IMG/VR virus record: IMGVR_UViG_3300042882_000732
Span: 1 to 64,000 of that record
Reading direction: 5' to 3' (one strand)
Length of the DNA: 64,000 nt
From: a virus
In this document: positions 1 through 64,000 of the stretch, piece by piece
How positions within the stretch are numbered: position 1 is the stretch's first letter
Layout: every line of letters starts with the position of its first letter
Position numbers and translations under genes: made by a program
Notes under the pieces: generated by a model
Database searches by the model: none
What the model saw: the letters and a program-made list of their open reading frames with translations, nothing else
What the model was told of the DNA's origin: nothing

Positions 1-694
1 CACTTATTGTGCGAGAAATTTTAAATTGTGGTATATTGCGATAATATATATCATAAGTCGCTGTTGGAGTTGCTCCTTTTGGTTGTGCAGAATTTCCTCC
101 TCCAAGGCCTGGTAGAATTTTCGGATTGTCATATTCTACTTTATGAGTTATATTTACTTTATCATCAGCATAAACATAGTCTTCTAATGGCTCGATATTC
201 CACGAATCACTATATGACTTTACATACCATCCACTATATCCTGGCTCAAGATATTCTAGTGTTGCGGTATAATCTGCTGTATTAACCCAATTATCATTAG
301 TTCTATTAAAATCTAAACTAACGAATCTTACTCCACTAGCACTATATATTTCGCTACCATCACATGTTATTCTAAATAATCCACAAGAATCTGGTTTAAA
401 AATATTTTTAAGTTGTTTTATGCCATCCATTACATTTTTAATACCACTATTTTTTACAACCTTACCCATAACTGTAATTTTATTGTTAATAACTAATGGT
501 TCCCCAATCTCATTTCTTTCAACATTAGCAGAAAATTCAACCATAGGAGTCGGGCCAGCAGCCTCGTGTATTCCGCTACCATTAAAATAAACAATAACAG
601 ATCTTTGAGCCCCAGGATCATTAGGACCTTGTATAAATACCTGATTATTATCTTCACTAATTTTACTATTTAATATATCCAAAGAATAAACCAT
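1..694 (-). CDS. Hypothetical tail/adhesin-region protein (3' end beyond window)
   Basis: An uninterrupted frame runs from an ATG at 694 to the left edge, giving 231 residues with no stop, so the C-terminus is outside the window. It opens MVYSLDILNSKISEDN and has no motif I recognise. Residues 20-75 look beta-rich, and the last 20 residues before the edge include a GGGNSAQPKG linker. It is the most promoter-distal gene of the distal-tail block visible here and follows the propeller gene after a 21-base gap, with an AAGGAC-type ribosome site. By position it is probably another virion surface or tail-tip protein. That is inference; the reading frame itself is clear. Confidence 0.75.
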   Translation of the reverse strand, partial: MVYSLDILNSKISEDNNQVFIQGPNDPGAQRSVIVYFNGSGIHEAAGPTPMVEFSANVERNEIGEPLVINNKITVMGKVVKNSGIKNVMDGIKQLKNIFKPDSCGLFRITCDGSEIYSASGVRFVSLDFNRTNDNWVNTADYTATLEYLEPGYSGWYVKSYSDSWNIEPLEDYVYADDKVNITHKVEYDNPKILPGLGGGNSAQPKGATPTATYDIYYRNIPQFKISRTIS

Positions 695-715
695 ATTTGT
701 CCTTTCGATCCTTTA

Positions 716-2170
716 TTAAGCTGCTGACACCCATATTTCGGGTGATATTGTTCTTTGAGTCCAAGATGTCCCATTTGATGACGTAAGAGCAACCGATGAT
801 TCGTCACCGATCAGTATGAATCCATTTTTATAAATTAAATCATTCCAATTATTTCCATATACTGAATATTCAGTATAAGATACCCCATTATTTGTGGAAA
901 CAGCAACATACCCGCTATTGCTAAATATGACAATATTACTATTTCCATAAACTGCTTTTTTCCACAATCTTGAATTCGGTAAAACACTACTTCTATTCCA
1001 ATTAATTCCATCAGAAGATGTTGTTACAAATGTTGAGTCCGAAGCTACTGCAATAAACTTATTATTTACAAATGATACGCTCTGCCAATTTTCACTAGTG
1101 ACAAAAGAACCCTGTGTCCAATTAATTCCATCAGAGCTAGTAGCAAAAATATCAGACTGCGCTGCTAATATAACGTATACCCCATTACCATAAGCTCCGC
1201 TCGTCCAATCTGCTACCGTTGGCAAAGTAATTTCAGACCAATTTACTCCATTAGACGATATTGCTCCAACAGAAGATGATGATGATAATATTATATATTT
1301 ATTATTACCAAATAGTATCTTAGTACATAAATTATTAAAATTACTTAATAGCTGCCCAGTAGAATTTGTCCCATCGACAGATATATAAGATGCTGTCCAT
1401 GATGTTCCATAAATTGATTTATTTAATTTATTACTATTATAAGCACATGCTATATATTGATTAGATCCATATACCATACTGGTCCAATTTAAATTATCAG
1501 CCATAGTATAATCAGACCATGATTCTCCATTATTTGTACTGGCTGTTGCTGAATCACCTAGTGATATTACCACAGCTTTACTGCTAGTATTATTATTAGT
1601 TGGAGTAATAGTATTCGTTATGGTTAAAGTTGGAGTTAAAGTTGGACTAGTAGTATTGGTCGGTGTTAGAGTTGGCGTAATAGTATTAGTTGGTGTTTGA
1701 CTACTAGTTTGTGTTGGGGTAATGGTGCTTGTTTTTGTAACGGTGGCTGTGCGAGTAGGGGTCTTTGTAACAGTATTGGTGGGGGTTATTGTTTTTGTAA
1801 TACTTGGTGTTGGAGTAGATGTTCGTGTTGCTGTTGTGGTTTTTGTAGGTGTCGCTGTGACCGTTGGTGTTTTGGTTTTGGTGACTGTAGGAGTCGGGGT
1901 TTTTGTTACGGTAGGAGTAAGTGTTGGTGTTTTGGTTTGACTTGGAGTAGGACTACGAGTTAATCTCGGTATGGCCGTAGAATTTGGTGGCTCATATAGC
2001 GTTGTATTTTTTGATAATAACTTTCCTGTAAAATTATATCCCTTATAATATATTGAAATATTATTATTATTATAAATATTGCCATCATATATCATCTGCC
2101 CAATAGGCAGAAGGTATCTTGTAGGACTAACTGTGGGAGTAACTGTATTAGTTGGGGTCGGCGTACTCAC
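716..2170 (-). CDS. Thr/Pro-stalked seven-bladed beta-propeller adhesin-like protein
   Basis: The protein has three parts: an N-terminal segment of about 68 residues, a stalk at about 70-190 made almost entirely of TPT/TKT/TVT repeats, and a C-terminal propeller at about 195-484. The propeller has seven Asp-box/BNR-like turns (for example SSDGINWTQ, SSNGVNWSE, STNNGESWS), one per blade. Such folds are common in sialidases, Ycf48-like factors and surface adhesins; no catalytic set is evident. The start is read as GTG at 2170, seven bases after AAGGAG; a TTG at 2173 is possible but too close to the ribosome site. A second propeller on a Thr/Pro stalk is encoded at 39587-41650, so the two C-terminal modules are paralogous. 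Likely role: displayed receptor- or glycan-binding protein (inference). Confidence 0.8.
   Translation of the reverse strand: MSTPTPTNTVTPTVSPTRYLLPIGQMIYDGNIYNNNNISIYYKGYNFTGKLLSKNTTLYEPPNSTAIPRLTRSPTPSQTKTPTLTPTVTKTPTPTVTKTKTPTVTATPTKTTTATRTSTPTPSITKTITPTNTVTKTPTRTATVTKTSTITPTQTSSQTPTNTITPTLTPTNTTSPTLTPTLTITNTITPTNNNTSSKAVVISLGDSATASTNNGESWSDYTMADNLNWTSMVYGSNQYIACAYNSNKLNKSIYGTSWTASYISVDGTNSTGQLLSNFNNLCTKILFGNNKYIILSSSSSVGAISSNGVNWSEITLPTVADWTSGAYGNGVYVILAAQSDIFATSSDGINWTQGSFVTSENWQSVSFVNNKFIAVASDSTFVTTSSDGINWNRSSVLPNSRLWKKAVYGNSNIVIFSNSGYVAVSTNNGVSYTEYSVYGNNWNDLIYKNGFILIGDESSVALTSSNGTSWTQRTISPEIWVSAA
1600..1965 (-). repeat. Thr/Pro stalk-coding repeat
   Basis: Dense ACx/CCx codons give a run of TPT, TKT and TVT units between two folded domains. 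Similar tracts are found at 2530-2720 and 40460-40705. They likely form extended, possibly glycosylated stalks. Confidence 0.8.
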
Positions 2171-2218
2171 CAATGATCTCCTTGTGTTATATTTAAATCC
2201 TTATTCATCATTTATTTA

Positions 2219-4873
2219 TTATAGGAAAGAGTCACGATTTTCGCATTGCGACGTTCTAATCTCCCAAAAGCCTAGAGAATTTATAGCATATTGAGTTAGT
2301 GCTGCTCCTGATCTCCAAGAACCAAATATTGTTGTAGCATGATAAAATACTGATGATCCAGCATTATTTGTTAACTCCCACCTAGAGGATGCCCCATTAT
2401 AAAATAATTTATAACTTAAATTGTCTCCGGATTTATAATATATATTACCTGATCTTATATATTCTCCTGACAATGTATTAAAATTATTAGAAGCATCTAC
2501 AAAATTACAAGCATAAATAGAATTCGGTGGTCCACTAGGTGTTACTGTAATAGTCGGGGTTATTGTTGGAGTAACACTAATAGTAGGAGTAATAGTTGCA
2601 GTAATGGTTCTGGTTGGAGTCGGAGAATTGGTTGTTGGTGGAGTTCTGCTAACAGTAACGGTGCGAGTCGGAGTAACGGTTAATGTTTTTGTAACTGTCC
2701 TTGTAGGAAGTGGTGTTCTTGGCAATCTGGTAAAGCATGTATTATTGGGCTGTTGACAAGTTACTAAATGGGTTTTTTCTTCAACAGTTAAAGATCCGTT
2801 GTCTTGCACTAATTGTGAGGTTAATACTACAGCTAAGACATTAGAATATCTTGTAATTGGAACTAGTATCGTTTCTGATACATCAGATGCTACAAAATTA
2901 ATAGTACTAATTGGTAAAAAGGCATCATACTTATCTGGCTTAGTCAAAGATAAATTAACAGTATATGAATCTCCAATTTTTAAATCATTAAAAATAATTT
3001 GTTTTATCTGATTAATAAGTTTTGGACCTTCTCCATATTGATCATAATCAACGCAAGATGGCTGTACATCAGATTGTGTTGAATATTGAAAATATCCACT
3101 ATATACTGGTCCTGCTGGAAATTTATTTAAACTAAAGTAAGCACTTTTATACCATTCATGAATATTTGGTAAAAAGTATTTTGCATCAACTGATCTTATG
3201 AGTCCACTATTAGATGATATTCCTCCGTCATATGATGGTGCTGTAAAATTATAAGCACCAATATTTGTAATTAAAGAATTACTATCAGAAACTTTATTGT
3301 GTAACCAATTGCAATATCTCGCTGCCATCGGCCACGTAATAAATATTGCTGGTTTATTATGCATATATCTATTAACTACATATTTTTCACCAGGATTATT
3401 ATTTGGAACATATGAAATACCACCTCTATCTGAGGACATTAAGTATGTATAAAGTACTCCAGTAGAAGATGCAGAATTCTGATTATATCCATTATTATAA
3501 GAGTTTAATTGAACCTGATTTCCTGAAGGATCAACTGTATTCAAAAAGTTTACATAATCTTGATTTGTAATCTGATAAGACGCAGCCCTATATCCAGTAG
3601 CCACAGAGCCAATAGCATAACTTGTTCCACCACACATATCAGTAAGTTGTGGTAAAAGTACGTTATTATTATATATGTCTTTTATAAGAGTTGTTTGACC
3701 AAAATTAGAATTAAATTCTGTATTAATACTGTACCAAGTTTGACTATCATAACTATGAGCATAAAGTATACTATTATTATGATCAAAGGTCGTTTGTAGT
3801 GTTCTGCCAGCAGCATCACCAGTAATCTTAGCTCCTGTAATATATACTGGATTTTGTCCTGACATGGTTGGAGTCAAATCAAAACAATATAAATATCCAA
3901 ACTTAGTTGTTGCATAGAGATGTCCTTTTGTTAGGCTGCCAGAAATGGAGATATCTCCAAATTGGTTGTCATAAAGATTGGGCAGAATAGGGATCGTAGA
4001 TAATGTAAAGGAAGCAAAACTATTACCACTAACTGCAAGTCCATTATTGGATACTGAGGTAAAAGATATTTTACTTAGAACGCCTGTAGACTCAGACATA
4101 AACCAATAACCACCTGACCCGCTCGCATTATTCCAATATGATGCATTGTATATTGGTTTAGTGATAGCATTATTCCAGTCAGAAATACCACTAATATTAG
4201 TTAGTGATGGAGTATTATTGCTATCATAATTTATTTTTACAGAGTAAAGTCCGGATCCATTATTTCCTGGAATTCCAAATGGCAATGTTCCAGTACCATA
4301 ATACATAAATATTAAATGATTTGTTTGATTATTATAGGCGATGGCATTGCTACCTGTTGGAAGCGAAAGCCCTGTGCTCATAATTTTTACAATTTGCTGA
4401 GAATCTGGTTGCAATCTCCATATGTTATTATCTTTATCCACGCCATAAATATTACCCTTTGGAACATTCTGAGACTGATTATTCTGACCAGAAACTGTAA
4501 CAAAATTTGATAAATTTAATGGATTAGTATATGAAAATACTCTAAACCCATTTTCATTAGTAGCATTTAAACTATTATATAAAAAAGGATCATTTAATCC
4601 TGGTCTAGTATATTGACCATAATTGTCGCTACTAATTCCAGAAAAATTGGTTGCCCAAGATCCACCATATGCTACTCTACTAAAAACGTATTCATTATTT
4701 CCACCTAAATACGTTTGTTCTTCAGTCCATTCTAGAACATTGCCTCCTTGATCATAAGTTCCCCAAAAACTTGGGTTTCCATTTTGACCAACTGCACTAA
4801 CGTTGCCAGTAAAATCATTCCATGATACACATTTATTGTAATTTGCAGTATTGAATCCTGAAATAATAGCCAT
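2219..4873 (-). CDS. Adhesin-like protein with circularly permuted FGE-sulfatase (C-type-lectin) fold
   Basis: Residues 1-114 match the C-terminal half of the formylglycine-generating-enzyme/sulfatase-modifying family: GTYDQGGNVLEWT (38-50), GGSW (70-73) and a closing GFRV (109-112). Residues about 412-610 match the N-terminal half of the same family: GYRAASYQITNQDYVNFLN, PAIFITWPMAARYCNWLHN and YFLPNIHEWYKSAYF, ending in YSTQSD. The two halves are therefore in reverse order, separated by a propeller-like segment (about 130-405) with GNIYGVDKDNNIWRL-type repeats. A beta domain, a Thr/Pro stalk (about 720-790) and a small C-terminal domain (795-884) with GNIYYKSGDN follow. The catalytic cysteines of true FGE are not visible, so a ligand-binding C-type-lectin role is more likely than enzymatic activity. 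The start ATG follows an AAAGGG site. Confidence 0.8.
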   Translation of the reverse strand: MAIISGFNTANYNKCVSWNDFTGNVSAVGQNGNPSFWGTYDQGGNVLEWTEEQTYLGGNNEYVFSRVAYGGSWATNFSGISSDNYGQYTRPGLNDPFLYNSLNATNENGFRVFSYTNPLNLSNFVTVSGQNNQSQNVPKGNIYGVDKDNNIWRLQPDSQQIVKIMSTGLSLPTGSNAIAYNNQTNHLIFMYYGTGTLPFGIPGNNGSGLYSVKINYDSNNTPSLTNISGISDWNNAITKPIYNASYWNNASGSGGYWFMSESTGVLSKISFTSVSNNGLAVSGNSFASFTLSTIPILPNLYDNQFGDISISGSLTKGHLYATTKFGYLYCFDLTPTMSGQNPVYITGAKITGDAAGRTLQTTFDHNNSILYAHSYDSQTWYSINTEFNSNFGQTTLIKDIYNNNVLLPQLTDMCGGTSYAIGSVATGYRAASYQITNQDYVNFLNTVDPSGNQVQLNSYNNGYNQNSASSTGVLYTYLMSSDRGGISYVPNNNPGEKYVVNRYMHNKPAIFITWPMAARYCNWLHNKVSDSNSLITNIGAYNFTAPSYDGGISSNSGLIRSVDAKYFLPNIHEWYKSAYFSLNKFPAGPVYSGYFQYSTQSDVQPSCVDYDQYGEGPKLINQIKQIIFNDLKIGDSYTVNLSLTKPDKYDAFLPISTINFVASDVSETILVPITRYSNVLAVVLTSQLVQDNGSLTVEEKTHLVTCQQPNNTCFTRLPRTPLPTRTVTKTLTVTPTRTVTVSRTPPTTNSPTPTRTITATITPTISVTPTITPTITVTPSGPPNSIYACNFVDASNNFNTLSGEYIRSGNIYYKSGDNLSYKLFYNGASSRWELTNNAGSSVFYHATTIFGSWRSGAALTQYAINSLGFWEIRTSQCENRDSFL
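2530..2720 (-). repeat. Thr/Pro stalk-coding repeat in FGE-fold protein
   Basis: A Thr/Pro-rich tract (TRTVTKTLTVTPTRTVT) that separates the beta region from the last 90 residues of the permuted FGE protein. Confidence 0.75.
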
Positions 4874-4888
4874 GTAATCCCTTTTATA

Positions 4889-7800
4889 TTATGTTGCACA
4901 TTCATTTGGTCCGCACTTTAGACCAAGATAATCATTAGCTTCTATTCCATTATTTTCATTAAATAATCTAAATCTAACAACACCCTCATCATAATTATCC
5001 AAAGACATATTAGCAATGCCCATAACAACTCCTGAGCCATTTTTGGTGAATGTCATATAGCCGCTAGATGGTTGATTAAACGTGACGTTATTTGTTAATG
5101 ATGAAAATTCATATTTATATCTATCACTAGAAGAAGCTTCTCTAATATTAACAAGCATTAATCTGGTTCCAGAGCAGCACGATCCTAGATTTAATAGTGG
5201 ACCACCAGATATTGCTACAGAAACAGGGTTGTTGGCTACGCAATCATTACACTCTATCTTATAGTCTTTACCATAGGCTATAGACTGTGAACATCCAGAT
5301 TGTTGTACACTAATATTTAGTGTAACGAACTCTGTTCGATTCTTATTGTATAAACTATTTGTTCTATACTTGAGTATAGCATCTTTAGTATTCATAGCGC
5401 ATTCGCCACTAGGAAAACAAAATCCAATATCCGTATATATTATTTTATTGTCTTGTGTTGCAATAAATGATCCGCTTTGTGGAGTTACAACTACTGGCCA
5501 ATTACTATCTAAATAATTAACAGTATATTCATATTTTTCTCCAACTACTAATCCAGAAGTTCTTGTTCTTAAAGAGAAAGCTCCCTTTGAAACACTATTT
5601 AGAGTAATTCCATCATTACTTCCAATGACAGTGCCTCCATCGCTAGTCAAAGGAGGATTATAAGTAATTTCTAATCCACCTATATTATTAGTCATAGTTA
5701 ATAATGAAGTATTACTAGATACTTTTGACAATCCAGGAGCTGCTAGTGGCTCAACCTCAAGAATAAAATTCACAAATTTAGTAAATGCTAGCTCACTATT
5801 TGTGGTTTGACACACAGAGTCTAAGTCATAAGAGAGAACGCTACTATTAACATTATTAGGACACAATCCTGTCGATTTACAGAATTGAATAGATGTAGGT
5901 ATTTCATACCCACTAGCATTTCTAATAATTCCACTGATAGGATATACTATAGCTGGCCAATTTCCGTCCAAAGATTTGTATTTATATGAATAAACAATAT
6001 CTGGTAGTAGATTTTTGATAACTGGAGTAATCCTGTAAGAATCGCGGAAACTAATTCCTCCAGTTGCAGGGATTCCTGATATAGTTACTTTTGGCAAACA
6101 ATCTGTACTATCACACTTTATAGAAAATACATTACTAAAGGCTTCTGCTTCTGGTAAATTAGTATTTAGTGCCTTTACCTTAGCTCTAACATTAAATTGT
6201 TTACGATTTTCACTATCAGAGGTATATGTATATGGCAATACATATAAACTATCACTAGGACATAGTCCTGTAGAATAGCATATATCATAATATATAGTAG
6301 CTTCACCAGAGGTATTAGGTGATACTAATGTTCCACTAATCGGATTAACTATCATAGGCCAGTTATTCTTAACAGACTCTAGAACATAAGAATATTCAAC
6401 TCCTGGGACCAAACCATTTAAATTTAATTTAATATTATTATTTGGATTAGCTTTCGAAGGATTATTAATGACCGATGTTTTGAACTCAGCAGATAAAGGA
6501 TTTACGCAACCAGAGCATATGATTGTTGTTTCATTACTATATACCGTTTGTAGTCCTGGTAAATTTGGAACTAATTCTAATTTTACTTTGGTAACTTTGG
6601 ATAACGACGCAAGTCTATATTGACTATCATTTGCTAGTGTATAATTTAAAACATTCTTTGATCCAGTTTGGCAAACGCCGGTTCCTGCACAAAAAGAAAC
6701 CTCTACAGGTATATCAAAGCTTGTGCTACTGATAATATTACCACTCATTGGATTCAATATCGTTGGCCAATTGCTATCTAGGCCAATAAATCTATATTTA
6801 TACTCTACTCCCTCCAATAAATTAACGCCAGATATAGGAAATCTTTTGGGATTTATATCGCTAAGAACTATAGTATCTGGTAGCACCACCTCTGGATCAG
6901 GTATACAACCAGAACATCTAATTAACGATTCGTTACTATACACTGTTGGCAAATCATCATCAATAGGATCAAATTCAACCTGGAATTTACTAGACTTCTG
7001 TAATGAACCTAAAGTAAATTGATTATATGATGTTACTGCGTTATATGGTAGAATATTTTTATTACCATTTGGACAAATCCCTGTTGATGCACAAAAGGCT
7101 ATTGACAAAGCAATATCACATGTTGCACTATTTACTATAGTACCACTCATTGGATTAATAACAGTAGGCCAATTACTATCAATAGATAATACTTTATATT
7201 TATATGATGTATTTGGCGATAAATCAGTTCCAACCATATTTATGGTAGCAGTATTGCTGGACCCTACTGTAACATCTTTTGGAACTTCAATAACTGGAGC
7301 AGGAATGCAGCCACTGCATTTTATCATAGCCTCATTGCTATATATTGTTGCTAAATCATTATTTAATGGCAATACTGGATCTATTTCTAGTCTAATTTTT
7401 GCAAATTTATTTAAAGATCCAAAATTAAATTGTTTATTAGATCCTGCCATATATGGTAGTATATTTGGAGATCCGTTGGGGCAAACTCCTGTGGTTTGGC
7501 AAAATGAAGTTGAGACAGATAGTGTGTGATCGCTAACTGAAGTAATTACTCCACTTATAGGATTAATGCTAACGGGCCAATTAGAGTCTAAACTTATAAA
7601 TTTATATCTATATTCTGAAGTGGGTGAAAGATTATTAATAACAACATTAAATGAGCTCTCATTATCATCTCCCACGATCACATTTGGTATAGTAGCAGAT
7701 GGCTGAGGAATACAATTATCACAAGTAACAATATAAGCATTACTATTTACTGACGGAATATCGTATCCAATAGGAGTAACTTCTGCTTTGAATCTTGCGA

Positions 7801-9277
7801 TTTTATTGTTGCAGTTTGGGGCTGCTGTATACGTTAGAACATTAGCGCAGCCATTTGGACAAAGTCCTGTGGATTGACATAGCGTAACAGAAACTGGGAC
7901 AGTATAAGTTGTGCTGCCAACATTGTTTCTTATGATACTTCCGCTTAATGGATTGATAATTGCTGGCCAATTACTATCAATATTTTTAAATACATATTGA
8001 TACTCGATTCCAGGAACCATATTATCTATTTCAAGATTAAAATCTGTATAGTTTCCATCTCCAAATGATAATGTAGTATTCAATGGTAGTCTGGCTCTTA
8101 GTAATGGAAGACAATCGTTACATACCGCAACAATATCATTACTATAAGCAACAGGAGTAGCATAGGCATTTTGGTTCAAAGACATTTTGAACCTGGATTG
8201 TTTTTTTATAGAATTTAAAGCAACACTTGATGATCTTAGATTTGTATATGGCATAATTCCAGCACTGCCACTTGGACATAATCCTGTAGCAGTACAAAAG
8301 GTTGCAACGACCGGTAATCTCATAGAGTCTGAAGTAGCAATTATGCTACCAGATTGGGGAGATAGTATTAATGGCCAGTTGCCATCAAGCCCAGCAAATG
8401 AATAATTATACTGTTCGCCAATAACAAGATTATTGATTGTTACTTCAAACTCATTATTACTATGATTACTTCCTATATTAACAAAGTTGGGAGATAGTAT
8501 CTGTATAGCTGGTATACAATCTACACAGGTTGCAGAGAATGATCCTGCAACTTTATTTTGAAATGTACTATCATTTGGAGTTAACGATACATCTATAATA
8601 GAATAAGGATCTTCAGTAAATCTTCTATTTTGTATATTCTGATAATTAATTATAGACGGATCTGTGCTTGGACAAGCTCCTGTTGATGGACAAAAAGATA
8701 GTAGTCCATTAACGGTAAAATCAGAAGATGAGGTGGTAATGATTCCTGATCTGGGCGTTACTTTTAAAGGCCAATTACCTCCTCCTCCATTCAAAACATA
8801 AGTATATTCTTGATTTGGTATTAAACCTTCACATTTAACATTAAATGTTTTTGAATTTCCATCAGTGCTTGTTAATGATAGGTCGCCATCTCCATTATTA
8901 AAAGATAAAGATAATGATGATGGAATACATTGATCACACTGCACTATGCACGGATGAGTATATAGAAGTTCATCAGAATCATTATCTCTAATTTCTAAAT
9001 CTAAAATAGTATATAAACTTTTATTATCTAGATCTAAACCAGGTGCGGTAAGACTATTTTCTGGAACATTATAAAATACATTAGGGTCAGATTCTGGACA
9101 TTCTCCAGAATTCGAACAAAAATAAACATATGATTTAACACTGTCGGGGAAAAACACACCAGACAATGGAGATATTCTTACAGGCCAGTTTCCACCATTA
9201 TTCTTAAAAATAAAATTATATTTTGTAGCAGGATCAAATCCACTTACTTTAACATTTATTGCTTGGATAGTTGACAT
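4889..9277 (-). CDS. Giant Cys-rich tandem-repeat (NWP repeat) surface protein
   Basis: The 1462 residues are built from a repeat of about 120-125 residues. I count ten clear copies, each with a core like SLDSNWPTVINPMSGTI, then an FCxxTGxCP segment, then a YSNxxxIxCxxCIP end, plus one degenerate last copy without NWP (near EFSSLTNN). Each full copy carries two Cys pairs (C-x5-C and CxxC), suggesting a disulfide or metal site in every unit. The units look like all-beta Ig-like domains. No enzyme motif is seen. The downstream gene on the transcript is the permuted FGE protein after 15 bases, and two shorter genes upstream carry the same repeat. Likely a rod-like tail or fibre protein; I do not know a named family for it. 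Confidence 0.75.
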   Translation of the reverse strand: MSTIQAINVKVSGFDPATKYNFIFKNNGGNWPVRISPLSGVFFPDSVKSYVYFCSNSGECPESDPNVFYNVPENSLTAPGLDLDNKSLYTILDLEIRDNDSDELLYTHPCIVQCDQCIPSSLSLSFNNGDGDLSLTSTDGNSKTFNVKCEGLIPNQEYTYVLNGGGGNWPLKVTPRSGIITTSSSDFTVNGLLSFCPSTGACPSTDPSIINYQNIQNRRFTEDPYSIIDVSLTPNDSTFQNKVAGSFSATCVDCIPAIQILSPNFVNIGSNHSNNEFEVTINNLVIGEQYNYSFAGLDGNWPLILSPQSGSIIATSDSMRLPVVATFCTATGLCPSGSAGIMPYTNLRSSSVALNSIKKQSRFKMSLNQNAYATPVAYSNDIVAVCNDCLPLLRARLPLNTTLSFGDGNYTDFNLEIDNMVPGIEYQYVFKNIDSNWPAIINPLSGSIIRNNVGSTTYTVPVSVTLCQSTGLCPNGCANVLTYTAAPNCNNKIARFKAEVTPIGYDIPSVNSNAYIVTCDNCIPQPSATIPNVIVGDDNESSFNVVINNLSPTSEYRYKFISLDSNWPVSINPISGVITSVSDHTLSVSTSFCQTTGVCPNGSPNILPYMAGSNKQFNFGSLNKFAKIRLEIDPVLPLNNDLATIYSNEAMIKCSGCIPAPVIEVPKDVTVGSSNTATINMVGTDLSPNTSYKYKVLSIDSNWPTVINPMSGTIVNSATCDIALSIAFCASTGICPNGNKNILPYNAVTSYNQFTLGSLQKSSKFQVEFDPIDDDLPTVYSNESLIRCSGCIPDPEVVLPDTIVLSDINPKRFPISGVNLLEGVEYKYRFIGLDSNWPTILNPMSGNIISSTSFDIPVEVSFCAGTGVCQTGSKNVLNYTLANDSQYRLASLSKVTKVKLELVPNLPGLQTVYSNETTIICSGCVNPLSAEFKTSVINNPSKANPNNNIKLNLNGLVPGVEYSYVLESVKNNWPMIVNPISGTLVSPNTSGEATIYYDICYSTGLCPSDSLYVLPYTYTSDSENRKQFNVRAKVKALNTNLPEAEAFSNVFSIKCDSTDCLPKVTISGIPATGGISFRDSYRITPVIKNLLPDIVYSYKYKSLDGNWPAIVYPISGIIRNASGYEIPTSIQFCKSTGLCPNNVNSSVLSYDLDSVCQTTNSELAFTKFVNFILEVEPLAAPGLSKVSSNTSLLTMTNNIGGLEITYNPPLTSDGGTVIGSNDGITLNSVSKGAFSLRTRTSGLVVGEKYEYTVNYLDSNWPVVVTPQSGSFIATQDNKIIYTDIGFCFPSGECAMNTKDAILKYRTNSLYNKNRTEFVTLNISVQQSGCSQSIAYGKDYKIECNDCVANNPVSVAISGGPLLNLGSCCSGTRLMLVNIREASSSDRYKYEFSSLTNNVTFNQPSSGYMTFTKNGSGVVMGIANMSLDNYDEGVVRFRLFNENNGIEANDYLGLKCGPNECAT
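4900..9270 (-). repeat. About eleven tandem Cys-rich NWP repeats
   Basis: Units of about 360-375 bases encode the NWP / FCxxTGxCP / CxxCIP pattern. Protein identity between units is moderate and DNA identity looks low, so the array is old rather than recently expanded. Confidence 0.75.
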
Positions 9278-9296
9278 TATTTCCTCTTTATTTTTA

Positions 9297-10121
9297 TTAA
9301 GTACAATTTGATGGTGTGCTGAGTGATATATTTACACTTTTAGTTGCTTGACTCTCTTGAATTGCTATGCAATCAGAACAATAAAATTTAGCTATATTAC
9401 TGTCATGTACAATATCGGAATACTCTGTATCGGAATACGATAATCTAATAGTAACTTCAGGATTATACCAATGCAATTTTGGATGATTATTAATTGAATA
9501 ATTTAAAACTCCATATCTACCATTATAACAAACTCCTGAATTCTGGCAGAATCCAGCATCTATATTTAATACTACTGGATTTGCTGGAGTTCCACCGCTA
9601 CCAGAATGAAAATATCCTGTTGGTGAAGAAACAACGAATGGCCAATTAGCATCTAAAGAATATATAGAATATTGATAAGTTTTTTGTGGAGTAAGATTAA
9701 TAAATTTAATACTCAAATTTGTTTCATCGTTCGTAGTCAATAATGTTTGGGAGGCTGTTATCTCGGCTTTTGGTAGACTATAATTGGAGCTTAATTTAAA
9801 TGCAGAACTTTGATAAATTTTCGTTGGATCTCTTACTAGATTAAAATCAATAGCTATATTACTAAAATAATCGTCCCCTACTGTACAAAAATGTTCTGTG
9901 CATGGAAGATATCCCTCATAATTTTCATCACAACTGGTTTTAGTTGGACAAAAATAAGCGGAAGCAGATATGGTCCCACTAGTACTAGTTGAAGAAAATA
10001 TTCCACTAATAGGAGTTATAGTTATGGGCCAATTAGAACTTATGCTTTTGAAAGTATAGTTATACTTTTCATTTGGAGTTAAATTGGTCAATGTTACAGT
10101 AACGTCTTTTGGATTTGGCAT
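9297..10121 (-). CDS. Short NWP-repeat protein (two repeats)
   Basis: This 274-residue protein contains two copies of the Cys-rich repeat that builds the neighbouring giant protein. The first has SISSNWPITITPISG and a longer Cys loop (CPTKTSCDE). The second has SLDANWPFVVSSPTG, FCQNSGVC and CSDCIA. It starts at an ATG preceded by GAGG and sits 37 bases downstream of a GGTGTATTAA motif, so it may head its own transcript with the giant repeat gene. Probably a co-assembling or capping partner of the larger repeat protein (inference). Confidence 0.75.
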   Translation of the reverse strand: MPNPKDVTVTLTNLTPNEKYNYTFKSISSNWPITITPISGIFSSTSTSGTISASAYFCPTKTSCDENYEGYLPCTEHFCTVGDDYFSNIAIDFNLVRDPTKIYQSSAFKLSSNYSLPKAEITASQTLLTTNDETNLSIKFINLTPQKTYQYSIYSLDANWPFVVSSPTGYFHSGSGGTPANPVVLNIDAGFCQNSGVCYNGRYGVLNYSINNHPKLHWYNPEVTIRLSYSDTEYSDIVHDSNIAKFYCSDCIAIQESQATKSVNISLSTPSNCT

Positions 10122-10144
10122 TATAATACCTCAAAACATATGGT

Positions 10145-10167
10145 AATCAATGGTTAATACACCATAT
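10145..10167 (-). promoter_or_regulatory. GGTGTA-type putative late promoter P8
   Basis: Minus-strand core ATGGTGTATTAACCATTG, 37 bases upstream of the two-repeat NWP gene. The site is flanked by a perfect seven-base inverted repeat (atatggt at 10138-10144, accatat at 10161-10167), which the other sites lack. Confidence 0.4.
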
Positions 10168-10188
10168 TAGATTGTTAAATTTGATCAA

Positions 10189-11175
10189 TTATTCTGTTAT
10201 TTTGAAACTAATATTAGGCAAAGATGGTGTCGTGTTAAGGTTAGAGGTGGCGTATTTTAATATTATATAATCGCTATATACAGTATTATCATTTAGGCAA
10301 TCATCACATTTAAGTGATGCTCTAATAATTACTCTATAGTCGATACTGGATCGCCAAAGAATAGGATAATCAGGTGTTGTATATGGATTCAATATTTCTG
10401 GATAAGAATCACAGGCGCCAGATGCACAAAATACTAATCGGTTAGTTACAGATGATATATCTTCTATTGTGTCTAATGTATTTTTACCAGTAGTTAATGT
10501 GCCAGAAGGTTTTCCAACAAAATAGGTTGGCCATTCAGCATCAATAACATCAACACTATAGGTGTAGTTTTTATAAGATTGTAATCCAGTAACGGCTATA
10601 TTAAAACTATAAGTATTATTAGTCGCATTAAATGAATTAGGTATAATGGCTTGGGTGCCCATTGTCTCATTATTGGTGTTTCCTTCGGATCCTTCAACAA
10701 CAGGAGGAACAACAACTGGATTATTTTCTGGAGATGTTATAGAAGCAGACGGATAGGACATTGCTGTTAAATTAGAAACAGGCACTGTTGAAGTTATTAT
10801 TTTAATAGATGGTAAATTCTGTATATCATCTATAAATCCTTCTAATGGACCTCCGGCTGCTGGGATATTTATTGGTAATTGTGCAGATTCTCTCATTATA
10901 AAATAGTAAGACTGTCTAGGCTGTAATGACACTAGCGTAGAATTCGAGTCTGGTTGATATATTTTTACTCCATTCTCAACTGCCAAAGGTTTTGTCCAGA
11001 AAGTTGGAACTGCTCCGTTGGGAGGATTTTGACTTGCATATATAGTACTAACAGATTGTAATAATTTGTTAAAATCTATTAATTGATCCGGCGTCAAATT
11101 TGCTGATTGACCGGTTAAATTTAATGGAGTTTGTCCAGCATAGTGTGTTATACATAATGGACTATTTATTATCAT
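10189..11175 (-). CDS. NWP-repeat-related tail protein (one repeat plus unique N-terminus)
   Basis: Residues 1-150 are unlike the neighbours (MIINSPLCITHYAGQTPLN start, no motif recognised). A Pro-rich linker near residues 145-170 follows. The C-terminal half holds one diverged copy of the repeat, with VIDAEWPTYF, FCASGACDS and KCDDCL keeping the Cys pattern. A GGTGTATAT motif lies 46 bases upstream of the ATG. The protein links the repeat proteins to the fibre genes upstream and may be the attachment piece, but that is inference. Confidence 0.7.
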   Translation of the reverse strand: MIINSPLCITHYAGQTPLNLTGQSANLTPDQLIDFNKLLQSVSTIYASQNPPNGAVPTFWTKPLAVENGVKIYQPDSNSTLVSLQPRQSYYFIMRESAQLPINIPAAGGPLEGFIDDIQNLPSIKIITSTVPVSNLTAMSYPSASITSPENNPVVVPPVVEGSEGNTNNETMGTQAIIPNSFNATNNTYSFNIAVTGLQSYKNYTYSVDVIDAEWPTYFVGKPSGTLTTGKNTLDTIEDISSVTNRLVFCASGACDSYPEILNPYTTPDYPILWRSSIDYRVIIRASLKCDDCLNDNTVYSDYIILKYATSNLNTTPSLPNISFKITE

Positions 11176-11206
11176 AATAGACTCTTTTAATAATGAAGTT
11201 TATATG

Positions 11207-11229
11207 GCTGTAATGAGATATACACCCTT
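11207..11229 (-). promoter_or_regulatory. GGTGTA-type putative late promoter P7
   Basis: Minus-strand core GGGTGTATATCTCATTACAG, 46 bases upstream of the one-repeat NWP gene. The second AT element is weaker than at other sites. Confidence 0.45.
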
Positions 11230-12121
11230 ATATATTTGTGACAGGAGTAAACGTGTGGCCAACTGTTCCTCCAATAATGACCGACGAAATAAACGGTATA
11301 CTCTGTGGCTGAGTATCATCCAAAAGAGAAAAATCTTTTAATGGTAGCATGATCACAGAGTCATAACTTTCTTCTGCATCGTCTGGAATAAATTGGGCTA
11401 ATATTTTATTATTTATTGAATATGTCCAATTATTAGATTGGTCTAAAATAGTATATTTAGGATATTCATGTAAATTAATTCCTACACACTCTGACTTTGT
11501 TATTGTAAAACTTCCAGAATATTCACTTTTATTTAATTTAGGATTATTAATAGAAGATTCAATTAGTCCTGCTATAGGAGCTGCATTCAGCTCAAACGTA
11601 AAAGGATCTATATTTTTTCCTATTTTTACTCTAAGAGTTTCTGGTATTAATGGATTAGTTAAAACATCACCCTCTGTTACTAATGATGGAGCTAATTGAT
11701 TAGCTTCTGACATGACGAATAATCTGCCGCCATTAGGACCATAATTAGCAGGAGTTTCAGCTAAAATCTTTCCATTAATAGAGAAAGATGTATTGACAGG
11801 AGAACAATTAACCAAGATATAGTCTATATGAACAATAACATTAGAGATATCTTTTATTTGTAATCTAATTAAAATTTTTGTATATATCTTATGAGACAAT
11901 TTTCCTTTTGCTATTGCTGTAATGGGACTATTATTTGACCCGCTTATTGCGTAAGAAGAAGGAGCAAAAGTAATATCTGTTAAAACATTATCTGGTATAA
12001 TATTAGTAGTGCTAAAATAGCAAATATATTCTTGATGTAAACTCAAAGAGCTTGGAGACGGAAAAGTTAATATAATACCATTTTCTAAATTATTTATATT
12101 AGTATTGAATTCGTTAATCAT
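11228..12121 (-). CDS. Hypothetical beta-rich tail protein
   Basis: The 297 residues are predicted beta-rich and hydrophilic. A segment TILDQSNNWTYSINN weakly recalls the NWP core of the next genes, but the Cys pairs are missing, so I treat this as a possible distant relative only. The gene starts four bases after the stop of the preceding gene, which suggests translational coupling. No enzymatic motif is seen. By position it belongs to the distal tail/fibre block. Confidence 0.65.
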   Translation of the reverse strand: MINEFNTNINNLENGIILTFPSPSSLSLHQEYICYFSTTNIIPDNVLTDITFAPSSYAISGSNNSPITAIAKGKLSHKIYTKILIRLQIKDISNVIVHIDYILVNCSPVNTSFSINGKILAETPANYGPNGGRLFVMSEANQLAPSLVTEGDVLTNPLIPETLRVKIGKNIDPFTFELNAAPIAGLIESSINNPKLNKSEYSGSFTITKSECVGINLHEYPKYTILDQSNNWTYSINNKILAQFIPDDAEESYDSVIMLPLKDFSLLDDTQPQSIPFISSVIIGGTVGHTFTPVTNI

Positions 12122-12125
12122 AGTA

Positions 12126-12656
12126 TTACACGCACTGTATTGTTATTAGTTTTTCAATAATTTTTTGACTAATATCTGTTCTTGATACTGAAAACTTGAA
12201 AATACTAGTTGATTGTTGTGGATTCGGTATAGATAAAGTAACACGAACAGAAACCTTTGATTGAGTTATTCCATTATCTGTATATGTACTATAAACAGGT
12301 TCAGATATAGCTATATTACCAACAGAAGAATTATTCGTTAGTTCTACAAATTCAAAAGAGTAATCAGTAAAATCGTTTATTATGGGTAGAACTTCAAATT
12401 CCAGAGCATCACCAGTGCTGCAAAAGTTACTAATTAAATTTGTACTTACTAGCGAAGATTTATAATATAATCTAGCATCTGTTGATAGAGTGTTACTAGG
12501 ACAAACAATTTTACCAGACCATTCTATTATTGATCCGTCAGTAAGTTTGGAATATAATTTACCAGTTTTACTATTCATGACTAATTCACCAATGCTCACC
12601 TGATCTGGGCCAGGGAACCCTAGGCTTGTTTCATCTCTTTTTAATAAAATTTTCAT
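12126..12656 (-). CDS. Fibre-tip/anchor protein with phage fibre N-terminal signature
   Basis: The protein begins MKILLKRDETSLGFPGPDQ and then has GELVMNSKTGKLYSK, the short N-terminal element seen in many phage fibre and hyaluronidase-like proteins. The fibre genes at 44367-47966, 47985-51092 and 51148-51852 share it. The start at 12656 is chosen because its ATG overlaps the stop of the upstream gene (TAATG), a typical coupled junction. A start 39 bases further upstream would lie inside that gene. The remaining 130 residues form an unrecognised beta domain. The length is 176 residues. Confidence 0.7.
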   Translation of the reverse strand: MKILLKRDETSLGFPGPDQVSIGELVMNSKTGKLYSKLTDGSIIEWSGKIVCPSNTLSTDARLYYKSSLVSTNLISNFCSTGDALEFEVLPIINDFTDYSFEFVELTNNSSVGNIAISEPVYSTYTDNGITQSKVSVRVTLSIPNPQQSTSIFKFSVSRTDISQKIIEKLITIQCV

Positions 12657-15600
12657 TAACACACTCCTGTAAATAATACCATACCAAAGTCCCAATTAGA
12701 AAAACTACTATCTATTGTGTCAAATGGCGCTCCAGGATTTGTTCCAGAAACATAGGAGTAAGCAAATGCACTTTGATTATTTAAACTATTATAATTATTC
12801 CAAGCAGAAACTCTATAATAATAATCTAAACTAGAACTTGTTCCATATATGGTTTCTGAGGTATCATCTATTAAATTAGATGTATTATTGTAATCCTGCC
12901 ATGTTAACCCCTTATCTGTTGACTCTTGAATAGTATAACCTATAATTGCAGATCCTCCAGCATCGCTTGCAGACCAACTTAATGCAATGCTTGATGTATT
13001 ATTATCATTAAAGGTTCTAGTATACGTTATGTTATTTACGGCCTTTGGAGCAGAGGACGCTGGGGTTATTGCTGAAGAATTCTGTGAAAAAGATCCAATT
13101 CCAACATTATTTTGAGCAGCGACCCTAAAACGATAAGTGTTTAAAGAAGATAATCCTAAAATTGAACAATGAGTAGAATTACTTAGTGCCCTGTTTAAAG
13201 TATAATTACCCACAGGCAATCTTGTCCATGTTGAACCAGAATCCAAAGAAAATTCTAGTATATAAGCTAGTATTGAAGTGCCGCCATTACTTTGAGGAGC
13301 TGTCCAAGATAAAGAAACCTCACCATTACCAATACCGTTGCCTTGTGTTGCTGATAGATTTTGAGGAGCAGTTGGAGTTGTGTAATTGGCTGTTGGAATT
13401 TGTGAAACTATTTTGCCATTACGATCTAAAGTTAAAAATGCATTTGCTATATATTTACCAGTATTATTTGTACTTGGAGCTGGTCTTAAATATATATCTT
13501 CAGATACTATTTCGGATGCGTAAGCAATACCATTTACGGTTAAATCTGAATATAAATAACCATATCCTGTTACTGTTATACCATTAGCTTCGTATGTTCC
13601 AGTTGCTAATGAACCTAAAATATATGGAGTATCAGTATTAATAGTGGTTTTAGATTTTCTATCATAAGACCATCCTGATGCAGTTGACTTGGCTCTGTCT
13701 AAAAATGTAGTAAAAGAAACTCCACCATAAGCATTTCCACTCAATGCATTATTAATTTTGGGATACAAATATAAACCTGGGTCACCAGTATTAGCATAGG
13801 CTCTGATACCCTGATCAAAAGTAGTTACAACTTTATTGTTTATTATTGAAGAAGTTGATGATGATATTACATTTCCCGAAATATCTATTTGTTCAAGACT
13901 TATGTACTGTACTTTTTTGGCTCTTATTCCACTTGATTCTATTATGCCTGGACTGACTAGCGCGGGAACATCAGAGCTTGCTGATCCAACCATAATATTA
14001 TCTGAATACAGCCAGCCACTAACTGTTAAACTTGCTGGAATGTTACTGGGTTGTTGAAAAATTACATTTTGCCCAGATGGTATAGTGAATAAGTTTGATG
14101 TATTGATTCCTACACTTGAACCACTAGCTTGTACAAATAAAGCTGGACTATTATTCAATCCATAGATTTCAAAATTTGTATCTTTTTTGGATGTATTAAA
14201 TACTGTACTGAAATTGGGTCTAATGCTCAAAATATGAGATGTTGAGTCGGAAGTTTCATTGTCTGCGTATCTAAAAAGACTTAAATATCCACCCTTGGTA
14301 ATAGACTGTATAGTAATATCGTTAGTATCACCAAAAGGAACGGCTGTATCTAATAACATTTCTGTAATTTGATTACCACCATTTAGTGTTATTGTATCTA
14401 TATTTCTATAATAATTAGTGCCCGATAAACTAATTAGTATTTGATCATCAACAGAAAACTCATTTGAACTAATTGGATTTACTAATATAACTTGTCTTAA
14501 ACATACTGTAGCTGATTTTGGAGAATATTTATTCCATGTTATATCTTTTTGCGTTAAGAAATAATCATCTGTATTATAAATACCAGTTACCAAGCCATTG
14601 GATGTTGTACTGAGTATTCTGTTTGAGGGAATAGGTAAATTTAAAGACCCATTGCTATTAATTGTTATCTGACTATTAGCAATTTTACCATTAGACATTG
14701 TTAACAATCCACTTTGAGATAAACTGCTAACATAAATATTTGGAGAAGTTATATTTTGAGAATTAATTGTATTTAAATATGAAATACCAGTTATTGTTAC
14801 TGTTTCAGATGATACTGTGGTTGATGAGGATCCGACCTCTATCTGGTTTGACCCATTAGACAGTATCATATTTCCATTATTATTAATAGTAATTTTAGTG
14901 TTTGGATATCCTAAAATAGTATTTTCAACACTAGTATTGAGTGTTTTTACCCCTGTACTTCCTGATACAACTATCAAATCAATCGCGCCTCTTTCGGATC
15001 CATGAGATGAACTTACTGCTCTAGCTTCTATTTTTCCATAGTTTGTTTGGATGCCAGAAGAATTAGATGCTGATAATTGTAGTCTTGAGACTATAGTATT
15101 AGCTGGAATATTAGTTGATGGTTTATAATATAAAGTAATATTTGTAGGATAAGTCGAGGCCCTATTTTCTAATCTAATACCTTCTTGACAATTTTGACAT
15201 AGATTATTAACTATGTGTAATAATGTTGATGGCTTTACTCCTGATGGCATATTAATACCTAATTTACCATCATACGAGAAAAATAAATTTCTATTATCTG
15301 TACCACTACCATAAACTATAAAATCATTAGCTGCATTGTTTTTATTAAATAGAAAATTATTTGTTCCTGATGTCGCAAGAACCGAGTTCGCATCATTGAG
15401 GTTATCAGCACCCAATAATAGAGCTTGTCCACTAGCAGTAGAATACCAGTACGCTTGTGAGGATCCAAAAGTTGTATCATCATATTTATATTGTAAAGAA
15501 TAGTTAGAGCCTACAGGATTAGATAACATTGATACTGAATCATTTTCAGATAATGACTGTATATTAGCAGACTCTGATATTTTGTTTAGTACTACCCAAT

Positions 15601-16174
15601 CCTCGCCAGTAGAAACCAGTCTGATATAATTATTGCTACCCACAAGAACAGTTAATACTCTATCGTTATAATCTCTAATAGTTAAAGCATTAGATGATTG
15701 TATTACTTTAAATTCTAGAAAAATATCTTTTTTAGATGGACTTGGTAATGTTAGAGATATGTCTCCATTAGAAGTATCTACTAAATATATAGCACTTATA
15801 TTATCTAATATTGAGCTACGATCTAATATAATAACATTATTTAATAGTGTATCAAAATAACTTTGATTAGCAAAAACATAAAATTCATTACCAGAATCTG
15901 GAAAGAAAACTGATTTATTTTCATTAGAAGATGATGAAATAGAGTTTCTTTTAACGGAGATATTACCAGCGCCATCAAATACTATTTCTCCAACACCAGT
16001 TTCAAAATATTGATAAGATATATTTCTTGCTATATAAGGTATATAAAAACCAACATGAGTAGAATTTAATGAATTATAATTTTTAAGTTTTGATAAAATT
16101 TTAAAATGATCATTTTCTATCGTAAATGAAAATCCAACATTATCAAATACTTTTATTAGTTTATTATTTATCAT
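12656..16174 (-). CDS. Tail fibre / receptor-binding protein with two fibronectin type III domains
   Basis: This is a long fibre-like protein of 1172 residues rich in Ser, Asn, Gly and Thr with many short beta repeats. Near the C-terminus are two clear fibronectin type III domains: about 930-1035 (starting PTAPQNLSATQG, with VSLSWTAPQSNGG and YRFRVAAQNNVG) and about 1040-1160 (IALSWSASDAGGSAI and YYYRVSAWNNY). FN3 domains are common on phage tails and are thought to bind surface carbohydrate. It directly follows the tape measure on the transcript, the usual place for distal tail and central fibre genes. The AAGG four-plus bases before the ATG acts as ribosome site. Confidence 0.8.
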   Translation of the reverse strand: MINNKLIKVFDNVGFSFTIENDHFKILSKLKNYNSLNSTHVGFYIPYIARNISYQYFETGVGEIVFDGAGNISVKRNSISSSSNENKSVFFPDSGNEFYVFANQSYFDTLLNNVIILDRSSILDNISAIYLVDTSNGDISLTLPSPSKKDIFLEFKVIQSSNALTIRDYNDRVLTVLVGSNNYIRLVSTGEDWVVLNKISESANIQSLSENDSVSMLSNPVGSNYSLQYKYDDTTFGSSQAYWYSTASGQALLLGADNLNDANSVLATSGTNNFLFNKNNAANDFIVYGSGTDNRNLFFSYDGKLGINMPSGVKPSTLLHIVNNLCQNCQEGIRLENRASTYPTNITLYYKPSTNIPANTIVSRLQLSASNSSGIQTNYGKIEARAVSSSHGSERGAIDLIVVSGSTGVKTLNTSVENTILGYPNTKITINNNGNMILSNGSNQIEVGSSSTTVSSETVTITGISYLNTINSQNITSPNIYVSSLSQSGLLTMSNGKIANSQITINSNGSLNLPIPSNRILSTTSNGLVTGIYNTDDYFLTQKDITWNKYSPKSATVCLRQVILVNPISSNEFSVDDQILISLSGTNYYRNIDTITLNGGNQITEMLLDTAVPFGDTNDITIQSITKGGYLSLFRYADNETSDSTSHILSIRPNFSTVFNTSKKDTNFEIYGLNNSPALFVQASGSSVGINTSNLFTIPSGQNVIFQQPSNIPASLTVSGWLYSDNIMVGSASSDVPALVSPGIIESSGIRAKKVQYISLEQIDISGNVISSSTSSIINNKVVTTFDQGIRAYANTGDPGLYLYPKINNALSGNAYGGVSFTTFLDRAKSTASGWSYDRKSKTTINTDTPYILGSLATGTYEANGITVTGYGYLYSDLTVNGIAYASEIVSEDIYLRPAPSTNNTGKYIANAFLTLDRNGKIVSQIPTANYTTPTAPQNLSATQGNGIGNGEVSLSWTAPQSNGGTSILAYILEFSLDSGSTWTRLPVGNYTLNRALSNSTHCSILGLSSLNTYRFRVAAQNNVGIGSFSQNSSAITPASSAPKAVNNITYTRTFNDNNTSSIALSWSASDAGGSAIIGYTIQESTDKGLTWQDYNNTSNLIDDTSETIYGTSSSLDYYYRVSAWNNYNSLNNQSAFAYSYVSGTNPGAPFDTIDSSFSNWDFGMVLFTGVC

Positions 16175-16208
16175 TTAATTTATACCTTATGAAATATACA
16201 AAATATTT

Positions 16209-19200
16209 TTATGATGGTCGTCCCATAATACTTGGTTTAGCGGCACTATTCATGCCTCCTTCAAAAACAGTTTTATCATATTGCATGACGGTGTCTTGGG
16301 CAATATTTTTTGAACTAACAGAAGTATTGTCGTATATATTTTTTTCCATATTACCTTTTATAGATTCTAAACCAATATGGTGAAGTGATGTTGTTTGCGT
16401 AACATTAGCAGATAATGACGTTGGTATAGCATTTGCATGTTCTCCAAATTGAGCGGTGGCTGTTTGGAATGTGTTGATAGATGATGACAAACTTTTTTGT
16501 GCAGCACCAAACTGTTCAGTAAAATTAGCCCCAATTTGCTCTGTATATTCATTAAATTGACCAATAGCATTTGTAACAGCATCCTGTATGGATGATGATA
16601 TATTAGCCGTATCTATACTAACATTATTAGATACACCACCGGCAGAGGATGCGGTTTGTTTAAGTGTCTGTACAACATTAGAAAGAGGTGCTAGTTGTGA
16701 GGCTCCACCAGAAGAATTCATGCCAGTATTTGATAATTTATTTAATAGTTCTGGTAATATATTAGAATTTGATATACTAGCCATTGATCGACCACCAGCA
16801 GCAAGATATTGTGGACCGACTATACCTCCATTGGCCAAATAATTAACAATTCCGCCTCTATTTAAATGACCACTATTAATAGCATTGAGAAGTGGCATAT
16901 GTTTTTTAGTAGCTTGTCTATTTATTACAAATTCTCCTTTAGTTAACATTGCAGGAGTATCATCTGTAGTTCCATTGTTAGCATTAATAAAAGCTCCATT
17001 ATTAGCATATACTAATCCTCCCTTACTATATCCATGGAATTTCATTAATTTTTTTAAAATATTTTCTGCTCTTTTATTACCCTTTACCTTTTCCATATGT
17101 TGCATCAAGGTGCTTAGTAGTTCATATGGGGCTTTTTTGATTTGACTTGCAGAATATCCTTTGCCTCCTGTTATAGCAACTAATCCCTTCGGATCATCAA
17201 CAAATGACTCGATTTCCTTCATTAGTCCTGATAGCTGTATTTTTTTACCTCCAAAAGGATCACCCTTCATTCCAGCAGTTTTAGTTTGAAAAGAGTGGGC
17301 TAATTCATGCTGTACTACTGATGTTTTTGTCTTAGCGTCCTTAAATATCATTTTGTTACCTGAAGTAACCATGCCGTCTGGGGCTTTTACCGGACCTATG
17401 GTCTTAGCAACTTTCTTTTTGGCCTCAGCTAGTGCTTTAGGATCAACAGATACCGATTGCGGTGTAGACTTTTCAACAAATTCTGACAAGAACTGATCTC
17501 TTTTTGCTGGAGTAGCATAATCAGCCAAATCACTAGCTAAATTCTCTTGAACTTGTCTTAGTGTTTTGGTATCAGTAACATCTATAACTTCTGGAAGTGG
17601 TCGTTTGATTGGTAATGTTGTTGCATCTGGTTTTGTTCTGGCCATAAATTCTTCAGCAGTAACTCTTGGCTTGCTGGCTCTGGCAGCAGATCTTGCTTCT
17701 TCTGCACGTTTTGTATATTCTGCTGCCGTAATTCTGGGCTTAGCAGCTGATTTGGCAGCTTCTTGTAAAGGATCTAATATTGGTTGTGATTGTTTTGCTG
17801 ATTTACCAAGTTTAGACATATCCATAGGGTCACTGCGTAATGACGGCACTTTTACTTCTCTCAAATCTTTTAATGATCTAGATAAAGCTTCCCCTCTGCT
17901 TAACCGTCCCATGGACCCTATAGAACCTGTAGCCTCTGAAGGTATTGGCAATTTTTCTACATAATTTTGGATCATTTTAGGAATAGTAGATTCTGTGGCA
18001 CTGGCTATGGATGATCTTTGTGCTGCTTCGTAGGCTCTTTGCGAAACTTTATAGGCTTTTTCTGCAGCTTTGTCCATATCATCCAATCTGCCAGCAACGC
18101 TTCTAACTTTACCAGCTCCAGGAATTGGTAATGGCATAACCGAATCAGCAGTAACATCTCTAATCACATTAGCGGCCCTAACTACGGGCCCTAAAGGTCC
18201 AGCTTCAGAAACATTTCTTTCGTCGAATATCATTCCTGCTGAATTATTTTTAAGTAAAGGATCTGCTTCTAATCCAAAAGGAATACCGGCATAGGTGGCT
18301 AATCTGCCTGTTTGTTCAGCTAGTCTATTAATATCTGAAATACCAGCACCAACAGAATCAGACGCTTGACTTAATGCCTTATCGCCAAAAGCTCTAGCCA
18401 TAGTATCGTCATAACCAAGCACCTTTTGAGTTTCTGCAATGCCTAATGATGCCCCACCCAACAATGCTCCCCCACCTCCGCCAATAATTCTAAAGGGACT
18501 AGTAGCTACTGCAGTAAGATCTCCAATGTATCTGCCTGTAGTTCCAAGACCTCTATAAAAAGAATTACTACTATTTTCAAAACTAAAATCTTTATTTCCA
18601 GCTAGTTTTTCTCTTTCTCTATAAGCATCACGACGAGCATTAATGTCTTTCATGTCTTGACTATCATTACGAGCACGATCTTGTGGTAATGCTCCAACAA
18701 TAGCTTGTGTTAAAGTATCTCCAACATAAGCAGCATTTCCTAGTGGCCCCTCATAATTTTTAGCCCTATCGAATGTTTCTCGTGTTTTTTTCTCTTCGTC
18801 TTTTATTCTTGTATTTTCATTATTACGCCCTACTGATGGATCCATTCTAGTAGCTCTACCAAGAGCATCGGCTGCTGTATCTCCATATGTGGATCTAAAT
18901 GCCGCAGCATATTGTGGTTCCGTCATATTAACAACATGGGAAACCCCTGCCTTAAATCCTTCAGCAGATGCCTCATTTTCTTTTCTTATTCTTGCTTGTC
19001 TGTCAAGATAATCTTGTCTTGCTCCTTGAGCAGCAAAGTAGTCCTCAGCACTAGTATATTGTTTAGCTCCCCATCTTTCAGCATTTTTTCTAGATGAGTA
19101 ATATGATTCTGGCTGACGACCAATAGGATTCATGTTACCAGAAAAATTAACTCTTGCGCTATCTCTTTCTCTTTTTCTCTTGTCTATTTCTTCGTTTGAA

Positions 19201-22200
19201 AAGTCTGGTCGTCCATCTCCGTCGTTGTCTGCTCTGGCTTCATTTAGTCTTTGTTCATAATAGTCTATTACTTTTTTACCTTCGTCTTTTCTTTTTTCCA
19301 CTATGCTTTTTGATCTTTCAGCCTGTGATTGTATGGCATTTTTAGCTGCTGCATTGGCTTCTGCTAATGTTCCGCCATTATTAGCAACTGCATTAAATGC
19401 TCGTCTGCTTGCTGAAGATCCAATAAATTCTTTGGTTAGTCGTTCAGTTTTAGTGGTTTGATCACCAGATGTTGGGGTGGCTATGGAATAATCTGGTGTT
19501 TTTTTATTTAAGGCTTGGTTTATAATATTTGTAGTTAAAGCTGCTTGTCTTTTTTCTCTTGCTGGATTATTCTCTATAGGTCTCTCTATAGGTCCACCAA
19601 AAAGTATTTGTTCCAAAAGGTCTGCTGTTTCTTGATCAGCCTCTGTTGACAATCCTAATGCTAATCCAGCCATTTTTCTCTTTTTAGCCTGATTAGCCTC
19701 ATAAGCTCTATTATTAGCTGTACGATTAACCATTCCTTCTGAAGGATTTCCTGTTTGAACACCTGAAGAGACTGCAGGATCGGCTATGTCAGGTCTTGCA
19801 CTCTGATTTATTCTAGCGACAGTTGCTGGATCAATAGGGTCGGGTTTTCCTCCGTTACTAGTTATTGGAGGCAACGCAGCACTAAATGATAGGGCTCGTA
19901 AACTTCCTCTATTTCTAGGATCAGAGCCTAACTCTTTTAGGGCTGATCTTTCTTCTGATGTTATCTCATTAGACTGAGCACCTTTACGATAGGCACTATT
20001 TACTAAAGAAGAAATATTACGATCTTTTTCTACAGTATACGGGCCTACCTCTCTTTTTATTTGATTAGATTTTAAAGTTGCATATTCTGTTTCTTCTTCT
20101 GAGCTTATTCCTTTGCTTCCTTTAAGCCATAATGATCGTCTTCGTGACTCTTCAGATTTAATTTTTTTTCTCTCATTGATAGTTTCTTGTGTTGGTCCAA
20201 TCTTTATTGCCGCTCCTCTGCCCCAAGGTATTTTTGTCATATCGGGTAGAGGAACTGCTACTGGAGCTGGTTGCTCCATAGAGCTTTGAGTCATTTGATT
20301 ATTTGATGCTTCCGTTTCAGCTTCAGCCGCACTAGCTTTTTCAAATCTTTCTTTAGCTCTTTTCTTTTCTTCATTATAAAAATTAACCCCAACAATACCA
20401 GAGTTAGGATCCTCCTTTATACTGCCATATCCTGCATCGTTAGCACTTCTGAGTTGTGCGTCATTCTGTCTATTATTATAATTATCCCATCTGTTTTGAA
20501 ATTCTGGTTCATATTTTTTAGTTTCTGATTGTCTTTGTTCTTCTGTCATACTTTGCCATTTATTACTACCTACCTGAGATTCTGCCCAACTAGATGATGT
20601 TCTAGAAACTACCTCATCAGGTCTTCTTCCGGCTGCTTCTGACATCATCCATGATTCTTTTTGAGCATCTATTCTTTCTTCTTTTCTTTTTTGTACTTCG
20701 CCACCATTGGCTAAATAATTTACTGGCCCTCCTTTACTATATCCGAATGGTCTAGTAAAATATGCTTGTCTATAATCCATTTGTCCAAATGATCTTGTTA
20801 GATATAATTCTTTTCGACGTTGATAAATCTGTCGTTCTTCATCTGTAATTGTTCCATCTTTATTTAGATCTATATCTTCGTCAATATTAGTTCCTGCTTT
20901 ACCACCCTTTTGTAAATAAACCACTCCACCCTTACTATAATTTCCACTATTAATAGCTTTCAATAATGGTAAATGTTTTTGTGTAGACTTAGAATTGATA
21001 ACAAATTCGCCAGGACTTAACATGGCAGGAACAGTGTCGGTACCTTTAGGCTTAAAATCAATAAGCTTTCCACTACTAGCATATATTAATCCTCCAGATG
21101 ATCTGGCCGCAGCAGGAGCAGGAACAGCCACCCCAGGATTAACTATTCTGTTACCAGCAGCGTCCATACCTATATTAGCATTATTCAGATTTCCTTCGAT
21201 GCTTGCTCTTAAATCATCAATACTAATACGTAAATTATCATTAGAATTTTTTAGTATGGATTGTGATTCTAATAAAGCCAGTTCTCCTTGTGCTTTTGTA
21301 GCATCGGCTCTTAATCCAACAGCTTCTAAATATCTTTCAGCAGCCTGTTGCATAGCAGGATCTGCTTTGCGATCCTCTAGGACAGCCAATGACTGTTGAA
21401 CAAGTGGATTATTTATCATTCCACTTTCTATCGCCATTTGTTTGGTTACTTGTAATTGCTGTTTTTGAAAATATTCTGCTACTGCTTGATCAGCATCTAC
21501 TCCTGGTCTTCCTCGGTTCTGAGCATATTGATTTCTTATCTGTAATTCTTGAGCAGCTCTGAATCCGGGATCCTGCATCAATGATAGTGTTTCTTTTCTT
21601 TGATTAGCAAGAACAGTATTTCCGGCGCGAGTTGCTTCTCTTACATTTCCGGTCTTAAATAATGTTTCATTAAATGCTTTTCTAGCGTCTCTTTGATTAT
21701 ATGCACTATTGAGTCCTCCAGAAAGATTTCGTTGTAATCTAATAAAACTTTGATTAAGTTTATCTGCTTCTTCTGGCGTATTAGTTAATAATTGATTAAC
21801 AAAATTTTGTCGATTATTCTGTAATTCTGCAGTATTTTGCAAGTTGTTGAAAGCTTTATCTACTAATTCTGTACTATTAGCAAGCATATCTAATGCTTCT
21901 CTATTATCTCTTAATTGATCATCTAATTTATTAAGCTGTTCAACATTGTTACGCAAAGCGTCTTTATCTGTAAGGGTATTTTGTTGATTCTGTAGAGTAT
22001 CTCTTTGCTCAGCAAGCATTATTTGTCTATTTTTAATTCCCTGAACAGTTGTTTCACCTCCTGCTAAACCACCAACATCACCCATAATTCTATTAAATTG
22101 TTCATCATATGTTTCACCGTATCCACTCAAGACTTCTCTTAGGTTCATATTGCCTTCGTTAGAGATTTCTCTTGATCTTCTAAAATAGTTTTGAGATTCT

Positions 22201-25200
22201 TTAGCTGCTTTGCTAGCTTCATTCAAGCCCTTAGCAAATTTATCTAATGCTCCTTCTTTGAATGATGATAGACCTTTTATAGAATCTAATAATTTTTTAC
22301 CAAAATCACCTAAAACACTAGTACCTTCTTCTAGTTCTTTTCTAAATTCTGATACTTGCGTAGTATTATCGGCATTGTTATCTTTAGCTTTTTTAGCTAT
22401 AGTTTCTATCCTGGCCGTAGCTATTTGTTTTAATTCATCTTTTTGTTGTCTAGATAAATTAGCATTATTTTCTATTTCATTTTTAGCAGTATCAACTGCT
22501 GCTTTTTTAAGTTCATCTACTCCTGAGCCGGCGCTCTTGTCTAAAACAGTTGCTATGCTTTTTGTTATATTTTTTGGTATGTTTTGTTGTAATTGAGCAC
22601 CGCCAATCAGTTGTTTTCTAAGTCCGTCACTTAATCCTGCTGTGGCACTTTGTAGTGCTGCAGTAAATTCTGCTTCAGAATATGCATTGGGATTTTCTAA
22701 AATATTTCTTTCTCTTAGTTTTGGACCAGAACCTCTGGACTCTCCACGTAATGATGATGCATATTGGTTTGCCGCTTCTACTCTAGCATCAGACTCAAAT
22801 GATATTCTATTAACAGATTCATTTACTATATCTGCTATTTTATCAAAACTTGCTGCTAATCTTCGTCCTGCTTTATCAGCAATTTCCATAGCTCTTGCTA
22901 ATTTTGCAGCTTCTTGAGAAGCTTTTGCTAATTCATCATTAGCTAAAAATGCTTGTTGCGCTGCTGTACCAGCAATAGCTTCTTTACCTTGTGGTCCGGC
23001 AGCCATATATAAAGCTCGTTTTTCAGAATCAGCTAGAATCATGCCTTTTATAGATTCTCTAACTATATTTCCAGCTTCATTAGTAGGATCCATAATTTGA
23101 TCATTAGTGAATCCTTTTGCATATAGCCTTTCTAGATCGGTATATCCAGCATTAGCTATTTTTTGAAAATTTTCTGCTTCTTTTTGAGCATCAACTCTTG
23201 CTTCTTCCATGCCATAAGAGCCTTGTTTGGATTTTGCAAGCGTTACAGGGTCCATGTCTTGGTAGAATGGATTCATACCAACTCCAATTTCTCCAATGGC
23301 CAACAATATTCCTCTGCCAAAATCTGACCAATTACGCTCCGTCTCTGCTTTATTCTTTCCTGTTATTCCTGTATCTGCTGTGCTTTCCAGGGCAGTATCT
23401 GTTAAGCTTTTAATGGTTGATGCTGTTTTTGCTCTAAGTTCAACGTTATTAGCATCTCTGCTTAATTTTTCCAAAGCATTTGATAGATTATCACTAGCAG
23501 CAGATAATTTATCATTTAATAAAGCTCTTGCCATTTCTTGAGCTGCTTTTTTGGCAGTGCCTGAGAAATCATATACAGCATCAGCGCCAGCATACAGTGC
23601 TGTGCCTATAGCAGCAGCAGCTCCTAACATAGGATTTATAGCAGCTAATTGTGCTGATGTTGTTAGACCAACAGACAGTGTTGTTGCTGCTTTATCGATT
23701 CTTGCGCCTGTATCTGCCGCTTGTATTTTGCCTTTATCGGTTTTAGTATCAAATAATGCTGATGCTATGTTGTCTCCTTGTCCAGCAACTAATCCTGCCG
23801 CTAATCCAATGTCGCCCAATCCTCTCTGCATACTTTTTCCTAGATCTCCAGTAAAGTATCTTTCTCTAAATGCTCGATTAATAGGACTATTTCTAGTATC
23901 CATTAATCCAGCAGCTCCAACACCTCGTTCTCCTCTCATTTTTGCCAGATCATTTATAGCTTCTCTTCGTTTGCTAACTTCTTCCTGTGCTAATTTTTTA
24001 GCTTCCTCTGCAGAAGCAACGCTAATACCTCTAACAGTTCCAGCATTCTTATACTCTTCCATTCTCATAGCTATTAACTGCTGATCCATTTGTCTGAGAG
24101 TTTTTCTATCTCTCATAGAATCAGAAATATATTTTTGAATATCATTTCCAGTTATATTTAGATTTTTTAATTCACTTTCTGTTATATTCCCTTTTATGCC
24201 AGTAGAAGTTTTTGTTCCTGTAGCCGCTGCTGTAGCTCTAGAAAATGCTTGCGTTTTAATATCATTTAATTCAGAAGATATAGCTTGGGCGACCTGATCA
24301 GCTAAGTCTGATGGAGATATTGGTTGTTTGGATGATGATACTATATCAGCTTCTATAGCCTTTTTTCTTTTATCTATTAATCGTCGCTCTTCTTTTTCTG
24401 CTAAAGATAATATTTTTTGTTGCGTAGCTCCTGATCCTAATTTTTTACCAACTGAACTTTCTTTAAATCCAGACTCTAAAAATTGACGATTAGTAACATC
24501 AATAAGTCCTTTATTTCTAATATTAGACAATGCCTTTTCAGCTTCTATAATTTTATCAATAGATGCTCCACTAATTTTTAATCTTTCTAGATCTTTATTA
24601 CCAGCTTCTAATACTGCTTGTATAGATAATTGTTTATTTTCATTTAATAAACGATTTAAATACTTCATGCCGTCTCCGGCATCATAAAGAGTGTCCACAA
24701 ATGCTTTTGTATCTTGCAGAATAGATGGGTCTACAGCTATTGTACTAGTATCTATTGAATTTGGGCGATTATTAGTAATATTTTGTGTTCTTCCTAAATT
24801 ACTTGCTATGCTTTGTAATCCAGAAAGAAAGCCATCTACACCTCCACCTAAAGCAAATCTTTGTACTCCTCCTACAATTCCTCCTTTATTGTATCCTTGT
24901 ATTTTATCTGCTTTATTTAATTTTTCTAACTTGCCATATCCTATTTTTTCTGCTGCTTTTTTATTAACAACAAATTCACCAGGAGTTAATAATGCTGGTA
25001 CAGTATCCTGCGCAGACCCACCATTTGCAAATTTTCTTTTATTCTGCATCTTCTTTAGAAGAGACGGATCTATATTTGGACCATATTCATATAGCAGAGA
25101 GGATGCCATATTATCGGCAACTTCTTGTATTTTAGAAAGATTACCAGCTTGCTTAAATTCTGCATAATTACCAATGTTACTACTTTCTTGTTTTAGTCCG

Positions 25201-28200
25201 CCTAATATATTGTATCCAAAACCATTCTTTCGTCTGGAAATTCTAAAATTAATATCTGGATATTGATTTAATATTTTTTGTCTTATTTTTTCAAATTCAT
25301 TTTCTTTACCAAATGCCATTCCTCCATCTTTAAACTGCTGAACTTTCATTCCTTCTATATGACGAATATTTCCACCTAATAATTTATCTTCTTGATCTTT
25401 ACTAAATATTCTATCAATATCATCTATTCTAAATTTTGAAGTTTGTGGGAGAATGAATTCTTTTTCTATTCGTGTTGCTGATCGACTTCTGCTTAGAAAA
25501 TCTGCTCCGCTTTTTCCAGAGACAGGGTCTATATATTTTGATAATGCTTTTATAATATCTTCTTCTGTGGAGGTATCAAATATTGCCTTATCAACATCAA
25601 TAGATGGAATATTTTTATTTCTAATGATACTCAACATTGCACTAGAACCATTTTCTGGCTGAAATACACTAGCTGTATCCGGGGATTCACTAGTTGATAA
25701 TAATGAGCCATTTAAATTAAAGTTTTTACCAATAGCATCAGAAATATCTTTATTAGAGTTTAAAGGATTATTAATTTGAGTTAAAATGGTTTTTAATTTA
25801 CCACCAGCAACAGTGGAATATAATTTACCAGAACGCTTTGAGCCACTCATTGATTCTTGGCTAGTAAACATTTCCAATAAATCTTTTGCAGCATTCTTTG
25901 TGGCATCATACGCCTTTGGAGGATCAGCATGGAAAGTTTTAAGATATTCCATGAAAGAATCATTATCTTCTAAATATCTATTTATAAATTCGCTATCAGT
26001 TCCACCACCAGGAAATGGTCCTGTTCTGTATTTGGCTAATGAGACTAGTTGTTGTGGAGTATATACTTCTCCGCCGTCAGCAAAAGCTGTTACTTTTTCT
26101 GGATCAGGAATGCCGTATTGTTGTCTAAAATATTTTTGAAATTCTTCAACAGCTTTACCTCTACTATTACTATCTATTGTTCTTTTAACTTCTGTTGGAA
26201 TATCAGGATCGATACCAAATATTTTTGCTGCTTTAGGTCCGATACCCATTGGAAAGTCAATTGGTCTTGTTCTTAATGCATCGTCTAATATTGTGGCATC
26301 TGCTGATCCAAAAATTTGTTCTAGTAAAGCACCCTCAATATTTCCTTGTCCTAATGTTTCTCTTTGTTTTTTAGTTAATTCTTTAGGAGTAATACCAAGA
26401 AGCTTTGATGCTCCTTGTACTATTTCTGCTGTTTGTCCACTAAGATAATCAATAACGTTTTGGAATTCTGTTGGTAGTCCTCTTTGTACTATTGAAGCGT
26501 CTATTGATCTTTCTTGGCCAGACGGATCGACTCCAAGATTCCAAGTCTCTGGACCCAATAATCCAGTATATCCTAGCGGATTTAATCCAACTAATCCTAA
26601 TTGTTTGGAAGATAACACAGCATTAGTTGTATCTTCTAGAGCTGTAGCCTTTTGAATTCCTTGTGATTCATTAAATTTGTCTATTAGATAGTCTCTTGTT
26701 GCAATATAGTAAGCGAGCTTATCTTCTTTTGTTTCTGGTCTAAAAGCAGAATTCCAGTATTTTAATTTTCCTCCTTCGGCTGTATCTCTTACTGTTTTTC
26801 CTGAGAATGGGCCAAAACTTGGATCATTTGGTAATCTTTGAGTTCCAAATCTTTTTAGAATCTCTGATCCTTGTGTTGGTAATATTCCAGAAGACTTTTT
26901 GACCTGGGTGGCTTTTTCTACATTTTTTAGTATTGCCTCTTCTAGTCCAGAAGGCATAGCTGTTGGAACTCCACCAAACTCACCAGCCATCTGTTCTGAA
27001 ATTTGTGCTGCTATGGCCTCTCTGGTTATGTCTGATGGTTGCGCAGATACGGCGGATTTTCTTGATGGGTCTAACCCATAAGTTTCTGGATATTTGGCAG
27101 ATAGGGCGCTTATTATATTAAATGCTCTATAGCCGAATGCTCCTTTAGATACTCTATCTCTTTTGTCTCTTATCTGCTTAACTTGCTCAGCTATTTCTGG
27201 ATAATTTTTCTTTAGATCAGCACTAACATTACCATATGGACCACCAGGAGCATTTGATAATATTTCTGTAACCTCAGCATTGGATCGTACTTTATCTTGA
27301 TCAACAAACTTTTGTATTTCTTCGATGAGCATAGGAACCATAGTGCTACGATTACGTAATTGTGCTCTATTGCCCATTAATATTGATGCTATATCAGGAT
27401 TCATTAAACTAGTAAGTGTTTTATCGTCACCATTAAATAATGCGTCTCTAACTGCAGTAGCACTAATATCTTCTATTCTAGGAATATCTGTAACGTCTAT
27501 TCCTGCTCTTTGGTATTTGCCCAATGTTTTATCGTCTTTACCAGAAGTTATTGCCATGGCTCCTTTTAATCTGGCGAATTTTCTTCTATCTCCAGCATCA
27601 GTAACTTCCATAAATTTTGGTAAACCACCACCCGTCTGGCTTTGAGTGCTAATCATAGCATTTCCAAAATTCATTTGGCTAAATAAGGTTCTTATGTCTG
27701 ATGGGAAAATACCATATCGTGCAGCGTGGTCTATGCCTTCTTTATCAACAATCATTGGAAGGTCAGGAGCAACACTAACAAGAATATCTTCTAAAGAAGA
27801 GTTTGGGTTCTTTGCTAACATGTTTTCTAATAAAGTATCTAAAGCTCCTCTATGGCCTCTTGTTGGTGGGGCAAAACCACCCATATAAAATCCACCAGCC
27901 TGAACTATTTCTGGTAGTTCGCTTTCTCTTTTACGTCTTAAACCGAAACTATCTTTTTTTCTTCCTAATACTGTGGCTCTTTTGCCAAGTTCATCTCGTA
28001 ATATGGTTTCTTCCAGACCAAAATCAATATCAGCTGCTCTTGTGGTTCCTGGTTTACGACCATACAATCCTTCTCCTGTAATGTCTCTGCTCTCTCTATT
28101 TGACCTAACTCTATCTTGTTCCTCTCTGCTATTAGAGCTTAATACATATGCTCTATCAACATCTTTTAAATAAGCATCTAATTTAGTCTGACTAGCTGTC

Positions 28201-31061
28201 GATGTTAATACTATAACTTCATTAACTTTGTCTATATCTTCAGGCGTTAATATTTGAGAGCGAATTGTTTTTCTTAAAGTAGCATCATCATTAGCTCCCT
28301 TTCCGGTTGCTAAACTGCTTTTTCCACTTCCAGCAGCTCCAGCAATAGCTCTAAACCTAGATAGCGATCCACTTTTTCTAGCATTGCCTGCCAATTCTCC
28401 AAGTTTTGTTGTATAGTCACTAACATCAGTTATTCCAAGCTTTTCCATTGCTGGCCTAACTATCGCCGCATTAGCCTCATCTCTTAGTACGTCCGTATCA
28501 ACTACTCCAATTTTTCTTTCTACTTTTCCTCCAACCATGAACTTAGCCAATCCTTTAGTCTCTGTCATTTTCTTAATAAAACCAATATCAGAGATAGTTT
28601 TTAATGGCCGGGAGTCGTCTTGTATTATATTCCCTGAACTGTTAAACCTATCCTTAGATCCTGCTGGCATATAGTTAAACATATAATCATCTTTAATAAC
28701 CCTATCCCATGATGACTTATTAGTATTGCCGAATCCTGAATTTTTCTTCATTATCTCTAGTCTATTTGCTAGTTTATCTGCTTGAATAATGTCTTGACCT
28801 TTTTTAGTTCCACTATATTTTGCAACATTCTCTCCTACTAATTTTTTATTAAGAGCACCAATTTCCGCCATTGGTCTGCCATAGTAATCTACTTTATTAG
28901 CGTCGATAAAAATTTTAGCTAATTTTTCTTTACCAAGTCCACTTATAAAATCTATAGTTATATCTTTGGCTCTTTTGCCTTTCTCTCTATTACTAGCATA
29001 TGCCGGACCTTTTCCTCCTTGACTAGCATACTCTTCTCTTTCTTTTTTTGATGCTTTAATTTCAAAAGCATCTATTCCTTCAAGTCTGGATGTGACTTTA
29101 AATTTACCTTTTTCACTAGGATAAATTAAATCGCCAGTTAGTTTTTTAAAACGTTTATTAACTAGTGTTTGTGTTGGATCAACCAATAAATTTATACTAT
29201 CTGCATCATAAGCTTTGAGCCTACCAGCATACTGCTTGTTAGACTTAGAATATTCTTGAACATCAATATCGTCATATAGTTTACCTCCACCCCCAAATCT
29301 TTTTCTTCTATTTGATTTTCCTGCTCGTATACTTCCACCACTTCCATACTTATTCATACTATGAAGACTATCAGTACCAATAGTTTCAACAGCTTTTTTA
29401 CGTATAACAAATTCTCCTGGCTCTAACATTGCTGGTACAGTATCTCCACTACCAGTACCAGGAACAACACCACCTCGTGCGAATTTTCTTATAACTCCGC
29501 CATTAGCTTTACCATCTGGTCCTCTTTTAACTCCTGTGGCAAATCCTGTAGTAAATTCTGTTAATGCTTTAAATCCCTTAAATGCTGCAAGTACTGCTAA
29601 TGCTGGTAGAATTCCTTTAACAGCATCTGCTACTTTTATCAAACCACTAGTTAGAGACAACGCTCCTCTGATTAAACTTTGAAATCCTTTGGATTGACCT
29701 ATTTCACGAAATAGTGAGAAAAATTCTTCACGAACTTTACTTATTTGATTAGCTAAACTTAATTGTGCTGTTGCTGCATCTTTAGCTAGCGAACCTTGTC
29801 CTTGTTGAGCAACTTTTAACGCCTGTTGAGCCACACTAAATTGTTGAATTAATGGAATAACTTTACCAATTTGTCTAAATCCACCAAGTTCTTCAACTAT
29901 TCTTGAAAAGTCCAAACTTCTAGGGTCTATTTTACCTAATCCTTTACTTAACAATTCGACAGCCTTATACGCTCCAACGAACTTACCCTCAGCATCTGTT
30001 AAGTTAACACCAAACTCTTTTAGGGCGTCTATCGTTGTTCCTCTTTGGATACGAGTAAATATTGTTCGTAATCCAGTAGCAATAGTTTCAGCGCTTTCAC
30101 GGGTAGTTGCTCTAACACTGGTAAATACCGAAATAAATTCATTTAAAGCGTCTTTTCCTTCGCTTACCCCTTTACTCGCAGTAGCGAATACGCTACCTGT
30201 TCTTTGCACGGCGGTAATGATGTCACTAGATTCTACTGCGAACCTTGCTGCCACGGTATTAACCGCACCTAATGATGCCTCCAAATCAGCAGCACTAATA
30301 CCAAACTGTCTCATTATAGCAATACTACCTTCCACAGTCTCATTCATATTATCAAATGACGGAGCTAAACTACTAAGTGCTAAGGCTTTTAAAGCTTTCT
30401 CAGTTTCTCTGGCACTTAAACCAGCCTGAGCTAATGTTGATGCTACTTGAGTTAGCTCTTTAGAACTAACACCAAATTCTACAGCTAAATTACTAATTTG
30501 AGATTGTAGTTTGGATAATCCGGCAGCAGATTCTCCAGTAACCTGTTGTAATTTTACAAGCTCTTTATCATAATCAATAAAAGCCTGTATACCATTATTT
30601 ATACTATTTGTTACTCCATATATAACACTTGTAACAGCACTAAATGCAACGAATCTTCTAACTGCTAAACCAGCTTGCTTGCCGAATTCCTGCATCTCTG
30701 TTGCGGCATTTTGCAATCCTCCAGATGTTGATGAGGATACTTTATTTAATTTAGCAATTGCTGATGAAGTTTGATTAATTTGTTGAGGGACATTGTTAAT
30801 TTTAACAGAATTTACGCTATTACCAAAAGCCTTTATTGCTGATGTGGCAGCATTGGCTGATTTGACAGTTGAGGCAAAATTAGCATTCAAAACTTTTAAA
30901 GAAGACGATAATGCTGCAACATTTTTTGATGCTGCCGGATCAAGTTTAAATTGTACATTTGCATTAAGAGCGCCAAGATCTTTTTTAATTTGAGCAGCTA
31001 TTTGCTTAACGTTTGTTGGACCTTTAAGATTCAACTGTGCTGTTAGATTAAAAGTTGCCAT
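16209..31061 (-). CDS. Giant tape-measure protein with embedded enzyme-like domains
   Basis: The protein has 4950 residues. Residues about 120-440 are a TP901-type tape-measure core (DYDKELVKLQQVTGESA, FGVSSKELTQVASTLAQAG). Four copies of a DTVPAMLxPGEFVI motif fall near 545, 2020, 3340 and 4700. Inserted domains seen: SNase-like (about 609-745; D619/D621, R659, E667, R729); P-loop GAAGSGKS (908-915) followed by a nucleotidyltransferase with GFAPPTRGH (1062-1070) and SATAVR (1200-1205); possible PD-(D/E)xK (about 1565-1660, IDFP then EVK); ADP-ribosyltransferase-like (about 1735-1890, LSTS and EKEFILP); EF-hand loops near 3395 and 3944; HELAH (4585-4589). Hydrophobic stretches lie near 2465-2495 and 4190. 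It sets tail length and leaves with the DNA at infection; the enzyme roles are inference from motifs. The start ATG follows AGGA. Confidence 0.92.
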   Translation of the reverse strand: MATFNLTAQLNLKGPTNVKQIAAQIKKDLGALNANVQFKLDPAASKNVAALSSSLKVLNANFASTVKSANAATSAIKAFGNSVNSVKINNVPQQINQTSSAIAKLNKVSSSTSGGLQNAATEMQEFGKQAGLAVRRFVAFSAVTSVIYGVTNSINNGIQAFIDYDKELVKLQQVTGESAAGLSKLQSQISNLAVEFGVSSKELTQVASTLAQAGLSARETEKALKALALSSLAPSFDNMNETVEGSIAIMRQFGISAADLEASLGAVNTVAARFAVESSDIITAVQRTGSVFATASKGVSEGKDALNEFISVFTSVRATTRESAETIATGLRTIFTRIQRGTTIDALKEFGVNLTDAEGKFVGAYKAVELLSKGLGKIDPRSLDFSRIVEELGGFRQIGKVIPLIQQFSVAQQALKVAQQGQGSLAKDAATAQLSLANQISKVREEFFSLFREIGQSKGFQSLIRGALSLTSGLIKVADAVKGILPALAVLAAFKGFKALTEFTTGFATGVKRGPDGKANGGVIRKFARGGVVPGTGSGDTVPAMLEPGEFVIRKKAVETIGTDSLHSMNKYGSGGSIRAGKSNRRKRFGGGGKLYDDIDVQEYSKSNKQYAGRLKAYDADSINLLVDPTQTLVNKRFKKLTGDLIYPSEKGKFKVTSRLEGIDAFEIKASKKEREEYASQGGKGPAYASNREKGKRAKDITIDFISGLGKEKLAKIFIDANKVDYYGRPMAEIGALNKKLVGENVAKYSGTKKGQDIIQADKLANRLEIMKKNSGFGNTNKSSWDRVIKDDYMFNYMPAGSKDRFNSSGNIIQDDSRPLKTISDIGFIKKMTETKGLAKFMVGGKVERKIGVVDTDVLRDEANAAIVRPAMEKLGITDVSDYTTKLGELAGNARKSGSLSRFRAIAGAAGSGKSSLATGKGANDDATLRKTIRSQILTPEDIDKVNEVIVLTSTASQTKLDAYLKDVDRAYVLSSNSREEQDRVRSNRESRDITGEGLYGRKPGTTRAADIDFGLEETILRDELGKRATVLGRKKDSFGLRRKRESELPEIVQAGGFYMGGFAPPTRGHRGALDTLLENMLAKNPNSSLEDILVSVAPDLPMIVDKEGIDHAARYGIFPSDIRTLFSQMNFGNAMISTQSQTGGGLPKFMEVTDAGDRRKFARLKGAMAITSGKDDKTLGKYQRAGIDVTDIPRIEDISATAVRDALFNGDDKTLTSLMNPDIASILMGNRAQLRNRSTMVPMLIEEIQKFVDQDKVRSNAEVTEILSNAPGGPYGNVSADLKKNYPEIAEQVKQIRDKRDRVSKGAFGYRAFNIISALSAKYPETYGLDPSRKSAVSAQPSDITREAIAAQISEQMAGEFGGVPTAMPSGLEEAILKNVEKATQVKKSSGILPTQGSEILKRFGTQRLPNDPSFGPFSGKTVRDTAEGGKLKYWNSAFRPETKEDKLAYYIATRDYLIDKFNESQGIQKATALEDTTNAVLSSKQLGLVGLNPLGYTGLLGPETWNLGVDPSGQERSIDASIVQRGLPTEFQNVIDYLSGQTAEIVQGASKLLGITPKELTKKQRETLGQGNIEGALLEQIFGSADATILDDALRTRPIDFPMGIGPKAAKIFGIDPDIPTEVKRTIDSNSRGKAVEEFQKYFRQQYGIPDPEKVTAFADGGEVYTPQQLVSLAKYRTGPFPGGGTDSEFINRYLEDNDSFMEYLKTFHADPPKAYDATKNAAKDLLEMFTSQESMSGSKRSGKLYSTVAGGKLKTILTQINNPLNSNKDISDAIGKNFNLNGSLLSTSESPDTASVFQPENGSSAMLSIIRNKNIPSIDVDKAIFDTSTEEDIIKALSKYIDPVSGKSGADFLSRSRSATRIEKEFILPQTSKFRIDDIDRIFSKDQEDKLLGGNIRHIEGMKVQQFKDGGMAFGKENEFEKIRQKILNQYPDINFRISRRKNGFGYNILGGLKQESSNIGNYAEFKQAGNLSKIQEVADNMASSLLYEYGPNIDPSLLKKMQNKRKFANGGSAQDTVPALLTPGEFVVNKKAAEKIGYGKLEKLNKADKIQGYNKGGIVGGVQRFALGGGVDGFLSGLQSIASNLGRTQNITNNRPNSIDTSTIAVDPSILQDTKAFVDTLYDAGDGMKYLNRLLNENKQLSIQAVLEAGNKDLERLKISGASIDKIIEAEKALSNIRNKGLIDVTNRQFLESGFKESSVGKKLGSGATQQKILSLAEKEERRLIDKRKKAIEADIVSSSKQPISPSDLADQVAQAISSELNDIKTQAFSRATAAATGTKTSTGIKGNITESELKNLNITGNDIQKYISDSMRDRKTLRQMDQQLIAMRMEEYKNAGTVRGISVASAEEAKKLAQEEVSKRREAINDLAKMRGERGVGAAGLMDTRNSPINRAFRERYFTGDLGKSMQRGLGDIGLAAGLVAGQGDNIASALFDTKTDKGKIQAADTGARIDKAATTLSVGLTTSAQLAAINPMLGAAAAIGTALYAGADAVYDFSGTAKKAAQEMARALLNDKLSAASDNLSNALEKLSRDANNVELRAKTASTIKSLTDTALESTADTGITGKNKAETERNWSDFGRGILLAIGEIGVGMNPFYQDMDPVTLAKSKQGSYGMEEARVDAQKEAENFQKIANAGYTDLERLYAKGFTNDQIMDPTNEAGNIVRESIKGMILADSEKRALYMAAGPQGKEAIAGTAAQQAFLANDELAKASQEAAKLARAMEIADKAGRRLAASFDKIADIVNESVNRISFESDARVEAANQYASSLRGESRGSGPKLRERNILENPNAYSEAEFTAALQSATAGLSDGLRKQLIGGAQLQQNIPKNITKSIATVLDKSAGSGVDELKKAAVDTAKNEIENNANLSRQQKDELKQIATARIETIAKKAKDNNADNTTQVSEFRKELEEGTSVLGDFGKKLLDSIKGLSSFKEGALDKFAKGLNEASKAAKESQNYFRRSREISNEGNMNLREVLSGYGETYDEQFNRIMGDVGGLAGGETTVQGIKNRQIMLAEQRDTLQNQQNTLTDKDALRNNVEQLNKLDDQLRDNREALDMLANSTELVDKAFNNLQNTAELQNNRQNFVNQLLTNTPEEADKLNQSFIRLQRNLSGGLNSAYNQRDARKAFNETLFKTGNVREATRAGNTVLANQRKETLSLMQDPGFRAAQELQIRNQYAQNRGRPGVDADQAVAEYFQKQQLQVTKQMAIESGMINNPLVQQSLAVLEDRKADPAMQQAAERYLEAVGLRADATKAQGELALLESQSILKNSNDNLRISIDDLRASIEGNLNNANIGMDAAGNRIVNPGVAVPAPAAARSSGGLIYASSGKLIDFKPKGTDTVPAMLSPGEFVINSKSTQKHLPLLKAINSGNYSKGGVVYLQKGGKAGTNIDEDIDLNKDGTITDEERQIYQRRKELYLTRSFGQMDYRQAYFTRPFGYSKGGPVNYLANGGEVQKRKEERIDAQKESWMMSEAAGRRPDEVVSRTSSSWAESQVGSNKWQSMTEEQRQSETKKYEPEFQNRWDNYNNRQNDAQLRSANDAGYGSIKEDPNSGIVGVNFYNEEKKRAKERFEKASAAEAETEASNNQMTQSSMEQPAPVAVPLPDMTKIPWGRGAAIKIGPTQETINERKKIKSEESRRRSLWLKGSKGISSEEETEYATLKSNQIKREVGPYTVEKDRNISSLVNSAYRKGAQSNEITSEERSALKELGSDPRNRGSLRALSFSAALPPITSNGGKPDPIDPATVARINQSARPDIADPAVSSGVQTGNPSEGMVNRTANNRAYEANQAKKRKMAGLALGLSTEADQETADLLEQILFGGPIERPIENNPAREKRQAALTTNIINQALNKKTPDYSIATPTSGDQTTKTERLTKEFIGSSASRRAFNAVANNGGTLAEANAAAKNAIQSQAERSKSIVEKRKDEGKKVIDYYEQRLNEARADNDGDGRPDFSNEEIDKRKRERDSARVNFSGNMNPIGRQPESYYSSRKNAERWGAKQYTSAEDYFAAQGARQDYLDRQARIRKENEASAEGFKAGVSHVVNMTEPQYAAAFRSTYGDTAADALGRATRMDPSVGRNNENTRIKDEEKKTRETFDRAKNYEGPLGNAAYVGDTLTQAIVGALPQDRARNDSQDMKDINARRDAYREREKLAGNKDFSFENSSNSFYRGLGTTGRYIGDLTAVATSPFRIIGGGGGALLGGASLGIAETQKVLGYDDTMARAFGDKALSQASDSVGAGISDINRLAEQTGRLATYAGIPFGLEADPLLKNNSAGMIFDERNVSEAGPLGPVVRAANVIRDVTADSVMPLPIPGAGKVRSVAGRLDDMDKAAEKAYKVSQRAYEAAQRSSIASATESTIPKMIQNYVEKLPIPSEATGSIGSMGRLSRGEALSRSLKDLREVKVPSLRSDPMDMSKLGKSAKQSQPILDPLQEAAKSAAKPRITAAEYTKRAEEARSAARASKPRVTAEEFMARTKPDATTLPIKRPLPEVIDVTDTKTLRQVQENLASDLADYATPAKRDQFLSEFVEKSTPQSVSVDPKALAEAKKKVAKTIGPVKAPDGMVTSGNKMIFKDAKTKTSVVQHELAHSFQTKTAGMKGDPFGGKKIQLSGLMKEIESFVDDPKGLVAITGGKGYSASQIKKAPYELLSTLMQHMEKVKGNKRAENILKKLMKFHGYSKGGLVYANNGAFINANNGTTDDTPAMLTKGEFVINRQATKKHMPLLNAINSGHLNRGGIVNYLANGGIVGPQYLAAGGRSMASISNSNILPELLNKLSNTGMNSSGGASQLAPLSNVVQTLKQTASSAGGVSNNVSIDTANISSSIQDAVTNAIGQFNEYTEQIGANFTEQFGAAQKSLSSSINTFQTATAQFGEHANAIPTSLSANVTQTTSLHHIGLESIKGNMEKNIYDNTSVSSKNIAQDTVMQYDKTVFEGGMNSAAKPSIMGRPS

Positions 31062-31090
31062 AATATTATCCTATAAAGAATTAACGATCC

Positions 31091-31134
31091 AAAAAAATAT
31101 TCCCAACCACAAGGTTAAACTCATGGTTAGGAAT
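31091..31134 (-). terminator. Terminator-like hairpin upstream of tape measure
   Basis: On the transcript ATTCCTAACCA pairs with TGGTTGGGAAT (11 pairs, one G-U) around a 14-base loop, followed by ATATTTTTTT. It falls between the chaperone-position genes and the tape-measure start at 31061, so it may reduce tape-measure expression relative to the tail proteins. No GGTGTA motif lies between it and the gene. Confidence 0.6.
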
Positions 31135-31165
31135 ACCTATTAAATTAATATTATTATTAATCTTA

Positions 31166-32074
31166 TTATGAACTAACAGGCTCCGTAGATTCTGCAACAG
31201 TGCTTTTTGGTGGTTCAGAAACTGGGGGTTCTTTTGCTGTCTCTGTTTGTACTGCTGTTGGTTCATCTTTTTTGTCTTCTTCTAAAATAATTGGATTTCC
31301 ATTATCATCAAGGAACGGCTGAGGGTCAACCAGATAATCTCCATCAGAATTTACCTTGTTACCATATTTATCAACAAAATTCCCTTCTTCATCTATGAAT
31401 CTACCACTTTCATCTACTAGTCTACCTTCAGCATCAACGAGCCTACCTTTTTTATCAACAAGTCGCAATTTATCGTCAACAAATTTAAATTTCTTTAAGA
31501 ATTTGTTTTCTGGCAGATTGCTTTCATAGTCATTATCCAATCCATATAACATATTAGCCAAATTTTGCGCTCCTAACAAACCAACCTGATCGGTTGACCT
31601 ATTAAGATAATCTTCCATATTATTAAAGTATGGTTGTTTAGTATCATTATACACCACACAAACACTAACCAAATAATTAAACCTGGCATTATCAGCTTGA
31701 CCTTCGGCACTATGATTATCTAAACTAGTTCTAACACTAATTAGATCTCGTATCTCATCTCTAATGCCCTTCATTTTAATAGCTAGGTCTTTGGCTTCAT
31801 TTAAACTAAATCCACCCTTTGCTAGTCTTTTTTCACCGTCTAAAAGTTCTTTTTGTAAAGTGGTGAATTTAGCCTGTTTCTCATCATTCCATAAACCTTG
31901 ATCTTCTAAAAGATCGTCTAACTTTGCTCTTACAACACTTTTGCTTTTTATAGCATCAGTGAAAGCTTGATTATACACTTTTTGTGCTTCTCTTTGATCA
32001 TTTAATGATGGTGTCTTGACAACAAATTCTTTTTCTGTACCGTCTATAGTAACCTTAAAATTTTTAGTTTTCAT
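31166..32074 (-). CDS. Tail-assembly protein before tape measure, with LVDxxGR heptad repeat
   Basis: Residues 1-190 are alpha-helical and charged. Residues about 195-250 are a seven-residue repeat, about seven copies of the form RLVDxxG (RLVDKKG, RLVDAEG, RLVDESG, RFIDEEG, NFVDKYG). The last 50 residues are a disordered Pro/Glu-rich tail. It occupies the slot directly before the tape measure where tail-assembly chaperones sit. No canonical slippery heptamer for a -1 frameshift was found. It overlaps the 97-residue gene upstream by 11 bases, and GGAG precedes the ATG. A terminator-like hairpin follows it. Chaperone function is an inference from position. Confidence 0.7.
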   Translation of the reverse strand: MKTKNFKVTIDGTEKEFVVKTPSLNDQREAQKVYNQAFTDAIKSKSVVRAKLDDLLEDQGLWNDEKQAKFTTLQKELLDGEKRLAKGGFSLNEAKDLAIKMKGIRDEIRDLISVRTSLDNHSAEGQADNARFNYLVSVCVVYNDTKQPYFNNMEDYLNRSTDQVGLLGAQNLANMLYGLDNDYESNLPENKFLKKFKFVDDKLRLVDKKGRLVDAEGRLVDESGRFIDEEGNFVDKYGNKVNSDGDYLVDPQPFLDDNGNPIILEEDKKDEPTAVQTETAKEPPVSEPPKSTVAESTEPVSS

Positions 32075-32357
32075 ATTTATCTCCTAGTTCCTTATTATTA
32101 AAATTATATGTTTGTTTAGTTTTATACGATCTATATACCACAGATGATAGAGTCTCCAATGCTAATCTTATTTGTTTATTTCCATTATTTAAAATAGAAT
32201 TTCTAGTATACTCCCAAAGATCTATGTATTCTTGCTGATCTGGTCCCGGTTCTTCCCACAAATGACCAAAAGATTGTTCGAATCTTGCTAATGAACCTAT
32301 CATAGTTGTTTTTAATCGTGTTTCGATTTCAGTAATTAGTTGTTGTTGATAATCCAT
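32064..32357 (-). CDS. Small protein in tail-chaperone position
   Basis: This is a 97-residue, mostly helical protein (starting MDYQQQLITEIETRLK) with a WEEPGPDQQEYIDLWEYT stretch. The family is not recognised. It lies three bases after the 337-residue gene and overlaps the next gene by 11 bases, so the three are translated as one unit between the major tail proteins and the tape measure. A tail-assembly chaperone or tail completion role is plausible from position alone. AGGA precedes the ATG. Confidence 0.65.
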   Translation of the reverse strand: MDYQQQLITEIETRLKTTMIGSLARFEQSFGHLWEEPGPDQQEYIDLWEYTRNSILNNGNKQIRLALETLSSVVYRSYKTKQTYNFNNKELGDKYEN

Positions 32358-32360
32358 AAA

Positions 32361-33374
32361 TTAATTCCTATTTTTAGTCTCTTTTTGAATATCTGGTAAT
32401 TCTGTATGTTCTATATGTTGATATTTATTAATTACATGTTCTCTGTGAGCAATATCCATAATTGCTTCATCAGAATTCATTGACATAACTTCTTGGATAC
32501 CCTCATCAGAATCTGTAAAAATAAATACTTCTTGTGCTTTACCCAATTTATTATTTGTTTTTAACATCTCATCTTGTTTCTTTGATTTTTCTATTGCCCT
32601 ACGTTGTATTATCATCCATCCATCAAGCATATCATCATCATTGATAACATTATCTGTAGGTTTTTCTGGATGCTCATATACACTGTCATACATCATACTA
32701 TAACTGACTATAGTTAATTGTTCTTCTGTCCATTCTGATACTGCATTTTTAAATATATTAGTTTTTCCAACATTCCACAAAGATCTCCATAAATCAGATT
32801 TAGCAATTCTTCTATAGTCTGATACAGAAAGTCCGTGCTTGTCTATTTCTGATACAATATTAGTAAATTTATTTAATGAATTTTTTAATGATTTAAATTT
32901 ATCAAAAGCTTTTTTACCATTATGGTAAATGGTATTAACCATTATGAATTCATTTTTTATACTTTCAGCATATCCCTCTAGTGTTTGCATATAGTATGTT
33001 TGTTTGATTCCATTTAACTGACCTAGTTTGGCTCTTAAATTATTTAATTGTAATTTTGTTCTATTTGTTAGTTTTGCATTAAGTCTATTATTATATAATG
33101 ATACTTTAAGATTATCTATTTCTTGTTCTGATTTTTTCATAAATGCTGACATCCCAGGTTCCCACACCCCCATATATTGCATATATTTATCTAAATTTTC
33201 CAATCTGATCCACTCATTATACTTTTCATCATTAATAATAGATTCATAAATTAAATTAGCTTTATATTTTAATATTGGTTTAGGAAATGTCAATACATAT
33301 TTTTTTTTATTATAAGAAAATAGTAATTTCCCAGACAATATTCTATATATATCCCTCTCTAATTCTTGCACCAT
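32361..33374 (-). CDS. Hypothetical helical protein, tail-assembly region
   Basis: The protein has 337 residues, mainly helical with coiled-coil-like stretches at about 75-180 and rich in Lys, Asn and Trp pairs (SDLWRSLWNVGKTN). The C-terminal third is acidic (TDSDEGIQEVMSMNSDEAIMD). No family recognised. It is the first of three coupled genes before the tape measure and follows a 53-residue gene by nine bases. The position suits a tail-assembly chaperone, but it is larger than usual ones, so this is only a suggestion. Confidence 0.65.
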   Translation of the reverse strand: MVQELERDIYRILSGKLLFSYNKKKYVLTFPKPILKYKANLIYESIINDEKYNEWIRLENLDKYMQYMGVWEPGMSAFMKKSEQEIDNLKVSLYNNRLNAKLTNRTKLQLNNLRAKLGQLNGIKQTYYMQTLEGYAESIKNEFIMVNTIYHNGKKAFDKFKSLKNSLNKFTNIVSEIDKHGLSVSDYRRIAKSDLWRSLWNVGKTNIFKNAVSEWTEEQLTIVSYSMMYDSVYEHPEKPTDNVINDDDMLDGWMIIQRRAIEKSKKQDEMLKTNNKLGKAQEVFIFTDSDEGIQEVMSMNSDEAIMDIAHREHVINKYQHIEHTELPDIQKETKNRN

Positions 33375-33383
33375 ATCATTATA

Positions 33384-33545
33384 CTATTTTTCCATATTAT
33401 CCTTAGGACTGTTTACTAATTTACTTTTAAGTGCTAAGATTTCTCCATCCTTAATTTTTATTTGTTCCTGGAGATTTTCTAAAAACTTTTGAGCATGATA
33501 CATATCGGTATACAATTTTCCTATTATCTGAAATAATTCATCCAT
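33384..33545 (-). CDS. Small coiled-coil protein (53 residues)
   Basis: A short frame starts at ATG 33545 (MDELFQIIGKLYTDMYH) and ends with TAG at 33384, just nine bases before the next gene. The sequence has a helical heptad pattern (FLENLQEQIKIKDGEILAL), so a small coiled coil is likely. An AAGGA sits upstream of the ATG, followed by a longer than ideal spacer. It fills the gap between the third tail-protein paralogue and the 337-residue gene neatly, which supports it as real. Function unknown. Confidence 0.6.
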   Translation of the reverse strand: MDELFQIIGKLYTDMYHAQKFLENLQEQIKIKDGEILALKSKLVNSPKDNMEK

Positions 33546-33594
33546 TTTAATCCTAAATCCTTGTTCTATAAATTCCTAATTAAATATATTTTTA

Positions 33595-34707
33595 TTATAC
33601 TGTTGGCACATCAGCATAACTGCCGGTGGCTCTAACATAAAAATCATTATAGTTTCTAAAACCATAAGTAATAGTAAGATTTCCACCACCAGTGTCACCA
33701 CCAGCATAATTAACAGATGTTAGTTTATTACCAGAACCTAAATAGAATTGTAAACTATTATTATTGCTACTAGGATCACCACTACCACAAATCTTTAATC
33801 TAATAGGAAATTCTGTTAGATTATTATAGTTAACACCACAGCCACTACTAAATATAAAGTCATTTGCGGTAATATAATCGCCGACCTGACCAATAATTTC
33901 AAATTCACTAGTAACTTCAACAGGAAAGGTTGCATATCTATAGTATGGAGCTAACTGACCAAGCTCGTTAATTTGCTCACGACCAAGATTAGCACTTATT
34001 GTTATATTCTGTAAGTATAAATCAACATCAACACCAGTTGGCAAACCGCCGCTTTTAAATACTCCATTAAATCCTGTTGGTAAGACTGATTCGCTAATAT
34101 TTATATACTGTCTACGAGCTAATTTATTAGCTGTTTTATTTATTGTGGCAGCTGTCATATCTCCCATAGTACCGCCACTATTTTTAGCCCATTTTTTATT
34201 ATTTCCAACTAAAGTGATTTCTTCAGTAGCATTTCCATCCACTGGGAAAGTATAGTTTAAACTAGATAAATACATAGGAGTACATTCAACCCAGTCAGTT
34301 GTGGTACCATTAACTGTAGATTTAATATCACTATATATTCCTAATCTAAAGTCTACAGTATTAAATGCTAATCCAGCAAAACCTTTATTTTTAAGTTGAT
34401 TTGAATCTGTGAAGCTGCTAGTATTAGCTCCTTCGATTCCAGTTTCGCCACCCATGGCCATTAAATATAAAGGACATGTACCGTCTAGAGCCTTATTAAT
34501 AGTAACTTCAACTTCAGGAGTATTCTCACTAATAGCATAAATATCTATAGCACCTAATTGAAACGCCTGCTCAGTAGATAGTGTATTATTGAATCCAACA
34601 CTCTGAACACCTTGGGGCTGATACCATGAACCATACTTATTTCCGGTTGTTGATGGTTTTAATTGAGCTATCTGTGAGCCGTAAAAAATTCTATTATTAT
34701 TACCCAT
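33595..34707 (-). CDS. Major tail protein paralogue (third in transcript)
   Basis: This is a 370-residue structural protein and one of three tandem paralogues. Shared marks include an N-terminal RIFYGSQIAQLKP, a PQGVQSVGFN element, PEVEVTINKALDGT, FPVDGNATEEITLVGN followed by KKW, and a C-terminal GKLTSVNYAGGDTGGGN-like segment (here NKLTSVNYAGGDTGGGN). Its place just upstream of the chaperone-position genes and the tape measure is that of a major tail (tube) protein. GGAG precedes the ATG. Which of the three builds the tube and which are minor or decorated forms cannot be decided here. Confidence 0.75.
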   Translation of the reverse strand: MGNNNRIFYGSQIAQLKPSTTGNKYGSWYQPQGVQSVGFNNTLSTEQAFQLGAIDIYAISENTPEVEVTINKALDGTCPLYLMAMGGETGIEGANTSSFTDSNQLKNKGFAGLAFNTVDFRLGIYSDIKSTVNGTTTDWVECTPMYLSSLNYTFPVDGNATEEITLVGNNKKWAKNSGGTMGDMTAATINKTANKLARRQYINISESVLPTGFNGVFKSGGLPTGVDVDLYLQNITISANLGREQINELGQLAPYYRYATFPVEVTSEFEIIGQVGDYITANDFIFSSGCGVNYNNLTEFPIRLKICGSGDPSSNNNSLQFYLGSGNKLTSVNYAGGDTGGGNLTITYGFRNYNDFYVRATGSYADVPTV

Positions 34708-34732
34708 TTAAAAACTCCTATTTAATTGATGT

Positions 34733-35959
34733 TTAGGTTAATGTACCAGAGGCATAGGCTGATCCATTATGGCTAAGATATTTAGCATAAGAGCCCTCAG
34801 GAATAACATTGAACTTGTTGAATGTTTGATAGCTATATGTAACAGTAGCATTACCACCACCAGTATCTCCTCCTGTATAATTAACTGAGGTTAATCTATT
34901 CTTTGTTCCAAGATCTAGATATAAAGCATCAGCATTTGTTGCTCCACAAACTTTAATAACAATTTCTTCATTAGGAGTATTGCTATAATCTGTTGCGCAT
35001 GTTGCAGAACTGATGGGGTTATCTTCATTGTCATAAGCCATAAAATCATTAGCATTGATAAAATCACCAGATACTGATACCAATTCAAATTCACTGGTCA
35101 CTTCAATAGGAAATGTGGTATATTTGTAATATGGACCAAAGAATCCTAATTCATTAATATTTTCTCTATTAAGAGAAGCACTAACTGTTATATTTTGTAC
35201 TTTAGGAGTATCTTCTCCTCCGTTAATTTCTCGCTTATATGGAACTAGTATTCCAGTTGGTAGCATAGTAAAGGCAGGAAAAGTTGTAATTTTATCATTT
35301 TCATCTCTGACTGTGCTTAGCGTAGCAAGAGCCCCAGTTATTGCAACATGCTGTCTTCTAACAACAAGACTTGCTAAGTCTCCAAGAGCCTCAGCAGCAG
35401 CCCCATTAGGAACAGTAACTGAACCACCCCATGTTTTTCTACTACCGGCTAATGTTACTTGCTCAGTAGCATTTCCATCAACAGGGAAAGTGAAAGACAC
35501 ACTATTCAAATACATACCAGAGCATAAAGTATGATGACTAAGTGTTCCACTAGCTTTAGAACTAGTATCTTTAGCAACAGCAAATCTAGCATTAACCATA
35601 TTTGTTGATATTTCAGTAATATCTTTATTTTTAGATACAACAGCGGTTCCATTGGTCCATGCTGTGCATAAAGAATATAAAGGAGCTGTTCCATCTACTA
35701 ATTTAGATAATGTTACTTCAACTTCTGGAGATGTTTCTACTTGAGTATAAATAGATAATGTTCCAAGTTGAGAAACTGGTTCATTATTAAATGTTGTACT
35801 TATACCAGCACTTTGTAAACCTAGTGGTTGAATCCATCGACCATAAGTAACATAATGACTTGGGTCTCTATAATTTATAGGGACGGCATTTCCAGTAGAT
35901 ACTGGTTGAAGATTAATACTTTGTGTAGCATAAAAAATTCTTTTATTAAGATTACCCAT
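34733..35959 (-). CDS. Major tail protein paralogue (second in transcript)
   Basis: This 408-residue member of the tandem tail-protein trio keeps the shared blocks RIFYATQSINLQP, PLGLQSAGIS, PEVEVTLSKLVDGTAPLY, FPVDGNATEQVTLAG and RLTSVNYTGGDTGGGNATV. It differs most in the middle, where an insert around the RREINGGEDTP-like stretch occurs, and it ends with an extra Ser/Gly-rich tail. The start ATG overlaps the preceding gene by eight bases and has a GGAG site. The divergence suggests specialised roles along the tail tube or at its ends rather than a recent copy. Confidence 0.75.
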   Translation of the reverse strand: MGNLNKRIFYATQSINLQPVSTGNAVPINYRDPSHYVTYGRWIQPLGLQSAGISTTFNNEPVSQLGTLSIYTQVETSPEVEVTLSKLVDGTAPLYSLCTAWTNGTAVVSKNKDITEISTNMVNARFAVAKDTSSKASGTLSHHTLCSGMYLNSVSFTFPVDGNATEQVTLAGSRKTWGGSVTVPNGAAAEALGDLASLVVRRQHVAITGALATLSTVRDENDKITTFPAFTMLPTGILVPYKREINGGEDTPKVQNITVSASLNRENINELGFFGPYYKYTTFPIEVTSEFELVSVSGDFINANDFMAYDNEDNPISSATCATDYSNTPNEEIVIKVCGATNADALYLDLGTKNRLTSVNYTGGDTGGGNATVTYSYQTFNKFNVIPEGSYAKYLSHNGSAYASGTLT

Positions 35960-37166
35960 TATAAATATCTCCAGTATTTGATTCTAATGTGGAAGTTGAT
36001 GCTGGTGTGGTGGCCGACACTGTGGGATTATTTATTTGTTGAACATTAACAGCATTATCATCGTCATTGATAGTAACTCCCTTAGCATACGTACCACTAG
36101 CATCTATTTTAAAGTCATTGAAATTTCTAAAACTATATGTTACTGTGGCATTTCCACCACCAGTATCGCCGCCAGCATAATTAACTGCAGTTAATGTATT
36201 TTTTGACCCAAGATCAAAAACCATAGAATTACTACCATTAGTATGGTCAAAGTCACAAATGGCTAATCTAATAGTTTTGTATGCTAAATTAGTTTTAGAT
36301 GTTCCGCAAAAACTATCACCACTAAAGTCTTTGAAATCTAAACCATCGCCATCTTCTGCAATAATTTCAAATTCGCTAGTAACTTCAATAGGAAATGTTG
36401 CATATCTACAATATGGACTAAATTTACCTAATTGATTGATACTTTCTCTTCCAAGATTAGAACTCATGGTAATATTTTGAATATGAGGTAATTTGGAGTA
36501 TGTTGGACCACCAATGCCACCTGTTCCAACAGGAAGTGTTGATTGTTGAATATTAAAATATTGTCTACGTAAAATTCCACTACTACTTGATGGTCTTACT
36601 CCATTCGCTACTTTTCCTTGAGTAAATGTATCACCAACTGAAGGTGCTCCAGTGTTTATTCCAGGATAATTATAATTCCATCTTTTGTGATTTCCTACAA
36701 GTGTAATTTCTTCAGTAGCATTTCCTTCTACTGGCAATGTATAATTAAAACTAGACAAATACATTCCTGTGCATACAACATATGAAGCTGCTGCATCTTC
36801 TGTGAATTGTTTGTTATCTTCATAAATTCCTAAACGAAAATGAACTCTATTATTTGATAATGAGACTAAACTAGCATTTATGGCATCTCCTATCCCGCCG
36901 CCACCGCCCATTGCCATTAAATATAAAGGACTAGTACTATCTATTATTTTGTTGATAGTTACTTCAACTTCTGGAACGGTTTCAACATTATCATATATTT
37001 CTACTGTTCCTAGTTGAAAAGTTTGTTCTCGGTTAAAATTTGTTGTCATACCAACGCTTTGAACACCTAGAGGATTATACCAATAGCTTGTTACGCTGGA
37101 TCCAGTATCATTACATGGTCTTAACTGAGCAACCTGAGAAGCATAATAAATTCTGTTGTTCGGCAT
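35952..37166 (-). CDS. Major tail protein paralogue (first in transcript)
   Basis: This is the 404-residue first copy of the trio. Shared blocks: RIYYASQVAQLRP, PLGVQSVGMT, PEVEVTINKIIDSTSPLYLM, LPVEGNATEEITLVGNHKRW and LTAVNYAGGDTGGGNATVTY. The tail beyond this block (about 40 residues) is Thr/Asn-rich and specific to this copy. The ATG has a GCGGGAG ribosome site and lies 39 bases downstream of a GGTGTATTCTATAAAATATAC motif, so this copy probably starts its own transcript and is the best candidate for the most highly made tube subunit (inference). Confidence 0.75.
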   Translation of the reverse strand: MPNNRIYYASQVAQLRPCNDTGSSVTSYWYNPLGVQSVGMTTNFNREQTFQLGTVEIYDNVETVPEVEVTINKIIDSTSPLYLMAMGGGGGIGDAINASLVSLSNNRVHFRLGIYEDNKQFTEDAAASYVVCTGMYLSSFNYTLPVEGNATEEITLVGNHKRWNYNYPGINTGAPSVGDTFTQGKVANGVRPSSSSGILRRQYFNIQQSTLPVGTGGIGGPTYSKLPHIQNITMSSNLGRESINQLGKFSPYCRYATFPIEVTSEFEIIAEDGDGLDFKDFSGDSFCGTSKTNLAYKTIRLAICDFDHTNGSNSMVFDLGSKNTLTAVNYAGGDTGGGNATVTYSFRNFNDFKIDASGTYAKGVTINDDDNAVNVQQINNPTVSATTPASTSTLESNTGDIYNG

Positions 37167-37188
37167 TGTAAACTCCCGCGAAATAGGA

Positions 37189-37213
37189 TGTATATTTTAT
37201 AGAATACACCAAA
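37189..37213 (-). promoter_or_regulatory. GGTGTA-type putative late promoter P6 (tail proteins)
   Basis: Minus-strand core GGTGTATTCTATAAAATAT, 39 bases upstream of the first major-tail-protein paralogue. Confidence 0.5.
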
Positions 37214-37216
37214 TAC

Positions 37217-37969
37217 TTAGTAATAAATTATATTGTTTTGTTCTTTCTTTATTGACTCTAATAAGCTATGTGAGATTTCTTTGGAAACTGCATAATTATC
37301 AAAACTCATAAAAAATTTATGTAAAGCGTCTTGGCTTTCAATCATGGCTATCATGGGTTTTTGATATAATATAACATTATCATTAATATTTATTATATCT
37401 GTATTTAATTGATCAATTCTACTACCATCATACACCAAAAAATAATAACTGTTATTCATTTTAGCATTGGTAGATAAGACATGACTAATAGCATCATCTA
37501 TTACTATATCATATAAAAAATTATGAGCTTTCCACTTACAGTTTTTCAGTAAGGAGTTGCAAAGATCATTGTGTTTTTCAGGTAAAAATGGCCTAAATGA
37601 CCTTGATCTGAACATAAAAGATATTGCAACTGGCGGAATATCTAAGTTGGATAGTTTGGCAATAATATTATCAAAATCAATAGAAGGATCAGAACAATCA
37701 ATTATTAAATATAGTCTAATTAAAGTATTAGTATTTATCATTTGTTCTAAAGATCCATCTATAAAATTTTCTTTATATTGGTTATATATATTTTGAGAAA
37801 ATCCATATCTACAAGCATAATTTTGAATATGATTATATCCATTCTCATCAATAGATATTTCTTTAATATTCATAATTTTAGATATAATATCTTTTGAACA
37901 TCCTTTTAATGTATTCGAATCTTCTACTGGACTAGCAAACATACATTCACAACATTTTGTATTTACCAT
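37217..37969 (-). CDS. Hypothetical protein with N-terminal Cys cluster
   Basis: The protein has 250 residues. The N-terminus has closely spaced cysteines (KCCECMFA, then GCSKD near residue 24), which could bind a metal. Further on an alpha/beta core is suggested by RLYLIIDCSDPSIDFD and NSYYFLVYDGSRIDQLN, faintly like a nucleotide-sugar-binding Rossmann or GT-A fold, but no DxD motif stands out. It sits nine bases after the neck protein gene and before the tail-protein trio. I cannot name a function. Confidence 0.65.
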   Translation of the reverse strand: MVNTKCCECMFASPVEDSNTLKGCSKDIISKIMNIKEISIDENGYNHIQNYACRYGFSQNIYNQYKENFIDGSLEQMINTNTLIRLYLIIDCSDPSIDFDNIIAKLSNLDIPPVAISFMFRSRSFRPFLPEKHNDLCNSLLKNCKWKAHNFLYDIVIDDAISHVLSTNAKMNNSYYFLVYDGSRIDQLNTDIININDNVILYQKPMIAMIESQDALHKFFMSFDNYAVSKEISHSLLESIKKEQNNIIYY

Positions 37970-37978
37970 AAATATTCC

Positions 37979-38623
37979 TTATAAATATTGTTCTATATTT
38001 TTTTGTATAATTTTATATATATTATCTTCTACACTATTAATAGCTCTAGTAGTCCAATTATTATCCTCTGTTCCTGCAAATTCCGATGGTACTTTCCATG
38101 CTCCGCTAGAAGGTTTCATAATTGCCATGCCAGATCTAGAATATGAGAAATTACCATAAACAACTTCATAATTTTGTACTATTATTTCATTTCCTCCATA
38201 TAATAACCATTCTAACCAAGGAAGCACATATCCTTTATTTTCATCTGAAACAGTAGCTATATTTGCTGATATAACGCCGTTCATATCATCGGATTTCATC
38301 ATAGTTATAGTAAAACCACCTATTATACCATTTGAAGATATTTTTGTATTTGAATTTTTAACATCTAAGGTATCTATTAATGCATCTATTACTAGAGGTA
38401 TTGATCCTGGATTTGATATTCCAAACTCTGCTTTTAATGTTCCTGCCATTAAAGAAGAATATTCTGGTTGAGATCTTAGTGCTTCTGCTATCAAAAATTT
38501 AATTTCATTAGAAATAATTTTAATTGATTTATTTATAGCATTATCAATAACTTTTTTAATTTCAATAAGTATCAAGTCTTTAATTTTACTATCTGTTTCT
38601 AGTAAAGTTAAAGATATTTTCAT
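37979..38623 (-). CDS. Neck/tail-completion structural protein
   Basis: This 214-residue protein starts at MKISLTLLETDSK. That ATG overlaps the upstream stop (ATGA) and has GGAA before it; an ATG 18 bases further upstream lacks a ribosome site. The N-terminal third is a long amphipathic helix region, followed by a beta domain with LPWLEWLLYGGNEI and SRSGMAIMKPSSGAWKVP. Proteins of this look, located between connector and major tail protein, are usually head-tail joining or tail-completion factors. The family assignment is by context and general appearance, not by a diagnostic motif. Confidence 0.65.
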   Translation of the reverse strand: MKISLTLLETDSKIKDLILIEIKKVIDNAINKSIKIISNEIKFLIAEALRSQPEYSSLMAGTLKAEFGISNPGSIPLVIDALIDTLDVKNSNTKISSNGIIGGFTITMMKSDDMNGVISANIATVSDENKGYVLPWLEWLLYGGNEIIVQNYEVVYGNFSYSRSGMAIMKPSSGAWKVPSEFAGTEDNNWTTRAINSVEDNIYKIIQKNIEQYL

Positions 38624-39141
38624 TTTCTTTTCCACATACAAATTATATAAGCATTGTCTCCTAATCCCGCAAGTTCAGGATCTCCATGTCTTTCATATAC
38701 AAAATTACCATATTTATTAATACTATTATCTACAACTAATTCTGTAGCATTTCTTAATTTTGGCAATAATTCAATTTTACATATTGTTTGAACCATTGAG
38801 TCAGGTATATTCAATGTTTTTGATGACCAATTTATCCAATGTTTGCTATCAAAAATACAAGCAAGGTAGACAACTTCTGTACCAATATTAGATTGCATCA
38901 TTCCCATTCCCATGCAAACAGGACAAATAGTTCCTTCTGTAAATGATACTGGTCCTGTGCCGTTATATTTATTAGTAGATAATTGTGATATGCTATCAAA
39001 AATACAATTATTGCAATATATTGGGCTATTAATTCCTGTGTATCTCAAAGTACATGGCACAGTTAGGCCACTGCTATCCAGTAATATATTTATAGCATCT
39101 TTATACAGGTTTTTAAATTCTTTACCAAATAAATTATTCAT
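38620..39141 (-). CDS. Zinc-ribbon-containing neck protein
   Basis: This 173-residue protein has two CxxC knuckles, YCNNC near residue 45 and CPVC near residue 75, enough for one zinc ribbon. The C-terminal part has ELVVDNSINKYGNFVYERHGDPEL. It is tightly packed: one base separates it from the upstream 64-residue gene and it overlaps the next gene by four bases (ATGA). Likely a small head-tail joining component; the zinc site is inferred from the four Cys only. Confidence 0.65.
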   Translation of the reverse strand: MNNLFGKEFKNLYKDAINILLDSSGLTVPCTLRYTGINSPIYCNNCIFDSISQLSTNKYNGTGPVSFTEGTICPVCMGMGMMQSNIGTEVVYLACIFDSKHWINWSSKTLNIPDSMVQTICKIELLPKLRNATELVVDNSINKYGNFVYERHGDPELAGLGDNAYIICMWKRK

Positions 39142-39142
39142 T

Positions 39143-39337
39143 TTATATATAAATTATATCTGAGGATGTTGTGTCTTTAATATCTATTAACGATTCAATA
39201 ACTAGTCCATACAATGTTGTACTAGTATTAGATATATAAATGGTTTTATTAATTAAGTCTATAAGATTTACAGATAAATCTTTTTGATAAATTTCTAGTG
39301 CAACTTTTGTAATATTAGTTTGTAATGTTATATTCAT
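39143..39337 (-). CDS. Small hypothetical neck-region protein
   Basis: A 64-residue frame starting MNITLQTNITKVALEIYQ. It is separated by two bases from the upstream gene and one base from the downstream gene, which supports it as part of the neck operon. Composition suggests a small beta/alpha fold. No family recognised. Confidence 0.6.
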   Translation of the reverse strand: MNITLQTNITKVALEIYQKDLSVNLIDLINKTIYISNTSTTLYGLVIESLIDIKDTTSSDIIYI

Positions 39338-39339
39338 TA

Positions 39340-39570
39340 TTATGATAACTTTTTAGGTTCTCCTGCTAATCCTGGACCGGCTGGAGCATACGGGGCATTC
39401 TCATCAATTATTGCTTGTATGCACAACTGAGCCCATGATTCTGCTTCTGCTGCCGATGACCATGCTGTCCCATTTGGCCAATCTGGCTGATATATAATTG
39501 GTTCTGGTCTATCGTCAGAATATATTTTAACAGAAAAATTATTACTATCTATTGAATAAGTTAAATTCAT
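39340..39570 (-). CDS. Small fibre-associated protein with WSSxxEAESWA motif
   Basis: This 76-residue protein contains QPDWPNGTAWSSAAEAESWA followed by a Pro/Gly-rich tail. Short motifs of this kind (a wet-side WxNGxxW then an EAxxWA helix) recur in small phage fibre-assembly or fibre-tip proteins. It lies 16 bases after the stalked propeller gene and two bases before the 64-residue gene. It may help assemble or cap that propeller protein; this is inference. Confidence 0.6.
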   Translation of the reverse strand: MNLTYSIDSNNFSVKIYSDDRPEPIIYQPDWPNGTAWSSAAEAESWAQLCIQAIIDENAPYAPAGPGLAGEPKKLS

Positions 39571-39586
39571 TTATTTTTCCCTTTAA

Positions 39587-41650
39587 TTATGTAAGATTAA
39601 TCCAATTATAATTATCTATTGATCTTTGAGTCCAGTTTATTCCATTCGTTGATGTTAATACTGTGGTGGTACTTCCTATAATAATAAAAGTATTATTTTT
39701 GTAAATAATTTTATTCCATGGTCCATTTAATACTATATTACTAGTCCAATTTATTAGGTCATTAGATACTATAATATTAGCTAAATTATATCCTATAGCA
39801 ACATAAGTGTTATTACCATATGCTATAGATTTCCATCCTGCAGATTCGGGAAGATCAGCTGTTGTCCATGATATGCCATTTGTGCTGTATGCTATTTTAT
39901 CAGTTTGTGAAGCAACTATAGCGAATTTATCTCCATAAATAATATCGTTCCAGTTATTTGTGATTGGTAAAGATCTTTGTGTCCATGTTATGCCATCAGT
40001 GGATGTTGCAATGGTTGACGAATTATAATTCATTGCTACAAAAATACCATTACCGTATGCACAGCCGTTCCAACTGGACGCTGATGGGGCATTTGGTCCA
40101 CCAATATAAATTTGAAACGGCAATGTAAACTTTGTCCAATTTATACCATCTGTTGATATTATTCCATTGGCAGAGGAGTTTGCTAATATAATAAATTTAT
40201 TATTGGCATAAGTTATACATGTCCATTGATTATTAACATTTGTTACATTAAAATTTGAGCTAGTCCATGTTATACCATTTGTCGAATATTCGTAATCTGA
40301 ACTACCATATGCACAAGCAATAAATTTAGAGGCTCCATAAGCTACATCTTTCCATGATCTGGTGGCTGTTAGATTATTAAGTGACCATGAGGACCCATTA
40401 TTACTACTTAACGCTGTTACATTAGAATTATCTGCAATTGCTATAAAATTATTTACAATATTAATTAGAGTTGTAGTAGGAGTAACAGTTTGTGTCTTAG
40501 TGGGTGTTGGCGTAGGACTAACGCTCATAGGGAGAGTAGAAGTTGCAGTTGGTGTTTTAGTAGGCGTTACTGTGGGACTAGCACTTGGTGCTTTAGTAGA
40601 TGTTGGTGTAGGACTAACACCCAGTGCTGGAGTAGAAGTCACAGTGGGCGTGACAAGCGGAGTTGTGCCCGTTACAATAGTAGAAGTTGGAGTTGGTGTT
40701 GTTTGTGTCTTGTGGTAAGGCAATATCTCTATAGACCATCTTACTATTCCATTATATAAAGTGCTACTAAGTGTATTTAATTCACCTAATGAAGTATTAA
40801 TAATAGTAAAATAATTATATTGAAATTCATCTACTAATTGTGGATAATTTTTACCATTAGGATTGATTGCCCCATATTTATCTAGTCCAAAAGAAAGTGT
40901 TTTTGCAACAGCGTCAGAATCATATAGATGAAGAACTTTATCTTTTTGTGCTATTAATATATCTATTATAGTATTTCGTTGAGTAGCAGATTGTGCAAAA
41001 ATATGAAGAAATATTTCTTGAGTCCAAATATTTTCTGTAGTACCTAATTCATACGGTTTGAGTTTGGTGCTGGGAGCTAATTCTAAAATTATTGCTGGCA
41101 ATTGAACTCTATGAATAGAGGTTATAGCATAGTCTCCATTTGCTTTATAATTTGAGGGACTGTATGTCTCTTTTTGTACTTCTTTCCACCAAATAGAATC
41201 GCTAGCTTTATATGTTTGTATATATCTATAAGAATAGCTAGCAATAACAGAACTAGATGATGATACTGCATTATTAAATTTTATTTGTCCAAGAGGATAG
41301 TTAACAGAGTATCCGTATCCTCCGCTTCCTGTTGGCGCCGGTAGAAAAATATTATTTAGATATAATCCAGAAAATACTGACGGGGCCGTACTGTTATAGT
41401 TTACTCCTGACTCATATACCCAATCTTTACGGATAGACTGCCATAATCTGCTTCCTACTACTGTTGGATCTGGTGCTAGTTTAAGAACATGAAATCCAGA
41501 TGTTCCGGATATTGCTGGAGAAGGATTTGGCACATTAACAAAACCACCTATATTCAAAAAAGACCAATCTAAGAATGATTTTAAATTATCTTCTAATGAA
41601 GAAATTTTATCTTTTTGAGTAATAGATCTTACATTATGAAATTGAGTCAT
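39587..41650 (-). CDS. Neck-anchored protein with Thr/Pro stalk and seven-bladed propeller
   Basis: Residues 1-305 form a conserved-looking structural domain (LDWSFLNIGGFVNVP, SIRKDWVYESGVNY, ENIWTQEIFLHIFA). A Thr/Pro/Ser stalk follows at about 317-397 and a propeller at about 398-687 with seven Asp-box-like turns (STDGITWTQ, STNGISWTT, STNGINWTQ). The last two parts match the gene at 716-2170, but the N-terminal anchor is different, so the same display head is mounted at two virion sites. The start is set at ATG 41650; a GTG at 41665 has its AAGGG directly abutting, which is too close. Likely a collar or whisker-type adhesin. Confidence 0.75.
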   Translation of the reverse strand: MTQFHNVRSITQKDKISSLEDNLKSFLDWSFLNIGGFVNVPNPSPAISGTSGFHVLKLAPDPTVVGSRLWQSIRKDWVYESGVNYNSTAPSVFSGLYLNNIFLPAPTGSGGYGYSVNYPLGQIKFNNAVSSSSSVIASYSYRYIQTYKASDSIWWKEVQKETYSPSNYKANGDYAITSIHRVQLPAIILELAPSTKLKPYELGTTENIWTQEIFLHIFAQSATQRNTIIDILIAQKDKVLHLYDSDAVAKTLSFGLDKYGAINPNGKNYPQLVDEFQYNYFTIINTSLGELNTLSSTLYNGIVRWSIEILPYHKTQTTPTPTSTIVTGTTPLVTPTVTSTPALGVSPTPTSTKAPSASPTVTPTKTPTATSTLPMSVSPTPTPTKTQTVTPTTTLINIVNNFIAIADNSNVTALSSNNGSSWSLNNLTATRSWKDVAYGASKFIACAYGSSDYEYSTNGITWTSSNFNVTNVNNQWTCITYANNKFIILANSSANGIISTDGINWTKFTLPFQIYIGGPNAPSASSWNGCAYGNGIFVAMNYNSSTIATSTDGITWTQRSLPITNNWNDIIYGDKFAIVASQTDKIAYSTNGISWTTADLPESAGWKSIAYGNNTYVAIGYNLANIIVSNDLINWTSNIVLNGPWNKIIYKNNTFIIIGSTTTVLTSTNGINWTQRSIDNYNWINLT
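40460..40705 (-). repeat. Thr/Pro stalk-coding repeat in neck propeller protein
   Basis: A Thr/Pro/Ser tract (SPTPTSTKAPSASPTVTPTK) linking the neck anchor domain to the propeller. Confidence 0.75.
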
Positions 41651-41686
41651 TAATATACTTGCCACCCTTCTGGTTTATTATTTGAG

Positions 41687-42646
41687 TTAGGGCTGATAAG
41701 TTACTACTAGTTTCCATCCATCCATATAACCTGATCCTACAGGAGATGCATCCGGATCGGTGTCTTTGATTAATAATGACCATACTCCGGTTATGCTGTG
41801 TCCAATAAGATATCCAAAATTTGATGATAAAGTTTCATTAGAATATTTAACTATGTCAGTTTTGTCGTATATATTACAATATGATCCATTATTAATATTA
41901 TATACATAAGATGTTGGTAGTGCTTTATTAGAAAACATAAAATTAAAATTAGTTTTTGGCATTTTATGATTTGCAGATAATAGTATCTTATTACCGGACG
42001 GTGGAGCTAAAAATATTTGTAAATCTTGTGGAGATGTATGATTTAGATTATTTATAACAACTTCTATATTTTCTATATTATTAGTATTTGTGGTCGTTAT
42101 ATTACTATTTGATATTGATAAATCGTTTATTATTAATCCTGATCCTTGATATGCTGTGGAATAAATATCTAGATTCAAGCAATCTGTATCTAAACATAAA
42201 TTTTGGAATTCTGTTAAAGATTCTGACGGAACTGGAGTTGTTGATGGGGTATCGTTACCGTTTGTTGAGGGGGTACTAAGAATACAATTAGGAAATGGTG
42301 TTTGTCTTTTAATTATATTAATAGTACCATAGACCAATCTAGTTATTTTGTCTCCAATAAGAACATCAAGATCATAAATAGCATTATCAAATTGAAAACT
42401 TTGTGTTAAAGCATTACTAATTTTTAATGTTATTAATCCTTTGTCGTTAGAAAATAACGATGTGTTACCAATTTTTTTAGTAGAAAATCCAAAAGAGTCA
42501 CCAGAATTTGGAATAATTTGCATAACAACGCAAGATGTATTACTATCTCCGAGATTTACTGGCTGACCATTAGAGTCATTATATTGAAAATTAACTTCAA
42601 AATCACTACCTTGTTCTATAGGAAAATTGTAATTTACTGCTGCCAT
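41687..42646 (-). CDS. Virion beta-domain protein with C-terminal P/Homo-B-like domain
   Basis: Residues 1-120 are a beta domain starting NYNFPIEQGSDFEV and ending RLVYGTINIIKRQ. It is clearly paralogous to the 134-residue gene at 52133-52537. After a short Ser/Thr/Pro linker, residues about 155-317 resemble the P (Homo B) domain of proprotein convertases: IENIEVVINNLNHTSPQDLQIFLAPPSG, then GVWSLLIKDTD and GYMDGWKLVV at the end. P domains stabilise proteases or act as stand-alone surface beta-sandwiches; no protease domain is here, so display or binding is more likely. It is 12 bases downstream of the second connector gene. Confidence 0.75.
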   Translation of the reverse strand: MAAVNYNFPIEQGSDFEVNFQYNDSNGQPVNLGDSNTSCVVMQIIPNSGDSFGFSTKKIGNTSLFSNDKGLITLKISNALTQSFQFDNAIYDLDVLIGDKITRLVYGTINIIKRQTPFPNCILSTPSTNGNDTPSTTPVPSESLTEFQNLCLDTDCLNLDIYSTAYQGSGLIINDLSISNSNITTTNTNNIENIEVVINNLNHTSPQDLQIFLAPPSGNKILLSANHKMPKTNFNFMFSNKALPTSYVYNINNGSYCNIYDKTDIVKYSNETLSSNFGYLIGHSITGVWSLLIKDTDPDASPVGSGYMDGWKLVVTYQP

Positions 42647-42658
42647 AAAACTTCCTTA

Positions 42659-43168
42659 TTAATATAAATCTCTTCCTCTGTTATCAGAGAATAGTGATCG
42701 TGGGTCAAATTTATTACCAACAAACGGACTAAGAATTGCTCTAATGGCAGTAGCCTGACTGACATCCCAGTGAGAAGTCAATTCATCATATGATGCACAT
42801 GGTCCTTTTTCTAGTATCTTTATGAATCCTTCCAAACTTCCTTTTACTGTCAATGTTGCCGACCCAAGTGATGCTCTTATACCCTCTAAAGCGGCCTTTG
42901 TTCTTAGAACACTTTGATCAATAATACAAGCAGCTTTAAGAGAAACTAAGCTAATAAAAATTTCATCATTATGATCAGTTGGATCAGGACTAATGTTACC
43001 TTCTATCACATCTACATTGTAAGAATGGTCAAGAACAACATCAAATTGAACATATTTAGCAGCAACGGCTATAATTTGTTTTATTCTATCGTCACTATAT
43101 GTTGGTTGATCACCAAGATCGTTAATTAGTGTTCTGACTATTATTGGTATTTCAGCATCCCATGACAT
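42659..43168 (-). CDS. Head-tail connector/neck protein, copy 2
   Basis: This 169-residue protein begins MSWDAEIPIIVRTLINDL and contains AAKYVQFDVVLDHSY, LKAACIIDQSVLRTKA, LEGIRASLG and AILSPFVGNKFDPRSLF. All of these have matching blocks in the gene at 52556-53071, so the two are duplicates with clear divergence. The position between fibre genes and neck genes suits a connector (gp6-like adaptor) role. A GGGTGTATAC motif is 43 bases upstream, so this copy probably starts a transcript carrying the P-domain, propeller and neck genes. Confidence 0.7.
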   Translation of the reverse strand: MSWDAEIPIIVRTLINDLGDQPTYSDDRIKQIIAVAAKYVQFDVVLDHSYNVDVIEGNISPDPTDHNDEIFISLVSLKAACIIDQSVLRTKAALEGIRASLGSATLTVKGSLEGFIKILEKGPCASYDELTSHWDVSQATAIRAILSPFVGNKFDPRSLFSDNRGRDLY

Positions 43169-43195
43169 AATACGGCCTTTTTATTAGAGTATATG

Positions 43196-43219
43196 CTGTA
43201 TATAATAGTATACACCCAT
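43196..43219 (-). promoter_or_regulatory. GGTGTA-type putative late promoter P5
   Basis: Minus-strand core GGGTGTATACTATTATATAC, 43 bases upstream of connector copy 2 and just past the stop of the 111-residue gene. Confidence 0.5.
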
Positions 43220-43226
43220 ACATTTA

Positions 43227-43562
43227 TTATGGATTGCCACTGGTAGAAATCACAGTTACTGTTCCATCTTCATTCATTGTAAATTGGCCAATAGCGGCCC
43301 AACCTTCTTGTATACTCTCTGGTTTTATACTATTAATTAATAGTCCCAATGCATAGTGTAATTCAAATACTTCCCTAGCATCTGTTCCTAGAGCCTCTGC
43401 TATTTGTGTTGGTGTTAGTCCACGAGGATTTTGCCAAAAGATTTTTGATCCTTCATTAAAAGCATTAACCATATTTTGAAAAGTTTGTCTGGTTTGATTT
43501 TTAATTCTATTAGCAACTTGGTTTGAGATAGAATTCTCTCCGATATTATCTAGTATGCTCAT
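43227..43562 (-). CDS. Hypothetical protein with possible helix-turn-helix
   Basis: This 111-residue protein has a segment GLTPTQIAEALGTDAREVF that reads like a helix-turn-helix, flanked by helical sequence, and a short beta tail (DGTVTVISTSGNP). In virion gene blocks such motifs often occur in structural proteins by chance, so DNA binding is uncertain. It follows the sulfotransferase with a single-base gap and precedes a GGTGTA-type motif. Confidence 0.6.
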   Translation of the reverse strand: MSILDNIGENSISNQVANRIKNQTRQTFQNMVNAFNEGSKIFWQNPRGLTPTQIAEALGTDAREVFELHYALGLLINSIKPESIQEGWAAIGQFTMNEDGTVTVISTSGNP

Positions 43563-43563
43563 A

Positions 43564-44370
43564 TTAATTTCTCCATATTTCTAGATTACTATATTTATTT
43601 ACTAATTCTTTACCTAAAATATCTAAACTGTCTTTGTATACAGATTTAACTTCTGATCTTATCGTATGTAAACCAGGTATTCTATGAACACCATCATCGT
43701 CTTCTTTAGTATATTGTTGTACATTATTAAAATCGTGTTGAAAGTTTGGAAATTCCAAATAATTATATATTTGTTTTAGGGTTTCATTAGGTTTTTGTGT
43801 TAAATCATCAAATTCAACAAAAAATAATTTATTTTTATATCCTCTATTTATAGCATCTTTAACACGATTGTATGCTAATCCGACAACTTGGCTTTGATGA
43901 GCTAAAATATCACATCTTCCTTCAATAGTTTGACTTTTAAAATAATCCTCTTTTTCAAAATGCCATTGAGTAGAACCTGTACTATTTCTCCATAGTTTTT
44001 CAAAACTACTAAAAATTTCTTTCATATCTCGCACAGGAACTATGATCTTTGGAGTATATCCTAATATAAATTCGGCCATCTCTATCAAACTTAGCCAGCC
44101 CCTACCCTTATCTACTATAAAATTTTTATCTGTAGAATGATAGCTATTAAGCACACTCTGTAGAACTCTTTTTAATTGATTTTTATCAATTCCTTCTGCT
44201 TTATGTTCGATTAAATTATCCCATTGATTTCGTATATTAAATAATATATCATGACATCCACTAGTAGCTTTACTAACAAATAAATTATCGTTTTGTGCTA
44301 ATATATTACAAAGAAGTGTGCTTCCAGAACGAGGAAGACCACTAATAAAAATAAAATTTTTCATTATCAT
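43564..44370 (-). CDS. Sulfotransferase family protein
   Basis: The N-terminal FISGLPRSGSTLLCNIL is the PAPS-binding P-loop of sulfotransferases. A downstream RDMKEIFSSFEKLW matches the 3'-phosphate-binding region, where Arg and Ser contact PAPS. The family moves sulfate from PAPS to sugars, lipids or peptides. The start at 44370 overlaps the upstream fibre stop (ATGA), leaving MIMKNFIFISG; a longer form from 44394 lies inside the fibre gene. The length of about 268 residues is normal. It directly follows a large fibre gene, so it may sulfate fibre or host surface glycans (inference). PAPS would come from the host. Confidence 0.85.
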   Translation of the reverse strand: MIMKNFIFISGLPRSGSTLLCNILAQNDNLFVSKATSGCHDILFNIRNQWDNLIEHKAEGIDKNQLKRVLQSVLNSYHSTDKNFIVDKGRGWLSLIEMAEFILGYTPKIIVPVRDMKEIFSSFEKLWRNSTGSTQWHFEKEDYFKSQTIEGRCDILAHQSQVVGLAYNRVKDAINRGYKNKLFFVEFDDLTQKPNETLKQIYNYLEFPNFQHDFNNVQQYTKEDDDGVHRIPGLHTIRSEVKSVYKDSLDILGKELVNKYSNLEIWRN

Positions 44371-47300
44371 GTTCCATATTTTGTTTTGATGCAATCAACA
44401 ACAGCAACCCATCTCCATGTTTGACTACTTATTCCTGTAACTTTAATACTTAAAAAGTCATTTGTATTGTCAGCAGTGATACTGATACTTGTTCCAGCAG
44501 CCTCGTCTGTTCCTAGTGTTATTATAGATCCAACTAAACTGGTTGTTCCACCAACATTTTTTATAGTAAATTGTCTAAGATATCGAGCCACTGCTGAACC
44601 ATCACTACGAGATCCTATTATATTAATTGTTCCTGATAATATTTGACCGCTATTTATTGTTAATCGTACAGAAGCTCCGTCAAGACCCATTTCTGTAGCC
44701 GTATTATTCGTTGTTTTGGTTCTTAGTACAAATATACTGTGTTGAGCATCTCCATCATCAGCAAATTTTCCAGTAGCATGACTTATTTCGCCTCGACTGC
44801 TAGCCAAAGCATCTATACCACCAACAACAGCACTAGCATAACCACTTGCGGTATTTGATAATCCTCCAGCAATAGTAGATCCTGGACCACTAGCAAGATT
44901 GTTTGAGCCTCCGCACACTACAGAGTCACTATTTCCACTGGCTGTATTGTATCTTCCACCACCGACCGTGCTACCAGTAGCGGTCGCACTATTAGAATTT
45001 CCTCCACCAATTGTTGACTCGTATGAACTAGCGCTATTAGAAAATCCTCCTGCAACTGTACAATGGTATCCACTAGCGGTATTTGATATTCCTCCACCAA
45101 CTGTGGCAGCAACACCATCACAAGTATTATTTGATCCTCCTCCAATAACACTTTTTGTGAACAAACTATCACTATAGGTATCACTTCCAATAGTGTTATT
45201 TTCTCCTCCTCCGATGGTTGAATAGCTACTATAGATAGCATTACTATAGCCTCCTCCAACAAATGCATACAGACCATAGAAACTAGAATATGAACTTCCA
45301 GTATAGTTATATTGTCCTCCTGCTATAGTTGAATAGTTCGCAAAAGCACTTATGGTATTAGTTTTTCCACCAGCTATAGTAGAGGCGTCCGCACCAGCAG
45401 TATTATCATCTCCTCCACAAACTGTAGAAAGACTACCAGAAGCACTGTTACTATTTCCTCCACAAACTGCGGATATGTACCCAGCAGCACTATTACTTCT
45501 TCCTCCACCAACTATAGAGTATTCACCACTACTACTGTTATAACTTCCACCACTAATTGTTGACTTATTAGCGATAGCACTATTACCAATTCCTCCACCA
45601 ACTGTAGAATGCGGAGCACCAGCACTGTTACTCTGTCCTCCACCAACTATAGAATAGTTACCACCAGCACTATTACTGCTTCCTCCACCCACTGTTGACT
45701 TTTCCCCAACAGCAATATTATTTTCTCCTCCTCCAATTGTTGAGCAATTTCCTGGATAATAATCACCGCCAGCAGTATTGTTGCTTCCTCCTCCAATAGT
45801 ACATAGTGGACCCATAGCATTATTGTTTGACCCACCTCCTATAACACTATAACTACCATGAGCTACTCCAGAAACAGAAACTCTGCTTCTTTGTAAGTCT
45901 ACACTATATATGCCTCTTGAGTTTCCAGCATCATCTGCCTGTAATGCTCCGCTAGCATTTGGTTTTATTATTAGATTACCATTGGTATTGGTGGCAGATA
46001 TCATGTTATCAGTAACGCTTATGTTGCTAGCGATTATGCCGCTGCTAAATATTCCACTGCCGATAACATGTAGTTGTCCGCTTGGAGTTGATGTTCCAAT
46101 ACCAATATTATTACCACTTTGATAAATAATGCTATTACTTAATCCACTAGTACTATTCCATCGTGGTAAGTATCCTGATGTTGAAGCTCCAGTACCAGTA
46201 CCAGTAACAGGATTAGTTAAAATAGTTTGAAGTCCACTAGTATTGATTGTTATGGTCCCACTGCCATTAGTTATAGCTATTCCAGTACCAGCAGACAAAG
46301 TATTAGCAACTAAACTTGTTCCGCTACCAATTAGTAATTGTCCATTACTATAAGAAGTTATATTTGTACCGCCCTTATTAACTGGTAAAGTTCCAGTAAT
46401 TTGAGAAGTATTTATACTTGTTAATAATGCTAATGTTCCGCTAGTATTTGGCAGATTTACTACTATATTATTTCCATCTTCTGTTGTGGTACGCAATGTG
46501 GTATTAGCAGAAGCAAGGGTGGTTGCTGGAGTCACATCAAATATCAATCTATTAGCACTAACAGCAGCTCCATTATCATAGTAATTTATTACCCCCACAC
46601 CGCTATTACCGGCAAATAACAATCCACGACTAATAGTCAGAATTGGGTCATTAGCATTTAGACCTATTAATAATTCTCTAGAATCTATAACATTAGTAGA
46701 AGAGTCACTAAAATTAAAAGAATTACTACCTATACCCAGACCATTACTAGTTTTACCAAATAAAACAATAGCATCCTGAGACACTCCCAGTTCTATCGGA
46801 ACACCAGCACCATTACCAACTACTTTTAAACCATCAGCAAATGTTTTAACTCCACTAATAGTTTGAGTTCCAGTAGTTCTAACAATATTACTACTATCAA
46901 AATTACCACTATGCCAAACAATATTATTGTTAACTAATAATGCACTAGAGAATAATCCAGTACCAATAACATGAAGTTGACTAGTCGGAGTTGTTGTTCC
47001 AATACCAACATTAGTACCATTATCAAAAACTAGACTATTACCAATAGTCGAACCACCAGTAAACTTACTTATATAGTTAGTTGTTCCTCCGCTACTAGAT
47101 ATTACTCCAGTGCCATTCACACTTAAAGAAGTAAAATTCCCGCTACTACTAGGAACCCAGTAATCGGTGGATGAATTATATTGTAAGAATTGACCATTAG
47201 TCACCCCACTAACATTAACATCGTGGTTGTCATTCAAATGGCCATAACTAGTTGGTCTTACAAAAATTTTGCCATTACTAGCAGCATCCAAAATTATAGC

Positions 47301-47966
47301 AGTAGAAATAGAGTGTTTTGGTTCAACGTTGGTTAACTTACCAGATACAGTAGGGTGAACATATAATATGTCACCGTCTGCCCAAGTTTCATTTCCAACA
47401 GCTATATTGCTTGCTACATTTCCGCGAGTGTCAATTTCTGTTACATGTCCAAACTGTATAGCATAACCATTATTATTATTATTTATATTTTCTAAAATGA
47501 GTCCAATGAAACGGACTTCACGAACACTACCATTTGCAACATATAGGGACGGTGTAATAATTCCATTGCTGTGAACACCAGTAGCATAAACAGCTTGGCC
47601 TTTATAAAGCACAGACCCAGTTTGATTTCTTACTCTATAAAAATTATGTTGGCCAATATGAATATCAGTATTATCTGTAAGAGCTACATTAACAGTACCT
47701 TCGGTGTCATTCCATCCAATTTGACCTCTTAATAAATCGGGTTCAACATTGGTATTAAATTGGATAGTCTGAAATGTACCACTAGCTGGGGTAATATATG
47801 TTCCACTTATACTACTAACACCAAGATTAATAATAGCATTACTACTATTTTTAGTATATAATTTACCATCTCCTATATTTATTCCTAATTCACCTTGGCT
47901 TAGTCCAGTAGCTAGCGGAACAGCACCAGGAGTGCTACTCCTTTTATGTTGTATAATATTTGGCAT
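44367..47966 (-). CDS. Large tail fibre with YadA-head-like repeats
   Basis: Residues 1-50 carry the fibre N-terminal signature (IIQHKRSSTPGAVPL, SQGELGINIGDGKLY). About 109-245 is a domain shared with the gene at 51148-51852 (VLYKGQAVYATG, GDILYVHPTVSGKL). The middle has GGTxxTSYSNGQLLIGSGT repeats. Residues about 705-1055 are 22 copies of a 15-residue unit such as TVGGGSSNSAGGNYS, close to the YadA-head left-handed beta-roll of trimeric autotransporter adhesins. The C-terminal 145 residues form a beta domain. Trimeric, rod-like assembly is expected. The downstream sulfotransferase overlaps its stop. Confidence 0.85.
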   Translation of the reverse strand: MPNIIQHKRSSTPGAVPLATGLSQGELGINIGDGKLYTKNSSNAIINLGVSSISGTYITPASGTFQTIQFNTNVEPDLLRGQIGWNDTEGTVNVALTDNTDIHIGQHNFYRVRNQTGSVLYKGQAVYATGVHSNGIITPSLYVANGSVREVRFIGLILENINNNNNGYAIQFGHVTEIDTRGNVASNIAVGNETWADGDILYVHPTVSGKLTNVEPKHSISTAIILDAASNGKIFVRPTSYGHLNDNHDVNVSGVTNGQFLQYNSSTDYWVPSSSGNFTSLSVNGTGVISSSGGTTNYISKFTGGSTIGNSLVFDNGTNVGIGTTTPTSQLHVIGTGLFSSALLVNNNIVWHSGNFDSSNIVRTTGTQTISGVKTFADGLKVVGNGAGVPIELGVSQDAIVLFGKTSNGLGIGSNSFNFSDSSTNVIDSRELLIGLNANDPILTISRGLLFAGNSGVGVINYYDNGAAVSANRLIFDVTPATTLASANTTLRTTTEDGNNIVVNLPNTSGTLALLTSINTSQITGTLPVNKGGTNITSYSNGQLLIGSGTSLVANTLSAGTGIAITNGSGTITINTSGLQTILTNPVTGTGTGASTSGYLPRWNSTSGLSNSIIYQSGNNIGIGTSTPSGQLHVIGSGIFSSGIIASNISVTDNMISATNTNGNLIIKPNASGALQADDAGNSRGIYSVDLQRSRVSVSGVAHGSYSVIGGGSNNNAMGPLCTIGGGSNNTAGGDYYPGNCSTIGGGENNIAVGEKSTVGGGSSNSAGGNYSIVGGGQSNSAGAPHSTVGGGIGNSAIANKSTISGGSYNSSSGEYSIVGGGRSNSAAGYISAVCGGNSNSASGSLSTVCGGDDNTAGADASTIAGGKTNTISAFANYSTIAGGQYNYTGSSYSSFYGLYAFVGGGYSNAIYSSYSTIGGGENNTIGSDTYSDSLFTKSVIGGGSNNTCDGVAATVGGGISNTASGYHCTVAGGFSNSASSYESTIGGGNSNSATATGSTVGGGRYNTASGNSDSVVCGGSNNLASGPGSTIAGGLSNTASGYASAVVGGIDALASSRGEISHATGKFADDGDAQHSIFVLRTKTTNNTATEMGLDGASVRLTINSGQILSGTINIIGSRSDGSAVARYLRQFTIKNVGGTTSLVGSIITLGTDEAAGTSISITADNTNDFLSIKVTGISSQTWRWVAVVDCIKTKYGT
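44820..45855 (-). repeat. DNA encoding 22 YadA-head-like 15-residue repeats
   Basis: Within the 1199-residue fibre, 22 units of form TVGGGSxNSAxGxYS recur, most 15 residues long, with longer loops in units 2, 12 and 14. Such low-complexity DNA can recombine and change fibre length. Confidence 0.8.
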
Positions 47967-47984
47967 TTAATTTTCTCTAACTAT

Positions 47985-50900
47985 TTAGAACGTTCCGCCA
48001 TCTAGTGAGCAATCAACAATAGCAGCACATACTGTTCCTGCGGTTAAGTATGTTGCCGTGGTTACTGCTGTAACGTGTCCCATTCCATCAACAGTAAAAC
48101 TAGCAATACCATTACTTCCTTGGGCACCAGTCAATGTTGAAGTATCATTATGGCCAATCGTTATGCTGCCACCTCCATTAGTAATATCTATTGCTGTTCC
48201 TTGTGTCAATGTGGCTTTAGTTAATGTGTTACCAGTAGTATTGCCTATTAATAATTGACCATTAGTATAAGAAGTTTGGCCGGTTCCTCCTTTGTCAACA
48301 GCAATCGTGGTTGCATTCCATGTTCCAGTAACCACTGTGCCGAGAGTTGTAAGATTAGCACTACCAGCCCAAGTACTAAGAGCAGTATTCTCTACATTAC
48401 TTAATCCTACCTTAGATTTGGCTAAACTAGTTATCCATGATGGGTCGGCATATGAACCATTAGTATATACTCCATTGGTTACTGTACCAGCATTACCTGT
48501 TACACTAATATTCCAAGTACCAGTAGCATTAGTTCCGCTTATAGAAGGCGCACCAATACTGTTATAAGAAATTGTTCTGGCCGCACTACCATTAAATGTA
48601 AAACTAGAACTATCTCCGGCTCCACCATTATTAACGGTAATAGAATTTGTGGTATTTCTAGTATCACTCAGTCTGCTATCATTACCTTGACAAAAAGTAT
48701 TAGCTGTTGATCCAAAGCTTCCTGTTGTTAATGCTCCAGCAGTTGTTGTTATAATTGGCAAGTTTGCTGTTGATCCTATAGCTCCAGCATTTGTTATGTT
48801 TCCGTGAGTGTGATTAGCAGTAGCAAAACTACTAGAATTTAAAGAGCTGTCTCTAACAATCTTTCCTGTTGTTCCATCAAACATAGCAAAGTTGCCGCTA
48901 GTGGCGCTAGTTGGGCCGGTTACTAAAATACTAGCATCAACAATGTTTGTTTGTAAAATATTCCAATTACTACCAACAGAGGCATGAGTGCCAGCAGCAG
49001 TACCGTCTGTTCCACAAATTATTGTATCGTTAACTTCTACTACTGGGCCAGAAGCCCCACCAATTCTACCAGCAACACTAATTTTATATACCCAACCTCT
49101 ATCGGCCGCTGGATAATTAGGATTAGTTGAACAGTCTATTGTTCCCTTGAAAATCATAGCATCATTGGTGGCAATGCCACTACCAATCATATTGTCAACA
49201 TAGGTTTTAACAGCATCCGCTCTTGGTAATGCTGATGATCCACCAGTTAGTATTGTTTCAACACTATAAGGGGCCGATATTGCATTAGTTCCATTACCCA
49301 CAAGGATATTATTAGAGGTTAGCGTGGTGGCTCCAGTGCCTCCTTTATCCACAGAGATTGTGGATGCTCTCCATTCACCATTAGTTATAGCGGCTCCTCC
49401 AACAAGATCAAAAGCTATTCTGAATGGAGCAGTTGTGATATCCGAATGAGTACCCACTAACAAATATCCAGAAGATGCACCTTGTTGACCAGTATAATAA
49501 TCAAAATAATTGTCTCCACCGCCAACAATATTCAAAGATGGTATATTAGCAAAGGATCCAGTATGGGATATATTTATTCTATTACCAAAAGTCTTAACTC
49601 CATTAATGCTTTGATTGCCAGTTGTGCGAACAACAGTACTATCAACAGCAATACTATCGGCACTAACGGTTATACCATCTCCCTGACCAATATTAAATGT
49701 TCTATCAGCACTAAGATCTCCCCCACCAACCAATCCACTTCCAGCAGTTAAAGTTCTAGACGATAAAGCAAGTCCTGTTGCTGCTATTGTGATAGTACCA
49801 GAACCGTTGGTAATTTGAACATTAGAACCAGCTGTTAAAGTATTAGCTGCAAGACCTGTACCACTACCAATTAATAACTGACCATTAGAGTATGAAGATC
49901 GTCCAGTACCACCTCTATTTACTTCTATTTGCTCACCCCTCCAAAAACCTTGAGTGACAGCACCATAACCATTATATCCGGTTGGATCGATTATAAAAGG
50001 AAATAAACTATTGTAACTTACGTTATCAAATGTTGTAATTGCATTTAAATTTATACTATTATTTAGCTGACTAGCATTGTTAATAAAAGAAGCAAGCTGT
50101 CCACCGCCATCGCCCCAATTGATGACTAGTGCATTTCCAGTTAAATAATTTATTGTATCCCCAATACTAATACCGCTATTGAATGTGGATGCATTGCCAA
50201 ATGTTTTGCTTCCATTGATAGTTTGAGTTCCCGTTGTTCTTACTACAGTATTGTCAACAGCAATAGCATCAGCACTTACGCTAATACCATCACCTTGACC
50301 AATATTAAATGTTCTATTAGCAGCTAATGTTCCTCCACCAGCTAATCCACTTCCAGCAGTAAATGTTACTGATGATAATGCTGTATTTTCAACATTTCCT
50401 AGTCCAATATCTCCCTTAACCTGTGCTGCTGTTCGAGCTTTAATAACTCCGCCATTAGAATAATTTGTAAAAGCTGCAAAGTGAGTTCCTGATGAGCTTG
50501 TTGTAGCAGCAGCTACGTCCACTCCTGTGCCGTTGCCACCATCTCCTATTTGAACTCCAGAACTTCCAGTTAAAATAACTTTACCAAAAGTAGATTCTAT
50601 AGTAGTATTGCCAATAGTTCCATTTTCTAGTGACATATCTTTATCATACCAACCTAGTGCATTATATCTGTAGTTGCTGGTAAAAAGACCAATAGAAGCC
50701 GTATCAGCATCCATAAGGACATTAGAACCAGCACCACCAGAACCAATTATTCTAATAGTATCTTCTACAAACACAGTAGATCTAAATGTTTTTTCCCCAT
50801 TAACATTTTGATTTCCTGTTGTATAAACAGCATTTGTTGCGTAGGCGGAGTTTCCATTGATACTTATTGGCCATGTTCCAGTAGCATTAGTTCCACCTCT

Positions 50901-51092
50901 TAATGAATATGCTCCACTACCAGCTATAGCAGGCACCGCTGTTGATATTCCACCTACTCCGCTTCCATAAGCATAATATAAAATATTATCATTTTCATTA
51001 AAGGCTAATTCTCCATTATATAGTGATGCTGCTGATGGTGATCCAGCAGATCCGCTTGATGGTCTTCTTTTAATTCTGATAGTATTGGCCAT
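47985..51092 (-). CDS. Large tail fibre protein
   Basis: This 1035-residue fibre starts MANTIRIKRRPSSGSAGS with YNGELAFNENDNILYY, the fibre N-terminal signature. It is built from imperfect repeats: two copies of a block with AGSGLAGGG, RTFNIGQGDGISVSADAIAVD and VVRTTGTQTINGSKTFG, and three of a GGTGxTSYTNGQLLIG block, which also occurs in the next fibre. There is no obvious chaperone domain at the end. GAGG precedes the ATG and a GGTGTAATTTATAATAG motif lies 50 bases upstream, so the fibre pair may have its own promoter. Confidence 0.82.
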   Translation of the reverse strand: MANTIRIKRRPSSGSAGSPSAASLYNGELAFNENDNILYYAYGSGVGGISTAVPAIAGSGAYSLRGGTNATGTWPISINGNSAYATNAVYTTGNQNVNGEKTFRSTVFVEDTIRIIGSGGAGSNVLMDADTASIGLFTSNYRYNALGWYDKDMSLENGTIGNTTIESTFGKVILTGSSGVQIGDGGNGTGVDVAAATTSSSGTHFAAFTNYSNGGVIKARTAAQVKGDIGLGNVENTALSSVTFTAGSGLAGGGTLAANRTFNIGQGDGISVSADAIAVDNTVVRTTGTQTINGSKTFGNASTFNSGISIGDTINYLTGNALVINWGDGGGQLASFINNASQLNNSINLNAITTFDNVSYNSLFPFIIDPTGYNGYGAVTQGFWRGEQIEVNRGGTGRSSYSNGQLLIGSGTGLAANTLTAGSNVQITNGSGTITIAATGLALSSRTLTAGSGLVGGGDLSADRTFNIGQGDGITVSADSIAVDSTVVRTTGNQSINGVKTFGNRINISHTGSFANIPSLNIVGGGDNYFDYYTGQQGASSGYLLVGTHSDITTAPFRIAFDLVGGAAITNGEWRASTISVDKGGTGATTLTSNNILVGNGTNAISAPYSVETILTGGSSALPRADAVKTYVDNMIGSGIATNDAMIFKGTIDCSTNPNYPAADRGWVYKISVAGRIGGASGPVVEVNDTIICGTDGTAAGTHASVGSNWNILQTNIVDASILVTGPTSATSGNFAMFDGTTGKIVRDSSLNSSSFATANHTHGNITNAGAIGSTANLPIITTTAGALTTGSFGSTANTFCQGNDSRLSDTRNTTNSITVNNGGAGDSSSFTFNGSAARTISYNSIGAPSISGTNATGTWNISVTGNAGTVTNGVYTNGSYADPSWITSLAKSKVGLSNVENTALSTWAGSANLTTLGTVVTGTWNATTIAVDKGGTGQTSYTNGQLLIGNTTGNTLTKATLTQGTAIDITNGGGSITIGHNDTSTLTGAQGSNGIASFTVDGMGHVTAVTTATYLTAGTVCAAIVDCSLDGGTF

Positions 51093-51129
51093 TTTAACCT
51101 CTATTGATTGGATTATTTTATTTAAAAGA

Positions 51130-51150
51130 ACTATTATAAATTACACCTTA
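51130..51150 (-). promoter_or_regulatory. GGTGTA-type putative late promoter P4 (fibre genes)
   Basis: Minus-strand core GGTGTAATTTATAATAG starts at the stop of the 234-residue gene and is 50 bases upstream of the 1035-residue fibre. The second half is a good TATAAT. Confidence 0.5.
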
Positions 51151-51852
51151 AACCATCCCTCCATCGATCTCAGTCGAATTCTTCCAATTTTGACTAGTTG
51201 TGTCATATTTTATTAAGCTATTATCTAAAAGAGAGTTTGTAAAAGCAATTTCATTTAATTGACTAAGCCTTGGATTTATAAAAGATCTGGCTAAAATTAC
51301 TCCATTAACAGGATTGGCACTAGATATAATACCTACTAGTATAATGTTTTTATTTGGTTTAATCTTTGTAAGTTTGCCATAATCAAATGGGTGTACATAT
51401 AAAACATCGCCATTAGACCAAGACTCATTGCCGTCTGATATATTAGAAATTGCTCCACTAGTATCAAGATTATATATACTTCCAAAATTGACAATGAATC
51501 CATAATCTCCATCAGAAGCGTATTCTAACATTAACCCTGCATATAGCTGTTCAGATATGGTGCCATTGGCAATGTATGGGCTTACTAATGGTACGCTATA
51601 TTCTGTATCATAACCTGTAAAATATACGGCTTGTCCCTTTTGTATAGAAAACCCGGTATTATTATAAACTTTAATTAAATTTTCTGATGTACCAATATAG
51701 TTTAAATTATTCCACCTCAAAGATCCATCGCCAATTTTAAGTCTTCCTGTATCTATTTCAAATCCCATCTCGCCGTTTGCTAAAATAGGATTTGCTGAAA
51801 CCCATTGTGATTTTGTTCCTCTTCTAATTTGTACTAAATTTCCGCGAGGCAT
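51148..51852 (-). CDS. Short fibre-type protein (stand-alone fibre anchor domain)
   Basis: This 234-residue protein opens with NLVQIRRGTKSQWVSANP and GEMGFEIDTGRLKIGDG, as in hyaluronidase-type fibre heads. Residues about 60-190 match the domain at 109-245 of the 1199-residue fibre (KGQAVYFTG, GNESWSNGDVLYVHP, YGKLTKI). It is therefore a short relative of the large fibre without its repeat shaft. Its ATG overlaps the upstream stop (TAATG). It may be a fibre connector or a short fibre. Confidence 0.75.
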   Translation of the reverse strand: MPRGNLVQIRRGTKSQWVSANPILANGEMGFEIDTGRLKIGDGSLRWNNLNYIGTSENLIKVYNNTGFSIQKGQAVYFTGYDTEYSVPLVSPYIANGTISEQLYAGLMLEYASDGDYGFIVNFGSIYNLDTSGAISNISDGNESWSNGDVLYVHPFDYGKLTKIKPNKNIILVGIISSANPVNGVILARSFINPRLSQLNEIAFTNSLLDNSLIKYDTTSQNWKNSTEIDGGMV

Positions 51853-52136
51853 TATGGAGTACCTCCATTTATAGAAATAGCAGATTGTTGAGGAATAAAT
51901 GACTGTATATATGTTGCTAGACCACTAACTCTTGTGTGCGGTAAATCTCCAACAGTATCATTAATAGGATAGCCTGTTGGTAATTCTAAGAGAGATAATG
52001 TTGGATATTGAGAAGTTATATTTATTTGTGCATTACCGTATCTATCTATTTCTACTATATTAATATCGTCTATTTTACCAGATTCTATTGTTAGATTAGA
52101 ATACTCTAAATCAACAGTAACAGTATAATCGTTCAT
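51852..52136 (-). CDS. Small hypothetical fibre-block protein
   Basis: A beta-rich protein of 94 residues starting MNDYTVTVDLEYSNLTIE, with LSLLELPTGYPINDTVGDLPHTRVSGL. The start at 52136 overlaps the upstream stop (ATGA); an ATG nine bases upstream is also possible. The stop overlaps the next start (TAATG), so it is coupled on both sides. The phrase SLLELPTGYP and the following SGL recall short fibre linkers. Function unknown. Confidence 0.62.
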   Translation of the reverse strand: MNDYTVTVDLEYSNLTIESGKIDDINIVEIDRYGNAQINITSQYPTLSLLELPTGYPINDTVGDLPHTRVSGLATYIQSFIPQQSAISINGGTP

Positions 52137-52537
52137 GGTTGACACTCCAACAATGAAGAAGAAGTGCTGAATCTTTTTACAATAATTATTGTTCCATATA
52201 ATAATCTAATAATCTCATTACCACCACCAGAATACATTTCATTAGGACTTTCTAATTCTAAATCATATTTAGCATTTTCAAATAAAAATCCATTTGTTGT
52301 TACTGCTGGTATTTGTAATAAAATTCGTCCTTGAACACCAGATATTTGAAATTTATATATACTATGATCTAAATTATTAGTATTAAATGTTTGTGTTACT
52401 CCCTCATCTGTGGTCCATGTTAATCTGGCGCACCAACCAGTAATATTAATTGGATTATCATCGTTATCTTTATATGTTAAAGATAATTTATAAGATGCTC
52501 CTTGTTCAATAGAAAAGTCATATTTTGATGCTGGCAT
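52133..52537 (-). CDS. Virion beta-domain protein, short copy
   Basis: This 134-residue protein begins PASKYDFSIEQGASYKLSLTY and ends RLLYGTIIIVKRF. It is the same beta domain as residues 1-120 of the P-domain protein at 41687-42646, here without any C-terminal extension. In both places it directly follows a copy of the connector gene, which argues for a two-gene cassette that was duplicated. A baseplate or neck-spoke domain to which fibres attach is plausible. Confidence 0.7.
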   Translation of the reverse strand: MPASKYDFSIEQGASYKLSLTYKDNDDNPINITGWCARLTWTTDEGVTQTFNTNNLDHSIYKFQISGVQGRILLQIPAVTTNGFLFENAKYDLELESPNEMYSGGGNEIIRLLYGTIIIVKRFSTSSSLLECQP

Positions 52538-52555
52538 ATTTTGACCTTTAAAATA

Positions 52556-53071
52556 TTATGAATATAGATTTCTGCCTCTGTCATTAGTATACGGTAACAT
52601 CTCAGGATCAAATCTATTACCAACAAAAGGACTGAGTATAGCGGCGATGGCTGTGGCATTTTGCACATCCCAATGTTCTGCTAAATCAGAATATAGTTTA
52701 CACGGACCATGATCTATAATAGACTGCCATCCTGCCAAACTACCGGCAACAGATAGTTGTGCTGGGCCTAGGGCAGCCCTTATGCCTTCTAAAGAAGCCT
52801 TGGTTCTGAAATTACTTTGATCTAGTATGCATGCTGTTTTTAATCCAACTAAACTAACAAATATACTATCGTTATATATAGTAGGATCTGGAGTTATTTC
52901 TGGTTTAACAACATTAACTTCATATGATCTGTCAAGAACAACTTCGAATTGAACATATTTAGCTGCTACTGCTATGGTCTGATATAATCTTTGATCACTA
53001 TAAGAATACGGCTGATTAATATCATTAATTAATATTCTTACTATTGATACTATTTCTTTTTGCCATGACAT
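52556..53071 (-). CDS. Head-tail connector/neck protein, copy 1
   Basis: This 171-residue protein has MSWQKEIVSIVRILINDI, AAKYVQFEVVLDRSY, LKTACILDQSNFRTKA, LEGIRAALG and AILSPFVGNRFDPEML, each matched in the gene at 42659-43168. It is the first gene after the major capsid gene and its terminator, the usual position of a head-tail adaptor. A GGTGTAAAATAATATAG motif 36 bases upstream, right after the terminator, suggests its own promoter. The start ATG has GGAG further upstream than ideal. Confidence 0.72.
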   Translation of the reverse strand: MSWQKEIVSIVRILINDINQPYSYSDQRLYQTIAVAAKYVQFEVVLDRSYEVNVVKPEITPDPTIYNDSIFVSLVGLKTACILDQSNFRTKASLEGIRAALGPAQLSVAGSLAGWQSIIDHGPCKLYSDLAEHWDVQNATAIAAILSPFVGNRFDPEMLPYTNDRGRNLYS

Positions 53072-53092
53072 TATGAAGTCTCCAAGAGTGGT

Positions 53093-53114
53093 GGACTATA
53101 TTATTTTACACCTT
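53093..53114 (-). promoter_or_regulatory. GGTGTA-type putative late promoter P3
   Basis: Minus-strand core GGTGTAAAATAATATAG, 36 bases upstream of connector copy 1. It sits only a dozen bases beyond the T-tract of the capsid terminator, as expected for a new start after termination. Confidence 0.55.
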
Positions 53115-53123
53115 ATATATAAC

Positions 53124-53147
53124 AAAAAAGGCTGGCAAAAGCCAGCC
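53124..53147 (-). terminator. Rho-independent terminator after major capsid gene
   Basis: On the transcript: GGCTGGC, a TTTT loop, GCCAGCC, then six T. The seven-base stem is perfect and GC-rich. It lies 33 bases beyond the capsid stop codon and would limit the abundant capsid transcript. Confidence 0.9.
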
Positions 53148-53179
53148 CAGTTTGTCATATAGAAATATGATTGTTTATA

Positions 53180-54202
53180 TTAGAGTGAGCCAAGAAGCAC
53201 TCTACGATTGTCTAGAACTGCGAAGCCCTGTTCAGCCCATCCGTAGAATCCGGCTCTCTTTTGACGATGTAGTGTATTATCTTCAAAAATTTGAACCTCT
53301 TCACGAACTGGCATTACAAAACTGTCTCTCTTGCGTAGATCAAGACCAACAACAACTTCAACGTCGGTGTTTGGTGATGACTGTGGCATAGAGCCACCGA
53401 GAGTACTTGTGTAATACAACTGATACTCTTGGCCTTCTCCTAGCTCGTCGATATCATGTAGATTGATACCGAATACGCGATTCAAAGAACCATCAGCAGC
53501 AGTGTAGATTTCGCGTCTGGTTGTTTCATCAACTTGATCAACACCCCAGTTACGAATATCTTCCATAGCCTCTGGACTGACATAAAGATCAGTTAGTTGG
53601 CCACGGTTATTACTAGCAGAGTTACCTCCGCCGTTTCTACGCATTACTGTTTTCATCAAACTTACCAATCTCTTGGTAAATTGACCAACAGCAGCATCGC
53701 TGTCGAATACAACAATATTACGATCATAGCCAGCAGCAAGAATGGTGTGCCAACCATCATCATTCATCTTCTTAACAAATTGAGCTTCTAAAACTTCCAT
53801 TGCACGACCAACGACATCCCAACGGGCATCGCGGGCATACTTTAGAAGATAGTCGATACTAGCTCCAATGTCATAGGTTGGAACCATGACGTAGTCGCTC
53901 TCAACATGACGCTCTGGAATATATCCATGATTAGGAATTGTATAAGCAACAAAGTCCTTTTCGGTGCCAGGAGCAAGAAAATCTAAGGGGAACTCTGGGG
54001 TAGCACTTTGAGCCAAACGAATTGGTTCAAAGATACCGCTCAGAATATCGCCACTAAGAACGCCCTGCCTTAGAGGTAATTCTAGAGCTTTAGCAAACTC
54101 TCTGTTTGCACTTAGAGATACTTCTGCATTTAGTGAGCCAGAACGAACAAGCAGATCTGTTAATTCTGGAGTCGGTTGAAAAACCTGTGTGTCTCTAGCC
54201 AT
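53180..54202 (-). CDS. Major capsid protein
   Basis: This 340-residue protein follows portal, protease/scaffold and decoration genes and is closed by a strong terminator, the standard order for a major capsid gene. Features include an N-terminal helical arm, a DFVAYTIPNHGYIPERHVE stretch (E-loop-like), TDLYVSPEAMEDIRNW and a C-terminal FVMPVREEVQIFEDNTLHR. I expect an HK97-type fold from length, context and the typical VSPEAMEDIR helix, but no alignment was possible. The GC content is visibly higher than in the neighbours, as often for a highly expressed gene. GGGAG precedes the ATG. Confidence 0.85.
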   Translation of the reverse strand: MARDTQVFQPTPELTDLLVRSGSLNAEVSLSANREFAKALELPLRQGVLSGDILSGIFEPIRLAQSATPEFPLDFLAPGTEKDFVAYTIPNHGYIPERHVESDYVMVPTYDIGASIDYLLKYARDARWDVVGRAMEVLEAQFVKKMNDDGWHTILAAGYDRNIVVFDSDAAVGQFTKRLVSLMKTVMRRNGGGNSASNNRGQLTDLYVSPEAMEDIRNWGVDQVDETTRREIYTAADGSLNRVFGINLHDIDELGEGQEYQLYYTSTLGGSMPQSSPNTDVEVVVGLDLRKRDSFVMPVREEVQIFEDNTLHRQKRAGFYGWAEQGFAVLDNRRVLLGSL

Positions 54203-54236
54203 TTTTAGTTCTCCCTTGATTTATTGATTAATTTAA

Positions 54237-54692
54237 TCAGACAATGTTTACTGAAACTTTTGCATAGCCGTCAGCATCTTTACTGCTGAGGAATTGACCA
54301 ATCTTAGCAGCACTACTGGCACTTGATGTGCCAATTAAACCACTAACACCTACATAAGCAGCATCTCCAGCGGCTGGACTAATTCCAGCGACTAGCATGT
54401 TTGTTACAACTTCTCCTTGACGCAAAAGTGTAACTTTGCCACCAACCTGAACCTCATCTTTGTACCAATTGATATGTTGTCTTGTGAGATCAAGATCAAC
54501 AACATCATTTAGTAAAACGCCAACTGGTTTGCCAGTGACGGCTGATGCATATTCTACGACAGCGCCTGCATCGTCCATAGAAGCTCCGGCTCCGCTTGTT
54601 TTAACACAAGCAATGCCGCCTCTAAACTCTTTTGCTGTCATGAAGAAAGAAACGTTTGTTAAAAGTTCTACGCGATCTGGTTTTAGAGCCAT
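54237..54692 (-). CDS. Capsid decoration protein
   Basis: This 151-residue beta-rich protein (LTNVSFFMTAKEFRGGIA, GKVTLLRQGEVVTNML, SKDADGYAKVSV) lies directly between protease/scaffold and major capsid genes. A head-stabilising or decoration protein normally lies there, and the repeated GEVV/GKVTLL turns look like DUF2190-type decoration proteins. It shares the raised GC of the capsid gene. It sits two bases downstream of the protease gene and has a GGGAG site. Confidence 0.72.
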   Translation of the reverse strand: MALKPDRVELLTNVSFFMTAKEFRGGIACVKTSGAGASMDDAGAVVEYASAVTGKPVGVLLNDVVDLDLTRQHINWYKDEVQVGGKVTLLRQGEVVTNMLVAGISPAAGDAAYVGVSGLIGTSSASSAAKIGQFLSSKDADGYAKVSVNIV

Positions 54693-54694
54693 TT

Positions 54695-56215
54695 TTATTC
54701 TCCCTTATTGAGTGTTTTGCCTAATCTGCTACAAACAAAATCTACTAAAGCAGCTCTGGTATTGGAAACTTCTGTTTCAGGTTCGCCTCCAACTCCGAGT
54801 TCTACTGTCTGTTCTGGTTCTGCTGTTTCAAGAACAGATTCATCAGCAATTTCTTCTGATGCTTTCTTCTTTTCTACAACTTCTGGCTTAGCTTCTTTTT
54901 TCATAGCAGAAACTAGAAGAGTTTTGATGCCTTCAAAAGAAGAATCATCAAGATGCTCAAACTGATCTACTGTAGCAATGACTGTATCATTATTAAGACC
55001 AGTTTCAAGAAGATCTGCTACTCTTTTCATTTTCTTTTCTTTTTTAGCCATTTCTTCTTCTTTCATTTTATATCCAGCGATTACTTCATTAGCAGCTTCA
55101 AGTTCGCTTTTGACTTTTTTCATTTCTTCTTCTTTGGTCATTTCTTCTTCTGTTTTTTTCTTGGCTGCTTCTTCTTTCTCAATAACAGCAGCTTCTAAAG
55201 CAGCGGTTAGCTCAGCGATTTTATCTTCATGAGCTTTAATAGCAGTTTCTAAAATATTGGTTTGTTCTTTTAGCTCTGAAGCCTGAGCATAAGCATCTTT
55301 TACGGCATCTGAGCAATTGTTCATAGCCTCTAGTTTTGTTTTCATATCAGCTATTTCTTGTTCTACGCTCATAGTGACATTCTCCATTTGTGCTGTTGAC
55401 GTAATTGTAGATACACCTGATAATATTAAATCGTCTTTTTTTTCTGTCAAATTAACTAAATTTTGATTATCTTTATCGTTTAATAAAATGTCTTTGGTAA
55501 ATATAACACTATCTGGATTAGCTGGTCTATCAACAAAGCCTTTGCCAGAAAAGGTTACATTTCTTAAAACTCTACCAACTTTGTATCCATCATGTTCTCC
55601 TATTCCACCATAAGCCCTAAGGTGTTTGGTCAAAAATGCAGTGTCATTATTCCTGGCTAAAACTTTAAATTCTCCAGTATCTTTATTTTGTAATCCATAA
55701 TCAAAACCCTTAAAATAGCATTCCATACTAACGTATTTTGTTCCATTTTCTATTTCAGATATTAATTTTTCTGATCTTCCTTTTAACTCAGGATTAGTAA
55801 ATGCTCTATAAATAACAGATCCAGTTAATATGTGATATTTATTTGGAAGATTTTCTATTGGAGTATTATCATTTATTAATATTCCGTCATCCGTAATAGG
55901 CCAATTTGATGTTATGTGCCCTATTATAAGAGCTTCGTCATGTTCTAAATTTGTTGGCTTATCTTCTGGAGTGTGTCTAGCTAGCCATATTTCTGATTTA
56001 TCAAATATATCGTCATTTTTATTCCAGCTAGAAGTTACTAAGATAGATTGAACATAATATAAGTCATTATCACTTAAAGAAGCTAAAGATTTGATATTTT
56101 TAATATTATGATTATTAGATTCTGATGGTTCTACATGACAAGCATAACTAATAGATGCTTGCGATTTGATGCGTTCTTCTAAGCCATCTTGAATTTCTTG
56201 TTCAAAAACTAGCAT
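54695..56215 (-). CDS. Prohead protease fused to scaffold protein
   Basis: Residues 1-242 resemble phage maturation proteases: NKNDDIFDKSEIWLAR, then LEHDEALIIGHI with His92 as likely catalytic His, KYVSMECYF with Ser163 as likely nucleophile, and a closing NVTFSGKGFVDRPANPDSV. Residues about 280-400 are a charged coiled coil (EKEEAAKKKTEEEMTKEEE), followed by an acidic, Glu-rich tail (to 506) typical of scaffold. The fusion of protease and scaffold in one chain is known in several phages. It is expected to direct capsid assembly and cleave itself and the coat protein. The start ATG follows GAGG. Confidence 0.82.
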   Translation of the reverse strand: MLVFEQEIQDGLEERIKSQASISYACHVEPSESNNHNIKNIKSLASLSDNDLYYVQSILVTSSWNKNDDIFDKSEIWLARHTPEDKPTNLEHDEALIIGHITSNWPITDDGILINDNTPIENLPNKYHILTGSVIYRAFTNPELKGRSEKLISEIENGTKYVSMECYFKGFDYGLQNKDTGEFKVLARNNDTAFLTKHLRAYGGIGEHDGYKVGRVLRNVTFSGKGFVDRPANPDSVIFTKDILLNDKDNQNLVNLTEKKDDLILSGVSTITSTAQMENVTMSVEQEIADMKTKLEAMNNCSDAVKDAYAQASELKEQTNILETAIKAHEDKIAELTAALEAAVIEKEEAAKKKTEEEMTKEEEMKKVKSELEAANEVIAGYKMKEEEMAKKEKKMKRVADLLETGLNNDTVIATVDQFEHLDDSSFEGIKTLLVSAMKKEAKPEVVEKKKASEEIADESVLETAEPEQTVELGVGGEPETEVSNTRAALVDFVCSRLGKTLNKGE

Positions 56216-56231
56216 AATTTAACCCTCGTTT

Positions 56232-58418
56232 TTAGTTAGTTGTATATATAAAAGAATAAAATGATGACTTTGCATATTTTTGTTCTTCAACAGTTAATTG
56301 CTTATCAAGCTGAGAAGATAATGACTTTAACCAATTATTATACCCCGTAATGATGTTTTTATTGTCTTCTTGATTAATATTACCAAATATTTTATGTATT
56401 AAATCATTTGATATATTGTCAAAAGGATTCATGGAAAAAAAGATTTTATTTTTAACCTGATCTAATTCTTTATTTTGTTCGTTTGATAGACTTCTTAAAT
56501 TTTTCTTATTAAAAAACTCTAACATAATAGGATTAATAATTTCATTAATTTTATCTTGGGCATCATTAGCCCAAATCAATAAGCTGGCTCCTGTTTGAGG
56601 AGAGAATACTTTGGTTTTCCTTTTTTCTTGATCTCTACTATTTTTTGGTCTACCTTGTCCTGGTTGTCCTGGTAATTGTTCATTAATATTTGGTTTAGGA
56701 GATTTAATTGGTGATGAAGGTATTTTTGACTCAAGAGCAGACTTTTCTCCTGGTTTTTTCTTATCTAATTCTAGACCGACCTGACTTGGTGTTACTATTC
56801 CTGTTTGTAGAGCAATTTTTCTCAAAGAATTGTCAAGCTCTGGATCAAACCACGGCCCTGCTTTTTGTACCATTCTATCACTATCTCTTTCTCTGCTTTC
56901 TCTATTTAGTCTAGTTTTTTCTATGTCTGGATCAAAACCAAATCTGCTTTGTAATAATTCATCACTTATTAGATTTCTATCAGCTAATTGAATGAGTAGT
57001 GCTTTCTCAGTATCCTCATTGCTTAGGTCCATTCTATCAAATTCAATTTTAGCTGGATATCTAAATCCCATAGCTTTTTGAACTAATGCTATCTCTTTTT
57101 CCCAAAAATCTATAAGAACATCTCTACCATACTGTAATCTTTGGGTTAATGTTTTTAAAGAAATAAAATTATTGGTAGTTCCTGCTGCTCCAAAAGTACC
57201 TGTAAGAGTTGGAGGAATACCAAGTCCAGCGTATATACTATTTAAATGTGGTATATATTTACTTTCTCCAAGAAAATTATGAACATTGGTGTTGCTCTCT
57301 AATAATTCTATATCTGGCCCCCAAACTAAATCCATTGTGCCTCCACCAACATTATTTCCTAAAATCTGAGCAAGCTTAGCTGTTGCTGCTTTAGTAGGGG
57401 CTATCTTATGCTCTAGACTGCCCAATTTAAAAATACGTATATTTGATATGGCTCCGTCTAAAGCTGCCATATCTGCTAATTTAAGTTTTTCAACTACTGT
57501 GATATCATCCATGATTGCATATATCATAGGAAATGCCCATATCTGCCAATCATCTTTTTTATAATGAAACACTAGTGTTTTGTTTGGGTCTAGAGGATAT
57601 GGTTTTTTGGCCCTAGCAGCTTCTATGATTTGTGATGGTAAATTACTAACTACTTCTTTTTCTCCTTCTGTACGAGGATTAAGAATAATTTTTCTTAAAG
57701 TACCAGGAACAATTAAATCGTATCTTTTATTACTTACGAATGAAGATAATTGACCAGCGCTCACTTCAACAAATACTGGATCGATAAATGTATATTTCCA
57801 AGGTATCTCTCTTTTTTCAAATTTATCATTATCTATGTCTAATACTTCTATATCTGCAGCCGCGGTGGCTTTATACATTTTATCAGCAGCTTTAATACTA
57901 AGTTTTGCTGTTTGTCTATGTACTACTACATTTGCCGTTTTATATAGATTATTTAAAAATCTTTCACTTCTATCTTTACCTTTAATCTTTTTGAACCAAG
58001 CTCTATAAAATCTTTCTATTCTTTTGTTTTTATGAACTAATTTTATTCCTTGAACAGCAAAGTCTCCCATGAGATCTATAACATTTTTTACTAAACCAAC
58101 TCTCTGATATATGTCTTCTGCTTTTCTAATGATTTCTTTACTTTTATTTGGAACTGCTTCGTCTGGCCTAAAATAATCATATGCGCTTCTGGTTAGTCCT
58201 GGGCGACTACCAGTATTTGTATCTAGTCTAGAATAATCCAATCCCCATCTTCTATAAGCTTCTGATTTTTGTATACCAGAATATTCTTCTAGAGAATGAG
58301 ATGATTCTTTTAGTGCATTTTTTTTGCTTTCTAAGTCATCTCCCCATGTAACATATGCTTCTTGATTTATTAAACTGGCGTCTTGTATAGCTTCACTTTT
58401 TGGATATTTTTTGGCCAT
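56232..58418 (-). CDS. Portal protein
   Basis: The 728-residue length and position between large terminase and protease fit a portal. Supporting blocks include LVFHYKKDDWQIWAFPMIY, VEKLKLADMAALDGAI (a portal-core helix), LNSIYAGLGIPPTLTGTFG, SLKTLTQRLQYGRDVLIDFWE and LIQLADRNLISDELLQSRF. The portal is the dodecameric vertex ring through which DNA is packaged. Residues after 540 are a Lys/Pro linker and a helical tail. A GGTGTATAAATTT motif lies 50 bases upstream of the start, and the ribosome site is weak. Confidence 0.88.
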   Translation of the reverse strand: MAKKYPKSEAIQDASLINQEAYVTWGDDLESKKNALKESSHSLEEYSGIQKSEAYRRWGLDYSRLDTNTGSRPGLTRSAYDYFRPDEAVPNKSKEIIRKAEDIYQRVGLVKNVIDLMGDFAVQGIKLVHKNKRIERFYRAWFKKIKGKDRSERFLNNLYKTANVVVHRQTAKLSIKAADKMYKATAAADIEVLDIDNDKFEKREIPWKYTFIDPVFVEVSAGQLSSFVSNKRYDLIVPGTLRKIILNPRTEGEKEVVSNLPSQIIEAARAKKPYPLDPNKTLVFHYKKDDWQIWAFPMIYAIMDDITVVEKLKLADMAALDGAISNIRIFKLGSLEHKIAPTKAATAKLAQILGNNVGGGTMDLVWGPDIELLESNTNVHNFLGESKYIPHLNSIYAGLGIPPTLTGTFGAAGTTNNFISLKTLTQRLQYGRDVLIDFWEKEIALVQKAMGFRYPAKIEFDRMDLSNEDTEKALLIQLADRNLISDELLQSRFGFDPDIEKTRLNRESRERDSDRMVQKAGPWFDPELDNSLRKIALQTGIVTPSQVGLELDKKKPGEKSALESKIPSSPIKSPKPNINEQLPGQPGQGRPKNSRDQEKRKTKVFSPQTGASLLIWANDAQDKINEIINPIMLEFFNKKNLRSLSNEQNKELDQVKNKIFFSMNPFDNISNDLIHKIFGNINQEDNKNIITGYNNWLKSLSSQLDKQLTVEEQKYAKSSFYSFIYTTN

Positions 58419-58457
58419 AATTTTTTAATTATATTGTAATAGGATTGTAATAGAATT

Positions 58458-58475
58458 GATAAATTTATACACCCT
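58458..58475 (-). promoter_or_regulatory. GGTGTA-type putative late promoter P2 (portal operon)
   Basis: Minus-strand core GGGTGTATAAATTTATC begins at the stop codon of the large terminase gene and lies 50 bases before the portal start. It includes TATAAATT, close to the T4-type late element TATAAATA. Confidence 0.55.
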
Positions 58476-60510
58476 AGCGGTATATTCCTTTATATATATC
58501 ATCATTAACTTCAGAAGTAAACCAATCTGGCCCTTTATACATTTGACCATTAACATTAGATGTTAAATTTTTCATATTAGCTCCAATAACTTCATATTCT
58601 ATCGGTTTAAGACTATTTGTCATTTGTCGAGCCATCATATTAGCTATCACTAATGCGCTATAACGGTCTTTTCGCAATCTTCCTCTTTTTCCATTTGGCA
58701 TTTTAACTTCAGGAGTATCCCATCTATCTCTAGCGTTTGCTCCTGTGCTAGTTTGTGTCATTACAATAGTTGTTAATTCATTTTTTAGTTCTTCTATTTC
58801 TAAAATACATTCACTTAAACTATCATATAATGGATTTAAATCTGTTGACATAATATCTTTGCCTTCGCTATCTAAAGCTAATCCAAGACTAAGATTGTCG
58901 AATCTAGGAAATAAAGTTACCTTATCTTCAAAATCTTTTCTTAAACCATGGTTAGCCTGACCTGTCCAATCAGCCTTAGCAAATTGAACTAGCTCTAGTA
59001 TATGTAATCCTTGCTGATCATCGGTATCTTTTATTTTACTATTGTCTATAAAAGGCCATATTGGCAATTCATCAGCTTCAATTTTTGATGGGTCGTGCAA
59101 AGCTTCTTCTATCGCAACTCCGCCGCCCTGAGCATCCATCCCTATCCTAGCACATGGAAATGTTTTCATGAGATTCCTTATTTTTCTCGCACAAAATCCG
59201 TAAAAATCATGTTCATTAATAGTGCCGGCTTTTTGTCGTTCTTTAAAATTTGCTCTATTAGTTGTCCATACATAAACTATACGTCGATGGTTTGGATGTA
59301 TTTCTAAAACAACAATACTAAAATTATCTTGTTCGGATGCTGGGTCTATACCATAAACATATTGTAGATTTGCATTGCCTGTGGTTGTTGGTTCGAATAA
59401 AATGGGTTTATCGTCTATTAGTAGAGGTTTAGTATCTGAAACAACACAAGCTTCTATAAGGCTTCTGCGAAAGAATCCGTCGCTGTCTTCTGTAAAACAA
59501 GCAGCATATTCCATATTATATATACCGGTATGTATAGTAGCTTTAGCTCTACTTACCTGTTTGTCATCCATGAAACCTTTTGGAATTAATTCATATGGTA
59601 TTCTAATAATACTATAGTCTTTCCAATTAAAATTAGAGGGAACTTCTCCTTTAAAAATTTCTTGTAATTTTTGAGTGTCTCCTCTACTACTTATAATTTC
59701 TTTATATCTTCTCCAGTATACAGCAAAATGTTTAAAAGAATAATCAGCGGTACCAGAGATAATTGCTTGATTACCCATTTTTATACTAAGTTCTTCTAAT
59801 TTTTCGTTCCAAACTCCGGACTCTATCATTGCTTGTTTTTTTGCTTCTTCTTTAACGTTTTGTATAGGGTTTGCGGATACTGCTGCGAATCCAGACACAA
59901 CTGTTTCATATATGTCAGGAGATATGGATGCAAACTCGTCAGCTATGATTATGTGTGCTCTTAAGCCTCTAATCTTGGAACCGTCACCCATTGGTATAGC
60001 AACTGTCCAGCTATCTCCTAATCTCATTGTGCATCTATCAACGTCTCGTCTTGGCCCATCGTCATTACCATTATATATGCTTCTTAATATTGCGCTATTT
60101 TTCCAAATAGTTTCCATATATTCGAATATGATTTTACTTTGACGAAATGCTGCGCCAACAACAACAATTTTTGTACCAGGAATAAAGACGCATTTTAATA
60201 TACAATATAAAGCCATTAAAAAAGATTTACCAAATCCACGACTAGCTATGAACATGGGGAATGGTCTTATCCAAAATTCTTGTAATATTGCAACTTGTAT
60301 GGGGTGAAGCTCTATTCCAAATAATAGCTTTACTGTACTACCAAGATACTTGGGATCTTTTATAATTCTCATAAGATGCAAATCTGGATTTTCAATATCC
60401 TCTTTGCTTCTGTTGATCATAAGATTATGATCGATATTAATTAATGATAGATCTCCTAGGCCAAGCCAGGCATCATCAAAAAATTGGCTTGTCTTTTCTT
60501 TCGACTTCAT
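58474..60510 (-). CDS. terL: Terminase large subunit (ATPase/nuclease)
   Basis: The 678 residues show the ATPase Walker A ASRGFGKS (89-96), Walker B IIIADE (187-192) and a coupling SGT (252-254). The nuclease domain has GIDP (Asp389 as metal ligand) and RIGMDAQ (Asp459). TerL packages DNA at the portal and cuts the concatemer. The 5' end overlaps the ERCC4 nuclease gene by 35 bases. Only a weak AGAAA site precedes the ATG, consistent with coupling. The stop is followed at once by a GGTGTA motif for the portal operon. Confidence 0.93.
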   Translation of the reverse strand: MKSKEKTSQFFDDAWLGLGDLSLINIDHNLMINRSKEDIENPDLHLMRIIKDPKYLGSTVKLLFGIELHPIQVAILQEFWIRPFPMFIASRGFGKSFLMALYCILKCVFIPGTKIVVVGAAFRQSKIIFEYMETIWKNSAILRSIYNGNDDGPRRDVDRCTMRLGDSWTVAIPMGDGSKIRGLRAHIIIADEFASISPDIYETVVSGFAAVSANPIQNVKEEAKKQAMIESGVWNEKLEELSIKMGNQAIISGTADYSFKHFAVYWRRYKEIISSRGDTQKLQEIFKGEVPSNFNWKDYSIIRIPYELIPKGFMDDKQVSRAKATIHTGIYNMEYAACFTEDSDGFFRRSLIEACVVSDTKPLLIDDKPILFEPTTTGNANLQYVYGIDPASEQDNFSIVVLEIHPNHRRIVYVWTTNRANFKERQKAGTINEHDFYGFCARKIRNLMKTFPCARIGMDAQGGGVAIEEALHDPSKIEADELPIWPFIDNSKIKDTDDQQGLHILELVQFAKADWTGQANHGLRKDFEDKVTLFPRFDNLSLGLALDSEGKDIMSTDLNPLYDSLSECILEIEELKNELTTIVMTQTSTGANARDRWDTPEVKMPNGKRGRLRKDRYSALVIANMMARQMTNSLKPIEYEVIGANMKNLTSNVNGQMYKGPDWFTSEVNDDIYKGIYR

Positions 60511-60955
60511 ATATTTTTCTCATGAGAGCTTCTGCTATTTTTTCTGCATTATTGGCAGATCCACAAAATAATATTCTTATACCAAAATATATTTGAAATT
60601 CGTTAATATTTTTAATAATAAATGCTGGAGATATTTTTAATTTTTCCCAAACATGTCTAGGAACATTAGATCCAACTGGAAAATTATATATATCCTCCAA
60701 ATTAAATTCAAATAACATAAAAGGATATTTGTATTCTTTCATTCTATTAAGAACATCTTTAAATCTTTTTTCAGTAATATTGTTGGCAATTTCACTAACG
60801 CTCTTTTTCCTCTCAATGCATAGGATATTCTCTAATCCTTCTATGCTATAGTCTCCAGTGTCTAGTTTTCTTGAGGCAGTAGCTTGATATTTGAACTTCC
60901 AAGGCTGTTGCTCTCTAGTATCAACTATGATTGTAAAATCAGGATAACTTGTCAT
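60476..60955 (-). CDS. ERCC4-type nuclease
   Basis: This 159-residue protein has the XPF/Mus81-family nuclease pattern: VDTREQQPW (Asp12, Arg14, Glu15), GDYS (34-37) and IERKKS (Glu48, Lys50/51), which correspond to the GDx-ERKxxxD active site. The family cuts branched or flapped DNA. It overlaps both the HNH gene (17 bases) and the large terminase (35 bases), implying joint expression and perhaps resolution of replication intermediates before packaging (inference). Confidence 0.88.
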   Translation of the reverse strand: MTSYPDFTIIVDTREQQPWKFKYQATASRKLDTGDYSIEGLENILCIERKKSVSEIANNITEKRFKDVLNRMKEYKYPFMLFEFNLEDIYNFPVGSNVPRHVWEKLKISPAFIIKNINEFQIYFGIRILFCGSANNAEKIAEALMRKIYEVERKDKPIF

Positions 60956-61217
60956 TATTTTTACTCAGTATGATTCTTAAAAAGGCCACCTCGTATTGCT
61001 CTTCCATCCCTTTTATTGTATTGTGATGATCTCTGCACAAAGTTATTCCATTTGAGGTAACGAATCGTAAATTAGGATAATCGCTCCATTTTTTGATATG
61101 ATGAGCATTTAATTTTTTATTACTAGAGCACCCTGGCCACTGACAAGTGAATTTGTCTCTTTTATAAATATCAGATCTCCACTTTTTATATAAAGGATCA
61201 TCAAAATTTCTAAGCAT
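60939..61217 (-). CDS. HNH endonuclease
   Basis: This 92-residue protein has the HNH motif: Cys25 and Cys30, LNAHHIKKW (His39/40), NGITLC (Asn56, Cys61) and RDHH (His64/65). The Cys pairs bind zinc and the His residues and Asn form the metal-dependent active site. An HNH protein beside the terminase is widespread in phages and can assist DNA cutting at packaging, so this is more likely a packaging helper than a homing enzyme. It lies two bases downstream of gmd's start-side neighbour and overlaps the ERCC4 gene. Confidence 0.88.
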   Translation of the reverse strand: MLRNFDDPLYKKWRSDIYKRDKFTCQWPGCSSNKKLNAHHIKKWSDYPNLRFVTSNGITLCRDHHNTIKGMEEQYEVAFLRIILSKNNDKLS

Positions 61218-61219
61218 AA

Positions 61220-62206
61220 TTAATCTTTCTCTAGTTTTATATCTGAATCTACCATATCTTTTATTAAATTATCAAATGATATTTCTGGACGCCAGCCCAG
61301 TTCATTTTGAGCTTTTGTTGAAAGTCCTTTTAAATACTCTACCTCTGCTGGTCTATATAATTCAGGATCTATTTCGACGTATTCTTTATATGACAATCCT
61401 GCGTAATCAAATGCTTTTCTAACAAAGCTTAATACTGAATGGCTTTCTCCAGAAGAAATAACATAATCAGAAGGAGAATCTTTTTGTAACATTAGATGCA
61501 TAGCCTTTATATAGTCTTTTGCATGTCCCCAATCTCTGCTAGAATTTAAATTTCCAAGTTTAAGATTCTCATTAGTTTTTTTATTAATAACTTTGCCTAT
61601 ATATTTTGTTACTTTTCTTGTTACAAAGTTCTCGCCTCTTCTTGGGCTTTCGTGATTGAATAGTATTCCAGAGCACGTAAAAATATTATACGCATTTCTA
61701 TATATTTGAACCATTCTATGACTTGCTAATTTGGCAACACCATATGGATTTTGTGGCAAAAGTTCCGTATTCTCATCTTGGTATTTATTTCCTAAAGAAT
61801 CAGTAGAGAAATTTCTACCAAACATTTCACTGGTACTTGCTTGATAAAATTTAGTATCTGCAGAATAATGCCTAATAGCCTCTAGTATATTAATTACTCC
61901 AATAGTTCCTATCTCAAAAGTTGTTGAAGGTTGTTTGAAACTTGTTCCAACATGACTTTGTGATGCTAGATTATAAAATTCATCTGGCTGATATTTAGAA
62001 ATTAAAGATCCAACCACAGATGGATCTGTTACATCAAACTCCTCCAAATAAAAATTTGTATTCAATAAACTATGAGATAGTCTACTAAAATTATTAACAC
62101 TGGACCTTCTATGTAAACCAATAACTTTATATCCTTTTTCTAATAAATGATCCGATAAATAAGATCCGTCCTGTCCTGTTGCTCCGGATATCATTGCTAT
62201 TTTCAT
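61220..62206 (-). CDS. gmd: GDP-mannose 4,6-dehydratase
   Basis: This 328-residue SDR enzyme has the NAD(P) motif GATGQDG (8-14), RRSS (33-36), STSEMFG with Ser/Thr124-126 and Glu127 (catalytic), and YGVAK (Tyr155, Lys159). The C-terminal RRGENFVTRK and RDWGHAKDYI blocks are typical of GDP-mannose dehydratases. It makes GDP-4-keto-6-deoxymannose, the precursor of GDP-fucose, GDP-rhamnose or perosamine. It sits between the sigma/small-terminase genes and the nuclease/terminase genes as an auxiliary metabolic gene. No downstream sugar enzyme lies in this window. Confidence 0.93.
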   Translation of the reverse strand: MKIAMISGATGQDGSYLSDHLLEKGYKVIGLHRRSSVNNFSRLSHSLLNTNFYLEEFDVTDPSVVGSLISKYQPDEFYNLASQSHVGTSFKQPSTTFEIGTIGVINILEAIRHYSADTKFYQASTSEMFGRNFSTDSLGNKYQDENTELLPQNPYGVAKLASHRMVQIYRNAYNIFTCSGILFNHESPRRGENFVTRKVTKYIGKVINKKTNENLKLGNLNSSRDWGHAKDYIKAMHLMLQKDSPSDYVISSGESHSVLSFVRKAFDYAGLSYKEYVEIDPELYRPAEVEYLKGLSTKAQNELGWRPEISFDNLIKDMVDSDIKLEKD

Positions 62207-62207
62207 A

Positions 62208-63035
62208 TCATTCCTCGTCCTTAATAATGCTTTCTGGAGTTAATAAAGGTCTATCTAATTTTTTATCATTATAAGAATGGTATTCTTGTAATTTATTCTT
62301 AAATTTTTCTGTAGCCATGGATAAAATTTCCATTTCTCTTCCTTCTCGTTCTCTTACTTCTTCATCTTCAAGCATTCTAATTAGTCCAACCCAGCTGCTT
62401 TTCCCATCTTCTATCCTTTTGATTCTTTGTTCTCTCGTTGCTTTAAGATCCTTACTGATTTTTTGCTGCTCATTAAGTAGTTTTGTATACTCGTTAGTAT
62501 AATTAGCAATGCTATTACGAGCAAAGCTAAGTTGAGTTTCAAGATTGGCTAATTTTGGAATATCTCTTTGATCTTCTGGTTTTTCATATTCTTTATCTAC
62601 TTGTCTTTGAAGTTTTTCAGTTTCTGCTATGTGCCTTTTTCTTTCTTTCATACTACGATTTATTAGAATATCTATTGTAATAAACTGTTTAATTTGTAAT
62701 TCTTCTGCTGGTAATACGTCTTCTCTAAATTGTTTAATAAGACTTACCCAAGTATTTTCGAAGTATTCTAGTTCGCCAGTGTCTTCGTCAAATTGTCTTT
62801 TTATTTCAGACCAAAAGTTTTTACTGTGTAATTTAATTTTTAAATATTCTATTTCTTCTTTAGAATCACCAGCTAATAATTGTTCCTCATTAATAAATCT
62901 TTTAATAGGATCTATATTTCTATTTAGATTATCTGCTATGCTTTGCAATGGCAGTCTTTGAACATTATCTCTGATGTATCTTTCTTCATCAAGACTTAAT
63001 TGTCCTCTTTTTTTAGGAACTTGTTTACTATCCAC
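62208..63035 (-). CDS. HTH/coiled-coil protein, possible small terminase subunit
   Basis: The GTG start at 63035 is set by a GGAGG seven bases upstream; the gene overlaps the sigma gene by 40 bases. Residues 12-50 look like a helix-turn-helix (SLDEERYIRDNVQRLPLQSIADNLNR), and the same pattern appears in the plus-strand gene at 63893. A long coiled coil (about 130-250) follows, with an acidic end. Small terminase subunits combine DNA-binding HTH with oligomerising helices, and the large terminase is four genes on, so this is the best candidate. It could also be a transcription regulator. Confidence 0.6.
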   Translation of the reverse strand: MDSKQVPKKRGQLSLDEERYIRDNVQRLPLQSIADNLNRNIDPIKRFINEEQLLAGDSKEEIEYLKIKLHSKNFWSEIKRQFDEDTGELEYFENTWVSLIKQFREDVLPAEELQIKQFITIDILINRSMKERKRHIAETEKLQRQVDKEYEKPEDQRDIPKLANLETQLSFARNSIANYTNEYTKLLNEQQKISKDLKATREQRIKRIEDGKSSWVGLIRMLEDEEVREREGREMEILSMATEKFKNKLQEYHSYNDKKLDRPLLTPESIIKDEE

Positions 63036-63679
63036 TCGTTATCCTCCATTAATTTTTGAATATGTTTTTGCAATTTAACTAAATTTTGTTTTGATAACTT
63101 TTCCCCATTTTTTAATTTGCAATAGTATTCTCTATATTCTGTCTCTATATTTTGATCTAGAAAATCTATAATCTCTTTATTTTGGATAGAAGATAATAGG
63201 TTATTTTCTGAAAAAATAGGATTATCTATTTCATTATCAATATACGTTGGTTGCATAATATTTTTCTTAGCATCATTTCTAGCTGCCCAAGCCGCATATA
63301 AGTCACAATCTTTTTTATTAGTATATTTAGAGCATTGATTATTTGAACACTTGTATGCTTTATCAAAAAGGGGACAAGTAAAACATGGCTTATCTGGTCT
63401 CTGGTAATTATTTCTTTTATAATTGAAAAGTCGATTTCTTACGTGGGTCCACAGAAAATTTTCTAATGGCCTAGAAGAGTCGTATTTTTCTAATCCTTCT
63501 AAAGCAAAAATAGCAGCCTGCTGCTTCATATCATCAAATTCATGATAGCCAAACTTGAATTTATGGCCTAGTCTTTTTGTTATATTATCTAATACCTTTA
63601 AAAAGTCCTCTTCGGAAACATCTTTTGGTAAAGATTTATTATTAGTTATTTTTAACTTTTTCTGTTTCTTTTGTCTCAT
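62996..63679 (-). CDS. Late-type RNA polymerase sigma factor (gp55-like) with Cys cluster
   Basis: This 227-residue protein has a region-2-like block, FDDMKQQAAIFALEGLEKYD then SSRPLENFLWTHVRNRLFNYKRN (about 48-90). It resembles the core-binding and -10-reading helices of small phage sigma factors such as T4 gp55. Immediately after is a cysteine cluster with Cys99, 102, 111, 116 and 125, possibly zinc-binding, which is unusual for the family. No clear region 4 (-35 reading) is seen. It would direct host RNA polymerase to late promoters, perhaps the GGTGTA motif found here. It overlaps genes on both sides. Confidence 0.72.
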   Translation of the reverse strand: MRQKKQKKLKITNNKSLPKDVSEEDFLKVLDNITKRLGHKFKFGYHEFDDMKQQAAIFALEGLEKYDSSRPLENFLWTHVRNRLFNYKRNNYQRPDKPCFTCPLFDKAYKCSNNQCSKYTNKKDCDLYAAWAARNDAKKNIMQPTYIDNEIDNPIFSENNLLSSIQNKEIIDFLDQNIETEYREYYCKLKNGEKLSKQNLVKLQKHIQKLMEDNEWIVNKFLKKEDN

Positions 63680-63803
63680 CTAGTAACTCTGCTATGGTCT
63701 TTGATTCTGGTAGATTTAATTCTTCTTCTGATATATGAAAATCAGCAGTTGCTTTAACATCTAATACAGATGGGACCAATTCAGAAAAATTTGGCTTATT
63801 CAT
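63642..63803 (-). CDS. Small hypothetical protein
   Basis: A 53-residue frame from MNKPNFSELVPSVLDVK; the ATG at 63803 has a perfect GGAG. A longer form from 63830 lacks a ribosome site. The 3' end overlaps the sigma gene by 38 bases. It is acidic at the C-terminus (LNLPESKTIAELLDETKE). No function assigned. It heads the minus-strand block, 50 bases downstream of an AGTGTATAAAAC motif. Confidence 0.62.
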   Translation of the reverse strand: MNKPNFSELVPSVLDVKATADFHISEEELNLPESKTIAELLDETKETEKVKNN

Positions 63804-63841
63804 TAAAAACTCCTTGCGTAAAGTTAGCAACTCGTTACTAT

Positions 63842-63862
63842 TATATAGTTTTATACACTTTA
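63842..63862 (-). promoter_or_regulatory. GGTGTA-type putative late promoter P1
   Basis: Minus-strand core AGTGTATAAAACTATATAATAG, the weakest match in the first base. It lies 50 bases upstream of the start of the small protein at 63642-63803, in the divergent intergenic region. Confidence 0.45.
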
Positions 63863-63892
63863 GTCAATATTTAATTATGAAAGGACCATATT

Positions 63893-64000
63893 ATGGCAAC
63901 ATATAAAAGATGGAATCAGGAGGAGTTGGAGTTCATCAAAAATAATCAAAAGCTATTGAGTGATGAAGAGATGGCGGCAAAATTAGGTCAAATGACTGGT
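63893..64000 (+). CDS. HTH-type protein (partial, plus strand)
   Basis: A frame begins with ATG at 63893, with AAGGA 7 bases upstream, and stays open for the 36 codons to the window edge. The sequence MATYKRWNQEELEFIKNN then LSDEEMAAKLGQ has the E-x3-FI-x2-N ... AAKL layout of a helix-turn-helix like that in the gene at 62208-63035. It is the only plus-strand gene seen and is divergent from the late block, so it probably opens the next (early or middle) transcription unit. Confidence 0.65.
   Translation, partial: MATYKRWNQEELEFIKNNQKLLSDEEMAAKLGQMTG

Follow-up and report, generated by a model that had tools for sequence, protein, structure and literature searches.

What does a phage tape measure protein of 4950 residues carry, and to what use? 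The question is raised by a single intact ORF of 14.85 kb on the minus strand of the window, a stretch of viral DNA of 64,000 nucleotides. A preliminary description, drawn from the sequence, had claimed that this one frame combines a TP901-type core with six enzyme-like domains set between four copies of the motif DTVPAMLxPGEFVI. The frame and the core were borne out: a second IMG/VR record (L003), from the same or a near-identical virus, encodes an identical and equally intact 4950 aa protein, a Pfam scan recognised PF10145 (PhageMin_Tail) at aa 188-380 (E=1.1e-21) and the core matched several tape-measure families of PHROG, which together identify a tape measure of the TP901 type. The nearest cores among cultured phages are those of the SPbeta-group YomI proteins (~25% identity). 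Three of the four motif copies are good (aa 540, 2019 and 3342), whereas the fourth, near aa 4700, is the degenerate DDTPAMLTKGEFVI. The motif is common among tape measures; it matches 223 cultured-phage records, many of which are annotated as such. The features of the protein are collected in Table 1, where residue n starts at window position 31061-3(n-1). We consider that it is best read, with a probability of roughly 0.62, as a modular polyvalent tape measure delivering several host-directed enzymes at infection.

Table 1. Features of the giant tape measure protein, with approximate domain limits in residues and positions in the window.
Feature	Residues	Window positions	Strand	Basis
Giant tape measure protein, single ORF	1-4950	16209..31061	-	ORF call; PF10145, PHROG; identical in L003
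TP901-type/PhageMin_Tail N-terminal core, family anchor	1-520	29502..31061	-	PF10145
Hydrophobic segment closing the core	474-494	29580..29642	-	Same position in 12/12 relatives checked
Motif 1, DTVPAMLEPGEFVI, start of payload bay	540-553	29403..29444	-	Motif search
SNase-like domain	~595-765	28767..29279	-	Family profile, invariant catalytic residues, PF00565 homologue
P-loop kinase, zeta-toxin-like, Walker A GAAGSGKS	~847-1035	27957..28523	-	AF2, Foldseek, alignment of relatives
HIGH-superfamily nucleotidyltransferase, GGFAPPTRGH and ISATAVR	~1048-1249	27315..27920	-	AF2, Foldseek, 3gmi profile, motifs
PD-(D/E)xK-like nuclease, GNIEGALLE...IDFPMG...TEVKR	~1453-1650	26112..26705	-	E-D-ExK motif only
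R-S-ExE ADP-ribosyltransferase	~1670-1905	25347..26054	-	PF03496, homologue, motifs
Small conserved cassette, no assigned function	~1922-2008	25038..25298	-	Present in 6/42 relatives
Motif 2, DTVPALLTPGEFVV, end of payload bay	2019-2032	24966..25007	-	Motif search
Conserved scaffold without enzyme family	~2040-3340	21042..24944	-	88% identical in L007; Pfam tiles empty
Motif 3, DTVPAMLSPGEFVI	3342-3355	20997..21038	-	Motif search
EF-hand-like loop, DLNKDGTITDEE	3398-3409	20835..20870	-	EF-hand_5, E=0.017
HExxH zincin-like domain	~4425-4682	17016..17789	-	HELAH at aa 4585-4589, downstream YELLSTL; motif only
Degenerate motif 4, DDTPAMLTKGEFVI	~4700-4713	16923..16964	-	Motif search

Single-sequence scans of the payload with Pfam and PHROG returned almost nothing past the core, and matches were obtained only with family profiles. 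Relatives were therefore gathered for family alignments. The profile of the SNase family (A6) matched thermonucleases of the PDB (E=1.5e-9); the window sequence alone gave no Pfam match, and a homologue in L011 exceeded the PF00565 cut-off. In an alignment of ten sequences D24, D26, R64, D69 and E72 (alignment numbering) were invariant, so that the catalytic D, D, R, D and E of the staphylococcal nuclease family are present together with its OB-fold profile. The first AlphaFold model was set aside for this domain because its pLDDT was below 50 there. A plain helical scaffold across aa 600-1890 would have refuted the preliminary description; instead, confident alpha/beta enzyme folds were predicted for aa 847-1362, with a pLDDT of ~85-90 for the P-loop kinase and the nucleotidyltransferase (NTase). 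When these predicted structures were compared using Foldseek, the P-loop domain was matched to the zeta toxin 6epi (E=4.5e-3) and the NTase to NadM (2qjo, E=2.2e-4) and human NMNAT (1kku, E=9.4e-4), each with a probability of 1.00. At the sequence level the NTase profile matched the HIGH-NTase MJ0951 (3gmi, E=2.8e-4), and the Walker A, GxFxPxTxGH and ISxTxxR motifs were largely retained in 14 relatives; both motifs of HIGH nucleotidyltransferases are thus found with a predicted Rossmann fold. The pairing of a kinase with an adenylyltransferase recalls NadR, and the predicted folds are nearest to zeta toxin and to NadM/NMNAT, respectively. In contrast to these proteins, the kinase precedes the NTase here, the identity is ~15%, both are embedded in a tape measure and the similarity is one of fold only. 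The two domains could have housekeeping-like roles rather than serve in attack.

Further along the bay, the E-D-ExK pattern GNIEGAxxE...IDFPxG...TEVKR of the putative PD-(D/E)xK nuclease was found in 36 of 42 relatives; searches of Pfam and of PDB profiles with this family gave no match. The AlphaFold model of aa 1368-2014 had a pLDDT of 45 and for this reason was used neither for this domain nor for the ADP-ribosyltransferase (ART). Many relatives carry, inside or beside the PD-(D/E)xK unit, a segment named HAD-type from its motifs (DFDxTL, TARP, IDDN), which is absent from the window copy; the name GNAT used below was given by eye and is provisional, as are some of the zincin names. The window ART matched PF03496 with E=0.0042 and its homologue in L020 with 1.1e-7, exceeding the Pfam cut-off. 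In the alignment of this family (A7), STS and ExE were invariant and the R of the first motif was not evident. PDB profile searches gave no relevant match for the ART, GNAT-like and HAD families. The HExxH domain, which lies outside the main bay, carries HELAHS at aa 4585 with a glutamate downstream in YELLSTL; it is 80% identical to its counterpart in L005 (dN/dS 0.22) and might have a role in self-processing or as an effector. The zincin1 family of the relatives had no match in a PDB profile search, and a comparison of zincin profiles gave no support for kinship (probability 22%). Combined, the comparisons of sequence and structure uphold all six domain calls of the preliminary description: the SNase, P-loop kinase, NTase and ART are members of their families by profile or structure, with good support, and the PD-(D/E)xK and HExxH domains are candidates by their conserved catalytic motifs.

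That description had also proposed a search of metagenomes for the same domain set. Relatives were collected with a payload query and subsequently with a profile of the core, which yielded 57 IMG/VR loci (46-100% identity) that were reduced to 42 non-redundant tape measures. HMMs of 15 cassette types were run over all tape measures, and the addition of loci found with the PD-(D/E)xK and zincin1 profiles brought the total to 64 distinct tape measures sharing the core, with 46 different line-ups. At least three domains were recognised in 41 of them and none in 4; the numbers of line-ups and domains are minimum values, since many ORFs are truncated where the contig or locus stops. The enzyme domains of the relatives are located mostly between DTVPAML motifs 1 and 2 and their order varies, being SNase-ART-HAD-PDDEXK-ploop-nt-GNAT in L145 and SNase-zincin1-ART-ploop-nt-HAD-PDDEXK in L107. 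Several zincin types occur in many members. All loci with PD-(D/E)xK or zincin1 and an uncut N terminus carry this core, which suggests that the two families occur only in these tape measures, as far as profiles whose patterns derive from these same proteins, and which rarer forms may escape, can tell. Beyond what had been claimed before, the domains thus appear to be interchangeable cassettes across the whole family.

Exchange between viruses is apparent when cassettes are compared with their cores. Between L003 and L004, dS is 1.43 in the core and only 0.03, 0.04 and 0.11 in the SNase, P-loop and NTase cassettes, respectively. With L061, identity rises from 57% in the core to 90% in the ART cassette and 98% in the cassette that follows it. 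With L007 it falls from 97.5-98% in the core to 52% in the P-loop-NTase-nuclease unit, and there are differences in other cassettes as well. Where local matches of at least 70% identity ended, a linker motif ([FYLMHIW]xxGG or PGE) lay within 12 aa in 81% of cases (n=118), compared to 13% (sd 3%) for random positions, and none of 500 simulations reached 81%. The difference in dS carries more weight, because these 118 ends are mutually dependent and alignments may stop at linkers for other reasons. Sequence comparison therefore gives good support to the view that viruses exchange entire cassettes, with breakpoints at Gly-Gly linkers. A large survey found signals of mosaicism in tape-measure sequences and confirmed no genuine recent case (PMC10684548); the present family provides a case of recent domain exchange. 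The payload cassettes are maintained by purifying selection, as dN/dS was 0.04-0.15 where measurable (the SNase of L003 and L004 differs by no amino acid and hence yields no ratio), and the catalytic residues of the SNase, NTase, P-loop, ART and HAD domains are invariant or nearly so. Variation of the bay fits an arms race against host defences.

How such a protein might work can be outlined from these features. The TP901-type core and the long scaffold would do the normal work of a tape measure, and the protein presumably sits in the tail of the virion. The payload bay of ~1400 aa, which lies mostly between motifs 1 and 2 and holds the SNase, kinase, NTase, PD-(D/E)xK and ART domains, would accompany the tape measure at infection and reach the cytoplasm, unfolded or in single file, through the tail lumen; the zincin-like domain is placed outside the bay, close to the C-terminal end. 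Tape measures of long-tailed phages exit the tail during infection, and the tail lumen measures ~4 nm. Because folded domains of 20-35 kDa are tight in such a lumen, unfolding or another location has to be assumed. By rough volume arithmetic, three copies of 1400 aa would fill ~45 nm of a 4-nm tube at full packing, an estimate by which tail space is not prohibitive, though folded domains remain a tight fit. With this family, the physical problem of how folded enzymes could be packed in a tail tube becomes accessible to tests. Once inside, the enzymes would act early on nucleic acids and proteins of the host or of competitors, and on defences based on NAD or nucleotides; the earlier label 'nucleic-acid- and NAD-directed' is plausible for the SNase, PD-(D/E)xK, ART and NTase, their substrates being putative. 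Zincins, if present, may cleave the chain into pieces, as argued for polyvalent proteins. No sheath family (PF04984, PF17482) was found in 14 records, some of which may be fragments, and a non-contractile tail is therefore likely on this sequence evidence. The chances seem about even for the broader proposition that in large, apparently sheathless uncultured phages the tape measure is an exchangeable multi-effector injection platform, the cassettes of which recombine at Gly-Gly linkers, accompany the DNA out of the tail and disable the host ahead of any phage gene expression.

Other explanations of the same features were weighed. Every member of the family comes from metagenome contigs, and an assembly artefact or a chance reading of motifs could be suspected. 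However, more than 60 distinct contigs carry intact ORFs of 3-5.5 kaa in which synonymous changes dominate; conservation over many independent contigs and a dN/dS far below 1 exclude a chance origin of the domains, the artefact reading is on this sequence basis already refuted at gene level, and its overall probability is negligible. Enzyme folds could also have been recruited as inert or structural spacers, for length or for filling of the lumen, with their activity lost. Insertions are tolerated by tape measures, and some PD-(D/E)xK copies of the relatives have lost the ExK (TDATNQATK forms), as spacers might. This reading is nevertheless very improbable, as it accounts neither for the conservation of catalytic residues and the low dN/dS reported above nor for a mix of domains that varies beyond length alone.

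The enzymes might otherwise work at the stage of entry: instead of acting in the cytoplasm, they would degrade DNA and proteins outside the cell or in the periplasm, being active within the envelope or at the membrane while the phage penetrates. Muralytic tape measures provide the model, as those of mycobacteriophage TM4 and SPbeta (YomI) carry peptidoglycan hydrolases for entry; they share with the window protein an enzyme inside the tape measure, and YomI is a distant relative of its core. In favour of this reading, the envelope is where tape measures insert, the core ends in a hydrophobic segment, thermonucleases and zincins are able to function outside cells, and lytic-domain tape measures are well known, also from enterococcal phages (PMC10194240). 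In contrast to these, Pfam tiles over the payload and aa 2037-4950 contained no peptidoglycan hydrolase, and in the latter part matched no enzyme family at all. Furthermore, the NAD needed by the ART and the nucleotide triphosphates needed by the kinase and the NTase are cytoplasmic; because these three enzymes need cytoplasmic substrates, delivery to the cytoplasm is favoured and an envelope role appears improbable. A small but appreciable chance is left to an assembly-time polyprotein, whose domains would be fused for dosage or targeting, excised by the embedded zincins during tail assembly, and then either active in the cell that makes the phage or placed in another part of the virion. Zincins of several types in many members, Gly-Gly linkers regularly placed at cassette borders and the cleavage of P1 DdrB prior to packaging (PMC5512222) would suit it, but many members with nuclease and ART have no recognised zincin in the bay, and most linkers resemble ordinary tape-measure sequence.

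The preferred reading, a polyvalent tape measure with delivered enzymes, places the protein among known systems without matching any of them. The injection of effectors by phages is an established concept, as is that of polyvalent proteins in which ART, GNAT, P-loop and zincin domains occur (PMC5512222, PMC9503650), the latter having been described in MuF, portal, DarA/DdrB and N4-RNAP-like carriers that are mostly packaged in the head (Iyer et al. 2017, PMC5512222). Two features of polyvalent proteins are found here, namely several unrelated enzyme domains per polypeptide (recognised by profile, structure or motif) and architectures that differ among relatives. As in those proteins, one phage chain, apparently encoded among virion genes and proposed to be injected, bears many unrelated enzymes (ART, zincin, GNAT, P-loop, NTase, nuclease) in varied line-ups. 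However, the carrier is a tape measure, whereas PMC5512222 mentions neither tape measures nor TP901, the nuclease/NTase set is not theirs, and Pfam detected none of ArdC-N, ParB/DdrB, RadC, PBECR and MuF in the window protein or in 124 cassettes. The family suggests that many phage effectors are carried by the tail rather than by the head. Tape-measure-related chains with exchangeable functional domains are also found in contractile injection systems, as Sle1 of Streptomyces, for which packaging and ejection were shown, and Tme (PMC13277306); these belong to a bacterial contractile nanomachine and have one C-terminal domain each, whereas this is a true phage with no sheath found and several internal enzymes per chain. 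Polymorphic toxins (PMC3482391) likewise join a constant delivery part to a recombining effector part, but with a single C-terminal toxin, whereas here several payload domains lie within the chain. The preliminary description called it unusual for one tape measure to hold several such domains, which agrees with the literature searched: among open-licence PMC papers, none was found in which the tape measure of a phage combines several non-muralytic enzymes, and an earlier description elsewhere is possible. With more than 60 natural combinations, the family is a source for the mining of host-takeover and anti-defence activities.

Searches outside the family were also carried out. The payload had no tblastn match in cultured phages and plasmids, one longer query giving only short matches at or near the motif/linker region. 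A host in the Alphaproteobacteria was considered from a single short contig binned in a MAG of that class, which is too weak to name a host, and the Moraphage lineage (PMC12619734) was rejected as a source, with no tape measure reported there and no link shown. The DTVPAML motif, with no visible payload, is also present in gp12 of cyanophage Bellamy and in a single-cell virus from the sea (L074). The Bellamy protein (L073:4062-6461; a T4-like Synechococcus phage) adjoins baseplate hub genes and is annotated as hypothetical; from its sequence, it is possibly the unrecognised tape measure of that phage. The retrieved part of the L004 tape measure closes, at the locus end, with ~80 aa that form a DnaJ-like domain (VYDILGVQPGT...FTHPDLGGS), and a J-like start, SHPDKGGDPERF, occurs also in L074. 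Five relatives have loops resembling the EF-hand-like calcium loop that the window protein carries in its C-terminal part.

Around the tape measure gene, a chaperone-like gene was read by eye at 31166 and a terminase is located at 58474-60510; PHROGs were silent on the neighbours tested. Upstream, three tandem paralogues of ~370-410 aa (33595-37166, minus strand) begin with MGNNNRIFYGSQ, MGNLNKRIFYATQ and MPNNRIYYASQ; read by eye they are possibly tail-tube proteins, and some relatives (L004, L005) show one only. The structural block includes a sulfotransferase-like protein named by eye, FISGLPRSGSTLLC (43564-44394, minus strand). Three further proteins on the minus strand are a 692-aa protein whose two folded-looking halves are separated by a stretch rich in proline and threonine (TPTPTSTxx; 39587-41665), a fibre-like protein of 1199 aa in which GGGxxNxA repeats form a long run (44367-47966) and an 884-aa protein with an FGE-sulfatase domain (2219-4873; PF03781, 4.4e-8), a fold that is frequent in variable phage adhesins.
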